A DNA stretch of 64,000 nt, from contig NZ_JARKMS010000002.1 in NCBI RefSeq assembly GCF_029350945.1, forward strand, positions 156,145-220,144, written 5' to 3'. Source of the stretch: Maribacter huludaoensis. GTDB lineage: Bacteria; Bacteroidota; Bacteroidia; Flavobacteriales; Flavobacteriaceae. The position numbers were made by a program, and so were the translations under genes. The first letter of the stretch is position 1. Every line of letters begins with the position of its first letter. Shown here piece by piece: positions 1-64,000 of this stretch. The notes under the pieces are model-generated. The model saw nothing but the letters and a program-made list of their open reading frames with translations, had not been told where the DNA came from and did no database searches.

Positions 1-1
1 T

Positions 2-385
2 AAACTTACGGCGTGTATTTCGGTAAAGATCAGATATTCAGATTTTAATACCTATTCAAAGCAAATGCGAATTCCCTATACCAGTGGAGACCATATTTTA
101 ATACCTAAAATATTAGAGCTGTTCAAAAACTTATATAACCGTAGGTTATTAGTGAGGCTAATTGGTATACGTTTTAGTCATTTGGTATCTGGTAACTACC
201 AAATTAACCTGTTTGATGACACGGAAGAAATCTTAAGTCTTTACAACGCTATGGATAATATTAGAAAACGTTACGGAGATAAAAGTGTTTTGCGGGCATC
301 GGGCATGGGAGCAAAGACCATTGGTAGAATGCATAATCCTTTCAACGGACTGCCGCCAGTTGTTTTGGCACATCGGAAGATTTAG
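2..385 (+). CDS. dinB: DNA polymerase IV (Y-family), C-terminal part, cut by window start
   Basis: The frame is open from base 2, upstream of the first ATG, so this is the last 127 residues of a gene that begins outside the window. The visible part matches the little-finger DNA-binding domain and tail of DinB-type translesion polymerases: a basic segment with RRLLVRLIGIRFSHLV, then NYQINLFDD and a final part with RYGDKSVLRASGM. The catalytic palm is not in view. It is followed about 480 bases later, on the same strand, by a DnaE-type polymerase. In Bacteroidota such pairs are usually SOS-mutagenesis cassettes; that role is inferred from family and context. Confidence 0.85.
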   Translation, partial: KLTACISVKIRYSDFNTYSKQMRIPYTSGDHILIPKILELFKNLYNRRLLVRLIGIRFSHLVSGNYQINLFDDTEEILSLYNAMDNIRKRYGDKSVLRASGMGAKTIGRMHNPFNGLPPVVLAHRKI

Positions 386-868
386 TTGTTGGTTCTTCGT
401 TGTTGGTTCTTGGTAGGTATGCCTGGTCACGAAGAGTTAAGATTTGTTTGTTGAGGAGAGAAAAGAAGTTAGAATATAGAAAATAGAGAAGCGAGAAAGC
501 GTAATGCGCACTGCGTTACACGCTATGAGCAAAAAAAACCAATAACCATCAACTAAAAAGAGGAGGCACAAAGAAGTGATCTGTTGAATTGGGGTAACAA
601 TGATAATCTCTAGTACTCATTTTCGGCAGATTGCTTCAGTGAAAACCTCGCAAATACGAAATCCGTTCACTGAGCGTAGCCGAAGTGAAATCTTGAGTGA
701 TAAAGTAGAAGTTATAAAAGAGAATATAGAGAAGAGAGAAAACGCAATGCGCTACACGCCTAACGCCACACGCGAAGCGTAAAAAAATAGCGTTTAGCGC
801 GTAGCGTCAAGCGAACAGCGTACTGCGAAAAGATCGAACAACAGACAACCAACAACCATCAACCAAAA
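386..868. repeat. Composite intergenic repeats between dinB and dnaE2
   Basis: This 483-base gap has no convincing gene. It contains at least two copies of a composite unit (about 456-515 and 718-760): a purine-rich part of the GAATATAGA/GAGAAG type followed by GCG-rich sequence such as GCGTAATGCGC or CGCAATGCGC. CAACCATCAAC-like tracts occur near 537-557 and 841-866, the latter directly before the dnaE start. A partial palindrome lies at 666-689 (TTCACT ... AGTGAA). The same kinds of unit recur after dnaE (3867-4036). The high GC against an AT-rich background marks them as repeats rather than decayed coding DNA. Confidence 0.6.
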
Positions 869-3800
869 ATGTACCTAAACTGTCACACATATTACAGCCT
901 TCGTTACGGGACTTTCTCGGAAATTGAGCTTTTACAATTGGCAAAAAAGCATGGCATTACGCAATTGGTGTTGACCGATATTAATAACACCTCTGCTTGC
1001 TTGAATTTTGTGCGTAAAGCACCTGAATATGATGTGACGCCTATTTTAGGTATCGATTTTAGAAACGGAATAGAGCCTTGCTTTGTAGGTATTGCCAAGA
1101 ATAATGAGGGATTTTTGGAGCTCAATGATTTTTTGTCGCATCACATTCATCAAGAAAAGGAAATCCCGGAAATAGCTCCACAGTTTAAAGAGGTGTTTGT
1201 TGTTTATCCCTTTGAGAAAGTCCTTCTGCACGAAAAAAAAGCCTTTGCGGAAAATGAGTTTATCGGGGTTTCCGTAAATGAGTTGAAACGACTGCGATTT
1301 TCTAAACTTTTAGAACAACGAGATAAAATTGTATTGCTGCAACCCGTAACGTTTAGGAACAAGCGAGACTTTAATGCACACAGATTATTACGCGCTATTG
1401 ATAATAATACCTTGTTAAGTATGCTGCCCATTACCGAACAGGCGCGGGAAGATGAGCATATGTACGCCATACCCAATTTGGCGGCACATTTTTCTGAACA
1501 TAGTTTTATTCTAGAAAATACCCAGCTGTTAATGGGTAGCTGTTCTATAAACTTTGATTTTTCCGAAGGTCGAAAAACGCAAAATTTAAATCTGTATTTA
1601 GGCAGTAAAGAAGAAGATGAGGCATTTTTGGAAAAGTTATGTCAAGAAGGTTTACCGTATAGATATCCAGAAATAAATCAGGCTGTTTTGGATCGTTTAG
1701 AAAAAGAGCTGTACCTCATTAAAGAAATGAATTTCGTTTCTTACTTTCTTATTAATTGGGATATTATCTCATATGCCCGTAAACAGAATTTTTTTTATGT
1801 TGGGCGGGGTAGTGGAGCCAATAGTATTGTAGCCTACCTGCTTTTTATTACCGATGTGGATCCTATGGAGCTCGACTTGTATTTTGAGCGATTCATTAAC
1901 TTGTATCGTGTAAATCCGCCCGATTTTGATATTGATTTTTCACATAGGGATAGACCTGTTATGACGGAATATATTTTTAATCGTTTTGATCATGTGGCAC
2001 TGTTGGGTACCTATGTTACTTTTCAATCTAGAGGAGTAATACGTGAGCTGGGTAAGGTTTTCGGTCTACCAAAAGATGAAATAGATTTACTGTGCGATGG
2101 TAATATACAGGCAAGTAGGTTAGATAATATTTCAACTTTGGTTTTGAAGTATACACAACTGCTACACGGTATGCCCAATTACTTGAGTATTCATGCAGGA
2201 GGTATCCTAATAACCGAGAAACCTATTCATTGGTTTTCGGCAACCAATATGCCCCCAAAAGGATTTCCTACTACGCAGTTTGATATGGTCATTGCCGAAG
2301 ATGTCGGTATTTTTAAATTTGATATTCTAGCCCAACGCGGACTCTCTAAAATAAAGGAGACTTTGGATATTCTGGAACGCGACAGGCCTGAGGAATTTGC
2401 AAAATTCGATATTCATGATATCAAGGCATTCAAGAAGGACCCTAAAATTAATAATTTAGTAAAAACAGCGCAGTGCATGGGATGTTTTTATGTGGAATCA
2501 CCTGCCATGCGTATGTTGTTGAAAAAGCTAGAAGTAGATACATACTTAGGTCTTGTAGCGGCAAGTTCCATTATTCGCCCAGGAGTATCTAAAAGCGGAA
2601 TGATGCGCGAATACATTCTTAGGCATCGCAATAAAGGTAGGGCAGAAAAGATGGCGCATCCGGTCATGTTAGAGATTATGCCAGAGACGTACGGGGTTAT
2701 GGTCTACCAAGAAGATGTGATAAAAGTAGCCCACCATTTTGCCGATTTGGATTTAGGTGAAGCCGATGTGTTACGCCGCGGAATGAGCGGTAAGTTCCGT
2801 TCTCGTGAGGAGTTCCAAAAAGTGCAGGATACCTTTATGGATAACTGCCGCAAAAAAGGATATGCCGAGAAGCTCATTCAGGAGGTGTGGAATCAAGTAG
2901 CAAGTTTTGCCGGCTACGCTTTTGCAAAAGGGCATTCTGCATCCTATGCTGTAGAAAGTTATCAAAGTTTATTCTTGAGGGCATACTATCCATTAGAATA
3001 TATGGTAGCCGTACTCAATAATGGTGGCGGATTTTATAAACCCGAATTCTATGTGCACGAAGCACGTATGCTGGGCGCAACAATACATCCGCCTTGCGTA
3101 AATAAGAGTAATGCAAGCAATTGTATTTATGGTAAGGATCTGTATTTAGGTTTAGGATATCTGCGGGAGTTGGAACAACGGGTAATGGAGCGTATTTTAA
3201 AAGAACGCTTTGTAAAAGGATTGTTTGCATCCTTGGAAGATTTTCTGGATAGATTGATTATCTCTATAGAACAAGTAAGCATTTTAATACGGATCGATGC
3301 ATTCAGGTTTACCGATACCAACAAACACGAACTCCTCTGGAAAGCACATTTGCTGTTGAACAAGACCAAGAAAATAGACCACCCTAAACTATTTGCGCCA
3401 AGGCATCAGCATTTTGAAATTCCGTCATTGTATAGTACAAATTTAGAAGTAGCTTTTACGCAATTGGAATTATTGGGATTTAGCTTGTGTAGTCCGTTTG
3501 AACTCCTGGAAAATGTGCCTTTGAATAGTTTGGGGAGTAAAGATTTAGAACGTTATCTGAACAGAAATATCGATATCTATGGGTATTTGATTACGGTAAA
3601 GCGTACCAGAACACATACAAAAAAAGCAATGTTCTTTGCTACACTATTAGACCAACAAGGGCAAGTTTTTGATACCGTATTGTTTCCGCCTGTAGCAGCA
3701 AAATATACATTTAGGGGAAGAGGTATTTATAGGTTCTACGGTAAAGTGGTCAGTGAATTTGGGTTCTTAAGTATTGAGGTTATTAAACTACAAAAACAAG

Positions 3801-3898
3801 ATTTTATTCAAGACCCTAGATATGCAGATATGAAAACCAGCGTCAAGGTCTTTGACCAAAAGAAAACTGGAGAAGAGAATATAGAAGTTAGAGAATAG
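869..3898 (+). CDS. dnaE2: Error-prone DNA polymerase III alpha subunit (DnaE2-like)
   Basis: A protein of 1009 residues with the order of a C-family polymerase: N-terminal PHP-type region (first about 200 residues), palm with GRGSGANS near residue 312 and the catalytic motif PDFDIDF with D352 and D354, a thumb/fingers region containing MVYQEDVIKVA and AKGHSASYA, and a C-terminal OB-fold-like segment. Length fits the short error-prone type rather than the roughly 1160-residue replicative subunit. It follows dinB on the same strand, as in damage-inducible translesion cassettes. The last codons (GEENIEVRE) are encoded by a copy of the neighbouring intergenic repeat, so the C-terminus was probably extended or replaced by repeat DNA. 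No LexA site was identified. Confidence 0.85.
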   Translation: MYLNCHTYYSLRYGTFSEIELLQLAKKHGITQLVLTDINNTSACLNFVRKAPEYDVTPILGIDFRNGIEPCFVGIAKNNEGFLELNDFLSHHIHQEKEIPEIAPQFKEVFVVYPFEKVLLHEKKAFAENEFIGVSVNELKRLRFSKLLEQRDKIVLLQPVTFRNKRDFNAHRLLRAIDNNTLLSMLPITEQAREDEHMYAIPNLAAHFSEHSFILENTQLLMGSCSINFDFSEGRKTQNLNLYLGSKEEDEAFLEKLCQEGLPYRYPEINQAVLDRLEKELYLIKEMNFVSYFLINWDIISYARKQNFFYVGRGSGANSIVAYLLFITDVDPMELDLYFERFINLYRVNPPDFDIDFSHRDRPVMTEYIFNRFDHVALLGTYVTFQSRGVIRELGKVFGLPKDEIDLLCDGNIQASRLDNISTLVLKYTQLLHGMPNYLSIHAGGILITEKPIHWFSATNMPPKGFPTTQFDMVIAEDVGIFKFDILAQRGLSKIKETLDILERDRPEEFAKFDIHDIKAFKKDPKINNLVKTAQCMGCFYVESPAMRMLLKKLEVDTYLGLVAASSIIRPGVSKSGMMREYILRHRNKGRAEKMAHPVMLEIMPETYGVMVYQEDVIKVAHHFADLDLGEADVLRRGMSGKFRSREEFQKVQDTFMDNCRKKGYAEKLIQEVWNQVASFAGYAFAKGHSASYAVESYQSLFLRAYYPLEYMVAVLNNGGGFYKPEFYVHEARMLGATIHPPCVNKSNASNCIYGKDLYLGLGYLRELEQRVMERILKERFVKGLFASLEDFLDRLIISIEQVSILIRIDAFRFTDTNKHELLWKAHLLLNKTKKIDHPKLFAPRHQHFEIPSLYSTNLEVAFTQLELLGFSLCSPFELLENVPLNSLGSKDLERYLNRNIDIYGYLITVKRTRTHTKKAMFFATLLDQQGQVFDTVLFPPVAAKYTFRGRGIYRFYGKVVSEFGFLSIEVIKLQKQDFIQDPRYADMKTSVKVFDQKKTGEENIEVRE

Positions 3899-4036
3899 AG
3901 GAAGCGCCGTTCGCTTTTCGCAATGCGCCACGCGCTAACCGCAAATTAATCATAGACTTAAGCGTTTAGCGCGAGGCGACCGGCGTATGGCGCATAGCGC
4001 CCAGTGCAAAAACTATCAACCATCAACCGTCAACTA
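3867..4036. repeat. Composite GCG-rich intergenic repeat after dnaE2
   Basis: It begins inside the dnaE 3' end with GAGAAGAGAATATAGAAG, continues into GCG-rich sequence (CGCAATGCGCCACGCGC, GCGTTTAGCGCGAGGCG) and ends in ATCAACCATCAACC tracts. The same three components occur on the other side of dnaE, so the gene is bracketed by related repeats. Function unknown. Confidence 0.55.
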
Positions 4037-4046
4037 ACAAGCATTC

Positions 4047-4184
4047 TTAAAAAGCCTCTAGTACATATCCTAAAATCCAAAAAAGTATCAAGAACACAAA
4101 AAAGGTTCCTATACATCCACATTTGCCACCACCTATTTTTTTTGCGCCGTACCAAGCACCAAAGAATTGTATCAATTTTTTCAT
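4047..4184 (-). CDS. Small membrane protein, 45 residues, unknown function
   Basis: A minus-strand frame from ATG at 4184 to TAA at 4047 encodes 45 residues. It starts MKKLIQFFGAWYGAKKIGGG, continues with a short KCGCIG segment that has two cysteines, then a strongly hydrophobic stretch (TFFVFLILFWILGYVLEAF) that could span the membrane once. Amphipathic start, Gly/Cys turn and clean TM segment make it look like a genuine small protein rather than chance reading. It is too short for ordinary gene calling. The plus-strand frame across it (4004-4186) has a poor, low-complexity protein. I do not recognise a family. Confidence 0.55.
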   Translation of the reverse strand: MKKLIQFFGAWYGAKKIGGGKCGCIGTFFVFLILFWILGYVLEAF

Positions 4185-4278
4185 GAGTGCAATTTACGAG
4201 TTTGTTTGGTTGGTATTGATTTGAAAATTAGCTTGAAAGATAATTTTGATATGATTAAAGATGTTTATCTTTTAAATT

Positions 4279-5298
4279 TTATAAACCATTATATTCTTTA
4301 AACCAGTTTATGAACATTGAAACTCCAGCCTTAATATCTACAGAACTTTTATAACCTAAAGCTTGTAATTTTTTTGTATCGGCCCAAGTTCTGGGTACGT
4401 CTCCTGGTTGCATTGGTAAAAAATCTTTTTCAGCGGTAATTTCTAAACTGGTTTCAACGGCTTTGATAAAGTCTAATAAATTTTGTGGTTGTCCATTACC
4501 GATATTTAAAATATGGTAAAATAAGTTATCTTCATTTACCACAGGTTTGTGGTTGATCAAAATTTCAATACCATCAATAATATCATCGATATAAGTAAAA
4601 TCGCGACTCATATCCCCTTTATTAAAAATTTTAATAGGTTTTCCTTTAGTTATTGCATCTGCAAAAAGTATTGGCGCCATATCTGGCCTTCCCCATGGTC
4701 CATAAACAGTGAAAAAGCGTAAGCCTGTTGTAGGAAGATTATATAGATGACTATAGGTGTGAGCTAATAATTCATTACTTTTTTTTGTAGCAGCATATAA
4801 GGAAACGGGTTTATTTACATTATCATTTTCCGAGAATGGAACTTTTGAATTTGTTCCATAAACAGAGGAACTTGACGCATATAGAAAGTGCTCAATTTTA
4901 TAATTTCGGCAGCATTCCAAAAGATTAACAAAGCCGACTAAATTAGATTGTACATATGCGTGTGGATTTTCTAATGAATATCGAACACCTGCCTGAGCTG
5001 CTAAATGAACTACTTGATTAAATTTTTCTTCTTCAAAAAGACGCTCTATTTTAATTAAGTCTGTAATATCCATTTTAGTAAATCGATAATTAGAGTATTT
5101 TAGACTTTTTGATAATTGTCCATTTTCCGGAATTAAATTCCGCTTAATTCCTGAATCTTCTAATCTGTCATATTTTAAATTTATATCGTAATAATCATTT
5201 ATATTATCAAGACCAACTATCTCATGTCCAGATTTAATAAGTCTTTCAACTAAATGGTAACCAATAAATCCTGCAGCCCCGGTCACTAAAATTTTCAT
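4279..5298 (-). CDS. NAD-dependent sugar epimerase, UDP-glucuronate 4-epimerase type
   Basis: An extended SDR enzyme. I chose the ATG at 5298 (339 residues) because it begins directly at the Rossmann strand MKILVTGAAGFIG; a longer frame to 5361 adds 21 residues with no counterpart in the family. Seen: GxxGxxG at residues 7-13, SSSSVYG at 142-148 and the catalytic pair Y168/K172 in YAATK. The GLDNINDYYDINLKYDRL segment is typical of UDP-GlcA 4-epimerases, which supply UDP-galacturonate. It is divergent from the upxY-like gene and probably provides a nucleotide sugar to the neighbouring polysaccharide locus. Substrate is inferred from similarity only. Confidence 0.85.
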   Translation of the reverse strand: MKILVTGAAGFIGYHLVERLIKSGHEIVGLDNINDYYDINLKYDRLEDSGIKRNLIPENGQLSKSLKYSNYRFTKMDITDLIKIERLFEEEKFNQVVHLAAQAGVRYSLENPHAYVQSNLVGFVNLLECCRNYKIEHFLYASSSSVYGTNSKVPFSENDNVNKPVSLYAATKKSNELLAHTYSHLYNLPTTGLRFFTVYGPWGRPDMAPILFADAITKGKPIKIFNKGDMSRDFTYIDDIIDGIEILINHKPVVNEDNLFYHILNIGNGQPQNLLDFIKAVETSLEITAEKDFLPMQPGDVPRTWADTKKLQALGYKSSVDIKAGVSMFINWFKEYNGL

Positions 5299-5494
5299 AT
5301 GAACTCTACTTTGTAAAATTAAATTTGAATAAATAAAAGGTTTTAAAGATACTATATTCAATAAAGAACAAGTCTTTTACTATATGGAAATAGATAATCT
5401 GTGATTAAATAAAGTTTAAAGGTTAAATAAAATCTACTGAATTAAGTATTATTTCTTGAAATATAATTTTGTGACTTTGGCATACTTTTAGCTT

Positions 5495-5568
5495 ATTACA
5501 TCTTAGCAATATTTAACGATAAACTTCGTTATGTTTTCATCTTACATGCTTGGTTAATTAGATGTAAT
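5495..5568. promoter_or_regulatory. Nested inverted repeats ahead of the antiterminator gene
   Basis: ATTACATCT at 5495-5503 is complementary to AGATGTAAT at 5560-5568. Inside lies a second perfect stem, TAACGA (5514-5519) with TCGTTA (5526-5531) around a six-base loop. The structure ends 41 bases before the ATG at 5610, so it could fold in the leader RNA or bind a regulator. Only the repeats are seen; function is a guess. Confidence 0.3.
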
Positions 5569-5609
5569 CAACTGTAAAACATTTAATGTAACTAACCAAT
5601 TTCCATTTA

Positions 5610-6116
5610 ATGCATCAAAGTAATGCAACCCATATTAATTCCTTGAAGTGGTTTGTTTTAGTCGTTAAGGCTAAACGAGAAAAGCAAGTCGCTGAGATTT
5701 TGGAGCGTCATAACTTTGAAATTTATTGTCCTGTAAAAAAAGAAGTTAGGCAATGGAGCGATCGCAAAAAAACTATTGAAGTTCCAGTTTTTGATAATTA
5801 TGTATTTGTAAGGTTAAAAGAATCTGAAAGAGATACGGTCTTTATAACATCATATATTAAAAAATATATGTATTGGTTGGGTAAGCCAGCAGTTGTACGT
5901 GATGTAGAAATAGATGTTATAAAAGAATGGATGGCTAATGATTCTATTTGTACGGTTAAATCTTCACAATTGCAAAAAGGTAAGTTAATTACAATAGAAA
6001 AAGGTGCTTTTAAAAATAAAAAAGCTATCATACAACAAGTTCGCAGAAATGAACTTAAACTTGTTTTAAATGGTTTGGGTATTGTCTTATCTGCTAAAAT
6101 TAGAGATGTGGCTTAA
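5610..6116 (+). CDS. UpxY-family transcription antiterminator (NusG-like)
   Basis: A 168-residue NusG paralogue. Residues about 10-115 form the NGN domain (WFVLVVKAKREKQVAEILE near the start, then FEIYCPVKKEVRQW and VPVFDNYVFVRL). Residues about 120-165 form a KOW-type domain (LITIEKGAFKNKKAIIQQV). In Bacteroidota, UpxY proteins are encoded at the start of capsule operons and let RNA polymerase read through the long untranslated leader of their own operon. Here it is the first plus-strand gene before a run of polysaccharide genes, with about 590 bases of largely non-coding DNA behind it, which fits that role. Confidence 0.85.
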   Translation: MHQSNATHINSLKWFVLVVKAKREKQVAEILERHNFEIYCPVKKEVRQWSDRKKTIEVPVFDNYVFVRLKESERDTVFITSYIKKYMYWLGKPAVVRDVEIDVIKEWMANDSICTVKSSQLQKGKLITIEKGAFKNKKAIIQQVRRNELKLVLNGLGIVLSAKIRDVA

Positions 6117-6710
6117 TTTTTATTGTGCTATTTATTCTGGTCATCTTTTTAGCAATTATTGCTAGCCTAGAATATAGATATAAAGTTTAGACACTAAGTT
6201 ACGGTCACCCCTTTTTTGTGTAATTTGACTTAATTACAATTGATATTTTTTTTATTACTTCCAAATTACTTTTATTTGCCCTACCATAACTATAAATTTA
6301 CCATAACCGCAGTATTTGTAGGGTTTTTCGCCTAAATATTTATAAAAGTTATTGTAAATAGACTGAACACTAATCTAAATGAATTATCGCATTAACTCAA
6401 TATTGCGAAATATTTTATGTGGATTTAACGGCGGAGCCGTTGAACAAACTCTAGAAATCGACAAGAAGAATTCCATTTTTTTAGTTCAGATTATCCTTTC
6501 TAATTGTCAAGTGCTTCATTTTATTAGTAGTGGTTTAAAAGTTTAAATTTAAGTTTGTACCACATAATTAATCTATTGGGATTATGCTATTATCAAGTAA
6601 ATTAATTAATTCGTCGATAGTAGTTGTACCAACAAGTTTTTTCATCCAATTTTGTCTTGTTAACTTATTAAATTTTAGATAATCATTTTCCTTGTCGTCC
6701 ATTTAAATAG
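6117..6710. other. Long leader between antiterminator and first polysaccharide gene
   Basis: 594 bases without a plus-strand gene. It holds a compact hairpin, AACGGC (6427-6432), loop GGA, GCCGTT (6436-6441), and an oligo-T run about 30 bases further on. A minus-strand frame of 44 residues (6568-6702) is listed separately. A long untranslated region right behind an upxY-type gene is where antitermination would be expected to act; that link is inference. Confidence 0.4.
6568..6702 (-). CDS. Possible small protein, 44 residues, antisense to the leader
   Basis: ATG at 6702 to TAA at 6568 gives a charged, soluble-looking peptide (MDDKENDYLKFNKLTRQNW, then KKLVGTTTIDELINLLDN). Codon use and the amphipathic ending look protein-like. 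No family is recognised. It may be a true small gene, the tail of a decayed one, or chance. It lies just upstream of, and opposite to, the sugar transferase gene. Confidence 0.3.
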   Translation of the reverse strand: MDDKENDYLKFNKLTRQNWMKKLVGTTTIDELINLLDNSIIPID

Positions 6711-8063
6711 ATGAAATACAGTAATTCAGATTTTATAATTCCTATTTCCATATTCTTACATTTATGTATTATAAATGGTGTGTTGTATATTCTAACGCCT
6801 GAGACGTATTTAAATGTATTTAATATTGTGTATTATAATATTAGTTGGTTGTTTATTTCATTTATTTTAAACTATTATACAACTGAAAGGAAGGAATTAT
6901 TTTTCACTAGGTTTCATAAAATAATACAAATTCTTTTTGTCTACTTTCTCTCTTATTTTGCCTTGTTTGCCATAAAGGATGAGAGTGTGCCATCTGTGCA
7001 GTATCAATATTTAGTTTATGCAATTTTATCTATTTGTCTAATATGGTATAGAGTATTGTTCTTTTGGATAAGGGGTAAATTTAGGGTTATAGGTCGTAAT
7101 AGTGTCAAAGTTGTTGTATTAGGTAGGGATAGAAATTTAAAGAAAATTAGAAAAGTATTTGATAACCCAACATTTGGTTATCATTATATGGGTTATTTTT
7201 CTGATAAAAGATCAAAAAGCCCTACGTATCTAGGGCAAATAGAGGAGTCGTTCGGTTATATTTTAAATTATGATGTTGACATAATTTATTGTGTAGCTTC
7301 TAACTTTAGTGAAGAAGAGCTTAAAAACTTTGTAAATTTTGCTGATAATAATTTAATTCGATTTAAGGTTATCTTAAATGATATGGATGTTTTTAACAGG
7401 GCAATGTCTGTTGAAACCTACAATACTACCCCAGTGCTAAATTTACGGAATGTGCCTTTGGATACAGAGTATGCCCGTATCATTAAACGTGCTTTTGATA
7501 TTGTATTTTCAGGATTGGTTATTTTACTGTTATTGTCTTGGTTAACTCCCATTCTGTATATATTGATTAAATTAGATTCTCCTGGAGATTTTTATTTTAA
7601 ACAAAAAAGGCACGGTTATAAAAGACAAACTTTTTGGTGTTACAAATACCGTTCAATGACGGTCAATAAAGAGTCAGATTCGCAAATGGCAAAAAAAGGG
7701 GATATGAGGGTAACTCGTATTGGTAAATTTATACGTAAAACTAGTATAGATGAATTGCCTCAGTTTATTAACGTGTTTAAGGGAGATATGAGTATTGTTG
7801 GTCCAAGACCCCATATGGTGGTCCATACTACAGATTATGAAAAATCTGTAGATAAATACTTAGTGCGCCATTTTGTAAAACCAGGTATTACCGGCTTAGC
7901 GCAGATAATGGGTTACAGAGGTGAAATCATTAAACCATCGGATATTAAGAATCGTACGCGTTTAGACATTTTCTATGTAGAAAGATGGTCAATGGGGTTA
8001 GATTTACGCATATTGTTTTACACGGTATATAATATAATTAAAGGAGAAGAAAAGGCTTATTAG
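6711..8063 (+). CDS. Undecaprenyl-phosphate sugar-phosphate transferase (initiating, WbaP/WcaJ type)
   Basis: 450 residues. The N-terminal part has about four hydrophobic membrane segments, then a nucleotide-binding-like region (VKVVVLGRDRNL), then another membrane helix and the C-terminal bacterial sugar transferase domain. Signature pieces are FKQKRHGYKRQTFWCYKYRSM, RKTSIDELPQFINVFKGDMS, VGPRP and KPGITGLAQIMG. This family moves a sugar-1-phosphate to undecaprenyl phosphate and so starts the repeat unit at the inner membrane. It heads locus A and is six bases from the next frame. A paralogue with the same GEEKAY ending lies on the minus strand at 31722-33068. Confidence 0.9.
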   Translation: MKYSNSDFIIPISIFLHLCIINGVLYILTPETYLNVFNIVYYNISWLFISFILNYYTTERKELFFTRFHKIIQILFVYFLSYFALFAIKDESVPSVQYQYLVYAILSICLIWYRVLFFWIRGKFRVIGRNSVKVVVLGRDRNLKKIRKVFDNPTFGYHYMGYFSDKRSKSPTYLGQIEESFGYILNYDVDIIYCVASNFSEEELKNFVNFADNNLIRFKVILNDMDVFNRAMSVETYNTTPVLNLRNVPLDTEYARIIKRAFDIVFSGLVILLLLSWLTPILYILIKLDSPGDFYFKQKRHGYKRQTFWCYKYRSMTVNKESDSQMAKKGDMRVTRIGKFIRKTSIDELPQFINVFKGDMSIVGPRPHMVVHTTDYEKSVDKYLVRHFVKPGITGLAQIMGYRGEIIKPSDIKNRTRLDIFYVERWSMGLDLRILFYTVYNIIKGEEKAY

Positions 8064-8095
8064 TACCTTTGCGGTACTTGTTTAATATACATTAT

Positions 8096-8911
8096 ATGAA
8101 AAAAATGCAAAGTAACCATTTAGATATTACAGATTTGTTATTCAGAAATGCTATCTTAATACTTTTATCAATATTTTTCGTTTCATGTGGAAGCATGAAA
8201 AAATCTACATATTTTTATGAATCTCCTGATTCAATCTACAATTCCTCAATTCATGAAAATGTAGAAGATACATTGCGAGAGAATGATTTGTTGAGTATAT
8301 CGGTTAGTAGTGTTAATAAAGAGGCGGCAGAAATGTTTAACACTTCTAATCAAGTAGGTGCAAACTCCGGTATGGTCAGTGGGGTATTAAGTCAAGCTTC
8401 AGGATATTTAATAGATAAAAGAGGGTTTATTCGCTTTCCTGTTTTAGGAGAAATAGAGGTTCAGGGTAGAACAAAAGATGAGGTTCGAGATTATATTACT
8501 ACTGCTTTAACTGAACAAAAATTATTGTTGAATCCAATTGTAGATGTGCGTATACTGAATTTTAGGGTGTCAGTTCTTGGTGAAGTCTTACGTCCTAATG
8601 TATTTACCGTGCCAAGTGAAAAAATATCGATTCTAGAAGCTTTAAGTTTAGCTGGTGATATTACTATTTATGGAAATAAAGAAAGAGTTTCACTGATTCG
8701 TGAAGTAGGAGAAAATAAAGTGCTTCAACATTTAGATCTTACGTCAAGTGATATTTTGAGTTCCCCATATTTTTATTTAAAATCAAATGATGTAATTTAT
8801 GTAGAGCCAAGACCCTCTAAAGCAGCTGAGGCAAGTGTAGTGAGACCGTGGATACCGGTAGCATTAAGTGTAGTTTCTTTGGCAATAATATCCATAGTAA
8901 ACTTCAGGTAG
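8096..8911 (+). CDS. Polysaccharide export lipoprotein, Wza-like (locus A)
   Basis: I took the ATG at 8096 (271 residues): it leaves a normal lipoprotein signal, with a hydrophobic run ILILLSIFF and the lipobox VSC before GSMKKS. An earlier ATG at 8069 would add nine residues. The body has the polysaccharide export domain (LRENDLLSISVSSVN, then GYLIDKRGFIRFPVLGEIEV) and a SLBB-type segment (VSVLGEVLRPNVFTVPSEK). The last residues form a hydrophobic helix. Such proteins form the outer-membrane pore that works with a Wzc kinase, encoded next. Confidence 0.9.
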   Translation: MKKMQSNHLDITDLLFRNAILILLSIFFVSCGSMKKSTYFYESPDSIYNSSIHENVEDTLRENDLLSISVSSVNKEAAEMFNTSNQVGANSGMVSGVLSQASGYLIDKRGFIRFPVLGEIEVQGRTKDEVRDYITTALTEQKLLLNPIVDVRILNFRVSVLGEVLRPNVFTVPSEKISILEALSLAGDITIYGNKERVSLIREVGENKVLQHLDLTSSDILSSPYFYLKSNDVIYVEPRPSKAAEASVVRPWIPVALSVVSLAIISIVNFR

Positions 8912-9085
8912 TGATATATGAAGCTTTATAGGTTAGTGTTCAATGTAGATTATTCCATTAGATAAGAATAACTATTTGTCTGAATAATTAATGTACCAAT
9001 TTTTTTTAAAATTGTAAGTTATGTTTAAAGTTAGAAATAATCACAATGCTTTGTATCTGGCTGTTAAATAAATTTTATATATAAA

Positions 9086-11413
9086 ATGATTAATCAAAAG
9101 CAACAAAACCTTTTTCATATTATTTTACAGAAGTTTTTGCCTTTTTGGCCATTATTTTTAGTCTTAAGTTTATTGGGTTTAATTTTAGCAAAAGCTTATA
9201 TATTGAAAACGGTGCCTTATTATGAAAGTACTGCAGCTTTGATTGTAAATGATGAAAAAAAGGGAGTTGATCAATCACAATTGATGGAATCTTTTAATGT
9301 TTTTGAGGCTAAGAAGATTGTTGAAAATGAAATAGAAGTGATAAAGTCTAGAGATGTTATAGAAGACGTTGTCATCAATTTAGGTTTATATTCCAAAATA
9401 TATTCTTCCAGCTTTTTTAGTGAACACGAATATTATGAAAATTCTCCTGTTAAAATAGTATTACAAGAGCCTTTAAGAACCATTTCAAAGGTAGATATCG
9501 AAAACCCAGAATTTACGGTTGACTACGAAAAAGGTTTGGTGGTTATGAATGGCGAGAGTGTACCTTTTAATACTTGGGTAAGTAATCCTTATGGTGGCAG
9601 TGCACTAAAATTTCTTCCAAATGGTTTTAAAAAGTATAATAAGGATAAAACTTTTAATTTTAATATAGTTTCATCTAGAGTTTTGGTTGACCAGATACTT
9701 AATAATCTATATGTTGGTGCGACAAGTAAATTAGCAACGGTTGTTAGAATATATTATTATGATCCTATTCCCGATAGAGGTAATGAAATAGTGAATCAGA
9801 TAATAGAGTCTTATAAGAGAGCTACTGTAACTTCACAAAATTCTCTTGCTTCCAATACGTTGAATTTTATTGATGAGCGAATGGGAGAGGTAGGTAAGGA
9901 TCTTAGAAGCGTTGAAAAGGACCTTGAAAAATATAGATCTAAAGAAGGTGTTATTAATTTAGGGGAGCAAGGTAATTTGTATTTAAGAAATGTTGGTGAT
10001 TACGATCGTAGAATTGGTGAAATAGATCTTCAACTTTCGGTGTTAAATAAGGTAGAGAAATATGTTATCTCTAAAAATAATAATTCCGGTATTGTACCAT
10101 CTACCTTAGGAGTGGATGACCCTATTTTAAGTCAACTTTTACAAAAACTATATGATGCTGAAATTGAATACGGTGAATTGAGTAAAACCACCGCAGAAAA
10201 CAACCCATTATTAACAGTTGTCAAAAATAAAATTGAGAATATAAGACCTAGTATACTTGAAAATGTCCGAAGTCAGAAATCGAATCTACTGGCAAGTAAA
10301 AGTAGTTTGTCCACCAATAGTGGTAAATACAACGAAGCCCTAAATATTCTTCCTGAACAGGAAAGAATATTTCTGGAAATTAATAGACGTAAGAAAAGTA
10401 TTGAAGATTTATACGACTTTTTGGTTCAAAAAAGAGAAGAAACAGCATTGTCTTTTGCCCCAACTATGGGTAATGTAAGAGTGATTGAAAAAGCGCAAGC
10501 TTCGTTAAAACCTGTTTCTCCAAAAAAATCTCTAATTTATTTAATTGGTTTATTGTTGCCACTTGGTTTAGGCTTGATTTGGGTTGCAGGAAAAGAGCTT
10601 TTAAGTACTAAAATCTTATTTCGATCAGATTTGGAAACCGAAGCATTTATTCCAGTATTAGGTGAACTTGCATATGTAGATAAACCTAAAGAGGAATTAT
10701 TAGTATATCAACATGAAGATTTGTTTATAGTTGACCAATTTAGACGTCTTTTGACCGATTTGGATTTGTTTGATGGTGGCGAAATGATTAAAACAGTTAT
10801 GATAACTTCTAGTATCGCAGGTGAGGGTAAGAGTTATATTAGCTCTAATTTGGCCGTAACAATGGCTCTATCTGGCAAGAAAACGGCTTTAATTGATATG
10901 GATTTAAGAATGTCCGGTGTCACCAAACTATTTCATTTAGAGAACGAAGTAGGTGTTAGTGAGGTGTTGTTAGAAGGTGTTCAGTTAAATTTTGGAGTAC
11001 AGAAGTTAGAAAATTTAACCGTTTTTCCTGCGGGTGCTAAAAATTTAAACTCATCTAATCTTATAACTAGTGAGAATTGGAAAGAACTTATTTCAAAAAT
11101 TAAAAATGAATTTGATGCTATAATTATTGATACCTCTCCAACAACGTTAGTTTCAGATGCACCTATGTTAGCAAAGTATGTAGATAAAACGGTAATAGTT
11201 ACACGACACGATTATACGCCAAAATTTATATTGCAACATATAGATGAATTGTTTTTAAGAAAAAAAATTAATAATAGTGTAATTATATTCAATGGTGTAA
11301 AAAGTAGGGGTATTATTAAAAAAGGTTATGGTTATGGTTATGGTTATGAAGAGCCACGAGAAGAAAATAGTTTAAGAAGAATCTTAAAGAAGATGTTAAA
11401 GCCCCTTAGGTAA
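9086..11413 (+). CDS. Polysaccharide co-polymerase / tyrosine autokinase, Wzc-like (locus A)
   Basis: 775 residues. Order: N-terminal membrane helix, Wzz-type periplasmic region with coiled coil (about residues 260-450), second membrane helix (IYLIGLLLPLGLGLIWVAG), then a cytoplasmic BY-kinase domain. Walker A is SIAGEGKS with K582, Walker A' is ALIDMDLRMSG, Walker B is AIIIDTSP. The C-terminus has the tyrosine cluster GYGYGYGYEEP that is the usual autophosphorylation site. It controls chain length and export together with the Wza-like lipoprotein. Two bases separate it from the next gene. Confidence 0.92.
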   Translation: MINQKQQNLFHIILQKFLPFWPLFLVLSLLGLILAKAYILKTVPYYESTAALIVNDEKKGVDQSQLMESFNVFEAKKIVENEIEVIKSRDVIEDVVINLGLYSKIYSSSFFSEHEYYENSPVKIVLQEPLRTISKVDIENPEFTVDYEKGLVVMNGESVPFNTWVSNPYGGSALKFLPNGFKKYNKDKTFNFNIVSSRVLVDQILNNLYVGATSKLATVVRIYYYDPIPDRGNEIVNQIIESYKRATVTSQNSLASNTLNFIDERMGEVGKDLRSVEKDLEKYRSKEGVINLGEQGNLYLRNVGDYDRRIGEIDLQLSVLNKVEKYVISKNNNSGIVPSTLGVDDPILSQLLQKLYDAEIEYGELSKTTAENNPLLTVVKNKIENIRPSILENVRSQKSNLLASKSSLSTNSGKYNEALNILPEQERIFLEINRRKKSIEDLYDFLVQKREETALSFAPTMGNVRVIEKAQASLKPVSPKKSLIYLIGLLLPLGLGLIWVAGKELLSTKILFRSDLETEAFIPVLGELAYVDKPKEELLVYQHEDLFIVDQFRRLLTDLDLFDGGEMIKTVMITSSIAGEGKSYISSNLAVTMALSGKKTALIDMDLRMSGVTKLFHLENEVGVSEVLLEGVQLNFGVQKLENLTVFPAGAKNLNSSNLITSENWKELISKIKNEFDAIIIDTSPTTLVSDAPMLAKYVDKTVIVTRHDYTPKFILQHIDELFLRKKINNSVIIFNGVKSRGIIKKGYGYGYGYEEPREENSLRRILKKMLKPLR

Positions 11414-11415
11414 TA

Positions 11416-12720
11416 ATGTTACAATATGTAATAGCATTTATTGTCATTATTGTATTCTTGTGTGTTTTTTTTATGAAACCCACAGTTGAAGTTTACATTA
11501 AATATACCTTATGGACCTTGCCTTTTACAGACGCTAAAATTTTACCATTAGAATTTGGATTTGTCAAAGTATTTGATGTTTTAGCATTAATAGCGGTAAT
11601 TTTTTTATTCAAAAATTTTTTAACCTTTAAAAATGGTAAAACTAATATGGGGTATCTTGTATTGGTTCTTTTATTTGTAGTTACTACTATAGTAGGAAAA
11701 ATTTTTTCTAAATTTCCAGCTAATAATATTCATACATTATACCCGTTATTTTCTGTTTTTATTTTTACCCGTTTCTTTATCCATCTATTGTATGAGGATT
11801 TTCAAAGAAGATTCGAACTTTTCAAAATATTGAAGATTGTATTTTTGTTTTTAATAGGTATAATGTGTTTACAGTTTTTTTTAGGGCCTTCATTATCGTA
11901 TTACACTGCTGTTCATAGCAATGCTAGTGGAGAATCTTTTGGTACAACCCGTTTTCCAGGTTTGTTTGTAGATTCACAGACAAATGGACAGTTTTTAGCA
12001 ATGGCAAGCTTCTTTTTTCTCATAATACAGACCGTTAAAGATAAAATAGAAATGAAAAAGTCATTTTTGTTTTTTGCTCTGGCCGCTATTTGTGTAGTAT
12101 TAGCAGGTAGCCGTTCAGCTTTAGGAGGTTTCTTAATAGGTTTTACGCTGTATTTTCTTTTTACAGATTTTAAAACAAAAGTAATAATTGGTTTTGTGGG
12201 TATGTTGGCTATAGGAACTTTATTAATTGCTCAACCAAATGCGGCTATTTTTGGAAGAACGGAAAATGTAGGGGAAGATTTTTCCTTTCGTGAAGCTATT
12301 TGGATTGAGACAATTGAAATTATTGAAGAATATCCAAGCTTAGGTATTGGCATGGGTAATTTTAAGAAGTATATAATGATATATAATCAGGATATGAATA
12401 TCGTTCTTGAACCAGGTGTGGATTACTATTACTTTAACCAACCAGAGAATGGTTATCTTAAAATTATAGTAGAACATGGTGTTCTGGCGTCAATTGTTTT
12501 AATTCTCTTAATATTGATACCTTTTATTAAGAGTTTATATGGGTTGTTAAAGTTGAGTATAAATAAAGAAGTAGTATACGTTCTTAGTTCATTGGTTTCT
12601 TTTTTAATAGCATTCAATACAGTGTATTCATTAGTGGACTATCGTATTACTTGTCTCCTAGGTATATTAGTCTCAATGGCAATATTATATACAAATAGCG
12701 CAAAACCAAAATTTCTTTAA
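11416..12720 (+). CDS. O-antigen polymerase / ligase-like membrane protein (Wzy type)
   Basis: 434 residues with about ten to twelve hydrophobic segments and a large extracytoplasmic loop in the second half. The loop region contains SFREAIWIETIEIIEEYPSL followed by GIGMGNFKKY, which is characteristic of the Wzy_C / O-antigen ligase superfamily. VLAGSRSALGG is another family-like segment. It lies directly behind wzc in a tight operon and is the likely polymerase of the locus A repeat unit. Polymerase versus ligase cannot be decided from sequence alone. Confidence 0.8.
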   Translation: MLQYVIAFIVIIVFLCVFFMKPTVEVYIKYTLWTLPFTDAKILPLEFGFVKVFDVLALIAVIFLFKNFLTFKNGKTNMGYLVLVLLFVVTTIVGKIFSKFPANNIHTLYPLFSVFIFTRFFIHLLYEDFQRRFELFKILKIVFLFLIGIMCLQFFLGPSLSYYTAVHSNASGESFGTTRFPGLFVDSQTNGQFLAMASFFFLIIQTVKDKIEMKKSFLFFALAAICVVLAGSRSALGGFLIGFTLYFLFTDFKTKVIIGFVGMLAIGTLLIAQPNAAIFGRTENVGEDFSFREAIWIETIEIIEEYPSLGIGMGNFKKYIMIYNQDMNIVLEPGVDYYYFNQPENGYLKIIVEHGVLASIVLILLILIPFIKSLYGLLKLSINKEVVYVLSSLVSFLIAFNTVYSLVDYRITCLLGILVSMAILYTNSAKPKFL

Positions 12721-12764
12721 AATTCTGTATATGATTTCCTTTAATATTAAATTCAGTTTCGTCA

Positions 12765-14186
12765 ATGCTGTTTAATTCGTTCGAATTCTTATTGTTTTTC
12801 CCTTTAGTTTGTATTGTGTATTATATTATACCTATAAAATTACGTTGGGCATTTTTATTACTTAGTAGTTATTATTTTTATATGAACTGGCAACCCATTT
12901 ATGCGGTTCTCATATTCACTTCTACACTTGTTACATATTTATGTGCTTTAAAAATTGATGCTACACAAATAAAACGAAGGAAAAAGACGTATTTAACTTT
13001 GAGTCTTTTTATCAACTTGAGTATTCTATTCTTGTTTAAATATTACAATTTTTTTAATAGCTCAATTTTTGGTCTCTTAAATGATTTGGGGATTCGAATG
13101 AGCTTGCCAAATTTTGATTTATTATTACCCGTTGGTATTTCATTCTACACTTTTCAAGCAGTTGGTTATACTATAGATGTATATCGAGGAGATATTAAAA
13201 GTGAAAAACATTTTGGTATCTATGCCCTTTTTGTATCATTTTTCCCTCAATTAGTTGCGGGGCCAATTGAAAGAGCGGTTAATTTATTACCACAATTCAA
13301 AGAAACAAAGATATTTAATTATGAACAGGCATCTGATGGTATTAGGCTTATGATTTGGGGTTTTTTTATGAAAATAGTTGTCGCTGATCGTTTGGCAATT
13401 TATGTAAATTCAGTTTATGGGGTGCCAGAATATCATAGCTCTATAACATTATTGATTGGAACTGTTTTTTTTGCATTTCAAATATATTGTGATTTTGCAG
13501 GCTATAGTAATATAGCCATAGGTTGTGCCAAAATATTGGGTTTTGATTTGATGACAAATTTTAAAAGACCATATTTTGCCCAATCATGTGCTGAATTTTG
13601 GTCCCGATGGCATATATCCTTATCTACTTGGTTTAAAGACTATTTGTATATTCCCTTAGGCGGTAATCGTGTTGGTGCAGTTAAAAACTATCGTAACTTA
13701 CTCATAACTTTTTTGGTTAGTGGTTTGTGGCACGGTGCCAATTGGACCTATGTTATTTGGGGTGGTTTAAATGGTTTTTATCAAATTATATTTAAAATAT
13801 TGGACGTTTCACCTAAAAGTAGAAAAATCGGAGTACCGTTCAAATTTAATTATTTAGTTAATCTCACAATAACATTTGTTCTAATTTGCTTTTCATGGAT
13901 ATTTTTTAGGGCTAACAGCTTATATGATGCAATTACAATTATAGAACGAATAATTACTGTCAGTGGGTCGTTATTCATAGGTGATAAAAGCTCTTTTGCT
14001 TATAGCATATTTGCTATTTCTTTATTATTAATTAAGGATGCAGTCGATGAATTTTATCCAGATAAAAAAATGTTTTTTACTAGTGAATACCGTTCTGTAC
14101 GTTATTTGTCTTATACCTTTATTATTAGCACAATATTGCTGTTAGGTGTTTTTGATGGAGGTCAATTTATATATTTTCAGTTTTAA
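12765..14186 (+). CDS. MBOAT-family O-acyltransferase (AlgI-like)
   Basis: 473 residues, polytopic. Begins MLFNSFEFLLFFPLVCIVYY, typical of AlgI/PatA/DltB-like MBOAT proteins. Family pieces include LLPVGISFYTFQAVGYTIDV, FFPQLVAGPIER, FWSRWHISLSTWFKDYLYIP and the region with the catalytic histidine, VSGLWHGANWTYVIWG. These enzymes carry acyl (usually acetyl) groups across the membrane to a polysaccharide. The next gene encodes an SGNH-like protein, the normal partner, so the pair probably O-acylates the locus A polymer. Confidence 0.9.
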   Translation: MLFNSFEFLLFFPLVCIVYYIIPIKLRWAFLLLSSYYFYMNWQPIYAVLIFTSTLVTYLCALKIDATQIKRRKKTYLTLSLFINLSILFLFKYYNFFNSSIFGLLNDLGIRMSLPNFDLLLPVGISFYTFQAVGYTIDVYRGDIKSEKHFGIYALFVSFFPQLVAGPIERAVNLLPQFKETKIFNYEQASDGIRLMIWGFFMKIVVADRLAIYVNSVYGVPEYHSSITLLIGTVFFAFQIYCDFAGYSNIAIGCAKILGFDLMTNFKRPYFAQSCAEFWSRWHISLSTWFKDYLYIPLGGNRVGAVKNYRNLLITFLVSGLWHGANWTYVIWGGLNGFYQIIFKILDVSPKSRKIGVPFKFNYLVNLTITFVLICFSWIFFRANSLYDAITIIERIITVSGSLFIGDKSSFAYSIFAISLLLIKDAVDEFYPDKKMFFTSEYRSVRYLSYTFIISTILLLGVFDGGQFIYFQF

Positions 14187-14190
14187 TTAT

Positions 14191-15117
14191 ATGAAAAAGT
14201 TTGTTATTCATGGTATACTAGGATTATTGTTAGTCTTTTTTTTCGATTTAGGGATTGGTAGGGTTCTTGAATACTATTATTTTAAACAGGAATCTGGATT
14301 TCAGCATAGAACAACAATAAGTATGGATGAAACCAATGCTGATATACTTGTGTTTGGGTCATCTCGAGCCAATCATCATTATAATCCGGATGTTTTTATA
14401 AATAGCTTGAATAAGACTTTTTATAATACAGGTCGTGATGGTAATTTTATTTTTTATCAGACGGCAGTTCTTAAATCTATTTTGCGGCGATACAAACCAA
14501 AATTAATTCTATATGATTTTTCGGGGAAATTTAGTTATGTTCAGGAGGATTATGATAGATTGTCTTCATTATTGCCATACTATCGAAAACATCGGGAAAT
14601 TAGAGATATTGTAAATTTAAGAAGTTCTTTTGAGCCACTCAAAAACCTATCAAGTATTTACCCCTATAATTCTACCTTGGCTAATATTGTAATTGGTAAT
14701 AGTAATTTAGGAAAAAAAGGCAAAAAGGGTTATGTGTCATTGATGGGAGAATGGAACGAGCCATTGAATGAGCACAAATCAATTGACAAATATGAGGTCG
14801 ATGAAAACAAGTTGGCTATATTTAATGAGTTTTTAGATTTGTGTAAGCGAAACGATATACCCTTACTGGTCTTTGTTTCTCCTGTTTTTTACACTTATGA
14901 TAAAGATTATTCAATTACTCTTTGCAAACAAATTTGTAATGAAAAAAATATACCTTTTTACGACTTTACTAAAGATGAACGTTTTTTAAAATCACCTCAA
15001 CTTTTTGATGATAAAGAACATCTAAATGATAGCGGTGCTAAACTGTACTCAAAAATCACTTTAAATATTATCAGGCAACAATTAAATATGTCAAATTTAA
15101 TTAATGAAGAATTCTAA
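14191..15117 (+). CDS. SGNH-hydrolase-like membrane-anchored protein, acylation partner
   Basis: I chose the ATG at 14191 (308 residues), just after the MBOAT stop; the longer frame from 14146 would overlap that gene. A single N-terminal membrane helix (IHGILGLLLVFFFDLGIG) is followed by the block I motif FGSSRANHHYNP, with the serine nucleophile expected in GSSRA, and a C-terminal DKEHLN that fits the Asp-x-x-His of SGNH enzymes. This resembles DltD/AlgX-like partners of MBOAT proteins. It overlaps the next glycosyltransferase by 14 bases, a sign of translational coupling. Confidence 0.75.
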   Translation: MKKFVIHGILGLLLVFFFDLGIGRVLEYYYFKQESGFQHRTTISMDETNADILVFGSSRANHHYNPDVFINSLNKTFYNTGRDGNFIFYQTAVLKSILRRYKPKLILYDFSGKFSYVQEDYDRLSSLLPYYRKHREIRDIVNLRSSFEPLKNLSSIYPYNSTLANIVIGNSNLGKKGKKGYVSLMGEWNEPLNEHKSIDKYEVDENKLAIFNEFLDLCKRNDIPLLVFVSPVFYTYDKDYSITLCKQICNEKNIPFYDFTKDERFLKSPQLFDDKEHLNDSGAKLYSKITLNIIRQQLNMSNLINEEF

Positions 15118-16285
15118 AAAAAAAATTATTTATTCTACTCAGGTCTATTTTTTAGACGCAGCTGTAGAATATGTTAAATTGTTGGCAGATAAGGGTTATG
15201 AAGTTCATTTATTAATAGAACTATCTCCTAATCAATTAAATGCTAATATTTTAAATATAGACGCAAACCTAAATGATTATAATTCAATTACTTCGTTTAA
15301 AGAAGTCGTTGATAAATGGAGTTTAAAATTTTTAGAATCTTTTTTTGTAAAATGTAAATCTGTAAACTTCATAATTTACTCATCTAAAAACATATTTAAA
15401 ACTTTTCAAGTAACTAATCAAATCAATAAATTTTACAATGAAGTTAGGCCGGATTATATACATCTTGATGAGTTTTCGGTAAGGCAGTTATTTTTATTGC
15501 CAAGATTAATTCAACGACGAAAAAAAATAATTCTCAATATTCACGATCCTAAAGCTCATTCTGGTGAGTTTCATTTCTTAAGATTTCTTTATAGAAAATT
15601 ATTATTTCGAATGATCAGTTCCTATGTAGTTTTTTCTGAATTTAGTAAATTGGATTTAGCTTCTCAACTTAAGGGAAATAAGAGGATTGTTGTTTTAAAA
15701 CTTATGCCATATACAGTATTCAGGACATTTTTACCAAAGAAAGGTCTTTTGAATAACGGTGAACAGAAGTATATTAGTTTTATAGGACGAATCTCGCCAT
15801 ATAAAGGAATTGAAATGTTTAGTAAGGCTATCAAAGAATTAAGTCTTCTTCACTCTAACCTAAATTTTTATATCGGTGGTAAAACAATTCCCGGCTATAA
15901 CCCTAGCTTTTTATATGAAGATACTAAGAATTTAACAGTGAAAAATAAATTTTTAAGTAATCAAGAAATTTCGGAAATAGTCTGTAAATCTCAATTAATC
16001 ATTTGTCCTTATAAAGATGCTACTCAAAGTGGCGTAATCATGACTGCTTTTGCATTAGGTTGTCCTGTATTGGTTACTAATACCGGTGGTTTGCCAGAGT
16101 ATGTGATAAACAATAAGACAGGCGTTGTTTGTAAAGAGAATACATCCCAAGGGCTAACAAAAGCAATAGAAGAGTTTTTGAAACTTAACAAGAAAAATTC
16201 TTTTACTGAAAATGTTCAAAGTAATGAGTACCAGCTAAATTTTGAAAGATGGAATATTAAGAAACTTAAGGATATATATAGATAA
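15104..16285 (+). CDS. Glycosyltransferase family 4
   Basis: 393 residues with a GT-B fold. The acceptor-side half starts KKIIYSTQVYFLDAAVEYVK, and the nucleotide-sugar half has ISFIGRISPYKGIEMF and, near the end, CPYKDATQSGVIMTAFALGC, then PVLVTNTGGLPEYV, the GT4 donor-binding pattern with E-x7-E-like spacing changed. It overlaps the SGNH gene. Likely adds one sugar of the locus A repeat unit in the cytoplasm. Donor and linkage cannot be read. Confidence 0.85.
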   Translation: MKNSKKKIIYSTQVYFLDAAVEYVKLLADKGYEVHLLIELSPNQLNANILNIDANLNDYNSITSFKEVVDKWSLKFLESFFVKCKSVNFIIYSSKNIFKTFQVTNQINKFYNEVRPDYIHLDEFSVRQLFLLPRLIQRRKKIILNIHDPKAHSGEFHFLRFLYRKLLFRMISSYVVFSEFSKLDLASQLKGNKRIVVLKLMPYTVFRTFLPKKGLLNNGEQKYISFIGRISPYKGIEMFSKAIKELSLLHSNLNFYIGGKTIPGYNPSFLYEDTKNLTVKNKFLSNQEISEIVCKSQLIICPYKDATQSGVIMTAFALGCPVLVTNTGGLPEYVINNKTGVVCKENTSQGLTKAIEEFLKLNKKNSFTENVQSNEYQLNFERWNIKKLKDIYR

Positions 16286-16330
16286 ATAATGGCAGTCTTG
16301 ATTAATTTGATGAATCACGTAAAAGAATAA

Positions 16331-17434
16331 ATGATTAAAAAAATATTAGTAGGTATCCCGCCTAAAAACCATATTAATTTGGCAATGGATGAAGTTAATG
16401 GCTTAATTGATTTGGGCTATGAATGTCATACTATTACCTATACCCGTAATAATTCTAAATTAAGTAAGTTAAATAAACTTTTAGGGGTGTTTTCTAATGC
16501 CTATGCATTAGTTAAAAAACTTTACAAAGTAAAGCCAGAATTATTGTATTTAAATTCGCGATTTGAGCCCGTTGGTACTACCCGCGATTTTATTACTATA
16601 GTATTGATTAGAACATTGTATTGGCGTAAACTACATATAGCTATAAAGACCCATGGGTCTAATATCTCAATTTTAACTAAGCAGTCTTTTTTCTTCGAAT
16701 CAATTGTAATTCCTTATTTATCTAGGCAAGTTACTATTTGGTTTTTTCTATCAAATGAAGAAAAGGATAGTATTGCAAAGTTAGCACCTAAATTTGCGAA
16801 AAAAGCTTATGTCACAGGCAATATTATTGATCCAAATAGATCAATAAAATCAGAGGCATTTATGGAGAATTACGGGTTGAATGATAATCGGTTTAAATTC
16901 TTTTTTGCCGGTCGTATGATTGCTGAAAAAGGAATCTTTAGTATCATAAGGGCGATTCCCGATTTTAAATATAAAGATAATTGTGTTTTTATTTTCGCCG
17001 GTAACGGAGATGATTACGAGGAATTTAAAGCAGAAATTAAAAAGCTAGAAATTGAAAAATACGTATATCTTACGGGTTTTTTACCAGAAGAGGAATGTGA
17101 CCATTTTTACGCCAATACAGATGCGCTAGTTTTTCCAACTTATTTTGATGAAGGTTTTCCTATGGCACTTTTTAAATCTGTAGCTAGTGGCTTACCTGTA
17201 ATAACTACTCAAACAAGAGCGGCTTTGGATCATCTAAAAGAGCCAGACCATTGTCTCTGGGTAAATGGTAAAGAGCCTGCTAGCGTAGCAAAAGCATTAA
17301 ATCAACTTTATGAAAATGATGCGTTAAGAAAAAAAATGGCTGAAAACAATCATTCTTTGGGATTAAATTTTACAAAGAGTAAACTTACGGAACAAATGCA
17401 CTTGGATTTCTTAAATGCAATTGCAAAGAACTAA
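16331..17434 (+). CDS. Glycosyltransferase family 4
   Basis: 367 residues, GT-B. The C-terminal half has KFFFAGRMIAEKGIFSIIRA, CVFIFAGNGDDYEEF, YVYLTGFLPEEECDHFY and FPTYFDEGFPMALFKSVASG, which is the classical GT4 donor site with the E-x7-E pattern around DEGFPMALFK. It follows the previous GT4 by 45 bases and probably acts in the same repeat unit. No paralogy closer than the family level is visible between the two. Confidence 0.88.
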   Translation: MIKKILVGIPPKNHINLAMDEVNGLIDLGYECHTITYTRNNSKLSKLNKLLGVFSNAYALVKKLYKVKPELLYLNSRFEPVGTTRDFITIVLIRTLYWRKLHIAIKTHGSNISILTKQSFFFESIVIPYLSRQVTIWFFLSNEEKDSIAKLAPKFAKKAYVTGNIIDPNRSIKSEAFMENYGLNDNRFKFFFAGRMIAEKGIFSIIRAIPDFKYKDNCVFIFAGNGDDYEEFKAEIKKLEIEKYVYLTGFLPEEECDHFYANTDALVFPTYFDEGFPMALFKSVASGLPVITTQTRAALDHLKEPDHCLWVNGKEPASVAKALNQLYENDALRKKMAENNHSLGLNFTKSKLTEQMHLDFLNAIAKN

Positions 17435-17461
17435 TAAAGTTCACCTAAAATCATATATAAC

Positions 17462-18907
17462 ATGTCAAGTATAATAAGCTCGCTTCAAGATAAAGTGAAA
17501 TCAAAAGTTCTTAAAAATAGCTTTTGGGGTCTAGCGGGTAGTTTATTTCAGAATGTATTTTTAAGCCTGTTTTACGTATTGATTGCAAGGCATTATTCGG
17601 TAGACGATTTTGCTAAATATGTTATAGCCAATAGTCTTTACCAAATGGTGGTGGCTTTTTCTTCAATGGGTTTGGGGCACTGGTTTATTAGAGAGGTAGT
17701 CAACCATGAAGATAAGAACAAACTTGCTGCTAAGTTCCTTAAAATGCAAGCCTATTTTGGCATTTTCTTTTTTGTCATAAATTTGTTGTTTGCTTTTTTT
17801 CTATATTCAGATGATACCGTGCGTATACTTTCACTTTTATTTGCGGCTAATATTATTTTTGATAATATTATATACTCCATAAAAAATGTGAATATTGCAC
17901 AGTTCTCACAGAAGAAAACGGTTTTAGTACTGTCTATTGAAGCAATATCCAAATTTTTAATTGCGTGTTTACTTTTTATTTATGACTTTAATATTGTTTA
18001 TTTAGCCATATTTCTTGTGATTACAAGGTTTGTTACTTTAAATCTATTCTTGCGTATTGGTGCTGCGGAAGGCTTTGATTTAAAAGGTTTTTGGAAAGAA
18101 AAAATACCTTTTAGTTTTGTAAAAAATATTCTAATAAAATATTGGCCCTTTGCTATTATAGGTAGTGCTTATGTAGTATACTGGAAAATTGACACATTAA
18201 TAATTTCCAAGTTGCTTCCTTTAGAAGATGTAGCCCATTATGAAAATTCATTCAAAATATTTTCTTTAGCTCAGCTGGTACCTGTAGTATTGAGTAGTAC
18301 AATGTTACCTAAGTTGGTAGAACTCTATCAACGACAAGATAAAAAAGAATTAAAGAAGGCTTATCAAAATATTTTTAAAATATTGATGTTTTACGGTATT
18401 GGTGCTTTTACATTTACATATTCATTTGCAGATGAACTAATACCTTGGATCTTTGGTGATAAATATGCATTATCTGCACAGTATACTAAAGAAATGTTCT
18501 TTACTATATTGGTTTTTCCAACATCACTTTTACAGGCAAATATGTTAATTGCTATGAAACTTGAAAAGTTAGATATGTGGTTTAATATTAATAGCGTACT
18601 GATAAACTCTGCAATTTGTTTGATAGGGTTATATTTTATCCGATCATTATCTGTAGTAAACTATGCTATTTTTGCCTCCTTTATTGTATTTCATCTCTCA
18701 CAGGATATAGTGCTTTTTAAAAAGAATATTGTTAGTTCAAGACATGTGCTAGGCTATATTTTTGTTAGTTTAATTTTGGTGTTACTGTATATCTTTTTAC
18801 AAATATCGATTGAAGATTTTATTCTTTTCCCTACTTTTTGGACTATTATTGGAGCTGTGGTGTTATTATTTATACGTGTAATAAAGAGTCAACAAAATTT
18901 GGAATGA
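17462..18907 (+). CDS. Polysaccharide flippase, Wzx-like (locus A)
   Basis: 481 residues with about twelve to fourteen hydrophobic segments and no large soluble domain. The start LKNSFWGLAGSLFQNVFLSLFYVLIARHYSVDDFAKYV is the normal first two helices of the oligosaccharide flippase (MOP/PST) family in feature if not in exact residues. It moves lipid-linked repeat units across the inner membrane. It sits after the glycosyltransferases in the same operon. Its stop overlaps an ATG of a short remnant described separately. Confidence 0.85.
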   Translation: MSSIISSLQDKVKSKVLKNSFWGLAGSLFQNVFLSLFYVLIARHYSVDDFAKYVIANSLYQMVVAFSSMGLGHWFIREVVNHEDKNKLAAKFLKMQAYFGIFFFVINLLFAFFLYSDDTVRILSLLFAANIIFDNIIYSIKNVNIAQFSQKKTVLVLSIEAISKFLIACLLFIYDFNIVYLAIFLVITRFVTLNLFLRIGAAEGFDLKGFWKEKIPFSFVKNILIKYWPFAIIGSAYVVYWKIDTLIISKLLPLEDVAHYENSFKIFSLAQLVPVVLSSTMLPKLVELYQRQDKKELKKAYQNIFKILMFYGIGAFTFTYSFADELIPWIFGDKYALSAQYTKEMFFTILVFPTSLLQANMLIAMKLEKLDMWFNINSVLINSAICLIGLYFIRSLSVVNYAIFASFIVFHLSQDIVLFKKNIVSSRHVLGYIFVSLILVLLYIFLQISIEDFILFPTFWTIIGAVVLLFIRVIKSQQNLE

Positions 18908-19030
18908 AAACACAAAGCATAACATATAGTCTAATTAGTAATTCAGAACTGATATTTCATATTCTATGAAGACGGTGCACAAAATGAGGTAACGATTGCT
19001 ACAGAAGCCTTCAATTTGTTTTGTAAATGA
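18904..19030 (+). pseudogene. Remnant of an unidentified gene after the flippase
   Basis: An ATG overlapping the flippase stop opens 21 codons (MKTQSITYSLISNSELIFHI) and then stops; a different frame continues with a protein-like reading, FYEDGAQNEVTIATEAF, to a stop at 19028-19030. The simplest reading is a gene broken by frameshift and deletion. FYEDG-like segments occur in several glycosyltransferase families, but this is too short to assign. The following bases to 19094 hold nothing convincing. Confidence 0.35.
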
Positions 19031-19094
19031 TTTTATATATTTAAAAAATGGAGATTTTAGATTACAGTGATGAAATTTCGTAGATGGATTTAAT

Positions 19095-20066
19095 ATGAAA
19101 AAGAGAAATTATGGTATAGATTTTTTAAAATTTATTGCTGCAGTAATGATTACCAATAGTCATTATGCACCATTATACGAAGACCATAATGTTAGCTTTG
19201 CAACATTTGGTGTTCAGGGTAATGCATTGTTTTTTTTTGTATCAGGTTTATTCTTGACAAATATTCAAAAGAAGGATGGAAATTATGTCAGATTTGATTT
19301 TTGGGTAAGGAAGAAATTTATCCGTTTATGGCCAAGTCTAATTGTTGTAGCTGTTTTTTCTAATCTTTTATTCTCTAAAGAAATTGGATGGTACGATTTT
19401 ATTTTAGCAGGTGATTTTTGGTTTGTAAGATGTTTTATAGTTAGCTTTTCTATAATTTATTTCTTAATTAAATATTTAGATAAATACTTGATACAAATGC
19501 TGTTTTTCTCTATTTTTCTTACTTCTCTTTATATTTATTTATCACCAAAAACAGGCAAAAGTATATTTCATGAATTTCATTATATCATCTATTTTAGTTC
19601 TATGCTTTTAGGTTCTTATATTGGGAGGAGTAGAAAAAATATTACAGGTACAAACCTACTAATTGATTTAATTTTTTGCGTAATTTCTTTTATTCTTTAT
19701 TTCATAGTAATGTACTTTGGAAAGGGCAAAGTTGATAATTGGTATTATATACAATTACTTGCAGTTTTTCCATTATTATCTTTCTTATATTATTCATATA
19801 AAATTGTAAATTATCAATGGTGTAATACACTTGCTAATTATAAGATTTGGTTTTTCGTTTCAATCATTTCAGCATTAACTTATGAGATTTATCTTGTTCA
19901 ATTTATTGTTATAACAGATGTTTTTAATTATTGGTATCCTTTCAATACAATAATTGTTTTCACTTTAATACTTTCAGCAGCTTATGTCTTACGTATAGCA
20001 ACAAATTTCTTTTTACAGTTGTTTTCCAATAAGAATTGGAGTGTTGAACAAACTTTTTATTTGTAA
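19095..20066 (+). CDS. Acyltransferase 3 family membrane protein (OafA/YrhL-like)
   Basis: 323 residues, about ten hydrophobic segments. The N-terminus NYGIDFLKFIAAVMITNSHY is the family motif in which an Arg/Lys-x10-His pattern carries the catalytic histidine. GNALFFFVSGLFL follows, again typical of the second helix. These proteins transfer acyl groups to surface sugars or other acceptors. Together with the MBOAT/SGNH pair this suggests that the locus A polymer carries more than one acyl decoration. Substrate unknown. Confidence 0.82.
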   Translation: MKKRNYGIDFLKFIAAVMITNSHYAPLYEDHNVSFATFGVQGNALFFFVSGLFLTNIQKKDGNYVRFDFWVRKKFIRLWPSLIVVAVFSNLLFSKEIGWYDFILAGDFWFVRCFIVSFSIIYFLIKYLDKYLIQMLFFSIFLTSLYIYLSPKTGKSIFHEFHYIIYFSSMLLGSYIGRSRKNITGTNLLIDLIFCVISFILYFIVMYFGKGKVDNWYYIQLLAVFPLLSFLYYSYKIVNYQWCNTLANYKIWFFVSIISALTYEIYLVQFIVITDVFNYWYPFNTIIVFTLILSAAYVLRIATNFFLQLFSNKNWSVEQTFYL

Positions 20067-20116
20067 ATATTCTTAAATAAATAAGGTTAGTAATATTTCG
20101 CTCCGCAAGTAGCGTA

Positions 20117-21142
20117 ATGTTTAAGCATAAATTATATAAATATATGTATAGAGTAAAACTTTCTATAGCCAAAGACAATGTGGGTGTTCAGCGTCAGACA
20201 CCTTCTGGTCTAGCTAAATGGGGAAATTATGAATTTTATATCAACCAAGAAGTTGAAAGTCCTGATTTTTGGGTATTTTATAGTAAAGGTGAAAAAAAAA
20301 CAGAAACCTGTATAATTGCACCTGAAAATACACTTTTTGTAACGGGTGAACCGGAAGCTATTTATCACTATGCAAACAGTTTTGTGAATCAATTTGGTAA
20401 AATTGTGGTATGTCAAAAAACATTGAAACATAACAATCAAATACACTTTCAGCCTGGCTTAGCATGGCATATAGGGAAGATACAGGACCATAATGGTAAA
20501 GTCAGGTTTTCTAAAAATTATGATAATTTTAAATATGATACGCCACCGGTAAAATCCAAATTAATTTCCGTAATAACTAGTAATAAGGCTTTTACTAAAG
20601 GGCATCAAGAAAGGATAGATTTTGTATTAAAGCTAAAGGAACATTTTGGAGATAAAATTGACTTATTTGGTAGGGGCTTTAATGATTTTGATGATAAGTG
20701 GGATGTTATAGCCCCTTATAAATATCATGTAGTTATTGAAAATTCGGCATATCCGGATTATTGGTCAGAAAAATTAGCGGATAGTTATTTAGGCAACGCT
20801 TACCCTATATACTATGGTTGTACCAATCTAGAAAAATATTTTCATGAAGATGCGTATTCTAAAATTGATATTAATGATTTTGAAAGCTCCGTAAAAATTA
20901 TTGAAAAAATTCTTGAAGAGGAATATTATGAGCAAAGAATATCTCAGGTTAAAGAGGCAAAAAACTTAGTGTTAGACGAGTATAATTTGTTTGCATTACT
21001 TGCATCACAATTTGATACTATGAATCCAAATGCTACAAAAAAACAAGTGACAATTAAGCATGATACGGCTTTCATCGATTTTGTTAAAGTAAAGATTATT
21101 ATCTATCGTATTATTAATACCTTAAGAATGAAATTTAAATAG
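20117..21142 (+). CDS. Glycosyltransferase family 10 (fucosyltransferase-like)
   Basis: 341 residues. The C-terminal donor domain has YKYHVVIENSAYPDYWSEKL followed by LGNAYPIYYGCTNLEKYF, the pattern that alpha-1,3/1,4-fucosyltransferases use for GDP-fucose binding (E-N-S ... D-Y-x-T/S-E-K-L). The N-terminal half is acceptor-side and less conserved. The GDP-L-fucose pathway genes gmd and fcl lie in the same window on the minus strand (33193-35436), supporting fucose or a related GDP-sugar as the donor. Its TAG stop shares a base with a GTG that starts the next reading frame. Confidence 0.8.
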   Translation: MFKHKLYKYMYRVKLSIAKDNVGVQRQTPSGLAKWGNYEFYINQEVESPDFWVFYSKGEKKTETCIIAPENTLFVTGEPEAIYHYANSFVNQFGKIVVCQKTLKHNNQIHFQPGLAWHIGKIQDHNGKVRFSKNYDNFKYDTPPVKSKLISVITSNKAFTKGHQERIDFVLKLKEHFGDKIDLFGRGFNDFDDKWDVIAPYKYHVVIENSAYPDYWSEKLADSYLGNAYPIYYGCTNLEKYFHEDAYSKIDINDFESSVKIIEKILEEEYYEQRISQVKEAKNLVLDEYNLFALLASQFDTMNPNATKKQVTIKHDTAFIDFVKVKIIIYRIINTLRMKFK

Positions 21143-21277
21143 TGGCAACATTTAGTAAAAAAGAGCGGGTTATTGCGGCAATTTTATCTGCAACACCAGG
21201 TTTAAAAGCCTTTTTAAAGGGTGTTTATATTTCAATAAACGCTAAACTTCATAAATAAGGACTATATAATTAGGGTG
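21142..21277 (+). pseudogene. Out-of-frame N-terminal segment of the beta-propeller gene
   Basis: GTG at 21142 overlaps the stop of the GT10 gene (TAGTG) and reads MATFSKKERVIAAILSATPG and onward, ending at a TAA at 21256-21258. Skipping one base at AAATAAGG joins it to ...KKDYIIRVMEEPV, the frame of the next gene, without any further stop. The segment looks like the basic amphipathic leader helix found in front of related propeller proteins. I read it as the true N-terminus separated by a one-base frameshift; a separate 38-residue peptide is the alternative. Confidence 0.5.
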
Positions 21278-22432
21278 ATGGAAGAACCGGTTAACATTAA
21301 ACTTATAGATTTCTTAACCAACTATGATGCTGAATCTGAAACGTTTGGTGGGTATTATGACATAGCAACAGTTAATAATAAGGGTCAGGTTCTTTCCCAT
21401 TTAAGTTCTATCGCGTCCGTTAATTTGCCATCAGATACTGTACCGGTAGATATCTTGATTACAGATTTATACCATGGTACAACAAAGAAAATAGCACAGT
21501 CAAAAGCGTATAATTGGCAACAAGGCACGCGGTTACAATGGTTAAATGAAGAGCTATTTGTTTTTAATGATTTTGATGAAGATTTAATAAAGTACGGATC
21601 TAAAGTGTTTTCCACGAAAGAGAATTCATTGATTAAAGTTTTTGATTATCCCGTACAGGCAATCTACAAAGACCAGTATTTTCTCTCTATAAATTATCAA
21701 CGTTTATTGGCCATGCGACCAGACTATGTTTACCGCAGCTTACCACCATTACAGCAGTCTGAATTAAAGAGTCTTAAGGATGACGGTATTTGGAAAATAG
21801 ATTATGCTACGGGCAATACAACAATGTTACACATTATAGAAGATGTAGTAAATGTAGATATAAAAGATATTTTTAAAGATTGTACCCATAAATTGAACCA
21901 TGTGATTATACAACCAGATGGAAAAGGATTTATGTTTATTCATCGCTATTTTCAAGGTAAAAGAAGATTTGATAGATTAATGTATTCAGATTTTGAAACT
22001 ATTAAAGTTTTAATTGATGAAGAATATGTAAGCCATTGTTATTGGCTAGATAATGAGACTATTTTAGGCTATTTAAAAGCCAATGGAGAAAATGGATATT
22101 ATTATTTGGGACTAGATGGAGTTGCAACGTTATGTCCAGAAATGACAGCATTGCAATTAGGTGACGGTCATCCAAGTAGTTTTGGGGATTGGATAGTTTT
22201 TGATTCCTATCCTGACAAAAGTAGAATGCAGAAACTATATCTTTTTCATAGAAAAACAAAACAATTACATTGTTTGGCTGAATTGTTTCAAAGTACAAAA
22301 TACAAGAATGAAACACGTTGCGATTTGCACCCTAGGTTTTCTACTAGTGGAGAATATATAAGTTTTGATACTGTTTATCAAGGTAAAAGAAGACAACATG
22401 TAATTGATATTAAATCAATTTTATCACTATAA
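21278..22432 (+). CDS. Beta-propeller-like protein of polysaccharide loci, unknown function
   Basis: 384 residues from the ATG at 21278 (a GTG lies just before it). Seen: ETFGGYYDIATVN near residue 20, then repeated strand patterns such as RLQWLNEELFVFNDF, DGKGFMFIHRYFQGKRRFDRL and TSGEYISFDTVYQGKRRQHV, which fit propeller blades of about 45 residues. No signal peptide or membrane segment. Proteins of this type are common beside glycosyltransferases in Bacteroidota surface-sugar clusters, but I know of no assigned reaction. The natural start is probably the out-of-frame segment at 21142. Confidence 0.65.
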   Translation: MEEPVNIKLIDFLTNYDAESETFGGYYDIATVNNKGQVLSHLSSIASVNLPSDTVPVDILITDLYHGTTKKIAQSKAYNWQQGTRLQWLNEELFVFNDFDEDLIKYGSKVFSTKENSLIKVFDYPVQAIYKDQYFLSINYQRLLAMRPDYVYRSLPPLQQSELKSLKDDGIWKIDYATGNTTMLHIIEDVVNVDIKDIFKDCTHKLNHVIIQPDGKGFMFIHRYFQGKRRFDRLMYSDFETIKVLIDEEYVSHCYWLDNETILGYLKANGENGYYYLGLDGVATLCPEMTALQLGDGHPSSFGDWIVFDSYPDKSRMQKLYLFHRKTKQLHCLAELFQSTKYKNETRCDLHPRFSTSGEYISFDTVYQGKRRQHVIDIKSILSL

Positions 22433-22452
22433 TTTTTTAAGAAATACAATAA

Positions 22453-23286
22453 ATGACTGAACGTTCCCTCTCGGTAATCATGTCTGTTTACTATAAAGAA
22501 AAACCGGCATATCTAGAACTTGCTTTAGATAGTATATGGACGCTACAAACTTTAAAACCTACACAAATTATCCTCATTGAGGATGGAGAATTAACTGATG
22601 AGTTAAATGTCATTATTGAAAAATGGAAGCAAGTTTTACAGGATATCTTATTGATTCATAAAAATAAGACCAACGTAGGCTTAACAAAATCTTTGAATAT
22701 TGGTATCAATCACGCTACGGGTCAATATATTGCTCGTATGGATAGTGACGACGTGTCCGTTTCTGGTCGGTTTATTAAGCAAGTTGAATATTTAGAAAAA
22801 CACAAAGATTATTCAGTGGTTGGCTCCTTGGCACAAGAGATAGATGAAGATGGTAACTATACCAATATTAGGACATATCCAATAACAGATGAAGAAGTCA
22901 GAAATTATATATGTAAAGCCTGCCCCTTGCAACATGCCGGCGTTATGTTTAAAAGGGAAATTTTTGATAATGGTATACGGTATAACGAAGATTACAGATT
23001 AACTCAGGATTTGGCGCTTTGGTTTACAATCTTGTCTATGGGTTATAAAATAGGTAATATCCCTGAGTGTTTAATTCAATTTAGAATAACGCAAGATTCC
23101 TTTATATCAAGAGATAAATCTAAAGGGCTTCATGAATTTAAGATTTATATGAAAGGTATATTGCAATTAAAAGGTGTAACCTGGCGCTATGTGTATCCAT
23201 TAAGTAGAATAATAATGAGATATATGCCACCCAGACTTATCAAGATAATTTACAATAGTCCATTAAGAAAATTAATATTAAAGTAA
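22453..23286 (+). CDS. Glycosyltransferase family 2
   Basis: 277 residues, GT-A fold. LSVIMSVYYKEKPAYLELALDSI at the start, then IILIEDGE and ATGQYIARMDSDDVSVSGRF with the metal-binding DSDD, then PLQHAGVMFKREIF and YRLTQDLALWFTIL, where the D of TQDL is in the position of the catalytic base. This pattern resembles AmsE-like transferases of exopolysaccharide loci. It is the last plus-strand gene of the locus A run and converges on a lipoprotein gene ten bases away. Confidence 0.88.
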   Translation: MTERSLSVIMSVYYKEKPAYLELALDSIWTLQTLKPTQIILIEDGELTDELNVIIEKWKQVLQDILLIHKNKTNVGLTKSLNIGINHATGQYIARMDSDDVSVSGRFIKQVEYLEKHKDYSVVGSLAQEIDEDGNYTNIRTYPITDEEVRNYICKACPLQHAGVMFKREIFDNGIRYNEDYRLTQDLALWFTILSMGYKIGNIPECLIQFRITQDSFISRDKSKGLHEFKIYMKGILQLKGVTWRYVYPLSRIIMRYMPPRLIKIIYNSPLRKLILK

Positions 23287-23295
23287 TTATATCTG

Positions 23296-24141
23296 CTAAT
23301 TGCTATTTGCATTTTCATTAATACCAATACCTCCACTAGAAATTATCTTATTAGTGTCTGTTGCATCTAAAATTTGAATTTGTCCATTAAGGTTTAAAAG
23401 TTCAGAATAGGAAATGGTCGTATTATTCAGTTCTTTTATCTCGTTAAAACTATATCCATTAAGTTCACTTGTAATAGAATTTAAATTATAGGTTTCTACC
23501 TCAGGCGAAATATTTTCCCGCAAAATATGTAAAGAACTGGGTAATTCTGTATTTTGATTGATGTCAAATACATTTATGGTCAGTGATGTTGTGCCTTTTT
23601 TTCTTTCTTCGAATAATGCAAGTCCGTTTATTGCACCTTCAGGTGAAAATAAGTTATACGTTATGCTATTACCAGTTCGTTCATTGGGTCCAAGATCGGC
23701 ATAAGCAACTAATACGCCAGTAGAACTATCCTCAATTGCTAAATAGCCGTCAAATTCAGAAAGCTCATTGTATGAAATAATCGTTCCATTTGCCAGCTTA
23801 GAAATTGTAGTAGAGCTTTTACCATTTTCACCTTGTATTTCATTTAGTTCTAATGCGATGCCTCCACCTATATTAGCAGTGTTTCTACGTAACCGAACTG
23901 GGTTGTCAATACCTTTGAAAGTATTATTCAATTGTACTAAAATTGTAGTGGAACCATTGGTGTTTTCTGCAAAATTTATGGTTCCGTTTAAATCAGAGAA
24001 ATTCGTATTTAAAACGTTATATTCTTTGTTTTTGCCAGTTGGCGTAGCTGGCGGGTCGTCATCTTTACTACAATTTAATAGAGAAAATGTGAGCAATATC
24101 AACAACAAGTGCCTTTTAAAAAAAATGTTCTTTTTGGTCAT
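23296..24141 (-). CDS. Lipoprotein with two related domains, unknown function
   Basis: 281 residues. Lipoprotein signal: KRHLLLILLTFSLLNC, then SKDDDPPATPTG, the acidic post-cysteine stretch usual for surface export in Bacteroidota. The mature part contains two similar units: GTIISYNELSEFDGYLAIED...ADLGPNE and TTISYSELLNLNGQIQILD...GGIGINE, so it looks like an internal duplication of about 120 residues. No catalytic motif is visible. It is divergent from the GH lipoprotein at 24324 and may share its regulation. Confidence 0.65.
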   Translation of the reverse strand: MTKKNIFFKRHLLLILLTFSLLNCSKDDDPPATPTGKNKEYNVLNTNFSDLNGTINFAENTNGSTTILVQLNNTFKGIDNPVRLRRNTANIGGGIALELNEIQGENGKSSTTISKLANGTIISYNELSEFDGYLAIEDSSTGVLVAYADLGPNERTGNSITYNLFSPEGAINGLALFEERKKGTTSLTINVFDINQNTELPSSLHILRENISPEVETYNLNSITSELNGYSFNEIKELNNTTISYSELLNLNGQIQILDATDTNKIISSGGIGINENANSN

Positions 24142-24253
24142 TTATATTTATTTTTAAGATTGAAATTAATGAAATAAATAGTCTTATAATCAACAATTTT
24201 TCAATTTATCCATTAAATAATGGATTTTATCGTTATTCGTTTTAAATATTAAA

Positions 24254-24287
24254 TTTGGCATTAGCTTTATTATTATATTTATATTTC
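24254..24287 (+). promoter_or_regulatory. Possible Bacteroidota-type promoter
   Basis: TTTG at 24254-24257 and TATATTTC at 24280-24287 resemble the -33/-7 pair TTTG and TAnnTTTG. The spacer is 22 bases, slightly longer than usual, and the last base of the -7 box differs. It would serve the lipoprotein/synthase pair beginning at 24324. Confidence 0.3.
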
Positions 24288-24323
24288 TCCCCCACCCTTT
24301 TTATTTACAGCTAAATTTAATTC

Positions 24324-25598
24324 ATGCCGCATAATAATTTTGGTATAATAATATTGATATCCATATTGCTTATAGCTTGCTCGGATACTAAAGATTTTTC
24401 CAATAATAAAGTTAGTGTTTTAAAAACAACAGAAGGTTATCGGATATTCCGTAATGGAAAACCTTTTTTAATAAAAGGTGCTTCTGGTGGTTACTATTTT
24501 GAAGAACTTAAATCAGCAGGTGCTAATACCGTTCGCCTTTATGATACCTTAGATCTTAAACAAAAGTTAGATTTGGCAGATAGCCTTGGTCTTGCAGTAA
24601 TAGTTGATATTCCGTTACAAATTAAGAACATGAATTATATAGATCCAGATGCTATTGTCTGGATTAGTGAATTTGTCAATACGTATAAAGATCATCCTGC
24701 TTTGCTAAGTTGGTTGTTAGGTAATGAAGTCTATTTCCCTCAAATTTTGTCTAATGGTGTTACTATAAAATTTAACGCAATATTAGACGAAATTCATCGA
24801 ATTGATCCAAATCATCCTGTTAGTACTGCTGTGTCAACTGGTGCGGTCAAAGAAATATTAGCAATAAAAATGAAAAGCCCCAACATTGACTTTATCTCCA
24901 TTAATGTTTTTGGGCGTATTAATGATTTTGATAATGTAAAACGATTATTATTTTTATGGCAAGGACCGTATTTGCTTTCTGAATGGGGTAATAATGGACC
25001 CTGGGAATCAAATGCTACAACTTGGCAAGCGCCTTTAGAGCATACAAGTACCAAAAAGGGAGAAGAATTCAGAAATCGTTACATAAATGTGATAGATAAA
25101 ATAGATGATGGTCGTTTTCTAGGCAGTTTGGCATTTTATTGGGGGCAAAAACAAGAGACTACGCATACTTGGTTTAGTCTGTTTGATGAACAGGGTTTAA
25201 AAACGCAAGTCGTCCATGAACTAAAAAACGTTTGGAGTGACAAAAAGGATAGCTATAAAGGACCAGAAATTAAAAAAATTTTACTGAATGATAAAGAAGG
25301 TTGGCACAATATGGTTTTTACACCCAATGAAATTATAAAAGGAAAAATTTTTTTAGGTAATGTGGGAAGTGACTATGAATTTCAATGGCAAATTTTACCT
25401 GAGAAATGGGGTAGGTCATCTTATGATGAGGTCATTTACAATCAAGATGAATTGATTGTAAATGAAGATGAAAATAGTGTTTTATTTAAATGCCCAGAAA
25501 TTAAAGGACCTTACCGTTTGTATTACAAAATCACCAATGAAACAGGCTATTTTGCCACTGCAAATATTCCGTTTTATAGTATGAATAAAATTAATTAA
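24324..25598 (+). CDS. GH-A clan glycoside hydrolase lipoprotein (GH2/GH5-like barrel)
   Basis: 424 residues. Lipobox LLIAC near residue 19. The barrel starts with GYRIFRNGKPFLIKGASGG, typical of GH2-type catalytic domains. The probable acid/base is E135 in LLGNEVYFP and the probable nucleophile is E220 in LLSEWGNNGP. A C-terminal beta-sandwich of about 100 residues follows. The stop overlaps the start of the synthase fusion (TTAATTAATGG), so the two are translationally coupled. The fusion contains a related barrel at its own C-terminus. Likely trims or transglycosylates the polymer made by its partner; substrate unknown. Confidence 0.75.
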   Translation: MPHNNFGIIILISILLIACSDTKDFSNNKVSVLKTTEGYRIFRNGKPFLIKGASGGYYFEELKSAGANTVRLYDTLDLKQKLDLADSLGLAVIVDIPLQIKNMNYIDPDAIVWISEFVNTYKDHPALLSWLLGNEVYFPQILSNGVTIKFNAILDEIHRIDPNHPVSTAVSTGAVKEILAIKMKSPNIDFISINVFGRINDFDNVKRLLFLWQGPYLLSEWGNNGPWESNATTWQAPLEHTSTKKGEEFRNRYINVIDKIDDGRFLGSLAFYWGQKQETTHTWFSLFDEQGLKTQVVHELKNVWSDKKDSYKGPEIKKILLNDKEGWHNMVFTPNEIIKGKIFLGNVGSDYEFQWQILPEKWGRSSYDEVIYNQDELIVNEDENSVLFKCPEIKGPYRLYYKITNETGYFATANIPFYSMNKIN

Positions 25599-28500
25599 TG
25601 GATAAAAAACCAATGAAGGCTCCATCTAAAATAGAACTTAAAGTTCTCAGGTTTATGATTTTAGTTGGTGTATTTAGTCTAGTTCAATTCTTCTATTATT
25701 TCCTGCAGCCAGCATATAGAGGAGCAACATTTTTGTACGTATTACTATGTATCGTACTTGCCTATGGTGCGTTAAGAAATTTATATTTATGGTATCATTA
25801 CTACGCTATCTCTATACCTGTAAAACCAGAAAGCTATAAAAAGTATACAGTTGATATATTGACTACATATTTTCCTGGCGAACCATATGAGATGATATGT
25901 GGTACTCTAAAAGCAATTCAAAAGATTACTTATCCTCATACCACTTATTTATGTGATGAAGCAAATGATCCTTATTTAATTGATTTTTGTAATAAGAATG
26001 GAATTGTACATGTAACCAGAAATCATAGAACAGATGCCAAGGCCGGTAATATTAATAACGCCCTAAAAATTGCCACAGGTGAAATTGCATTAATTCTAGA
26101 TCCAGACCATATTCCCAAACCAAATTTTTTAGATGAAGTTATTCCTTATTTTGAGGATGAAAAAATTGGATACGTACAAGTCGTTCAGGCATATTACAAT
26201 AAGGTACATTCTTTGGTTGCAAGAGGTGCAGCGGAACAAACATTTCATTTTTATGGACCCATGATGATGTCTATGAACTCCTATGGTACGGTAAACGCTA
26301 TTGGTGCAAATTGTACTTTTAGACGATCGGCTCTTGATAGTATAGGTGGTCATGCTCCCGGTCTTGCCGAAGATATGCATACTTCTATGCTTTTACATGC
26401 AAAAGGGTGGAAATCTGTTTATGTTCCAGAATTGGTAGCTACTGGAATGGCACCATTGGATTTGACTTCATATTTTAAACAACAATTGAAATGGTCAAGA
26501 GGCGTTTTTGAACTTTTATATGTAGTGTATCCAAAAATTTTTAAGAAGTTGACTATCAGACAAAAATTACATTATGCATTACTACCAATGCATTATTTAA
26601 TAGGTTTTATTTATTTGATAAGTTTTGCTATTCCTATAACTTCTTTATTTACTTCTTCAATGCCTTGGACGGGTAATTTTTTGAAATTCATAGCTATAAG
26701 TATCCCATTATTTGTTAGTAATTTATGTATTAGAGTTTACGTTCAAAAATGGGTCATAGAGCGCAGTGAGCGTGGTTTTCACGTTATAGGTGGTGTTTTG
26801 CAGATTGTTACATGGTGGATATTTATACTAGGGGTGGTGTATACATTTATTCGTAAAAAAGTGCCATACCTGCCTACTCCAAAAGATGAGGAAGGTACAA
26901 ATTATAAAATAATTATTCCTAATATGGTGATTGCAGTATTATCAATGACCGCCATTATTTATGGGTTACAAACCAATATTACACCTTTTTCAATTTGTAT
27001 GATGGGTTTTGCTTTTTTGAATATATTATTTATGCTATTTAGTTTATACTTAGCATCAAGAATTACTAATAAAAATGAGATTTTACGTAATTCATTAAAA
27101 CGAGATGTTATTGATTTCCTTAAAATCATTAAAGGAAAAATTATAGATGGTTCTGATTATGTTTTTAGGTTCACCCGAATAATTGCGCTTCCACTGGTAT
27201 GTTTTGCTGTTTTTATTTCATTGTATGCTGTAAACTCATTAGAAGAGAAACAATGGAATGCTATTAAACCAGAACCAGTGGAAATAGAAGAATACCTGTA
27301 TAAAGGAATTTTTTATCCTTCTCAAAATAATGGACTTTCAAATCTTGATTTAATAGATAATGTTGAGATTAAAAACAACGTGAATTTTGATATGGTATCT
27401 TTTTATATACCATGGGGAGACACTTTAAATTCTTCTTTAGACAATAAATATTTAGAAAAAATTTTGCTTAATAATGCTACGCCGCTTATAACTTGGGAGC
27501 CATGGTTGACAAATTTTTCATTTTCAGATTCCATAATAAACACTAAGAATAGAGGTCAACAATTAAATTTAATTAGAAAAGGGCATTTTGATAAATATAT
27601 TAAACAGTTCGCAATTTCATTAAGAGAGATAAAACACCCCGTGTTTTTGCGTTTTGCTCATGAATTTGACAACCCTGGTTATCCTTGGTACAACGAAAAC
27701 AAAACAGCTGCGAGCGATTTTGTTAAAACTTGGCGGTACATATATGATATATTCTCTAAAGAACATGTTGACAATGTTAAGTGGGTGTGGAATCCATGGA
27801 AATCTAATAAAATCGAAGAATTCTATCCTGGTGATGCTTATGTAGATTGGTTGGGTGTGGATATTTTGAATTATGGAAGCCTGAACGAAGATGGAGTTTC
27901 CTATAGTTTTTCAGAATTATATGCACCTTATAAAAATGTATTTACAAAAATTACCGACAAGCCAATTCTTATAGCCGAACTTGGAAGTTTAAAAATGGGT
28001 AGTAATCAAAAAATATGGCTTAAAAATGCTTCTGAAAGTATTATAACAGAACATAGGGAAATTAGAGGTGCGGTATTTTTTAATAGTTCATTGGACTATA
28101 ATATTCCGGTCCAAAATAATAATGATTCTATTAAATATTTAGACTGGACTTTCAATACCCCAAAATTTAAAAATATTTCATTGTTTGAGAAAACGATAAA
28201 TAGCAAATTTGTAGTACCTGATAGTTTAATTAGATTCAAAGGGGAATGGCAAGGAAAAAGTTTAAGTACAAATCTTAGAGGAGTTAATTACAATAAGGCT
28301 GAAAATTGGTTCTCTAACAATTATGTTGCAGACAAAAACGAACTTATTAAAGATTTTAGATTAATGCGTCAAGCAGGTATCAATACTCTTAAATACAACC
28401 AATCGGTAATTTATGATTTTAATGTATTAAAATATGCAGAGGGAGAACAACTAGATGTTATATATTCTTTTTGGATACCATCTGATTTGGATTTTATCAA

Positions 28501-29389
28501 AGATAGTTTGCGCTTAAATAAGTTGGAGGAAAAAGTAATTAATGCATTACTTAAATATAAAAATCAAAGTAATATTATTGGTTATAATTTTTCAAATGAT
28601 ATTTGGCAAGAATTATCAAAACGATATCAATTAGACGCCTTAGACCATCAACGATATTTATACCATATTTGGTTTTCTGATTTACTGGAGAAAGTAAAAA
28701 AAGTTGAGCCTAAAAGAATGATTACAAAAGATGTTTTTATTTCTCAATCTTCGGAAATGGAATTGCGAGCCATGGAAAAATTTAATTTTAAACTAGATGG
28801 TTATAGTGCGGTTGTGCAGGAAGTTTATTGGTTTAAAGATTTTTCAAATTATTGTGATGAGCATGATAAAAATTATTTAGTCGGTGATATTACGGTAAGT
28901 GATTATGAGCATATTAAAAACAATTTGATTGATAAGTCTGTCTTTTTGTCTAATTGGCAAAATCGTTGGGAAAGCCACGTGGTTTCTTTTGATGGTTTGT
29001 TAGATTTTAATGGTCAGAAGAAATTGGATTATGTAAAAATTGAAAATGCTTGGAAAGAAAGACAATATAAATTGGTTTTTGAAGATTTTAAGATCTTAAA
29101 ACCTGCAGTACCCTTGGTTACTGATTTAGAAGTAACGTATTATGCCCTTTTCTGGTCTAATGGTGAATGGAAATATTTTAATGAACAAGAAGATTCTATT
29201 TTAGAGTGGGCTCTAGTTAAAACCGATAATAATGGGAATTACTTAGCTTTGAAAAAATTAGGCGGTGGTGCTAAAATTTCTTTTCTAGTTCCAGAAAATT
29301 ACCAGAATTATCAACTTGTATTAACTTGGTCTAAAGGGGGTATTTCAAAGACTACAAAGGAAGATTTAAATTTGCATTTGAATTTCTAG
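25598..29389 (+). CDS. Fusion: processive GT2 synthase, GH26-like domain, degenerate GH domain
   Basis: 1263 residues. Part 1 (about 1-550) is a cellulose-synthase-like GT2: two N-terminal membrane helices, D168/D170 in LDPDH, D259 in AEDM, and QQLKW at 295-299, the Q-x-x-R/K-W processivity motif, then membrane helices. Part 2 (about 560-860) resembles GH26: FLRFAHEFDNPGYPWY with acid/base candidate E689 and ILIAELGSL with nucleophile candidate E794. Part 3 (about 885-1263) resembles the neighbouring GH lipoprotein, but its acid/base position is SND (D1001) instead of GNE and its nucleophile position is SNW (N1119) instead of SEW, so it is probably inactive. Since the GT2 part spans the inner membrane, the two GH parts should lie in the periplasm on the growing chain. 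Confidence 0.82.
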   Translation: MDKKPMKAPSKIELKVLRFMILVGVFSLVQFFYYFLQPAYRGATFLYVLLCIVLAYGALRNLYLWYHYYAISIPVKPESYKKYTVDILTTYFPGEPYEMICGTLKAIQKITYPHTTYLCDEANDPYLIDFCNKNGIVHVTRNHRTDAKAGNINNALKIATGEIALILDPDHIPKPNFLDEVIPYFEDEKIGYVQVVQAYYNKVHSLVARGAAEQTFHFYGPMMMSMNSYGTVNAIGANCTFRRSALDSIGGHAPGLAEDMHTSMLLHAKGWKSVYVPELVATGMAPLDLTSYFKQQLKWSRGVFELLYVVYPKIFKKLTIRQKLHYALLPMHYLIGFIYLISFAIPITSLFTSSMPWTGNFLKFIAISIPLFVSNLCIRVYVQKWVIERSERGFHVIGGVLQIVTWWIFILGVVYTFIRKKVPYLPTPKDEEGTNYKIIIPNMVIAVLSMTAIIYGLQTNITPFSICMMGFAFLNILFMLFSLYLASRITNKNEILRNSLKRDVIDFLKIIKGKIIDGSDYVFRFTRIIALPLVCFAVFISLYAVNSLEEKQWNAIKPEPVEIEEYLYKGIFYPSQNNGLSNLDLIDNVEIKNNVNFDMVSFYIPWGDTLNSSLDNKYLEKILLNNATPLITWEPWLTNFSFSDSIINTKNRGQQLNLIRKGHFDKYIKQFAISLREIKHPVFLRFAHEFDNPGYPWYNENKTAASDFVKTWRYIYDIFSKEHVDNVKWVWNPWKSNKIEEFYPGDAYVDWLGVDILNYGSLNEDGVSYSFSELYAPYKNVFTKITDKPILIAELGSLKMGSNQKIWLKNASESIITEHREIRGAVFFNSSLDYNIPVQNNNDSIKYLDWTFNTPKFKNISLFEKTINSKFVVPDSLIRFKGEWQGKSLSTNLRGVNYNKAENWFSNNYVADKNELIKDFRLMRQAGINTLKYNQSVIYDFNVLKYAEGEQLDVIYSFWIPSDLDFIKDSLRLNKLEEKVINALLKYKNQSNIIGYNFSNDIWQELSKRYQLDALDHQRYLYHIWFSDLLEKVKKVEPKRMITKDVFISQSSEMELRAMEKFNFKLDGYSAVVQEVYWFKDFSNYCDEHDKNYLVGDITVSDYEHIKNNLIDKSVFLSNWQNRWESHVVSFDGLLDFNGQKKLDYVKIENAWKERQYKLVFEDFKILKPAVPLVTDLEVTYYALFWSNGEWKYFNEQEDSILEWALVKTDNNGNYLALKKLGGGAKISFLVPENYQNYQLVLTWSKGGISKTTKEDLNLHLNF

Positions 29390-29518
29390 ATTTTTTTATA
29401 ATCGTATGTACATTAGTTTTTTAAACTAAATAGCCCAATTATACTGCAGATAAACGAATAAAATATTTTTTTGGTTGATTAATTATTAATTTGCAAGGTT
29501 TTAAAAAACTTGTTGATA

Positions 29519-30613
29519 ATGATTGCCAGAGTTTTACAAAGTTCCCTAAGCATACTGATTTTTTGCTGTTTTATTTCTATAGGTCGTGCTCAAATTAAAA
29601 TTGGAGATAGTCCGTCTATTATTAATAATTCTTCTTTATTGGAATTAGAAAGTACCGGTAAGGTATTAGTAATTACGCGAGTTAGTAATGAGGAAATGAT
29701 GGCTATAACTCCTTTAACAGGAGGTATGGTTTATAATAGTGATGAAAATTGTATATTTTATTTTAATGGAGCTAATTGGGTTAATTTGTGTAATGCAACT
29801 AATTTAGAAGAATTTAATGAAACGATAACTTCTCTTATAAGTAATGCAGATGGTACTTTTACTTATACAAATGAGGAAGGCACGCAAACAATATTACCAG
29901 TTAAAGAAAGTTCGTTAGTTAACAATAATGACGGTACTTATAGTTTTACTAGGGTTGGTGAAAACCCTGTTATTTTTAATGGTGCTCCTGAAACTACATC
30001 CACTTTAATTGATAATTTAGATGGTTCTTATACTTATACAAATGAATTAGGTGAAGAAACGTTAGTATCCTTAAATAGTACTGAAGAGACCACGTCTACT
30101 TTAGAAGAAAACCAGGATGGCTCGTATACTTATACTAATGAAGAAGGGCAAGAGACAATTATTAATTTATCTAATTCAAACAATATGGTTTTAGGTGAAA
30201 CTGGCTCTATTTTTTTTGCTGGTTCTGATGGAGTGCTTACAGAAAATAACAATAATTTATTTTGGGATAATGTTAATAATAATTTGGGAGTCAATAATTC
30301 AACACCAAATTCTACTTTAAGTGTCGGAGGTTCAATCGCAACTCAAGTAAGTTTTATTTCTGGGGCGGATCTTGGAGTCAATGAAACTAATCATACAATT
30401 TTTATTGGCGGAACGGGTAGTAGTAGATTGTTTTTGCCTTTAGCCAGTGCAGTTGTTGGTAGGATGTATATCATCAAAAAAAAACCAAGTGTAGAACTAA
30501 CTATAGTTGCAAGTTATTTAGATTCAGATAATGTTAATCGTCAACTAGTTCCTGCTGGAGTTAACGTGTTGTGGTTGCAGAGTAATGGTTTTATTTGGGA
30601 GCAAGTGAATTAG
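29519..30613 (+). CDS. Secreted protein with four short tandem repeats
   Basis: 364 residues from the ATG at 29519; a TTG nine bases upstream is a less likely start. A signal peptide is present (SSLSILIFCCFISIGRAQ). Residues about 105-230 contain four related units of the form DG(S/T)(Y/F)(T/S)(Y/F)T(N/R)E-x-G, each followed by a threonine/valine-rich strand. The C-terminal part has TPNSTLSVGGSIAT and looks like a beta-rich surface domain. The composition fits flavobacterial extracellular repeat proteins. No enzymatic motif; function unknown. Confidence 0.6.
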   Translation: MIARVLQSSLSILIFCCFISIGRAQIKIGDSPSIINNSSLLELESTGKVLVITRVSNEEMMAITPLTGGMVYNSDENCIFYFNGANWVNLCNATNLEEFNETITSLISNADGTFTYTNEEGTQTILPVKESSLVNNNDGTYSFTRVGENPVIFNGAPETTSTLIDNLDGSYTYTNELGEETLVSLNSTEETTSTLEENQDGSYTYTNEEGQETIINLSNSNNMVLGETGSIFFAGSDGVLTENNNNLFWDNVNNNLGVNNSTPNSTLSVGGSIATQVSFISGADLGVNETNHTIFIGGTGSSRLFLPLASAVVGRMYIIKKKPSVELTIVASYLDSDNVNRQLVPAGVNVLWLQSNGFIWEQVN

Positions 30614-30834
30614 GTTATGTGATAATTGTTCTTTTATCAGGTTAGGATTTTTCAAAAGTCCTTAATCTATAATAATTTTTCTATCATGTATATAATGGTG
30701 GATTTCAATTATAAATTAAAATTCTTAAACAATCTATAGTTTTTATTTGAACAGATTATTAATGGTTATCTTTTTTACGAATAGAATTCCCATAAACCGT
30801 TTGGTTAATTTATTTTTGACCAAAATTAAAATAC

Positions 30835-31707
30835 ATGGCTTCAGGTTTTTTTGCAATTTTAGATGATGTAGCGGCGCTTTTAGATGATGTAGCGGCAATG
30901 AGTAAAATAGCCACTAAGAAGACAGCTGGTATTCTAGGTGACGATTTAGCCGTTAATGCAGAAAAAGCATCAGGATTCGTCTCTAAAAGGGAATTACCGG
31001 TATTGTGGGCAATCTCTAAAGGTTCCTTATTAAATAAAATCATTATACTGCCTATTGCATTTTTGCTAAGTGCCTTTCTACCTTGGGCGGTTACGGTAGT
31101 TTTAATACTTGGGGGCATCTATCTTGCTTTTGAAGGTGCCGAAAAAATATATGAATTCTTCGTGCCGCACGAAGACGAACATATTTCTGCAGATACAGAA
31201 CCAATGACCAAAGATGAAATCCTGGAATTGGAAAAAACCAAAGTAAAGTCTGCTATAGTAACAGATTTTATATTATCCATTGAAATAGTCATAATTGCTT
31301 TAGGCGCAGTAATTAATGAGCCATTGGTGACCCAAATAGCCGTGGTATCCGTAGTGGCATTGATTGCAACGGTAGGGGTTTATGGTATTGTAGCGTTAAT
31401 TGTAAGAATGGATGAATTTGGTACCAGACTTATAAACTTAAATGACAAAGAAAATAGTATTTCTGATATTATTGGTAGGTTCTTTGTTAACGCACTTCCA
31501 AAGGTTATAAAAGCATTATCGGTAATAGGGACTTTGGCGCTTCTATTGGTTTCCGGAGGAATATTTGTACATAACATTGATTTTTTACATCATTTGCTCC
31601 CAAATGTACCTGGTATAATCGTAGAGTTTATTGTTGGTCTCTTGGTAGGGATAATGGCCTTATTATTTTTTAAGGGCTTTAAAATGCTATTTAAAAAGAA
31701 AGATTAG
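30835..31707 (+). CDS. DUF808 family inner-membrane protein (YedI-like)
   Basis: 290 residues beginning MASGFFAILDDVAALLDDVA and continuing with TAGILGDDLAVNAEKASGF, both diagnostic of DUF808. About six hydrophobic segments follow. The family is widespread in bacteria and has no firm function. It is not a typical polysaccharide gene, is preceded by 220 bases of non-coding DNA, and converges on the next gene with only 14 bases between them. Confidence 0.9.
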   Translation: MASGFFAILDDVAALLDDVAAMSKIATKKTAGILGDDLAVNAEKASGFVSKRELPVLWAISKGSLLNKIIILPIAFLLSAFLPWAVTVVLILGGIYLAFEGAEKIYEFFVPHEDEHISADTEPMTKDEILELEKTKVKSAIVTDFILSIEIVIIALGAVINEPLVTQIAVVSVVALIATVGVYGIVALIVRMDEFGTRLINLNDKENSISDIIGRFFVNALPKVIKALSVIGTLALLLVSGGIFVHNIDFLHHLLPNVPGIIVEFIVGLLVGIMALLFFKGFKMLFKKKD

Positions 31708-31721
31708 GCAGTTCATTCAGC

Positions 31722-33068
31722 TTAATATGCTTTTTCTTCTCCTTTAATTGCGTTAAATATGGTCTTGTAGACGATTTTGACGTCTAATGCTAGTGACCAT
31801 TTTTCCATGTAAAAAATATCGTAACGTACTCTGTTGACGATATCGGATCGATCAAGAATCTCTCCTCTGCAGCCTTGTATTTGTGCTAGACCTGTAATGC
31901 CAGGTTTAATAAAATGTCTTACCAAATAGCGGTCTACTGAATTTTCATATTCTTGGGTATGCACTACCATGTGTGGTCTTGGTCCTACAACACTCATATC
32001 TCCAATCAATACATTGAAAAATTGCGGTAGTTCATCTATACTTGTTTTTCTTAAAATCTTACCTAGCCTTGTTACCCTTGCATCGTTTTTAGTTGCCATT
32101 TTGGTATCACTGGTTTTACTTTTGGTCATAGACCTAAATTTGTAACACCAGAAAATTTGTCTGTTTACACCATGCCGTTTTTGTTTAAAAAATAAAGGTC
32201 CCTTAGAATCTATTTTCATCAATACAAATACAATTGGTGTTAGCCATGATAAGATAAACAGTATGACCATACTTGAAAATACAATATCAAAAATACGTTT
32301 TACCAAATTGGAATAATCTAGGTCTAATGGCGAAGCTCTTAAATTAAGAATGGGCACCGCTCCATATAATTCAATAGACATGGTGTTGGAAAACAGCTCT
32401 TTATTATCGGGAATAATCTTAATTCTCTTAAAACTATTATCGGCAATTTTCATTAAATACTGTATTTCTGACTTGGATAATTTTGAAGCCATACAATACA
32501 CCTCTTCTACATTATTTTCAAAAATGTAATTGAAAGAGCTCTTAATATCCCCCAGGCATGAGTTGTTATCAGATTTGACATTGTCAAAATAGCCCATGTA
32601 AGAGTATCCATATTCCGGATTATCAAATATGCGTTTCAGCTTGGGTAAGTTTTTATCCCTGCCAATTACAACAACTCTGGTACTGTTGTATCCTCTTTTT
32701 CTATATATGTTTCTAGCTAAATAGAACAAACCTCTAAAAAGGGTGAGCAATGCACAAATTTGTAAATAAGCAAGAAATAGGTAACCGGTGGAATAAGAGT
32801 AAATACCAAAAAAAACGAATGAGGTAAAATAGACCAAACCGTAAATAACAAAAAGTTTTAAGAAACTCTTTAAGTTGGTCATAAAACCATCGCGTCTTGC
32901 AGTAGGGTAAAAATGCAAACTGTACGTAGTTATAAGCCATGCCACATTATAGTATAGTATGCTGAAAACATTTAGGTATGTCTCAGGTGTATATACGTAT
33001 ATTGTAACGTTGATAATCAAAATATGGACTATCAACGACAATGGTATTATGAATAAAGATTTCTTCAT
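31722..33068 (-). CDS. Second initiating sugar-phosphate transferase (WbaP/WcaJ type)
   Basis: 448 residues, paralogue of the protein at 6711-8063 over its whole length: same N-terminal membrane block (LYVYTPETYLNVFSILYYN-like), the VRVVVIGRDKNL nucleotide-binding-like segment, and the catalytic part FKQKRHGVNRQIFWCYKFRS, RKTSIDELPQFFNVLIGDMS, VGPRP and KPGITGLAQIQG. It ends in the same GEEKAY. It lies at the far end of locus A, on the opposite strand, after gmd and fcl. Having two such enzymes suggests two different initiating sugars or two polymers. Confidence 0.9.
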   Translation of the reverse strand: MKKSLFIIPLSLIVHILIINVTIYVYTPETYLNVFSILYYNVAWLITTYSLHFYPTARRDGFMTNLKSFLKLFVIYGLVYFTSFVFFGIYSYSTGYLFLAYLQICALLTLFRGLFYLARNIYRKRGYNSTRVVVIGRDKNLPKLKRIFDNPEYGYSYMGYFDNVKSDNNSCLGDIKSSFNYIFENNVEEVYCMASKLSKSEIQYLMKIADNSFKRIKIIPDNKELFSNTMSIELYGAVPILNLRASPLDLDYSNLVKRIFDIVFSSMVILFILSWLTPIVFVLMKIDSKGPLFFKQKRHGVNRQIFWCYKFRSMTKSKTSDTKMATKNDARVTRLGKILRKTSIDELPQFFNVLIGDMSVVGPRPHMVVHTQEYENSVDRYLVRHFIKPGITGLAQIQGCRGEILDRSDIVNRVRYDIFYMEKWSLALDVKIVYKTIFNAIKGEEKAY

Positions 33069-33192
33069 TTAGCTTTTAGAAATGGTTGGTAAACGAGCTA
33101 AAAATAGGTTGGTACATTTAGCCAATAGCTGATAGGCAACTATTGGCTAATTGTAAATTTGGGGATAAATGGAAATCTGATATTTATATAAC

Positions 33193-34284
33193 TTAATTCT
33201 TTTTAGTGTACCAAGAGTAAACTTGTTGAACACCTTGTTCCAATGATACGGTATGTTTCCAGCCAAGGTCATGTAATTTACTTGGGTCTGTCAATTTTTT
33301 CAATGTACCGTCTGGTTTATCGGTGTTGAAATACAATTCACCTTTAAAATCTATGGATTTTTGTATTAACTGCGCCAAGTCTTTTATTGAAATATCAATA
33401 CCCGTTCCAATGTTGATATGGGTGTTTCTTATTTCTTTGTTACTTGATGAATAACAGTCTTTAAAATCTCTTTGTTCCATTAGAAATACACAGGCGTCGG
33501 CCATGTCTTCGCTCCATAAGAATTCTCTCATAGGGTTACCGGTGCCCCAAATTTCTAAATGAATGCTGCCATCCTTCTCTTTAATACCGTATTTATCTAA
33601 AACGGATAAAATTTCATCTTTGGAAGAACTTCCGTTTACGCCTTCAATAGGTAAAGCGTTCAAATCTGAAAATATGGCATCCCAGTCATTATTCTCCAAT
33701 GCTTTCCCTAAATGCATTTTTCTGATCAATGCAGGTAAAACATGTGATTTTTCTAAATCGAAATTATCATTAGGACCGTACAAGTTGGTCGGCATAACAG
33801 AAATAAAGTTTGTGCCATATTGCAAATTGTAGCTTTCACACATTTTAATACCTGCTATTTTAGCAATAGCGTAAGGTTCGTTGGTATATTCTAGCGTATC
33901 GGTCAATAAATAGTCCTCTTTCATTGGCTGAGGACAGTTTTTTGGATAGATACATGTGCTGCCTAAAAAGAGTAACTTCTTAACTCCATGAAGGTAGCTT
34001 TGGTGAATTACATTGTTTTGAATCATAAGATTCTCATAAATGAAATCTGCCCTGTACGTATTATTGGCAACTATACCACCAACTTTGGCAGCGGCCAGTA
34101 TAACATATGCCGGTTTCTCGGTTTCAAAGAACTCTGCCACTTTTGTAGCATCGGTCAAATCTAATTCTTTATGTGTTTTAAAAATTAGATTTGAATATCC
34201 TTTACTTTCAAGATTCTTAACAATTGCACTACCTACAAGACCTCTGTGACCTGCGATATATATTTTAGCTTCTTTATTTAACAT
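33193..34284 (-). CDS. fcl: GDP-L-fucose synthase
   Basis: 363 residues, extended SDR. IYIAGHRGLVGSAI near the start is the family form of the Rossmann motif, SGSTCIYP-like LGSTCIYP follows at about 108, and Y138/K142 in YAIAK are the catalytic pair. EFLWSEDMADACVFLME is another family hallmark. The enzyme epimerises and reduces GDP-4-keto-6-deoxymannose to GDP-L-fucose. There is a small insertion around residues 205-245 (INGSSSKDEILSVLDKYG region) seen in the Bacteroidota subgroup. It follows gmd by 39 bases, so the two form an operon. Confidence 0.93.
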   Translation of the reverse strand: MLNKEAKIYIAGHRGLVGSAIVKNLESKGYSNLIFKTHKELDLTDATKVAEFFETEKPAYVILAAAKVGGIVANNTYRADFIYENLMIQNNVIHQSYLHGVKKLLFLGSTCIYPKNCPQPMKEDYLLTDTLEYTNEPYAIAKIAGIKMCESYNLQYGTNFISVMPTNLYGPNDNFDLEKSHVLPALIRKMHLGKALENNDWDAIFSDLNALPIEGVNGSSSKDEILSVLDKYGIKEKDGSIHLEIWGTGNPMREFLWSEDMADACVFLMEQRDFKDCYSSSNKEIRNTHINIGTGIDISIKDLAQLIQKSIDFKGELYFNTDKPDGTLKKLTDPSKLHDLGWKHTVSLEQGVQQVYSWYTKKN

Positions 34285-34323
34285 TTGGTATATTTTACCT
34301 ACTAATTAGATATTATAGAAATT

Positions 34324-35436
34324 TTACTCAAAATAATTGAAGGTAACATAACCGCCTTCTTTCAGATATTGATCCTTTTTCATTAGCTTAAGATCGTTTG
34401 TCATCATATCCTTTACTAATCCTTGTAAATCATATTCAGGAATCCAACCTAACTTCGTATTTGCCTTAGTGGCATCACCAATTAACAATTCAACCTCTGT
34501 TGGTCTAAAGTATTTAGGATCTACAGAAAGAATTTCTTTTCCTATTTCTATTTGGATTTCTGGATTTGAACATGATTTTACAAAACCTTTTTCGTCAATA
34601 CCTTCTCCTTTAAATTCAATTTCAACTCCCATTTCTGCAAATGCCATTCTTACGAATTCACGAACGGGCGTAGTTTTACCGGTAGCAATAACCCAATCTT
34701 CTGGCTCTTCTGCTTGAAGAATCATCCACATCATTCTTACATAATCTTTGGCATGGCCCCAATCTCTTTGTGCATCTAAATTACCAAGGTACATTTTGTC
34801 CTGTAAACCTAAACCTATTCTTGCAGCAGCTCTTGTAATTTTTCTGGTTACAAAAGTTTCTCCTCTAATAGGTGATTCATGATTAAAAAGAATACCGTTA
34901 CAGGCATACATGTTATATGCTTCTCTATAGTTTACGGTAATCCAATATGCGTACATTTTTGCAACTGCATAAGGACTACGTGGGTAGAACGGAGTGGTTT
35001 CTGATTGCGGTACTTCTTGTACTTTACCGTATAATTCTGATGTTGATGCTTGGTAAATACGTGTTTTTTCGGTCAAACCTAACAAACGAACGGCATCCAA
35101 TATTCTTAATGTACCTAAACCATCGGCATTACCTGTATACTCTGGTACTTCAAATGATACTTGAACGTGGCTCATGGCCGCTAAATTATAAATCTCATCT
35201 GGTTGAATTTCTTGTATCAATCTAATTAGATTAGTACTATCTGTCATATCACCATAGTGTAGTACAAAATTTCTGTGTTCAACATGAGGGTCTTGGTAAA
35301 GGTGATCAATTCTGTCCGTATTAAACAATGAAGCCCTTCTCTTAAGACCGTGTACTTGATACCCTTTTTTTAGTAAAAACTCACTCAAATAGGCGCCATC
35401 TTGACCCGTGACTCCTGTAATTAATGCTACTTTCAT
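34324..35436 (-). CDS. gmd: GDP-mannose 4,6-dehydratase
   Basis: 370 residues. [20 protein letters not shown] opens the NAD(P) site, [10 protein letters not shown] and the catalytic pair Y156/K160 in YAVAK follow, then [17 protein letters not shown] and [16 protein letters not shown], all typical of GMD. It converts GDP-mannose to GDP-4-keto-6-deoxymannose, the first step toward GDP-L-fucose. It is the first gene of the minus-strand gmd-fcl-transferase group and lies behind about 650 bases of non-coding DNA. Confidence 0.95.
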
Positions 35437-36083
35437 AGTAATAGAAAAATGGATTTATAAATGTTTTTTTAATTTAAAATCTTGATTGATATTATTATAA
35501 ATGCTTAAAACTTCATAATAGTATAAACAATGCTTAAAAAATGAATAAATGGTCTTTGTTTTTTTTACCTATATATCATTTCTACCATTAACTAGATAAC
35601 AAGTATTAAAGTATCGGAAGTTGTTAAGATTTAGATAGATATACACTATATCTTTTAAACTATGGTTAATGGTTGTGAGGCAAATTTAGGACATTATTTG
35701 TGTTTTGTATCTCAATACAAACAAACCTTAGGCCAATTAATGATTTATTCGTTAAACTGTTTTTCTTACCATTCTTGTTCAGTTTTCCTCAATAAAAATG
35801 GGCATTAAGGATGGTGCAGTGGTAGGTTTCTGTAACAATTATGGTATAAGGTCATTTTTGTTTAATAACTGTTGCCCATAATTTTTAAATTAACAGTTTG
35901 CATTGAATTTTGTTAAAATTTAGTAAAATTCATACAAAATGAGTGCGGTTATTAATATTTAGCTTATGTTTATTTAATCAAATAGTAATGAGCAATATTG
36001 TAAAGCAGAATTTGGTCATTATATTTGAATTTATAATTTTTATTGTTTTTCCCCGTTATTTTATCAACTTAAACCACCATACG
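35437..36083. other. Intergenic region between gmd and the small protein gene
   Basis: No convincing gene. A 7-base perfect stem, TTTGTAT (35704-35710) and ATACAAA (35715-35721) with loop CTCA, lies about 270 bases upstream of gmd and could be an operator. A plus-strand frame from a GTG at 35943 runs into the small gene at 36084, but its first part is AT-rich and contains the promoter candidate. Confidence 0.4.
35998..36027 (+). promoter_or_regulatory. Bacteroidota-type promoter candidate
   Basis: TTG (35998-36000), a 19-base spacer and TATATTTG (36020-36027) match the -33/-7 consensus TTG/TAnnTTTG well. The predicted start of transcription is about 50 bases before the ATG at 36084, which supports that start for the small protein. 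Confidence 0.45.
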
Positions 36084-36335
36084 ATGATATCTAACATTTT
36101 AAATGGAAAGCTAACATCTCATTATCAGAAGAAAAAGTTAGTTTCTCTTGAAAATTACTACATGCACCTTAAGCCATATTTTAAGCTTAAGAAAAGTGCT
36201 AAAACTGCTAAAGCTGAAAGTGCTTTGGTCAGTAAAAGAACGAAGAGTGCAAATGCTAAAGATGCATTCAATTCTATTGAACAAAATCAAATATTGTATG
36301 CTAAAATTATGACCGAAAGGTTATTGAATGTTTAA
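36084..36335 (+). CDS. Small basic protein, 83 residues, unknown function
   Basis: ATG at 36084 gives 83 residues: MISNILNGKLTSHYQKKKLV, then LENYYMHLKPYFKLKKSAKT, an Ala/Lys/Ser stretch and a final YAKIMTERLLNV. The ATG at 35988 would add a hydrophobic segment but also run across the promoter candidate. The protein is soluble and basic, without a known motif. It is a single-gene unit: a promoter precedes it and a strong terminator follows 63 bases after its stop. Confidence 0.5.
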   Translation: MISNILNGKLTSHYQKKKLVSLENYYMHLKPYFKLKKSAKTAKAESALVSKRTKSANAKDAFNSIEQNQILYAKIMTERLLNV

Positions 36336-36397
36336 GCGTTAAAATTTACTATTGATTTTAGTTTATAGGAGCGTATAGATTATTTAAATATTTTGAT

Positions 36398-36441
36398 AAC
36401 AATGCCCTTAGCCTTTAAAAGCTAAGGGCATTGTTATTTTT
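36398..36441 (+). terminator. Strong intrinsic terminator
   Basis: AACAATGCCCTTAGC (36398-36412) pairs perfectly over 15 bases with GCTAAGGGCATTGTT (36421-36435) around an eight-base loop, followed by ATTTTT. It closes the small-protein transcript and insulates the NRPS gene that begins 330 bases later. Confidence 0.85.
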
Positions 36442-36769
36442 AAATAGCTACAGATTGTATATTTTGAGCTTTTATTAAATTCAGAACTGTAGATTTTTTT
36501 TAAGCGTAAAGAATAATTTATAGGTTCTAATATTTCCTTTTTTAAGACCAAACTTAGCAAACAACTCTTTTTATTTACACATTAGCGAATCTAAATTCTA
36601 TTTCTATAGAATATAAATATATTTATCCCTGTAAATAAAGAATTTCGTAATTTCAATAGCGTAGTAATTAGCTTATCTAAGCTTTTGTTAATGTTTAAAT
36701 GGTTTTCATAGCTTTTAAACGTACGAGACCCATATTCTTAAATGCATTAACCTATATTTTTAAATTATC
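36442..36769. other. Upstream region of the NRPS gene
   Basis: 328 AT-rich bases without a gene. It must contain the NRPS promoter because a strong terminator precedes it. I find no clean TTTG-N19-TAnnTTTG pair. Confidence 0.35.
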
Positions 36770-39700
36770 TTGGAAGTACTAACACATTTTAATCCTTTTG
36801 AAGGACCAGAGCTAAAGCATATTTTGCACACTACTGATGCGCAAGAAGAAATTTGGTATTCTTGTTATTTTGGTGGCGATGATGCAAATAAGGCTTATAA
36901 CCTGTCATTGACAATTGAGTTTGAAGGAGAACTTGATGTTTCTGCATTACAATGGTCCGTAGATATGTTAGTTAGTCGCCACGAATCGCTGAGATCGGTC
37001 TTTAGTCCAGATGGGAAGTTTATCAATGTTTTTTCATCTATCATCACCAATATTGACCTTCAGGATTTTTCTACATTACCAGCTATAGATAAAGCAGCGG
37101 CCATAGAAGAGTTTACAAAGTATGATACGGGCAAAGCTTTTGATTTGACCAAAGAACAGCTTATCCGATTTACGGTTCTAAAAACTGACAATTATAGATA
37201 TCAACTAATAATGACAACTCATCATATTGTTTGTGATGGGTGGTCTTTAGGTATTATCATGCAAGAATTAGGGGCTCTTTATTCCGCAAGAGTTAAAAAT
37301 GAACATCATAATCTCCCTGAAGCTGTTCCCTATACCGAGTATGTAACGCATCAAAATGAGGTTAAATCAAGTGCTGAATATGATCGCACAGAAAAGTATT
37401 GGTTAAACCTTTATCAAAATAACGTTCCCAAGACTAATCTTCCTATAGATTTTGAACAAATAAATAAGAGAACTTATAACGGTGCTCGTATCAATCAATT
37501 GTTAGATAAGAATATAGTGAAGGGTATTAAACAAACCGGTATAAAAGGTAATACCAGTTTGGTTCTAACGCTGATGGCCGCTTTTGAGCTATTGCTATAT
37601 AAGACCACAAAAAAGGATAGTATTGTTTTGGGTTTACCGGTTGCAGGTCAGTCATCTATGGGTGCAAAGCATTTAGTTGGTCATTGTGTAAAGTTGCTAC
37701 CAATGAAAGGCGAGTTGAATATAGACGACAGTTTTATAGATTATTTAAAGAAAAGAAAATCAGCTAATTTTGATGCCTTTGAAAATCAGGAATTGTCATT
37801 TGGTAGTTTATTAAAGAAACTAAATATTCCAAGAACACCAGGTAGAGTGCCATTGGTACCGGTAGTCTTTAATGTTGATATGGATTTGGACGATGGTGTT
37901 ACTTTTGAAGGACTATCATACCAATATCATAGTAATGCACGTGAACATGAAACGTTTGAATTATTTTTAAATGCAACAGGTTCAAATGATAATATCATTC
38001 TTGAATGGTCTTATAATACGGACTTGTTCAAAGAAAGCACAATACTTGAAATGGGCGATTCTTTCAATGCTATTTTAAGTGAACTGATAGCACGCCCCAA
38101 TGTTAAGTTGTCTGAAGTATTAAGTATTACAGATGAAAAAAGTATTTTAAACGGTACGGTATTAGATTATTCAAAAGCAACATTGCATGGCCTGTTATAT
38201 GAACAAGCTACAAATACACCCACTGCAGTTGCACTAGAATTTAAAAACGAAAAAGTAACCTATGCAGCACTTCAGCGTAAAATTAACAGTACCGCTGTTT
38301 ACTTATGGGAAAAAGGGATAAGACCTGGAGATACCGTTGCTATATCACTTGAAAGATCTCCAGATTTAATTGCCACCTTATTTGCTATATTACAATGTGG
38401 GGCACGATATGTGCCTATAGATACCGGCTACCCGGATAATCGTACTTTGTTAATGATTTCAGATGCAGAATCAACGTTCTTTATCTGTGATAGGTCAAAA
38501 CAACGATTAGGGCATAATGCTACAACTATATTTATTAAAGATATAAGGTTAAAAGCTAATGAAACAAGTGATAGTGTATTAAATATTGAAGTTACCTCTG
38601 ATGCCGCTGCGTATATCATTTATACGTCTGGGTCTACAGGAAAACCAAAGGGTGTTCAGGTTACGCATGATAATGTTGTAAACCTATTACATTCAATGGG
38701 TAAAGAGCCTGGCATTGGACCTGATGATAAAATATTTGCCACCACCACCATTTCTTTTGACGCTATGGTTATGGAGATTTTTTTACCTCTTGTTCACGGT
38801 GCAAGTGTTGTATTGGTAGATGAAGAAACCAGAAAGGATGGGCATCTTTTACTTAAAAAAGCAATAGATGATAACATAACCGTAATTTGGGGAACCCCTA
38901 CCATCTGGCAAATTTTGTTGGACTCTGGTTGGAAAAACCCATTACATATAAAAGCACTTATTGGCGGTGAACCTGTGTCTAAACCTCTTTCGTTAAAACT
39001 ATTGGAAAAGTGTGATGAAGTTTGGAATATATACGGTCCTACCGAAACAACGGTTTGCTGTATACTTACAAAAATTACGGAACAAGATGATCCTATAGCC
39101 ATAGGGAAGCCTATAGCAAATACCGAAATCTATATTCTAGATTCAAACGGTATACCTGTGAGAAACGGCGAAGTTGGAGAGATTGCAATTGGCGGTAATG
39201 GTGTAACCAACGGATATTTAGGTCAGGCAGAACTTACAAATGAGCGTTTTGTAAACAACAGTTTTTCAACTGAAGCCACTGCCAAAATGTACTTGTCCGG
39301 AGATTTAGGTAAAATTTTGTCAAACGGACAAATTGAATGTTTAGGACGTAAAGATGGTCAAGTTAAGGTTCGCGGACATCGAATAGAATTGGGCGAGATC
39401 GAACATTCTTTGGGCAAATTGAAAGGAATACAATCTGTAGCTACAGATGTTAGAAACAATGCCTTAAAAGCATATGTGGTTTATGAAGGCAACGAATGGG
39501 ACAAAGATGTTACGCTTTGGAAAAAGCAGTTAGCTGCCGATTTACCTGTTTTTATGTTGCCACATGAATATGTACAGTTAGAAAAACTACCTGTTACCCT
39601 TAATGGCAAATTAGATAGAAAAAGCCTGCCGGAAGACACAAATGTTGTGGTTGATAAGGTTGAAACTATTCAACCATTTACCAAAGCGGAAAAACTAGTT

Positions 39701-40726
39701 GCAGATGTTTGGAAGGAATGTTTGTTTTTGGACACGATTCATTTGAACGATGATTTTTTTGAACTAGGTGGGCATTCACTGATTGCTGCCAAAGTTATGA
39801 CTAGGTTAGAAGAAAAATCCGGTCAGCGATTACCATTATCTTCCTTATTTGAATATTCTACTGTTAAAAGTCTGGCAAGTCTATTAAAAATAGAAGAGAA
39901 CGTAGTTACTTGGGACTCTATGGTTCCTATACAACCTAAGGGTTCTAAAAAACCATTGTTCATTGTTCATGGATCAGGTTTAAATATATTGTCTTTTAAA
40001 ACACTTAAAGACCATATGGATCCCGATCAACCTATTTATGGTTTTCAGGCTAAGGGTTTAGACGGTAAAGAAGAATTATTGCAATCGGTCCAAGAGATTG
40101 CCGCTCATTACAATGAGTCCATAATGGCAGTTCAACCTAAAGGGCCCTATTTATTGGCCGGGTACTCGTCTGGTGGTATTATAGCTTATGAAATGGCAAA
40201 GCAACTCATGGCAAAAGGTGAAAAGATTTCATCTTTGGCACTTTTAGATACTTATGCGTATGCTCATTATGGTAAAAGCACCACCCTAGGTAAAAAGTTG
40301 GCCTATGGTAATTACTTGGCAAATAAAACCTTACATGTTCTAAGGCAATTATCAAGTAGGGAAGGTTTTAAATATAGAATAGGAGTTACAAAAACTAACC
40401 TTAAGAAATTGTACTTAAAATTAAAGAAAGGTAAAACGGAGTCGTCTAAAACCGATTATGATTGGGAGTATGAAAGCCGAATTGTTGAGCATAACAAGGT
40501 TGTAGATAAATATCATTTAAAACCAATGTCTATTAAGGTCGACTTATTTAGAATTGAGGATGTTATTGATTATACGCATGATAGTGTACATCTTGGCTGG
40601 AAATCTTTTGCGGAAAAAGGTATAGATTTACATTACGTGCCAGGAGACCACTTGAGTATGTTTAGCCCACCTAATGACAAAGTTTTAGCAACATCGCTGC
40701 AGAAAGTTATTGATAACAACCAATAA
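36770..40726 (+). CDS. NRPS, terminating module C-A-T-TE
   Basis: 1318 residues; starts at TTG (no in-frame ATG before the condensation domain). C domain, about 15-440, with intact HHIVCDG (H151, H152, D156). A domain, about 460-955, with YIIYTSGSTGKPKGV near 615, FDAMVMEIF, NIYGPTETT, GHRIELGEIE and K in NGKLDR. Reading the specificity pocket by alignment to GrsA gives D-A-M-W-I-G-I-V-C-K, which suggests a bulky hydrophobic amino acid but matches no code I know. T domain: LGGHSL, S1003. TE domain, about 1050-1318: GYSSGG with S1133, and GDH with H1294. No epimerase. Without a loading module it must receive a chain from another protein, most likely the PKS at 42139. Confidence 0.92.
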   Translation: MEVLTHFNPFEGPELKHILHTTDAQEEIWYSCYFGGDDANKAYNLSLTIEFEGELDVSALQWSVDMLVSRHESLRSVFSPDGKFINVFSSIITNIDLQDFSTLPAIDKAAAIEEFTKYDTGKAFDLTKEQLIRFTVLKTDNYRYQLIMTTHHIVCDGWSLGIIMQELGALYSARVKNEHHNLPEAVPYTEYVTHQNEVKSSAEYDRTEKYWLNLYQNNVPKTNLPIDFEQINKRTYNGARINQLLDKNIVKGIKQTGIKGNTSLVLTLMAAFELLLYKTTKKDSIVLGLPVAGQSSMGAKHLVGHCVKLLPMKGELNIDDSFIDYLKKRKSANFDAFENQELSFGSLLKKLNIPRTPGRVPLVPVVFNVDMDLDDGVTFEGLSYQYHSNAREHETFELFLNATGSNDNIILEWSYNTDLFKESTILEMGDSFNAILSELIARPNVKLSEVLSITDEKSILNGTVLDYSKATLHGLLYEQATNTPTAVALEFKNEKVTYAALQRKINSTAVYLWEKGIRPGDTVAISLERSPDLIATLFAILQCGARYVPIDTGYPDNRTLLMISDAESTFFICDRSKQRLGHNATTIFIKDIRLKANETSDSVLNIEVTSDAAAYIIYTSGSTGKPKGVQVTHDNVVNLLHSMGKEPGIGPDDKIFATTTISFDAMVMEIFLPLVHGASVVLVDEETRKDGHLLLKKAIDDNITVIWGTPTIWQILLDSGWKNPLHIKALIGGEPVSKPLSLKLLEKCDEVWNIYGPTETTVCCILTKITEQDDPIAIGKPIANTEIYILDSNGIPVRNGEVGEIAIGGNGVTNGYLGQAELTNERFVNNSFSTEATAKMYLSGDLGKILSNGQIECLGRKDGQVKVRGHRIELGEIEHSLGKLKGIQSVATDVRNNALKAYVVYEGNEWDKDVTLWKKQLAADLPVFMLPHEYVQLEKLPVTLNGKLDRKSLPEDTNVVVDKVETIQPFTKAEKLVADVWKECLFLDTIHLNDDFFELGGHSLIAAKVMTRLEEKSGQRLPLSSLFEYSTVKSLASLLKIEENVVTWDSMVPIQPKGSKKPLFIVHGSGLNILSFKTLKDHMDPDQPIYGFQAKGLDGKEELLQSVQEIAAHYNESIMAVQPKGPYLLAGYSSGGIIAYEMAKQLMAKGEKISSLALLDTYAYAHYGKSTTLGKKLAYGNYLANKTLHVLRQLSSREGFKYRIGVTKTNLKKLYLKLKKGKTESSKTDYDWEYESRIVEHNKVVDKYHLKPMSIKVDLFRIEDVIDYTHDSVHLGWKSFAEKGIDLHYVPGDHLSMFSPPNDKVLATSLQKVIDNNQ

Positions 40727-40728
40727 AC

Positions 40729-41610
40729 TTAATGCTGGGCCGTAACAGCTTTACGGTTAGATAATTCACTTGCAGTTATGGCACTGTAATTATCAGCGGC
40801 CATATACCTTAAGTAAAAATCTGTACCGCTATCTTTTGTGGTATTATGCCATAAATGAAAGCCTGCAGTTTTGAACAAGGCTTCATAGTTATGTGAAAAT
40901 GAGCGCTCATAACCATAGGGCTGAGATGATTTGTTGGTCTGTAGGTCGTGATGTATACCGTTAGGTTCAATAGCTACAAATGTTGTTTTGCCCAGGTTGT
41001 TCAGTTTATTGAAAAAATCTAGAAGTTTTGGTTCCGTAAAATATTCCAGTACACCTCTAGAGGTTACAAATATCATATTTTCGGTAGCATGGGTATTTAC
41101 CCAATCAAAAGCATCAGAGGCTATGAACTCTAGTTTTGTGTTAGATACATAAGTATTTTTGTTCATTGAAATTTGTTGTTGGCTTAGATCTATACCCACA
41201 AATCTTTCAATGTCCGGAAATTTTGTACTTAAATAATTTAATACTTTTCCATTGCCGCATCCTATTTCTACTATGGTATGAAAATTATGTTGCTCCATTG
41301 ACAATTTAAGCTCCAATAAATCGAATAAAAAAGTGCATTCCGGTAGAAAAGATTTTTCAAAAGAATCATCGTTCTCAAGGAAATATTTGGCACCCTTTTT
41401 TTTCCAAAATGCTTTATGAAACTCTGAAAGTTGATTATAATTTTGTTCTTCTTCTGCTTTCTTTAAAAGAGATTTACGCATAAAAAGTTCAATGAAACTA
41501 ATAGATTTTTTATCGGTAATTGTCATGCCATTGTTCGCCATTTTTTTAGCTTTCTTAGGCAGTAAGGCTAAGAGCAAATTCCCTATAAATATTACAATTC
41601 TATTTTTCAT
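40729..41610 (-). CDS. SAM-dependent methyltransferase, class I
   Basis: 293 residues. Motif I is TIVEIGCGNG at residues 112-121 with the acidic ribose-binding residue at D141 in VGIDLSQQQ; IASDAFDW fits motif II. The first 30 residues are hydrophobic then basic (IVIFIGNLLLALLPKKAKK), as in membrane-associated enzymes. It is convergent with the NRPS gene with two bases between the stops, and divergent from the PKS gene. It may methylate the product, a precursor or a surface glycan; sequence does not decide. Acceptor unknown. Confidence 0.8.
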   Translation of the reverse strand: MKNRIVIFIGNLLLALLPKKAKKMANNGMTITDKKSISFIELFMRKSLLKKAEEEQNYNQLSEFHKAFWKKKGAKYFLENDDSFEKSFLPECTFLFDLLELKLSMEQHNFHTIVEIGCGNGKVLNYLSTKFPDIERFVGIDLSQQQISMNKNTYVSNTKLEFIASDAFDWVNTHATENMIFVTSRGVLEYFTEPKLLDFFNKLNNLGKTTFVAIEPNGIHHDLQTNKSSQPYGYERSFSHNYEALFKTAGFHLWHNTTKDSGTDFYLRYMAADNYSAITASELSNRKAVTAQH

Positions 41611-42138
41611 ATTAAGTCAAAAATGTAATCGGTATACAATATTAAATATTTTGTCGAATACATTTTTAAAACCTTTCGGATAAATGTTATTATTTCTTAG
41701 GCCAATGGTCGAAGAAATATGTTGATGAACCCTATAATTATGCTCTTATTTTCTGTTCTAGTTACAGTTTCGAAGAACGTTAATTTTTTCTCGATGAAAT
41801 TTCAACGAAGCAAAAAAAAAAATATCTCAATGAATATATTATATTTTAATCGTAAAACATTGAAATACAATATATTATATTTTTAGGTTTTGTTGCTAAG
41901 GAGTTTTGGTTTTAATGCTAGAAGTTAAATTGTTTATGATATTCTGTAATTTTACTTCATTGTTTATTTGCATTATTTGTTCGGAAATTTTACTGAGATG
42001 TATTTAGGAACCAGTGTTAAATTGAAATTTTTGTTTAATAATTAAGTTATCCCAACAGCGTCTTTAGAATGTAATTGTTATTCCTGAACAAATTTGTAAA
42101 TATCAATCCCAAAATCTATACCTAATTATTGTTTTGTA
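41611..42138. other. Divergent regulatory region of methyltransferase and hybrid PKS
   Basis: 528 AT-rich bases without a gene, including an A-rich run near 41811-41824. It carries two copies of AATATATTATATTTT (41833-41847 and 41869-41883), 36 bases apart, each preceded by a TGAATA- or TGAAATAC-like lead. Equal spacing of just over three helical turns would place them on nearly the same DNA face. Confidence 0.45.
41833..41883. repeat. Pair of 15-base direct repeats upstream of the PKS gene
   Basis: AATATATTATATTTT occurs twice, period 36 bases. The upstream flanks are also similar (TCAATG / ACATTG). In a divergent promoter region this arrangement is typical of tandem regulator sites, but low-complexity AT sequence could give it by chance. 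Confidence 0.45.
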
Positions 42139-45100
42139 ATGAAAGCCAAAAAAGAAAATGTAATTACTGATTCTACTAAAGCATATTGGAAGAAAATTTT
42201 ATTGGATGATGTAAAATTACTAGACTTGCCCAGTAGAAAGCTTGCCGCAAAGGATGGCGTTCGGCAAGGGTCTTTGTTGCGCACCTACTTCTCTGCTGAG
42301 GTGACTTCTGAAATAAAGGCTTATACTGCTTCTGGTAGTATTGAATCTTTTTTAATTACTGCATTAGGTGTTCTGCTACAGAGGTATACAAATCAATTGG
42401 ATATTGCTTTTGGTTTAAGTATAGATGATGAAACAGTATCCCTATTTAGAAATACTGTTGATCCTACCGTAGATTTTAATACGTTAAATAAACAAACAAA
42501 AAGCATACTACAATTAAACAAAGCAAATCCATATCCTACGGATAAATTTGTTGAAGATTTCAACCTTGTAAACGAGAACGGTGAAAACGCACTTTTAGAT
42601 TTTGTACTTTCTATAAATTCATTGAAGAATGAAGCTGAAATCACAAATGATAGTAGTGATACCAGTACTATTGAATTTATAGGTAATGTTGATTCTTTGT
42701 CAAATATTAAGGTTTTATTAGCTTGTTCTAATGAGCATCTAAAATTAGAAGTAGTTTTCAACGAAAATGTTTTTGAGAAAAATGTTATCGAGCAGTTCAT
42801 GGTGCACTTTAAGAATGTAGTGCCAAAATTAATTGAGCGGCCATCTATACCTGTAGGAAGTATAGACGTTCTTCTAGATAAAGAACGAGATACGGTCATG
42901 AATGATTTCAATTCGCCTTATGTAGAATACCCTAAGGGAAAAACAATTGTTGATTTATTAAATAAACAGGTTAAAAAAACACCGAATAGGACTGCTGTAG
43001 TTTATGAAGATAGAAGTTTAACATACAATGAACTGCATCAGCTATCAAATAGGTTCGCAGATTATTTAATAAAGAAAAAGGGAGCGGTAAAAGGTAATTT
43101 GGCCTGCCTTATTTTAGATAGAAGTGAATGGCTTATTATAAGCATGGTAGGTATCATGAAGGCCGGTGCTGCATATGTGCCCGTAGACCCTAACTATCCT
43201 GCTTCACGAAAAAAATATATAAAAGAAGATAGTAATTGCGATTTTACCGTAGACGCAGCAGCAATAGCAGAGTTCAAGGCAACAATCGATAATTATAGTA
43301 TAGCTGAAATTACAACGGTGGACTTAAGTCCTACTGATTTAATATATATTATATATACCTCAGGTACCACGGGCAAACCAAAAGGTGTAATGTTAGAACA
43401 TACTAATATCGTTAGTCTGTTCGTGCATGATAATCCAATATTCGATTTTAATGAAACTGACGTTTGGACCATGTTCCACTCTTATTGTTTTGATTTTTCG
43501 GTTTGGGAAATTTATGGAGCGCTGCTTTTCGGAGGAAAGTTAGTTATTCCTTCTAGTTCGGTCATTAAAGATCCTTTTGAATTCATGTCTTTAGTGATCA
43601 AAGAAAAAGTTACCGTCCTTAGTCAAACACCTTCTTCTTTTTTAAATATTATGGGCAGCTTGCCCGAAGGTGATGTTGACCTAAAATTAAGATATGTCAT
43701 TTTTGGTGGAGAGTCTTTATTTCCTAAATATTTGAAGAAATGGCACGAACGGTTTCCTGCTATACAATTTGTAAATGGATATGGCATTACCGAGACCACC
43801 GTTTTTGTAACCTTTAAAATGATAGATGATGAGGATATAAGAACCAATGTTTCTAATATTGGTAATTGTATACCTACGTTATCCGCTTTTGTTGTAAACG
43901 GTCAAGATCAATTACAACCTATTGGTGTTATTGGAGAATTGTGTGTTTCTGGCTATGGTCTTGCACGCGGGTATTTGAACAGACCAGAACTTAGCGAGCA
44001 AAAGTTTGCCGTTAATCCTTTTTTACAAGGCGAGAAAATGTATCGTTCTGGTGATTTGGTGAGATTGCTGCCCGATGGTAATTTTGAATTCGTTGGTAGA
44101 ATTGATCACCAGGTGAAAATACGTGGTCACCGAGTAGAGCTCGGTGAAATTGAATCTACCTTAAATGAAATTTCTGGTGTAAACAGGGCTGTTGTATTGG
44201 CGAATACAAATAAGGATGGTGAAACTAGGTTGGTGGCTTATTTGCAGGCCAATGGAGAGAAACCAACTGTAGGTACTTTAAAATTAGCTCTTGAGGAGAA
44301 ATTGCCTGTATTTATGGTACCTGCTTTTTTTATGTGGGTAGATGAATTTCCTACCAATGCCAATGACAAAATTGATAAAAGTAAATTACCTGAACCTTCT
44401 TATGAAAGATCTAGTTCAGATGTAATTTTCAGAAAACCAAGAACCAAGCTTGAACAAAGTATAGCTGGTATTTGGGAAAAGGAATTAAGTATATCCGGGA
44501 TAGGTTTAGATGATAATTTCTTTGAAATGGGTGGTACGTCACTCATGGCCCAGAAAGTTGCAAACGCTATAATGAAAACCGCGGGTATTCGTATACCTGT
44601 TACCAAGTTGTACCAGTACACCACAATAGCAACTCTTTGTTTATTTCTAGATAATAAGAACGAGAACGAGCCATTAACATTCAAATACAAAAAGAAAGAT
44701 GTCAGTACATCTAAAGATGTAGCGATCATTGCTATGTCTGGTAGATTTCCGGGAGCTAATAATATTGATGAGTTTTGGGATGTTTTGAAAAATGGAAGGG
44801 AAACTATATCATTTTTCTCTCCAGAAGAATTAGATCAAAGTATTCCAGAAGCAACGCGAAAAGATCCTTTATATGTTGCCGCAAGAGGTATTGTACCGTC
44901 AGCGAAAACATTTGACGCACGTTTTTTTGGACTTACGCCAAAATTTGCCGAAGCAATGGATCCTCAGCAACGTCTATTTTTAGAATTAGCTTGGGAAGTT
45001 CTAGAAGAATCCGGGCACTTGCCTGAGCATTATAAGGGTAGGGTAGGTGTGTATGCCGGTACGGGTACCAACACCTATTATAAAAAGAACATATTGCCTA

Positions 45101-48100
45101 ATAGTGAAGTTGTAGAAACTATTGGTCAATTGCAGTTGGATACCGCAAATGAAAAAGATTATATAGCATCAAGAACGGCATATCAATTAGATTTAAAAGG
45201 TCCGGCGGTAAGTGTACATTCCGCTTGTTCTACATCGTTATTGGCAATTGCCGAGGCAGTAGAGGCTATACGTAACGGACAATGTGAAATTGCTGTTGCT
45301 GGTGGGTCTAGTATTACCGCACCAATGAACAGCGGTCATTTGTATCAAGAAGGTTCTATGCTGAGTACAGATGGTCATTGTAGACCTTTTGATTCGCAGG
45401 CAAGGGGTACCGTTTTTAGTGATGGTGCAGGAGCTATAATATTAAAAGATCTAGAAGAGGCCAAAAAAGATGGCGATATTATTTACGGCATTGTAAAAGG
45501 TGTTGGTATTAATAATGACGGCGGTCACAAAGGTAGCTTTACGGCTCCTAGTGCAGAAGGTCAGGCGAATGCAATTGCAGCGGCTATTAACGATGCCAAT
45601 ATTTCACCAGATACGATCAGTTACATAGAAACACACGGTACGGCGACACCATTGGGTGATCCTATTGAGATAGATGGATTAAACCTTGCCTTTGGAGAAC
45701 AGGAGAAGCAGAATTTCTGCGGAATAGGTTCCGTAAAAAGTAATATGGGGCATTTGACCGCCGCCGCAGGTGTAACCGGATTGATAAAAACCATTTTGGC
45801 TTTTAACCATAAAGTAATACCACCTTCTTTAGGTTTTGATAAACCTAATCCTGAAATAGACTTTGAAAACAGTCCGTTTTATGTCAATAATACCTTGACG
45901 GATTGGAATGTGGAGGGAGTTAGAAGAGCCGGTGTAAGTTCGTTCGGCGTAGGTGGTACCAATGTGCATGTTGTAGTAGAGGAGTATGAAATGGAGCAAA
46001 AGACTTCAAAATTTCAACGTCCATTGCAATTATTGCCAATTTCAGCAAAGACAGAGACCAGTTTAGCGGGATTTGAAACTGCACTTAAAAGTCATATGGA
46101 TGCTAAGCAAGAATTAAATTTGGCAGATGTTGCATATACTTTAAGTACCACGAAAGCTAGTTTCAATAATCGCAGATTTATTTTAGCCGATGATACAAAA
46201 GTAGCTACTGATGTTTTATTGGATAAGGATATAAAGGCTACACAATCTTCAGTTGTAAAAATTGTACCTAGTGAAATCGCATTTCTACTTCCAGGTCAAG
46301 GTTCCCAATATTTAAATATGGGCAAGGACCTATATGATGAGGAAAGCACCTTTAGGGAGGCTGTGGATATCTGTGCCAATATATTGTTAGATATTATCAA
46401 GGTAGATATAAGGGAAATTATCTTTCAGGATAAAACTTCTGAAGAAGCGGAGAATAGGCTAAAGGATACCCGTTATACACAACCTGCCCTATTTACAATT
46501 GAATATGCGCTTTCACAATTATGGATGAGTTGGGGAATACGCCCCACGGTATTATGCGGACATAGTCTAGGGGAATTTGTAGGTGCTCATTTAGCTGATA
46601 TTTTCAGTTTAGAAGATGCTTTAAAACTGGTTTCTATGAGAGGTATTCTGGTTAGCGGACTTCCAAAGGGGAGTATGCTGACCGTAAGAATCGATGAAGA
46701 AACTCTGGAAAAATTAATTCCGAAGACATTGTCAATAGCTGCCGTAAATTCTGCAAAACTTTGCGTGGTGTCAGGTGAGGATGATGAAATAACCAAATTC
46801 AGTGAGCTTTTAAAAGAACAGGGGCTACCATACCGCTTAATAGCTACAAGTCACGCTTTTCATTCCTCTATGATGAACCCAATTTTAGAGGAATTTGGGG
46901 ATGTGGTAAAGAATATCAAATTAAATGTTCCTCAAATACCAATAATATCGACCGTTACAGGTACTTGGCTTACTAATGAAGAAGCCGTAGATGCCGTATA
47001 CTGGACAAACCATTTAAGAGATACCGTAAGATTTTCCGATGCTATGGATACCCTGGTGAAATTAGAAGATGTGGTATTGCTAGAAGTTGGTCCCGGTAAC
47101 ACGCTTACAACTTTAAGTCGCCAGAACAAAGGCGCAAAAAATATAAAATCCTTGGCTTCTTTGCCGTTACCTAAGAATGATGAGAATTCATTTTATGGCA
47201 TATTGAAAGCTTTAGGTCAAATTTGGCTAACCGGTCTTTCGGTAGATTGGAATGCCTTTTACAAAAACCAAGAAAGGCAAAAACTAAGATTACCAACGTA
47301 TGTTTTTGACCGTAAACCATGCTGGATCGATCCTGTGGTCTCTGTTCCTAAAGAAAGAGCCTATTTGAATGGCGATCAGTCTTTAATTAAAACAATAGAA
47401 AAACCAAAAAGTGCCGCACCAATGAGAAACGTCTCTATATTAAATAAGATTTCAGAGTTAATTTCAAATTCATACGGAATTGATATTGAAGCAACGGACA
47501 AGGACAGTAGCTTTTTAGAATTAGGATTAGATTCTTTGATTCTAACTCAGATGGCCATTACCTGTAAAAAAGAATTTAAGATTCCAATTACATTTCGTCA
47601 GTTGAACGAAGACATAAACACACCAGAGCTTTTGGCTAATTACTTGGATCAGAACTTACCGGCAGATGTTATGGCGCCACAACCAATTGCCGAGGCAGCT
47701 CCTCAGCCGGTTGCCGCCGTTAACCATGTGCAACAAGCTATGCCTGCCAATTTTAATACTTCTGCAACCAATCAAACGGCCATTGGCCTAATAGGCGAGC
47801 AGCTTAATTTATTGAGTAGACAGCTTCAGTTGTTACAGGGTAATACGGTAACCCCAGCTCCACAACCTGTTGCCGTTCAAAAGCCTGTTCCGGCAAAAGA
47901 GGTTAAACCGGTAATGAATTTGGATTCACTTTCGGAACAAGAAAAATTGGAACATAAAAAGCCTTTTGGGGCTTCGCCAAAAATTGAGAGACAATCCACT
48001 GGTTTAGATCAGGCCCAATCGCAATACTTAAAGGAACTTACGGAAAAGTACAATGCCAAAACTATTGGCAGTAAAAATTACGCTCAAGACAATAGAGCTA

Positions 48101-49512
48101 AAATGGCAGATCCTAGAGTAGTATCAGGATTTAAGCCATTAACTAAAGAATTAGTGTATCCGGTAGTAATCGGTAAATCTACAGGTAACCGACTGTGGGA
48201 TGTAGATGGTAATGAATATATAGATGCCTTGAACGGTTTTGGTTCTTGCTTTTTTGGTTATCAACCAGATTTCATAAAGAAAGCGATGCACGATCAAATT
48301 GAATTAGGGTATGAGGTAGGTCCTCAACATCCATTGGCGGGCGAAGTTTGTGATCTTTTATGTGAGTTTACCGGTCATGACAGGGCCGCTTTGTGTAATA
48401 CCGGTTCAGAAGCGGTTCTTGGAGCTATGAGAATTGCCCGTACGGTTACAGGGCGTTCACTTATTGTAGCATTTACCGGTGCTTACCATGGTATTAACGA
48501 TGAGGGAATTGTAAGGGGGTCTCAAAAGAAAAAGACTTTTCCGGCTGCAGCAGGTATTATGCCAGAAGCTGTGCAGAACATGTTGATTTTAGATTATGGT
48601 ACCGACGAAAGTTTGCAGATTATAAAGGATAGAGCCCATGAAATTGCGGGAGTGCTAATAGAACCCGTTCAAAGTCGTAGACCGGAGTTTCAGCCTATAG
48701 AATTTATAAAGAACGTAAGAGAGGTAACAAGTAAAGAAGGGATTGCCTTTATTTTTGATGAGGTGATCACCGGCTTTAGAATGCACCCTGGTGGAGCACA
48801 GGCGTTGTTCAATGTAAAGGCAGATTTAGCTACCTATGGTAAAGTTATGGGCGGTGGAGTTTCCATTGGTGCCATTGTAGGTAAAAAAGAGTTTATGGAT
48901 GCGCTTGATGGCGGTTTTTGGCAATATGGTGATGATTCGTATCCTGAAGTAGGGGTAACTTATTTTGCAGGTACTTTTGTACGTCACCCATTGGCTTTGG
49001 CTTCCTCAAAAGCTTCTTTGTTATATATGAAAGAGCAAGGTCCAAGTCTGCAGGCAAATATATCCGCTATGACAGAACGCATGGCCAAAAGCTTGAACGA
49101 TACATTTACGAAAGAAGGTCTACCCATAGAGATTACTTATTTTGGTTCGTTATGGAGATTAAAGTTCAAGAAAGACATTCCGTATTCAGAATTGCTTTTT
49201 GTTAGCATGCGTGAAAAAGGTATTCATATTTGGGACGGTTTCCCTTGTTTCTTGACCACTGCATATACTAGTGATGATGTTGATTTCTTAATGAAAACCT
49301 TATTGTCTTCTGTAAATGAATTGGTAGCCGTAGGTATACTTTCTAAAGAGGGGGTAAACGGTAATCATGTTACAAACACAAAATCGTCTTTTGAAAAATT
49401 AAATACACCACCGGTTCCTGGTGCGCGTTTGGGTAGAGATGAAAAAGGGCAACCTGCTTGGTATGTTGAAGATGCTAGTCAAGAAAGCGGATACTTAAAA
49501 ATCGATATCTAA
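42139..49512 (+). CDS. Hybrid NRPS-PKS: half-C, A, T, KS, AT, T, aminotransferase
   Basis: 2457 residues. Residues 1-255 match only the C-terminal half of a condensation domain and lack HHxxxDG. A domain (about 260-755): YIIYTSGTTGKPKGV near 400, FDFSVWEIY, NGYGITETT, GHRVELGEIE and K in NDKIDK; pocket reading D-F-W-S-I-G-G-V-F-K, near the threonine code DFWNIGMVHK. T1: MGGTSL, S800. KS (about 859-1285): C1030 in HSACSTSL, H1166, H1205. AT: LPGQGSQ, S1476 in GHSLGE and HAFH at 1572-1575, a malonyl-CoA signature. T2: LGLDSL, S1799. A Pro/Gln/Ala linker leads to a class III PLP aminotransferase (about 1990-2420) with D2207 and K2235, as in iturin/mycosubtilin synthases. No KR, DH or ER. The protein loads an amino acid, extends it with malonate and transaminates the beta-ketone. 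Confidence 0.93.
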   Translation: MKAKKENVITDSTKAYWKKILLDDVKLLDLPSRKLAAKDGVRQGSLLRTYFSAEVTSEIKAYTASGSIESFLITALGVLLQRYTNQLDIAFGLSIDDETVSLFRNTVDPTVDFNTLNKQTKSILQLNKANPYPTDKFVEDFNLVNENGENALLDFVLSINSLKNEAEITNDSSDTSTIEFIGNVDSLSNIKVLLACSNEHLKLEVVFNENVFEKNVIEQFMVHFKNVVPKLIERPSIPVGSIDVLLDKERDTVMNDFNSPYVEYPKGKTIVDLLNKQVKKTPNRTAVVYEDRSLTYNELHQLSNRFADYLIKKKGAVKGNLACLILDRSEWLIISMVGIMKAGAAYVPVDPNYPASRKKYIKEDSNCDFTVDAAAIAEFKATIDNYSIAEITTVDLSPTDLIYIIYTSGTTGKPKGVMLEHTNIVSLFVHDNPIFDFNETDVWTMFHSYCFDFSVWEIYGALLFGGKLVIPSSSVIKDPFEFMSLVIKEKVTVLSQTPSSFLNIMGSLPEGDVDLKLRYVIFGGESLFPKYLKKWHERFPAIQFVNGYGITETTVFVTFKMIDDEDIRTNVSNIGNCIPTLSAFVVNGQDQLQPIGVIGELCVSGYGLARGYLNRPELSEQKFAVNPFLQGEKMYRSGDLVRLLPDGNFEFVGRIDHQVKIRGHRVELGEIESTLNEISGVNRAVVLANTNKDGETRLVAYLQANGEKPTVGTLKLALEEKLPVFMVPAFFMWVDEFPTNANDKIDKSKLPEPSYERSSSDVIFRKPRTKLEQSIAGIWEKELSISGIGLDDNFFEMGGTSLMAQKVANAIMKTAGIRIPVTKLYQYTTIATLCLFLDNKNENEPLTFKYKKKDVSTSKDVAIIAMSGRFPGANNIDEFWDVLKNGRETISFFSPEELDQSIPEATRKDPLYVAARGIVPSAKTFDARFFGLTPKFAEAMDPQQRLFLELAWEVLEESGHLPEHYKGRVGVYAGTGTNTYYKKNILPNSEVVETIGQLQLDTANEKDYIASRTAYQLDLKGPAVSVHSACSTSLLAIAEAVEAIRNGQCEIAVAGGSSITAPMNSGHLYQEGSMLSTDGHCRPFDSQARGTVFSDGAGAIILKDLEEAKKDGDIIYGIVKGVGINNDGGHKGSFTAPSAEGQANAIAAAINDANISPDTISYIETHGTATPLGDPIEIDGLNLAFGEQEKQNFCGIGSVKSNMGHLTAAAGVTGLIKTILAFNHKVIPPSLGFDKPNPEIDFENSPFYVNNTLTDWNVEGVRRAGVSSFGVGGTNVHVVVEEYEMEQKTSKFQRPLQLLPISAKTETSLAGFETALKSHMDAKQELNLADVAYTLSTTKASFNNRRFILADDTKVATDVLLDKDIKATQSSVVKIVPSEIAFLLPGQGSQYLNMGKDLYDEESTFREAVDICANILLDIIKVDIREIIFQDKTSEEAENRLKDTRYTQPALFTIEYALSQLWMSWGIRPTVLCGHSLGEFVGAHLADIFSLEDALKLVSMRGILVSGLPKGSMLTVRIDEETLEKLIPKTLSIAAVNSAKLCVVSGEDDEITKFSELLKEQGLPYRLIATSHAFHSSMMNPILEEFGDVVKNIKLNVPQIPIISTVTGTWLTNEEAVDAVYWTNHLRDTVRFSDAMDTLVKLEDVVLLEVGPGNTLTTLSRQNKGAKNIKSLASLPLPKNDENSFYGILKALGQIWLTGLSVDWNAFYKNQERQKLRLPTYVFDRKPCWIDPVVSVPKERAYLNGDQSLIKTIEKPKSAAPMRNVSILNKISELISNSYGIDIEATDKDSSFLELGLDSLILTQMAITCKKEFKIPITFRQLNEDINTPELLANYLDQNLPADVMAPQPIAEAAPQPVAAVNHVQQAMPANFNTSATNQTAIGLIGEQLNLLSRQLQLLQGNTVTPAPQPVAVQKPVPAKEVKPVMNLDSLSEQEKLEHKKPFGASPKIERQSTGLDQAQSQYLKELTEKYNAKTIGSKNYAQDNRAKMADPRVVSGFKPLTKELVYPVVIGKSTGNRLWDVDGNEYIDALNGFGSCFFGYQPDFIKKAMHDQIELGYEVGPQHPLAGEVCDLLCEFTGHDRAALCNTGSEAVLGAMRIARTVTGRSLIVAFTGAYHGINDEGIVRGSQKKKTFPAAAGIMPEAVQNMLILDYGTDESLQIIKDRAHEIAGVLIEPVQSRRPEFQPIEFIKNVREVTSKEGIAFIFDEVITGFRMHPGGAQALFNVKADLATYGKVMGGGVSIGAIVGKKEFMDALDGGFWQYGDDSYPEVGVTYFAGTFVRHPLALASSKASLLYMKEQGPSLQANISAMTERMAKSLNDTFTKEGLPIEITYFGSLWRLKFKKDIPYSELLFVSMREKGIHIWDGFPCFLTTAYTSDDVDFLMKTLLSSVNELVAVGILSKEGVNGNHVTNTKSSFEKLNTPPVPGARLGRDEKGQPAWYVEDASQESGYLKIDI

Positions 49513-49551
49513 AGAACAGAAAAGGTTTTAAACTTAGCAATGACCGTTTAA

Positions 49552-50244
49552 ATGACATATTTACTGTTTACTAATTTAACCGATGAAAAAAACGATTCTT
49601 TTTTTGTTGAGGCTCGGCTTTGTTTTTCGGAGGAATTTGTAACTAAGTTTGAAAAGTATAAACGTTGGCAAGATGCAAAATCTACCATATTGGGAAGATT
49701 GCTTTTGGCATACGGATTAAAGAATTTATATCAAATAGATATAGACGACCTCCAAATGAATTTTACAAAGGATAAAAAACCCTTTATAGAAAATTCGGCT
49801 ATCAAATTCAACATATCACACTCCAATGATGTAATTGTTTGCGCAATTACATCTGTAGGTGAGGTAGGTGTAGATGTGGAGAAGATCAATGATGTAAATA
49901 TCCAAGATTTTAAAGGTCAATTTTCGAAGGTAGAATATGATGCTATAATAAATTCATCAAATGAACTGCAACAGTTTTATACGTATTGGACCCAAAAAGA
50001 AGCTGTTGTAAAATGTTATGGGTCTGGCTTGAATATACCTTTAGATTCTTTTGAAATAATAGATAATGTTACTGTGGTAGACAAACAACGCTATTATGTA
50101 AAGGAGTCTATTTTAGGTACTGCATACAAGTGTCATACGGCCACCAACACTTATTTATCTGATGATAAAATGGAGATAATTAAAATCGGTTCATCAAATT
50201 TATCGGATTTTATGTCGTTATACAGTTTCAGGTCTTTTAAATAA
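49552..50244 (+). CDS. Sfp-type 4'-phosphopantetheinyl transferase
   Basis: 230 residues, full length for the two-domain Sfp type. FNISHS at 87-92, GVDVE with D108 and E110, and the WTQKEA motif with W146, K149 and E150 are all in place. The enzyme transfers phosphopantetheine from CoA to the serines of carrier domains. It lies 39 bases behind the hybrid synthase on the same strand and is the obvious activator of the three T domains in the two synthases. Confidence 0.93.
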   Translation: MTYLLFTNLTDEKNDSFFVEARLCFSEEFVTKFEKYKRWQDAKSTILGRLLLAYGLKNLYQIDIDDLQMNFTKDKKPFIENSAIKFNISHSNDVIVCAITSVGEVGVDVEKINDVNIQDFKGQFSKVEYDAIINSSNELQQFYTYWTQKEAVVKCYGSGLNIPLDSFEIIDNVTVVDKQRYYVKESILGTAYKCHTATNTYLSDDKMEIIKIGSSNLSDFMSLYSFRSFK

Positions 50245-50294
50245 TGGCGGTAAACATCGCGTTTGGCCGTTAAAGTGTTCTCTGCTTAATTTAA

Positions 50295-50329
50295 ACTACG
50301 CCGTAGTCAGGTTAGAATTACCGTAATTC
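50295..50329 (+). terminator. Tandem short hairpins after the synthase operon
   Basis: ACTAC-GCC-GTAGT (50295-50307) is followed by GAATTA-CCG-TAATTC (50315-50329) and a short T-rich stretch. Two compact stems directly behind the PPTase gene suggest the end of the synthase transcript, though the U-tract is weak. Confidence 0.35.
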
Positions 50330-50446
50330 TTTATTACGACGATTTTATAAACTAGAATATCGGAATAAAGATGAAACAGGTTTTTGTTTAAATTAATTTT
50401 GAAGTTCACTATGAACATTAACTAAAAGCTACAAATTATTTATTTT

Positions 50447-51238
50447 ATGAAAGCTGTATTCTCCCAAATTAACCTAAAAAGAACAAAAGCCAATCTGCTT
50501 AAATTTTCTTTGCTACTGGTAGTTGCATTACAAATTACATCGTGTGGCAGTGCTAAAAAATCATCTTACTTTAATGAGGTGGGCAACAACTCGTTCGCAA
50601 CTTATTTTGAGCCTTTAGAGCCTATTTTGCAAAAGAACGATTTGTTAAGTATAAATATAACCAGTTTAAATGCAGAAGTAACAGAGATGTTCAATCTTGC
50701 CAATAAATCTGGAGGAGCACAACCTACAGGATATTTAATAGATCAAGACGGGTACATACGTTTTCCAGTTTTGGGTAAAATAGAAGTATCTGGGTTGACC
50801 AAAAAAGAACTGAGAGAATATATTAGAGGTGAGTTGATTTCTAAAAAATTATTAATGGAGCCAATTGTGGATATCCGTTTTATGAACTTTAAAGTTTCTG
50901 TATTGGGAGAGGTAAATCAGCCTGCTGTATTTACAATCCCTAATGAGAAAGTAACTTTATTGGAAGCTTTAGGTATGGCCGGTGATATGACGATTTATGC
51001 ACAACGCAACAATGTGTTGCTGATCAGCGAAGAAGATGGTATTAAAAGCACCAAGAGAATAGATTTGACTTCAGACGAATTATTTACCTCACCTAACTAT
51101 TATCTAAAACCAAATGATATTGTGTACGTGCAGCCAAACGATAGAAAGGTTAGAAACACCTCTAATGCTGCCCAATGGTTTTCTGTAATACTAGGCTCTT
51201 TATCATTGGCGGTAATCTCTATTTCTACTTTTAAGTAA
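50447..51238 (+). CDS. Polysaccharide export lipoprotein, Wza-like (locus B)
   Basis: 263 residues. Lipoprotein signal KFSLLLVVALQITSC, then GSAKKSSYF. The export domain has LQKNDLLSINITSLNAEV and GYLIDQDGYIRFPVLGKIEV; the SLBB-type part has VSVLGEVNQPAVFTIPNEK. It closely resembles the locus A protein at 8096, including the last hydrophobic helix (VILGSLSLAVISISTF). It starts a second complete export/polymerisation set. A TAATTTTG lies at 50394-50401, which could be a -7 box, but no -33 box fits. Confidence 0.9.
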   Translation: MKAVFSQINLKRTKANLLKFSLLLVVALQITSCGSAKKSSYFNEVGNNSFATYFEPLEPILQKNDLLSINITSLNAEVTEMFNLANKSGGAQPTGYLIDQDGYIRFPVLGKIEVSGLTKKELREYIRGELISKKLLMEPIVDIRFMNFKVSVLGEVNQPAVFTIPNEKVTLLEALGMAGDMTIYAQRNNVLLISEEDGIKSTKRIDLTSDELFTSPNYYLKPNDIVYVQPNDRKVRNTSNAAQWFSVILGSLSLAVISISTFK

Positions 51239-51349
51239 ACGTAACAATATATGCCAATAAAAAACAGTTTACTTAAAACTTAAGTTCCTGGAGCCAATTT
51301 AAATTGGTTATAGGTACTGTAGCTTAATTACCTTATAAAATTGAATGTA

Positions 51350-53668
51350 ATGACCGAAAAGGAATATTTCGATTCACAACTATCTTCTAAAGAAAATGAA
51401 GAAAATTTTGATTTGAAAGCACTATTTAGCAAATACCTTAAATCATGGAAGTTGTTCTTAATTTCCTTGATTGTTTTCTTGACATTGGCAATTCTTGCTT
51501 TGCAGTTTGTGAATACCTCATATGAGGTAACCAGCAAAATACTTTTGAATAACGAAACCTCTAATATTGATGCCTCTGGTAACAACCTGGTAAACAATAA
51601 TCCGTTTAGTAATTCAGAAAAAGTAAACAATGAAATTGAAGTACTTACTTCTGTACATTTAATGCGCTCCGTATTGGACAGTTTGTCATTGCAGGGTAAA
51701 GTAATGACTCCGGATGTTTTTCCGGAAACAGAATTGTACGGGTCTCAATTGCCTTTCAAAATTGTGGTAGACACGTTGTTTCCATTAGCATATGACACCA
51801 CTTTAAAGATTAAAATTGAAGGTAGCGATAGCTTTAGTGTTTCCGAAGAGTTTGAAGATGCCGGGGATGTTTTAAGTTCTACAAGTTCATCTTATGGTTT
51901 TAACAAATACAATTATGGTTATAAGATTGAAAAACCATATGGTAACTTCCATTTAGTGGCAAATAACAAGTCAGTCTCAACAGCTAAAGAATTTGTAGTT
52001 GAATTTAGGGATATTGATGAGCTGGCACACGATTATGTTAAAAAAGCTTTGAACGTATATGTTGTAAATAAAGATGCTTCAGTTATAAACATCGTGTTAA
52101 AAGAATCAAATCCTGAAAAAGGTGAGGACATTATCAACGGTTTGGTTGAAATGTACGGGTATAAAGCGTTTTTAGAAAAAAATGCCATTGCATTAGAAAA
52201 TGTAAAATTTATAGATAATCGTTTAAACAGCCTTTCTGCAGAACTTAGTGAAGTAGAAATGAACGTAGCTCAGTTTAAAACAGAGAATGAGCTCGCCAAT
52301 GTTGAATTGGATGCAAATTCTTTTTCTGAACAAGAAATTGATTATGATCGCAAATTGGCAGATTCTGAAATTGAATTGAAAGTATTGAGTTCAATTGAAC
52401 GTAATTTAAAAAGGGGAGATAATGAGTCTACTATCAACTCTTTAAATGTATCTAGTTCTAACCTAACGTATTTAATAGATAGTTATAACAAGTTACAGAT
52501 AGATAGAAAAAGGTTGCAACGAACAGTGCCGGAAAACAACCCGAGAATGGTTGATATTAGAGATCAATTGGCACAATTAAAGCGTAATATTCTAGGTAGC
52601 CTTTCTACTTCTAAGCAAAGTTTGCGTACAACCATTGCCAGTATCAAGAACAGGTCTGATGAATTTGCGGAGAAAAAACAGAGGATACCGTCAATGCAAC
52701 GTCAATTGCTTGAAATTAGTAGAGAACAGGGAATAAAGGAAAATTTGTTTTTATACCTACTTCAAAAGCGAGAGGAAGCTGCTTTAATGGTTGGCGCCAA
52801 ACAAGATAATTTTACTGTAATAGATAAAGCCATTACGGATTATGAGTCTGGTTCTTCAAGTAAAAAATTATATGTGCTAATAGCTTTATTGATGGCTCTT
52901 GCGTTACCAATAGGTATCATTCATTTAAAAGATATTTTAAATACCAAAGTAAAGGGTGCCAAAGATATTGAGAAAAGAACAAGTGTACCGGTTATAGGTG
53001 AAATTGCACATAATAATTCTAGAAAAAACTTAATAGAAAAAGGGGAGGAAGTAAGTGCCTTGGCAAAAGGTTTTAGAATGATGAGAATGAACTTGGACTT
53101 TATTTTGTCGAAAAAGAAAGTGCAGACCGTTTTGGTTACCTCTGCAATAAAAGGTGAGGGAAAAACATTTTTCTCTTCTAATATGGGTGTAGCATTGGCA
53201 TCATCAAGTTCTAAAGTGGTGATTTTGGAATTGGATAAACATAACCCGGAACTTATTGAAACCTTAGGGGAGACAAAAAGGGAATTTGGTGTTACCAATT
53301 ACCTTAATCAACCCTATAATACCATTACCGTAAATGATCTTTTAATTCCGGTTAGTGGAAATGCCAATTTATTTGCTATTGGTTTAGGAAATGAAAAAAT
53401 AGATGGCCTGGAGTCTTTTGGCTCTAAGAAAATGGAAGAGTTAATGGAACAGTTAAGAAAAGAGTTCGATTATATCCTAATTGATTCGTCACCTATAAAA
53501 ACATTGGCAGATACCCTTGCATTATCAAAGTACACGGATTGTTGCCTTTATATGGTAAGGTCTGGACATTCTAAGCTAGAAGATTTAAGTATTATAGAAG
53601 ATGTTAGAACCAACAAAAAATTCAAGAACCCAATGGTAGTAATGAATGATGTTAGTTCTAATAAATAG
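51350..53668 (+). CDS. Wzc-like co-polymerase with atypical kinase domain (locus B)
   Basis: 772 residues from the ATG at 51350 (a TTG nine bases before is less likely). Two membrane helices flank a Wzz/coiled-coil periplasmic part. Walker A is intact (SAIKGEGKT, K605) and Walker B is YILIDSSP, but Walker A' reads VVILELDKHNPEL where BY-kinases usually have a D-x-D-x-R pattern. The C-terminus ends MVVMNDVSSNK with no tyrosine cluster, unlike the locus A copy. It may therefore be a weak or non-autophosphorylating kinase, or depend on a partner. The chain-length role should be retained. Confidence 0.88.
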   Translation: MTEKEYFDSQLSSKENEENFDLKALFSKYLKSWKLFLISLIVFLTLAILALQFVNTSYEVTSKILLNNETSNIDASGNNLVNNNPFSNSEKVNNEIEVLTSVHLMRSVLDSLSLQGKVMTPDVFPETELYGSQLPFKIVVDTLFPLAYDTTLKIKIEGSDSFSVSEEFEDAGDVLSSTSSSYGFNKYNYGYKIEKPYGNFHLVANNKSVSTAKEFVVEFRDIDELAHDYVKKALNVYVVNKDASVINIVLKESNPEKGEDIINGLVEMYGYKAFLEKNAIALENVKFIDNRLNSLSAELSEVEMNVAQFKTENELANVELDANSFSEQEIDYDRKLADSEIELKVLSSIERNLKRGDNESTINSLNVSSSNLTYLIDSYNKLQIDRKRLQRTVPENNPRMVDIRDQLAQLKRNILGSLSTSKQSLRTTIASIKNRSDEFAEKKQRIPSMQRQLLEISREQGIKENLFLYLLQKREEAALMVGAKQDNFTVIDKAITDYESGSSSKKLYVLIALLMALALPIGIIHLKDILNTKVKGAKDIEKRTSVPVIGEIAHNNSRKNLIEKGEEVSALAKGFRMMRMNLDFILSKKKVQTVLVTSAIKGEGKTFFSSNMGVALASSSSKVVILELDKHNPELIETLGETKREFGVTNYLNQPYNTITVNDLLIPVSGNANLFAIGLGNEKIDGLESFGSKKMEELMEQLRKEFDYILIDSSPIKTLADTLALSKYTDCCLYMVRSGHSKLEDLSIIEDVRTNKKFKNPMVVMNDVSSNK

Positions 53669-53710
53669 GTTGATCATTATCTATAATACTAAGCTCAAGG
53701 AAAAACAAAA

Positions 53711-54973
53711 ATGAATATAAATTATATTGTCACTTTATTCTTTTTACTGTTCGCTTCTAAAGCAAATATCTTAGTTAAAAGTAATTTAGCTTGGTTTTGT
53801 TTAGAGGTGTTTATGATAATAATTGCCCTTAAGTTTAATAGGGTAAAGAAAAAAGATGTACAGTTTTTTATATTAAGTATTGTAATTTTTTTCATCTATA
53901 TCTTATTCCGATTTAAATTAAATCAATTGCCTACAGATTATTTAAAGAGCGATATATTTTATTTTTTCAAATTTGTCTTAACATCTTATTTGTTCTGTTT
54001 GATCTTAAAGGAAAAAACATTATACTATTTGGTAAAGGTAATTTCACATTTGGCATTGATATCCCTTGTATTTTATGTAGTACAATTTTATCAAGACGGT
54101 GCAATAGTAAAGGCAATAGGTAAAGCATTTGAAAGTGTTACCGTAGAAACATTTTCTTTACGTTATACTAACTTTTTAATATTTACATATGATACTGTTC
54201 ATTATTATAGAAATTCTGGCTTTTGTTGGGAACCTGGTGCTTTTGGTTCATTTTTGACATTGGCCTTATTATTTAATTTCCTAATAAATAATTTCAAGCT
54301 GAATAAAGAGGCCTTCATCATTACGTTGGCAATTTTAACTACGGTGTCCACAACGGCATATTTAGGGGTGTTCCTATTATTTTTCTTAAGGTACAGAGTA
54401 CTTAACAAAGGAAGTAAAGTGGCAATAATCGTGTTTGCGATCGTGTTTGCAATAGCCATTCCTAACGTGCCTTTTTTAGGAGAAAAAATTGTTGAAATCT
54501 ATGATCAAGATATTAGGGACCTAAAAGAGCTGGAACAATTGTCCAACTATTACGAAGATGTGCAAAGACAAATACCTTTAAATAGATTTGCCAGTGTAAT
54601 TTTTCTTTATGAACAGTTTGACTGGAAACTTTTCTTAGGGGTCAGTAATCAGTATGACGAGTATTATATCAATGAATACAATGTAAATATATCTAATGGT
54701 ATAATGGATTTTATCACAAAATTCGGGGTTGTAGGCCTGTTCGTGTTGCTCTATCGATATGGTAAACTTTGTAAGGTTTATTTAAGAAAAATGGAGTATG
54801 TAGTCTATGCTATACTTATATTGATAATTCTAAGTTTTGGTGAACCTATTCTTATGCTACCTATATGTGTCATGTTCATATTTTTACCGACATTTAAAAA
54901 CAAAGATTTTTCAGCTTTGTCCTTTTATTACAGAACTAAATACTTAGCATTGCAAAAAACCGAAAATTTATAA
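53711..54973 (+). CDS. Wzy-like polymerase, membrane protein (locus B)
   Basis: 420 residues, about ten to twelve hydrophobic segments. YRNSGFCWEPGAFGSFLTLA in the middle is the motif region seen in Bacteroidota O-antigen polymerases (R-x-x-G-F-x-E-P-G). A large loop follows (EKIVEIYDQDIRDLKELEQ and so on). Its stop overlaps the start of the flippase gene by one base (TATAATGG). Likely polymerises the locus B repeat unit. Confidence 0.78.
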   Translation: MNINYIVTLFFLLFASKANILVKSNLAWFCLEVFMIIIALKFNRVKKKDVQFFILSIVIFFIYILFRFKLNQLPTDYLKSDIFYFFKFVLTSYLFCLILKEKTLYYLVKVISHLALISLVFYVVQFYQDGAIVKAIGKAFESVTVETFSLRYTNFLIFTYDTVHYYRNSGFCWEPGAFGSFLTLALLFNFLINNFKLNKEAFIITLAILTTVSTTAYLGVFLLFFLRYRVLNKGSKVAIIVFAIVFAIAIPNVPFLGEKIVEIYDQDIRDLKELEQLSNYYEDVQRQIPLNRFASVIFLYEQFDWKLFLGVSNQYDEYYINEYNVNISNGIMDFITKFGVVGLFVLLYRYGKLCKVYLRKMEYVVYAILILIILSFGEPILMLPICVMFIFLPTFKNKDFSALSFYYRTKYLALQKTENL

Positions 54974-56340
54974 TGGTCAAAAGGTTTAATTCCATAAAAG
55001 TGCTTATTCAATCTTATTTCCAAGGAAATTCTAGGACTAGTCTGTTGATTAAGAATGTTTTTTCTTCGTTGATTTTAAGAGGCTTGGGTACGGCCATTAA
55101 CTTCTTGTTCGTTCCTTTGGTTATAAATTTTGTAAACGCGGAACGTTACGGTATTTGGTTAACGTTAAGTTCCGTATTAACATGGTTTACCCTGTTGGAT
55201 ATTGGTTTTGGCAACGGTCTACGCAATAAATTCTCGGAAGCCGTAGCGCTAGATGATATTAAGGAGCAGCGTAAACTGGTTCATACCACTGCGGCCGTTT
55301 TAATATTGATATCGACCATCATATTTATCTTAAACGTGATATTTACGGATCAAGTGAAATGGGATGAATTTTTGGGTGTAGATGCATCGTACCGTACAGA
55401 ACTACAACAGTTGGTGTTTCTATTAATATCTTTTTTTAGCTTACAGTTTATTTTTCAAATTTATAATCCTATACAATTTGCCCTGCAAAAGCCCGCAATG
55501 ATTGCTAGAACAATTTTACTGGGTAATGTACTGGGCTTAATGGGTATTCTGTACCTAAGGGAATTCTCAGAGCCTTCTTTGTTTAATTTAGGTTTTGTGG
55601 TTATGGGTAGTAATGTACTCTCCATATTTCTATTTACCGCATATTTCTTTGTAGTACAAAGACCGGATTTAATACAGAAAATAGAAAAACCTACTATGGA
55701 TACCTTAGGGTCTATCTTTTCCCTTGGTATCAAATTTTTCTTTTTGAACATTGCCTACATGGTGCAGTTTCAAACAAGTAATTTTTTAATAAGTAAATAC
55801 TTTACCCCAGAAAAGGTAACGGAATTCAATATTGCCTTTAAGCTCTTCAGTGTTGCTTCTTTGATATTTGGTATCATATTAAGTCCGGTGTGGAGTTCTG
55901 TAACCAATGCCCAAGTAAACAATGATTATACTTGGATTAAAAAATTAATTAAAAAGCTACTGCTTATTTGGGGCGTAATTGCCGTAGGCTGTTTGATCGG
56001 GCTGTTATTGGCGCCTACCATCTATAATTTATGGATCGGTGATATCATAACCATACCGTTCATAACCTCGTTGGGTGTTGTTCTTATTGTGCTGTCCAAC
56101 TGCTTTTCAGAAATATTTATCAGTGTGCTCAATGGTATGGGCAAGGTTAATTTACAGTTCTATATATCCATATTTGTAATCATATTTTTTGTGCCAATAG
56201 CTTATTTTCTTTCTGTAGAAATGGGTTATGGAATTTTTGGAATATGTATGGCAATAGTAGTTACCAATGTCAACGGGTTACTCGTTGCACCGTACCAAGT
56301 GTATGTAGAAATGAGAAAAAATCGAAAGTTACCAGCTTAA
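54973..56340 (+). CDS. Polysaccharide flippase, Wzx-like (locus B)
   Basis: 455 residues, about twelve to fourteen hydrophobic segments. The region ILRGLGTAINFLFVPLVINF, then AERYGIWLTLSSVLTWFTLLDIGFGNGLRN, is the characteristic N-terminal part of PST-type flippases. It is not closely similar to the locus A flippase. Translationally coupled to the polymerase gene. Exports lipid-linked repeat units of locus B. Confidence 0.88.
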   Translation: MVKRFNSIKVLIQSYFQGNSRTSLLIKNVFSSLILRGLGTAINFLFVPLVINFVNAERYGIWLTLSSVLTWFTLLDIGFGNGLRNKFSEAVALDDIKEQRKLVHTTAAVLILISTIIFILNVIFTDQVKWDEFLGVDASYRTELQQLVFLLISFFSLQFIFQIYNPIQFALQKPAMIARTILLGNVLGLMGILYLREFSEPSLFNLGFVVMGSNVLSIFLFTAYFFVVQRPDLIQKIEKPTMDTLGSIFSLGIKFFFLNIAYMVQFQTSNFLISKYFTPEKVTEFNIAFKLFSVASLIFGIILSPVWSSVTNAQVNNDYTWIKKLIKKLLLIWGVIAVGCLIGLLLAPTIYNLWIGDIITIPFITSLGVVLIVLSNCFSEIFISVLNGMGKVNLQFYISIFVIIFFVPIAYFLSVEMGYGIFGICMAIVVTNVNGLLVAPYQVYVEMRKNRKLPA

Positions 56341-56359
56341 GAGTTGAAATAATATAGAG

Positions 56360-57247
56360 ATGATGTCAACTAAAGAAAAGAAAATAATTAGTGTTTTGCT
56401 TACATGTCACAACCGTAAGATGAAAACGTATAGCTGTTTGCAAGCATTGTCTAAATGTACTTTGGATGATAATTTTGAATTGAAGATTTTCTTGGTAGAT
56501 GATGGTAGTACGGACGGTACTACGGATTATTTACAAGGAAAATTTGAAAACCTTCATATCATACAAGGTTCCGGAGATCTTTTCTGGGCCGGCGGTATGC
56601 GTAAAGCTTGGAAGTTTGCAAATGAGCACGAAAAAAATACAGATTATTATTTACTGTTAAATGATGATACTATTGTTTTTGAAGATACTATTACACGCTT
56701 GTTCAGCGACCTAAAATATACTAATGAGCCTAAAAGTATTGTTGTAGGGCCCACTTTAGATCCAGATACTAAAAAGATTTCATACGGTGGGCATCAACTA
56801 CTGAACAGACTTACGTTTAAAAGCAAAATGTTGATACCAAATAACGAGTTTCCGCAAAAGTGCGAATTGGGCAACGCCAATATTATGTTGGTACCCAAGG
56901 CCGTTTATGAAGAAATTGGTTCGCTTACGGAAAGCTATACCCATGGTATCGCAGATTTTGATTATACCTTAAAGGCTTTGGATAGTGGTATAAGCACCTA
57001 TATTTCTAGTGCAAGTTGTGGGTACTGTGTCAACGATCATGGCGTAAATTGGCTCACCCAAAAAAGTAATTTAAAGGATAGAATCAAGTACTTGTATAGT
57101 CCTACAGGATTATCGTACAAAGAATATTTACAATTTATTAAAACACATTTTCCATTACACCTGCCACAAGCGTTTATATTGTTGTGGGGTAAGACCTTGT
57201 TCCCTATTATTTGGCAATTATTTAAAAATGAAGACTATTTAAAATGA
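56360..57247 (+). CDS. Glycosyltransferase family 2
   Basis: 295 residues; either of two consecutive ATG codons can be the start. ISVLLTCHNRKMKTYSCLQAL, then IFLVDDGSTDGTTDYL, LFWAGGMRKAWKFA and YYLLLNDDTIVFEDTI, with NDD as the metal site. The pattern is like rhamnosyltransferase-type GT2 enzymes. Four-base overlap with the next gene. Likely extends the locus B repeat unit. Confidence 0.88.
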   Translation: MMSTKEKKIISVLLTCHNRKMKTYSCLQALSKCTLDDNFELKIFLVDDGSTDGTTDYLQGKFENLHIIQGSGDLFWAGGMRKAWKFANEHEKNTDYYLLLNDDTIVFEDTITRLFSDLKYTNEPKSIVVGPTLDPDTKKISYGGHQLLNRLTFKSKMLIPNNEFPQKCELGNANIMLVPKAVYEEIGSLTESYTHGIADFDYTLKALDSGISTYISSASCGYCVNDHGVNWLTQKSNLKDRIKYLYSPTGLSYKEYLQFIKTHFPLHLPQAFILLWGKTLFPIIWQLFKNEDYLK

Positions 57248-58179
57248 TGATAACAACACCGCAAGCACCAGTACTTTTTATCATTTTCAATAGACCTGAG
57301 CAAACAAAGAGGGTATTTGAAATGATACGGAAGGCGCAACCTAAAAAACTTTACGTTGCGGCAGATGGACCACGAAGTAATGGTAAGGATGATCAACGCT
57401 GTAAAGAAACTAGAGCTATTATAGATTTAGTGGATTGGGACTGTGAGGTTAAAACGTTGTTCAGGGAACAAAATGTTGGCTGTGGCCTAGGACCCAAAAC
57501 GGCCATAGATTGGTTTTTTGAAAATGAGGAAGAGGGTATTATATTGGAAGACGATTGTTTGCCATCAGAAAGTTTTTTTAGGTTCTGTTCAGAACTGTTG
57601 GAAAAGTATCGGGATAATAGCCAGATAATGCACATTGGTGGCTCTAATTTTCAGAATGGTTATGTGTCAGATTCCGAGTACTCTTATTACTTCTCTTATT
57701 TTAGTCATGAATGGGGCTGGGCAAGTTGGCGCAGAGCTTGGAAACATTATGACTATGAAGTGTCAACGTATCCGGAATTAAAGAAGAAAGGATACTTTGA
57801 CAACTATTTCTCTAACTTCATTGAAAAGAAATACAGACTTAGTAAAATTGAAAAAACAATGAAAGCCAAAGATGTTTCATGGTGGGACTATCAGTGGGAT
57901 TATACAAAACTGGTCAATTCCGGCCTATCTATTATACCCCATCAAAATATGATTCAAAATCTTGGTTTTGGGGAAGATGCAACACACACCATTAGTGCAA
58001 ACGATGACAGGCAGCATAATATAGCTCATGAAATAAGCTTTCCTTTGGTGCATCCTAATTTTGTAATAAGAGATACCAAGGCAGATAGAAGGTACTTTAA
58101 TTGCTTTTTCAAAAGGACTATCTTACGTAGAAAAATATTGGGGTTCTTAAGAATACCCGGGTATTCTACTCGCGGGTAA
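57244..58179 (+). CDS. Nucleotide-diphospho-sugar transferase, HlpA-like GT-A protein
   Basis: 311 residues. APVLFIIFNRPEQTKRVFEMI at the start, KKLYVAADGPR, then GIILEDDCLPSESFFRFCSE with the acidic metal site, and SHEWGWASWRRAWKHYD later. This combination is found in a family sometimes annotated hemolytic protein HlpA-like, which sits in many Bacteroidota surface-sugar clusters and is probably a glycosyltransferase. Overlaps the GT2 gene by four bases and converges on the lipoprotein gene. Donor unknown. Confidence 0.75.
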   Translation: MMITTPQAPVLFIIFNRPEQTKRVFEMIRKAQPKKLYVAADGPRSNGKDDQRCKETRAIIDLVDWDCEVKTLFREQNVGCGLGPKTAIDWFFENEEEGIILEDDCLPSESFFRFCSELLEKYRDNSQIMHIGGSNFQNGYVSDSEYSYYFSYFSHEWGWASWRRAWKHYDYEVSTYPELKKKGYFDNYFSNFIEKKYRLSKIEKTMKAKDVSWWDYQWDYTKLVNSGLSIIPHQNMIQNLGFGEDATHTISANDDRQHNIAHEISFPLVHPNFVIRDTKADRRYFNCFFKRTILRRKILGFLRIPGYSTRG

Positions 58180-58217
58180 GCACACGAAACAAGTGTTACT
58201 TTAAGGCGTCGTTGCTG

Positions 58218-59672
58218 TTAATTATCCGTAGTACAACCAAAATCCAATACTATAGGGTCTCTTGGTTCAAAATCGATATCGTCCCTGTAATCTGCCAGCT
58301 CAAAACTATAGGCAGGCCAAATGATGTTGGTTGGGTTACAAGATCCATAAACTAGGCAGTCAATTATTTTATTACCGCCAGAAGTATCAAAAGCTGCAAA
58401 TATTAATGAGCCAGATTCCGGTACACCTCTATTTTGACCTAATTCTCCACAGATTATTTCTTTTGCACGTAATCTGTTAAAGGTTACATTTCCGGAACCT
58501 TCAACTGATGATGCAACACCATTGCCCATCTGTAAAAAGTCAACATCTTCCACAAGTCCGCCGGTACCGCCACGTGCACCTTCCGTATTCTGGTCTTCGA
58601 ACATGACACCAACGCCCCTTGGGCTGTTGTTGCCTACGATCAATCCTTTCTTTATTTGCTGTCCGGCACTTTTATAGACACTAACATTGTCTTCTGTCCA
58701 TGCAATTTCCCTGTCGTTGATTACCGAAAAATTCTCCAATAATCCACCTATACATTTATCATACTGTACCAATTGTCCTCTTGGAAAAGGACCCCTCATA
58801 TTGTGGCCTTCAATAAAGGTCAATACAGATTCATCACATTGGTCCAATCTAATACCGGTAGAGCCATCTTCTACCTTAACATGTGATAGGATCAAATTTT
58901 CGGAAGCAAATCCTTCTATGCAATTTCTGGTGGCATCAGGTAAAGGTCCGGTAGCAGGGGCATCCGTATATTTTATATAGCTATTTTCTATGGTCAGATT
59001 ATTTGCCCTGGCAAATTTGATGCCCACAAAGGCACCGGTGTATTCTATGATACAGTTTGATATGACTACACCGCTAAAATCATTAATTTCTATACCATGT
59101 TGGTTTGATGTTTTAATATGCAGGTTTTCTATACGCTGGTTATTTTCGGTAACGATTATTGGACCGGACTCCTGACGGATGTTCGTACATGGGGTTTCTA
59201 CAACTTCGGGTTCTTCATCTACAGATTCCGTTATGGTAGGTATAACCGTATAATTTTCTTCCTCGCCAGCATCAGAAGTAACGGTATAGGTGACTTCTTC
59301 GCTAAAATCTTGTGGAGTATCGGTATCGGGTATGACCGTTGAAGCAGAATCTACGGTAATGGTTGGTTTCAATGCAAGTGTAGTAGTGCTACTGGTGTCT
59401 ATTTCAACATATATCAGATTTTTATCCTCATCTATTACACCTATTATATCCGTATTCAGACCTTGGTTGTCAACAGATTGAATGCTAAATTCGGTAATTC
59501 TAAGAAGTGGAATAAAAATGGATTCTTCTGTAGTACGATCGGTTATGATGGTTTCGCTAAGGATATCTTGGTCAGACGTGCATGATCCTAATTGCAATAG
59601 AGGTAACGCAAGTAACATTAGAAAAACTACCGAAGAATTGAAGTACATAGTTTGAAATCTAGCTTTAACCAT
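58218..59672 (-). CDS. Beta-helix lipoprotein with N-terminal Ig-like domain
   Basis: 484 residues. Signal and lipobox: VVFLMLLALPLLQLGSC. Residues about 45-145 form a strand-rich domain (EEVTYTVTSDAGEEENYTV) of the type found before catalytic or binding domains in flavobacterial lipoproteins. From about 160 to the end there are right-handed beta-helix rungs, such as ENLHIKTSNQHGIEINDFSG and GVVISNCIIEYTGAFVGIKF. That fold is used by polysaccharide lyases and epimerases; catalytic residues cannot be picked out here. It may act on the locus B polymer. Located on the opposite strand, 38 bases from the previous gene. Confidence 0.72.
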   Translation of the reverse strand: MVKARFQTMYFNSSVVFLMLLALPLLQLGSCTSDQDILSETIITDRTTEESIFIPLLRITEFSIQSVDNQGLNTDIIGVIDEDKNLIYVEIDTSSTTTLALKPTITVDSASTVIPDTDTPQDFSEEVTYTVTSDAGEEENYTVIPTITESVDEEPEVVETPCTNIRQESGPIIVTENNQRIENLHIKTSNQHGIEINDFSGVVISNCIIEYTGAFVGIKFARANNLTIENSYIKYTDAPATGPLPDATRNCIEGFASENLILSHVKVEDGSTGIRLDQCDESVLTFIEGHNMRGPFPRGQLVQYDKCIGGLLENFSVINDREIAWTEDNVSVYKSAGQQIKKGLIVGNNSPRGVGVMFEDQNTEGARGGTGGLVEDVDFLQMGNGVASSVEGSGNVTFNRLRAKEIICGELGQNRGVPESGSLIFAAFDTSGGNKIIDCLVYGSCNPTNIIWPAYSFELADYRDDIDFEPRDPIVLDFGCTTDN

Positions 59673-60043
59673 AATTCTATTTTTTTTTACTAACCATGAA
59701 CTGTATATTCTTGCTTAGTTGAAAATACCTACTCCTTTTAGATAACTAGATTTCTTAGGTAATGTTGTTTATGTCATGTGAAGTTCGATTAACGGTAATT
59801 ATTAATAAAAAATAAATTACAATCTTTTGTAGGTGTATTTTATCTTACATGATATTATTACTTCTATCTTTTTTACTTTAAAATTACTGTTAACATGGAT
59901 TAATATTTCAAAATAATTACATAAAAACCACAAACCACAACAGATTAACGATTCTATATATGGGTTGTAATAACAAATAATATATTTACCTAGTTTTTAT
60001 GATTAGTGCAATGATAATTGCAACTATCACTTATGCTTGATTA
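59673..60043. other. Intergenic region, divergent
   Basis: 371 AT-rich bases between the minus-strand beta-helix lipoprotein and the plus-strand GT26 gene. Promoters for both must lie here. I see no clear -33/-7 pair, hairpin or gene. Confidence 0.4.
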
Positions 60044-60847
60044 ATGAGATTATATAGTTTTTTAGGCTTAAAAATGAAATACATGTACCATGCTGTTTAT
60101 AGGAGCCCAATGAATTTACAACAAAAAAAATCTGAAGTTTTTTGCATGGGATACCCAGTGTTCAATACTTCTTTGGATAGATTACCTTTAAAATCCAAGT
60201 TATTGGTAAGTACTATTAATCAATATTCATATTGTATTGCAGAGGAAGATGCACATTTTAAAACTGCCTTATTAGAAAGTGATGTAATATTACCGGATGG
60301 TATTGGTATAGTGTTGGCGTCAAAATGGTTGAAGAAAGGTTCTATCAAGAAAATAGCTGGTGCAGATTTTCATGAATACCAATTAAAACGATTAAATAAA
60401 ATTAATGGTTCTTGTTTTTATTTAGGAGCATCAAATGAAACTTTAAAAAAGATTCAAATAAGATTACAGAAAGAATACCCTAACGTTAAAATAGGAAGCT
60501 ATTCTCCTCCTTATAAAGTTAATTTTACAGAAGAAGATAATATTAAAATGTTAGAAGCGGTTAATGCTTTTGAACCAGATGTTTTGTTTGTTGGAATGAC
60601 AGCACCAAAACAGGAAAAATGGAGTCACAAGCATAAGGATACTATTAATGCTAAAATTATATGTTCAATAGGGGCTGTTTTTGATTTTTATGCTGGGACT
60701 GTCAAAAGACCTAATAAAATATGGCGTAGCTTAGGTTTGGAATGGTTAGGTCGTCTATTGAAAGAACCAAAAAGAATGTTTAGAAGATATATTTATTATG
60801 GAGTAATTTTTGCTAAACATTTAGTAAAAGCCAAAATGAATAATTAA
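60044..60847 (+). CDS. WecG/TagA/CpsF-type glycosyltransferase (GT26)
   Basis: 267 residues from the first ATG; an ATG ten codons on (60074) is also possible. Family features: VILPDGIGIVLASKWLKKG, FYLGASNETLKKIQIRL, LFVGMTAPKQEKW with the conserved PKQE, and FDFYAGTVKRPNKIWRSLGL, then EWLGRLLKEPKRM. These enzymes add the second sugar (often ManNAc type) to undecaprenyl-diphosphate-GlcNAc-like intermediates. Locus B lacks its own initiating transferase in view, so this enzyme would act behind one of those in locus A. A broken second copy follows at 60938. Confidence 0.9.
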   Translation: MRLYSFLGLKMKYMYHAVYRSPMNLQQKKSEVFCMGYPVFNTSLDRLPLKSKLLVSTINQYSYCIAEEDAHFKTALLESDVILPDGIGIVLASKWLKKGSIKKIAGADFHEYQLKRLNKINGSCFYLGASNETLKKIQIRLQKEYPNVKIGSYSPPYKVNFTEEDNIKMLEAVNAFEPDVLFVGMTAPKQEKWSHKHKDTINAKIICSIGAVFDFYAGTVKRPNKIWRSLGLEWLGRLLKEPKRMFRRYIYYGVIFAKHLVKAKMNN

Positions 60848-60937
60848 CTGTTTTAATTTAACAGATTTGAAATGTAAGTACGGTTTCAAGTTCAAGGTAT
60901 AAGTTGAAAAGTTTATTTGAACTAGATTTGTAGTTCA

Positions 60938-61398
60938 TATTTTTATTTAGGGGCTTCTAATGAAACCTTGGCCAAAATAGGCGAAAGGCTAAAAGTAGAC
61001 TACCCAAATGTTACATTTGGTATCTATTCTCCTCCTTACAAACCAGAGTTTTCAGAAGAAGACAATTCAAAAATGATCGAAGCAGTCAACGCTTTTCAAC
61101 CAGATGTGTTGTTTGTAAGTATGACGGCGCCAAAACAGGAAAAATGGAGCCATGCCAATAAAGACCTTTTGGTTGCCAAAATAATTTGTTCCATAGGTGC
61201 CGTATTTGATTTTTATGCGGGTACCGTAGAATGTCCTAATAAAATTTGGCAAGATCTTGGTTTGGAGTGGTTAGGTCGTCTTCTAAAAGAACCTAAGCGC
61301 ATGGCAAAAGATATATTTACTATGGTGGTGTATTTACCAAACACTTGGTAAAAGCAAAGTTTTCTTCAAATAAAAAACTGGAAGCTACTGTAAGCTAA
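60938..61398 (+). pseudogene. Remnant of a second WecG/TagA-type gene
   Basis: From about 60938 the frame reads FYLGASNETLAKIGERL and stays homologous to the intact upstream gene through APKQEKWSHANKD and FDFYAGTVECPNKIWQDLGL. The N-terminal half (about 120 residues) is missing, and near 61303-61309 a one-base loss in an A run shifts the frame: the natural ending (RYIYYGGVFTKHLVKAKF) continues in another frame to a stop at 61396-61398. DNA identity to the intact copy is clearly lower than protein similarity, so it is an older, divergent copy rather than a recent duplication. Confidence 0.8.
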
Positions 61399-61595
61399 TG
61401 TTCTACATTTTACTTTAGCAATAATTATCATTTTAGGTCTTAATTAGTAATTACGCTGTTGAATATTCTTACATTATATTCGATTAGTGTTAATAATTCT
61501 GAATATTATTTAGTTTTTTAACTAAAAAATCAAGGTATCAAGAAAAGTGTAGGTTGGTAATCTAAAAGACTTTAAATAACGTATTATTTAAGTTA

Positions 61596-61643
61596 GTTTA
61601 AACGTTTAATTCTAATAATCAATTATTATTGATTCGTTTAAAC
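61596..61643. promoter_or_regulatory. Nested inverted repeats upstream of the last lipoprotein gene
   Basis: GTTTAAACG (61596-61604) is the exact complement of CGTTTAAAC (61635-61643). Inside, AATCAAT (61617-61623) pairs with ATTGATT (61628-61634), directly next to the outer right arm. TATTATTGATTC occurs at 61624-61635 and again at 61683-61694, immediately before the ATG at 61696. The rest of the 61399-61695 gap holds no gene. This looks like an operator or a structured 5' leader. Confidence 0.45.
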
Positions 61644-61695
61644 ATGGACTTTACTTTTAGTATCAAGTATAATTCTACTCCCTATTATTGATTCA

Positions 61696-64000
61696 ATGAA
61701 TTTTGGTAAAAAAGCATATTTACGTACGTTAATTATTATCTGCGGCATACTAGTACAGGTATCCTGCGCTAAAGATGCTGATTTGTTATCTAGTTATGTT
61801 GTAAATGATGTTGTTGAAGATACAGGGAATGTAAAGCCACAGAATACAATTGTATTGCCAAGCAATTTTGATTGGCAAAATATCCCCCCGGAATATGCGA
61901 ATTCCGTTTTAGAGATTAATGAGGTTTTTGATTTAAACGATCAAACGGTAGAATTACCTATGCACGTTACCCTTTACTTTAATGAAGGACATTTAGAAAA
62001 TGGTACGGTAGAAGGGGATAGTACGGTAATTACGACAGAAGCTAGAGATCCAATTGCTGAAGACGTAACATTTACCGGCACTTATGGTAATGAGTATATT
62101 ATGCCGCATTGGTTTGGAGCGGTAATGGATGGTGTTACAGATGATAGAGATGCTTTTGTAGAGACCTTGGCCTATGCGGATTCTTTAAATCTTAAAGTGC
62201 TGATAGATCGTGATATGTTTCTTGATGTAGAAGAGACAGGAAAAAAATCAATTTTTTTAGAGGATAATACTTGGATAGAAGGAGCTGATGATGCTCGGAT
62301 AATAGTTAATAATATATTGTCACCAGCATTCTACATTGCTTTAAGCAAGGGTGTTACAATTAAGAATATTACTTTTTTGTATGATCAAACCTATATAGCT
62401 AATTATGGTGAAGATTATGTTGGTTTTGAGAATGATTTTCTTCTGAATTTACAGCAATTAAGGAATTATCTGCGGGATTATAAAGAGATTGATTTTAATG
62501 CTATTTTCCCAAAAGACAAAGGTTTTGTAGCATTTTATGCCATGTTTTTATTGGAGGCGGCAGAGGATGTTATTTTTGAAAATGTGAACTATATAGCTAA
62601 AGGTAATACTGCAGACACCTTTATTCCTTTAATAATTAAAATGAAGGAACAATATGCTGCAAACCAAATAGTTAGTTCTATTTTGGCTCCTACCACAATT
62701 TGTAGAAATATAGTTTTAAATAATATAATGGTAGATGGTGCCATCATGGGGTTTCAAGGTGTAGTAGATGGATTTCATGTAGATGATGTGAACTCCTATA
62801 GATATTCTGATTTCCAAGATAGAAATGGTAATTATTTAGGAGGTTTTGATGGTGTTAATTTTGACTTTCCACCTCCGCATTTATTTTATTTAAATAAAGA
62901 TACAACTGTAGATACAACTGTCTATACGACAAAAAATGTCAATATATTTAATGTGAATGATTATGGTAATTATGTCGGTAATTTGGCAGTAAGAGGAAAC
63001 ACAGGTATTAATATTGGTTATGCAAATTCATTGAAGCTAACACAACAACCTGAAAATATTCATGTAGAAAATTACAAATCTTATAGGAGGGATGGCTTAG
63101 GTAGTTTAGATGGGGTAAAGAATGGTTATTTTAAGAATATATATGCTGAAAGTAATATTGGCCTGTTTAACCCTTCAGCTAAGGTTAGTACTTTAAGATT
63201 GTTACTTGATCATCCATTACAGAATGTAACATTTGAAAATTTCACCTTAAAAGATATAGGAGAATCAACACAAGTAATGCCACTTAGACCAGCTTATGGT
63301 AGTGGTCTTTCTTTAAAAAATGTCAATTTATATGTGAATGAGTTTAATGGTGAATTTCCCGCATGTTTTGGTTTTTATGGAGATAATAATGTTATTGAGA
63401 ATGCAAGTATTCATATAGCTACACACTCATCTTCTCACACAAATAGAGGTATCATTTTTCATGATGACTATACTATGATTAATGGTGCAAATAATAATTA
63501 TGATATAAAAGTCTATGGCTGGCGAAGTATAGATAATGATCCATTAGGTTTAAGTAGTAGAATGTTGTTTGCCAAACCTGAGAATTCTAACTCAAATTAC
63601 GCTAAATTACATGATATAACAAATAACATAATATATGAGCAAAAGAATGAATTAAACACAATGACATGGCTTAAAACGGATACAGTGAATTTAGGAAATG
63701 GTAAAACTCAAAATGTTCCAATTATTTTACCAAGAGGTTTTAAAATAAAGCGTGTTGGTGCTAAAGTGATAAAGGTTTTAGATTATGGTGTTAAATCTAT
63801 AAGTCTAGGGATAACTAATAAAATGGTAGATGGGCTTATACCTAATTTACCTATTTCTGATTTTTCAAGTATGTATTATAATGAATTGAATCAGAGTATT
63901 CCTTTAGTCGTAGATGAGAGTATTACAATTCATTCAGATGGTGATTTTAATTCTAAAGGTAGTGTAAGAGTTGATGTAGAATTAGTTATAGAAACAAATA
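61696..64000 (+). CDS. Pectate-lyase-3-like beta-helix lipoprotein, cut by window end
   Basis: The frame runs without a stop from ATG at 61696 to the window end, at least 768 residues. The signal ends in a lipobox with C24 (ILVQVSC). From about residue 139 it has HWFGAVMDGVTDDRDAFVET, the usual start of pectate-lyase-3 type beta-helices of phage tailspikes and polysaccharide-degrading proteins. Asn/Ile-rich rungs follow (GVTIKNITF-, FENVNYIAKGNT-like). The far end turns into a beta-rich domain (GSVRVDVELVIETN). With the beta-helix lipoprotein at 58218 it suggests that locus B encodes surface enzymes acting on its own polymer. Activity not shown. Confidence 0.75.
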   Translation, partial: MNFGKKAYLRTLIIICGILVQVSCAKDADLLSSYVVNDVVEDTGNVKPQNTIVLPSNFDWQNIPPEYANSVLEINEVFDLNDQTVELPMHVTLYFNEGHLENGTVEGDSTVITTEARDPIAEDVTFTGTYGNEYIMPHWFGAVMDGVTDDRDAFVETLAYADSLNLKVLIDRDMFLDVEETGKKSIFLEDNTWIEGADDARIIVNNILSPAFYIALSKGVTIKNITFLYDQTYIANYGEDYVGFENDFLLNLQQLRNYLRDYKEIDFNAIFPKDKGFVAFYAMFLLEAAEDVIFENVNYIAKGNTADTFIPLIIKMKEQYAANQIVSSILAPTTICRNIVLNNIMVDGAIMGFQGVVDGFHVDDVNSYRYSDFQDRNGNYLGGFDGVNFDFPPPHLFYLNKDTTVDTTVYTTKNVNIFNVNDYGNYVGNLAVRGNTGINIGYANSLKLTQQPENIHVENYKSYRRDGLGSLDGVKNGYFKNIYAESNIGLFNPSAKVSTLRLLLDHPLQNVTFENFTLKDIGESTQVMPLRPAYGSGLSLKNVNLYVNEFNGEFPACFGFYGDNNVIENASIHIATHSSSHTNRGIIFHDDYTMINGANNNYDIKVYGWRSIDNDPLGLSSRMLFAKPENSNSNYAKLHDITNNIIYEQKNELNTMTWLKTDTVNLGNGKTQNVPIILPRGFKIKRVGAKVIKVLDYGVKSISLGITNKMVDGLIPNLPISDFSSMYYNELNQSIPLVVDESITIHSDGDFNSKGSVRVDVELVIETN

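What the first reader, a model, noticed from the sequence alone, without database searches (positions are those of the whole stretch)
36770..50244. Compact hybrid NRPS-PKS-aminotransferase system predicted to make a vicinal-diamine dipeptide
Two synthases carry all parts for a short line: A-T loads an amino acid; KS-AT(malonyl)-T extends it once; no KR is present, and an aminotransferase follows; then C-A-T-TE adds one amino acid and releases. Known AMT domains of the iturin/mycosubtilin type convert a beta-ketoacyl thioester to a beta-amino one. Applied to an aminoacyl starter this gives a 3,4-diamino acid linked to a second amino acid. I know of no described flavobacterial system of this form. 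A dedicated PPTase is included and a methyltransferase lies between.
Basis: partly seen in the sequence, partly recalled or inferred. Interest (0 to 1): 0.88.

Follow-up and report, generated by a model that had tools for sequence, protein, structure and literature searches.

The report
Amino-acid-started PKS-aminotransferase-NRPS cluster in Maribacter
A small bacterial assembly line probably joins an amino acid, a two-carbon unit and a second amino acid and adds an extra nitrogen next to the first, giving an unusual diamine dipeptide whose structure I could not find described.

Summary
Window 42139-49512 encodes partial C-A-T-KS-AT-T-aminotransferase (AMT) and 36770-40726 encodes C-A-T-TE, with a methyltransferase between and a PPTase behind; no KR is found. 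The catalytic residues checked in the PKS-AMT are conserved in 41 of 41 aligned rows. The proposed order (PKS-AMT, then C-A-T-TE) is backed by gene order in 17 of 17 unbroken type II loci with both genes in view and by one relative that encodes the whole line as a single 3437-residue protein. A 3,4-diaminoacyl dipeptide is the best prediction, but no product is shown and the amino acids are guesses. It is not unique: homologues occur in 18 of 36 genomes of the genus (probably Maribacter) and 14 of 237 sampled genera of the family, own genus counted. The layout was catalogued in Pedobacter heparinus in 2013. New here: varied starter pockets, the natural fusion, and a fixed place beside an exopolysaccharide export operon in the 12 type I genomes, both sides seen in 10. 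A link to surface polysaccharide is possible but unproven.

The parts
36770..40726 (+). NRPS P1 (1318 aa, TTG start): C-A-T-TE
36827..38140 (+). P1 condensation domain, intact HHIVCDG (His152, Asp156)
38198..39220 (+). P1 adenylation domain A2, printed code DAMWIGIVCK; hydrophobic residue guessed
39698..39886 (+). P1 carrier domain (Ser1003)
39953..40666 (+). P1 thioesterase domain, GYSSGG (Ser1133)
40729..41610 (-). class I SAM methyltransferase (293 aa); present in 7 of 10 type I loci in view
42139..49512 (+). hybrid synthase P3 (2457 aa): partial C-A-T-KS-AT-T-AMT
42172..42891 (+). truncated C-terminal part of a condensation domain, without HHxxxDG
42961..44370 (+). starter adenylation domain A1, printed code DFWSIGGVFK (near the recalled Thr code DFWNIGMVHK)
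44458..44646 (+). carrier domain T1 (Ser801)
44713..45837 (+). ketosynthase (Cys1030, His1166, His1205)
46282..47238 (+). acyltransferase, GHSLGE (Ser1476) and HAFH (malonyl type, recalled)
47434..47607 (+). carrier domain T2 (Ser1799)
48157..49230 (+). class III aminotransferase (AMT), PLP lysine Lys2235, Asp2207
49339..49509 (+). C-terminal linker after AMT; in one relative (G569) the next domain in the same chain is C
49552..50244 (+). 4'-phosphopantetheinyl transferase (230 aa)
50447..53668 (+). neighbours: Poly_export (wza-like) and Wzz/AAA (wzc-like) genes, same strand as the synthases; linked context, not part of the assembly line
33193..35436 (-). neighbours on the left: two genes that I label GDP-fucose synthase-like and GDP-mannose dehydratase-like from recall; no family search was run on them

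Best explanation
A two-protein hybrid assembly line. Shown by sequence: A1-T1 of P3 has the marks of a domain pair that selects and holds an alpha-amino acid; KS-AT-T2 is equipped to extend it once with a malonyl-type unit; no KR is present to reduce the ketone; a MycA-type AMT follows; P1 (C-A2-T-TE) carries one more amino-acid module and a thioesterase. Inferred: KS gives a 4-amino-3-oxoacyl-T2 thioester; the AMT, charged by an amine donor (Gln in MycA), turns the 3-keto into a 3-amine; P1 condenses the resulting 3,4-diaminoacyl chain with the second amino acid; TE releases the dipeptide, free or cyclised. The methyltransferase probably methylates an intermediate or the product. The PPTase probably arms the carrier domains.
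For: Domain content and absence of KR. Catalytic residues conserved in 41 of 41 PKS-AMT rows and C-domain residues in 39 of 39 NRPS rows (rows are not independent). The AMT falls on the PKS-linked AMT side of a tree, split from HemL proteins at 100/100, and has the extra 12-residue loop that Milano et al. describe. Asp in the amino-binding position of 33 of 33 readable starter A domains. PKS-AMT then NRPS on one strand in 17 of 17 unbroken type II loci with both genes in view and in 11 of 13 loci of the phylum set; of the other two, one (G569) is a single 3437-aa A-T-KS-AT-T-AMT-C-A-T-TE protein. The window genome has 7 AMP-binding matches, only two in proteins of NRPS size, P1 and P3, so they have no other obvious partner. 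Purifying selection. Four relatives carry a methyltransferase domain inside an NRPS module (L076, L083, L179, L182), so methylation recurs.
Against: No product, expression or enzyme assay. PKS-AMT genes without an adjacent NRPS occur in L028, L077 and L173. Pfam finds no TE in the NRPS of L029 and L080, and the TE serine column is a gap in L086. The stand-alone MT is absent from 3 of 10 type I loci and unmatched in 13 of 13 loci of the phylum set (L172 holds little upstream sequence). The free 4-amine could close to a five-membered lactam or tetramate before or after the AMT step. Substrate codes rest on recalled positions.
Confidence: 0.62

Rival explanations
1. The AMT acts like its relative HemL: on a 4-amino-3-oxo substrate it swaps the two groups (1,2-amino transposition) through the vicinal diamine, giving a 3-amino-4-oxoacyl chain without any outside amine donor.
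For: The AMT is HemL-related, and the predicted substrate is an alpha-amino ketone like the HemL substrate, whose pathway runs through a vicinal diamine (established knowledge, recalled).
Against: The AMT lies with PKS-linked AMTs, not HemL, and has their extra loop. Several relatives have starter codes that look Pro-like (L037, L040, L041, L063, L071, L073, L085; reading recalled), and a ring nitrogen could not be exchanged this way.
Confidence: 0.13
2. The amine of the starter attacks the thioester, so the line releases a tetramate or a 4-aminopyrrolidinone, and P1 adds its amino acid to a ring or not at all.
For: A free 4-amine and a thioester at C1 are placed for a five-membered ring (chemical inference).
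Against: The C-domain His and Asp are kept in 39 of 39 NRPS rows, and C is fused to the AMT in G569, which suggests that an open chain is passed on.
Confidence: 0.13
3. The two synthases do not work together, or one is inactive.
For: They are separate genes with an opposite-strand gene between them in the window; three PKS-AMT loci have no adjacent NRPS.
Against: Colinear order, fusion, joint presence and dN/dS below 0.15 for both.
Confidence: 0.05

Closest known systems
Pedobacter heparinus protein C6XWU5 (Milano et al. 2013, PMC3870968, Table 2)
   Same: A-CP-KS-AT-CP-PLP1 layout, Bacteroidota, predicted Nrp-Mal-Gly-Pk product
   Different: Listed from a database scan with no product; I compared other Pedobacter loci (49-50% identity to P3 for L071, L073, L085), not this protein itself
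MycA of mycosubtilin (AMT structure 6kfm)
   Same: Homologous AMT (402 bits); [quoted passage not shown]
   Different: MycA starts from a fatty acid and feeds a longer lipopeptide line (recalled); here the starter looks like an amino acid and one NRPS module ends in TE
Salinisphaera shabanensis F7QBN5 (same table)
   Same: C-A-CP-KS-AT-CP-PLP1-C-HxxPF-A-CP order, predicted Gly-Mal-Nrp
   Different: Single chain, other phylum, product unknown in that table
Aureusimine synthetase AusA
   Same: Small NRPS that makes dipeptide-derived products (recalled); NCBIfam matches at 573 and 517 bits
   Different: Far below the 2500-bit cut-off; no KS, AT or AMT in that family (recalled)

Membership tests
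MycA-type AMT hybrid PKS-NRPS | Aminotran_3 domain directly after a PKS carrier domain | tested here: met
   (PF00202 at 2007-2364, carrier Ser1799)
MycA-type AMT hybrid PKS-NRPS | AMT groups with PKS-linked AMTs rather than HemL | tested here: met
   MycA itself was not a row of the tree, compared only
MycA-type AMT hybrid PKS-NRPS | C domain takes the chain from the AMT module | tested here: inconclusive
   in the window C is on another protein; supported by the fusion in G569 and gene order, not by interaction data
MycA-type AMT hybrid PKS-NRPS | beta-keto to beta-amino transfer shown on the carrier protein | not testable with these tools
   needs an enzyme assay
Iturin-family lipopeptide synthetases | fatty acyl-AMP ligase starter | tested here: not met
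   A1 matches the amino-acid adenylation model TIGR01733 above cut-off (409.5 vs 317.4 bits) and has Asp at the amino-binding position
Iturin-family lipopeptide synthetases | heptapeptide line | tested here: not met
   one NRPS module in P1, no further NRPS-size A domain in the genome
A-CP-KS-AT-CP-PLP1 family of Milano et al. | that domain order | tested here: met
   the window protein has an extra partial C at the N-terminus
Glutamate-1-semialdehyde aminomutase (HemL) | reaches the equivalog cut-off | tested here: not met
   229.7 bits against 527.3

The most novel reading that the evidence does not exclude
The line makes a cationic vicinal-diamine dipeptide (or its methylated form) that works with, or is attached to, the exopolysaccharide made by the operon beside it: an NRPS-PKS used to build a surface-polymer substituent or a matrix cross-linker rather than a diffusible antibiotic. 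In the 12 type I genomes the PKS-AMT lies a few kilobases from the same wza-like gene, in the 10 with both sides held it lies between GDP-sugar genes (label recalled) and that operon, and in G019 the synthases and that operon are missing together. Common descent alone could also explain this.
Probability: 0.12. Interest if true: 0.82.

Novelty: new variant of a known kind. Interest (0 to 1): 0.5.

Why it matters
Characterised AMT hybrids of the MycA type that I know of start from fatty acids (recalled). This orphan family looks built to start from amino acids, with several different pockets, so it would be a natural platform for 3,4-diamino acids, which are useful building blocks and metal ligands. 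It is compact (two synthases, about 3,800 residues) and exists in one relative as a single protein, so the question whether an AMT accepts an aminoacyl-derived ketide can be tested directly. Its fixed place beside an exopolysaccharide operon opens a second question, whether such lines can serve surface polymers.

Tried and rejected
Uniqueness to this window: rejected; relatives occur in Flavobacteriaceae, Sphingobacteriaceae, Spirosoma and Betaproteobacteria. Mobile-element origin: no tRNA in the window; I did not search for transposases. Operon structure from promoter and terminator scans: no more sites than shuffles gave (54 vs 63.6, 10 vs 9.5), so nothing was concluded. Copper linkage: copper genes flank the Spirosoma plasmid and Variovorax loci; among the window neighbours run through Pfam the only copper name was a below-cut-off NosD match in a beta-helix protein (58218-59672); left as a note. 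General exopolysaccharide linkage outside the genus: weak. Many loci lie among unrelated genes. Type II loci of the genus: 0 of 6 within 20 kb, 5 of 6 within 50 kb. PF02397 was searched in 31 genomes but not used in a count. Literature for a known product or a polysaccharide link: searches showed none in the listings (several listings were capped, e.g. 6 of 2,473, 10 of 34, 15 of 33); only five papers were opened; subscription journals are mostly absent from that library. A search for the PDB codes of the nearest KS-AT structure gave one unrelated paper. Substrate prediction: the automatic code table is shifted at the fifth letter for part of the rows, so amino-acid readings are low confidence. 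Structure prediction and fold search were not used.

Full report
What is there. The window holds four genes that fit the finding: P1 (36770-40726, +, 1318 aa), a methyltransferase (40729-41610, -, 293 aa), P3 (42139-49512, +, 2457 aa) and a PPTase (49552-50244, +, 230 aa). Pfam gives P1 as C-A-T-TE and P3 as partial C-A-T-KS-AT-T-Aminotran_3; no KR is found. The partial C covers only profile positions 193-453 and has no HHxxxDG. A 19.9-kb stretch of that genome is 83.9% identical over its length to Maribacter zhoushanensis, so the genus is probably Maribacter.

Are the parts intact? In an alignment of 41 PKS-AMT rows, the carrier serines, KS Cys-His-His, AT Ser and His, and AMT Asp and Lys are the same in 41 of 41; in 39 NRPS rows the C-domain His and Asp are the same in 39, the carrier Ser in 38 and the TE Ser in 32. 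The rows include ten type I copies, two of them from one species, so they are not independent; some are cut by the end of the fetched stretch. dN/dS between the window and three relatives is 0.066-0.122 for P1, 0.086-0.108 for P3, 0.079-0.143 for MT and 0.198-0.815 for the PPTase, the last from very few changes; dS exceeds 1 in several pairs.

What the AMT is. Its best solved relative is mycosubtilin AMT (402 bits), ahead of HemL-type aminomutases (162 bits or less). In a 53-row tree the window AMT lies among PKS-linked AMTs, split from HemL proteins at 100/100; within that side, Bacteroidota and Pseudomonadota (mainly betaproteobacterial) rows form a 95/95 group. The alignment with HemL shows a 12-residue insertion, which Milano et al. 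give as a mark of the embedded Aminotran_3 domains (PMC3870968, passages). The same paper states that MycA takes its amine from Gln (passage).

Order of the line. In the window P1 precedes P3, with the methyltransferase on the other strand between them. Relatives settle the order. In 17 of 17 unbroken type II loci of the family with both genes in view (L037-L041, L058-L069; several cut at one end), the PKS-AMT gene is followed by the NRPS gene on the same strand. In L063 a Cupin_8/JmjC gene lies between, and L065 has a similar-looking gene there that was not searched. L042 is broken into fragments and L070 shows only the PKS; these two were left out. In the phylum set 11 of 13 loci show the same order, L173 has the PKS alone, and in L184 (G569) both are one protein of 3437 aa, A-T-KS-AT-T-AMT-C-A-T-TE. 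Also against: PKS-AMT without an adjacent NRPS in L028 and L077. The window genome's 7 AMP-binding matches include only two in synthetase-size proteins, P1 and P3.

Substrates. The first letter of the A-domain code is Asp in 33 of 33 readable starter A domains of 41 (8 rows are cut off or were missed), which fits alpha-amino acids (the rule is recalled). Among 10 type I rows the starter prints DFWSIGGVFK in 3, the window included, and DFWNIGGIFK in 7, near the recalled Thr code; A2 prints DAMWIGIVCK in all 10. Of 38 NRPS rows read (one of 39 missed), 14 print DILQ, the recalled start of the Gly code. Starters elsewhere look Pro-like, Gly-like or unassigned. The fifth letter is uncertain in part of the rows. 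So the amino acids are guesses; the variety of starter pockets is a firmer result.

Tailoring. The methyltransferase is present in 7 of 10 type I loci in view and in all 6 type II loci of the genus, and near the synthases in 5 of 5 loci of other genera where that side is held (L059, L063, L066, L067, L069), but no homologue was matched in the 13 loci of the phylum set. Four relatives carry a methyltransferase domain within an NRPS module instead (L076, L083, L179, L182), the usual place of N-methylation domains (recalled). The site of methylation here is unknown; the NCBIfam hits of the window gene are all below cut-off.

Distribution. T-AMT homologues: 18 of 36 genomes of the genus, 12 at 81-100% (type I, window included) and 6 at 64-67% (type II); 15 of 397 family genomes and 14 of 237 genera at E 1e-120, own genus counted; 15 of 395 phylum genomes and 10 of 171 genera at E 1e-140, two of these genomes below 50% identity. 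The tree puts the type I rows with rows of two other genera rather than with type II rows of the same genus (96/87), so the genus may have gained the system more than once.

Setting. The 12 genomes with a close copy (88% or more) of the neighbouring Poly_export gene are the 12 type I carriers. In the 10 with both sides held, the order is GDP-sugar genes (label recalled), P1, P3, PPTase, wza-like, wzc-like; in G021 and G025 the contig shows only the wza side. In G019 the GDP-sugar genes remain (93% and 90%), no synthase or close wza match is found in the genome, and a fragment similar to a WecG-family window gene (72% over 61 aa) follows. A second strain of the species has no mismatch in the flanks at 34000-35500 and 51000-53000 but up to 59 per 500 bases inside the cluster, as if the cluster is exchanged as a unit. 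Outside the genus the linkage is weak (figures in Tried and rejected), though homologues of window polysaccharide genes border L058, L060, L068 and L178. Common descent alone could explain the fixed place in the genus.

Known or new. Milano et al. 2013 list A-CP-KS-AT-CP-PLP1 in Pedobacter heparinus with predicted Nrp-Mal-Gly-Pk and related orders in Salinisphaera and Thiorhodococcus (section 7 read). Four further papers were seen in passages only: PMC10734526 and PMC12181424 count NRPS-PKS hybrids in Flavobacteriaceae and Pedobacter, PMC10233909 and PMC13101523 count biosynthetic clusters in marine bacteria; none of the passages describes this line. Nine searches of the open library showed no product in their listings (see Tried and rejected). 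I therefore file it as a variant of AMT hybrid synthases with an amino-acid starter, product unknown.

Verdict. Shown: domains, residues, order, conservation. Inferred: substrates, diamine, release form, methylation, role.

Noticed in passing
window 35500-50500 against L044: A strain of the same species is identical in the flanks but differs by up to 59 of 500 bases inside the synthase cluster, as if the cluster is swapped between strains.
   Followed up: partly
window 6711-29389: A second polysaccharide region: sugar transferase, export gene, Wzy-like, MBOAT acyltransferase, glycosyltransferases, GT10 fucosyltransferase-like.
   Followed up: no
L028 and L029: Copper genes flank the PKS-AMT on a Spirosoma plasmid and lie near the Variovorax plasmid locus; a diamine product could bind copper, untested.
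   Followed up: no
L038-L042: A protein of about 370 aa lies near the type II cluster (shorter frame in L042); the L039 copy is GNAT/FemAB-like, the others were judged alike by their first residues. Such proteins can transfer amino acids to polymers (recalled).
   Followed up: partly
L042 (G012:C1:1336000-1355900): The type II cluster reads in many short frames in this 81% complete genome; sequencing error and decay were not told apart.
   Followed up: no
L037, L059, L067, L072, L074: A similar-looking membrane protein of about 265 aa lies near the methyltransferase; the L067 copy has no Pfam or NCBIfam match.
   Followed up: partly
window 35943-36335: A 130-aa frame with no Pfam match, similar in two relatives at 65% and 99%.
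   Followed up: no
window 49552-50244: The PPTase diverges faster (52-64% identity in 8 of 9 type I relatives) than the synthases it should serve.
   Followed up: partly
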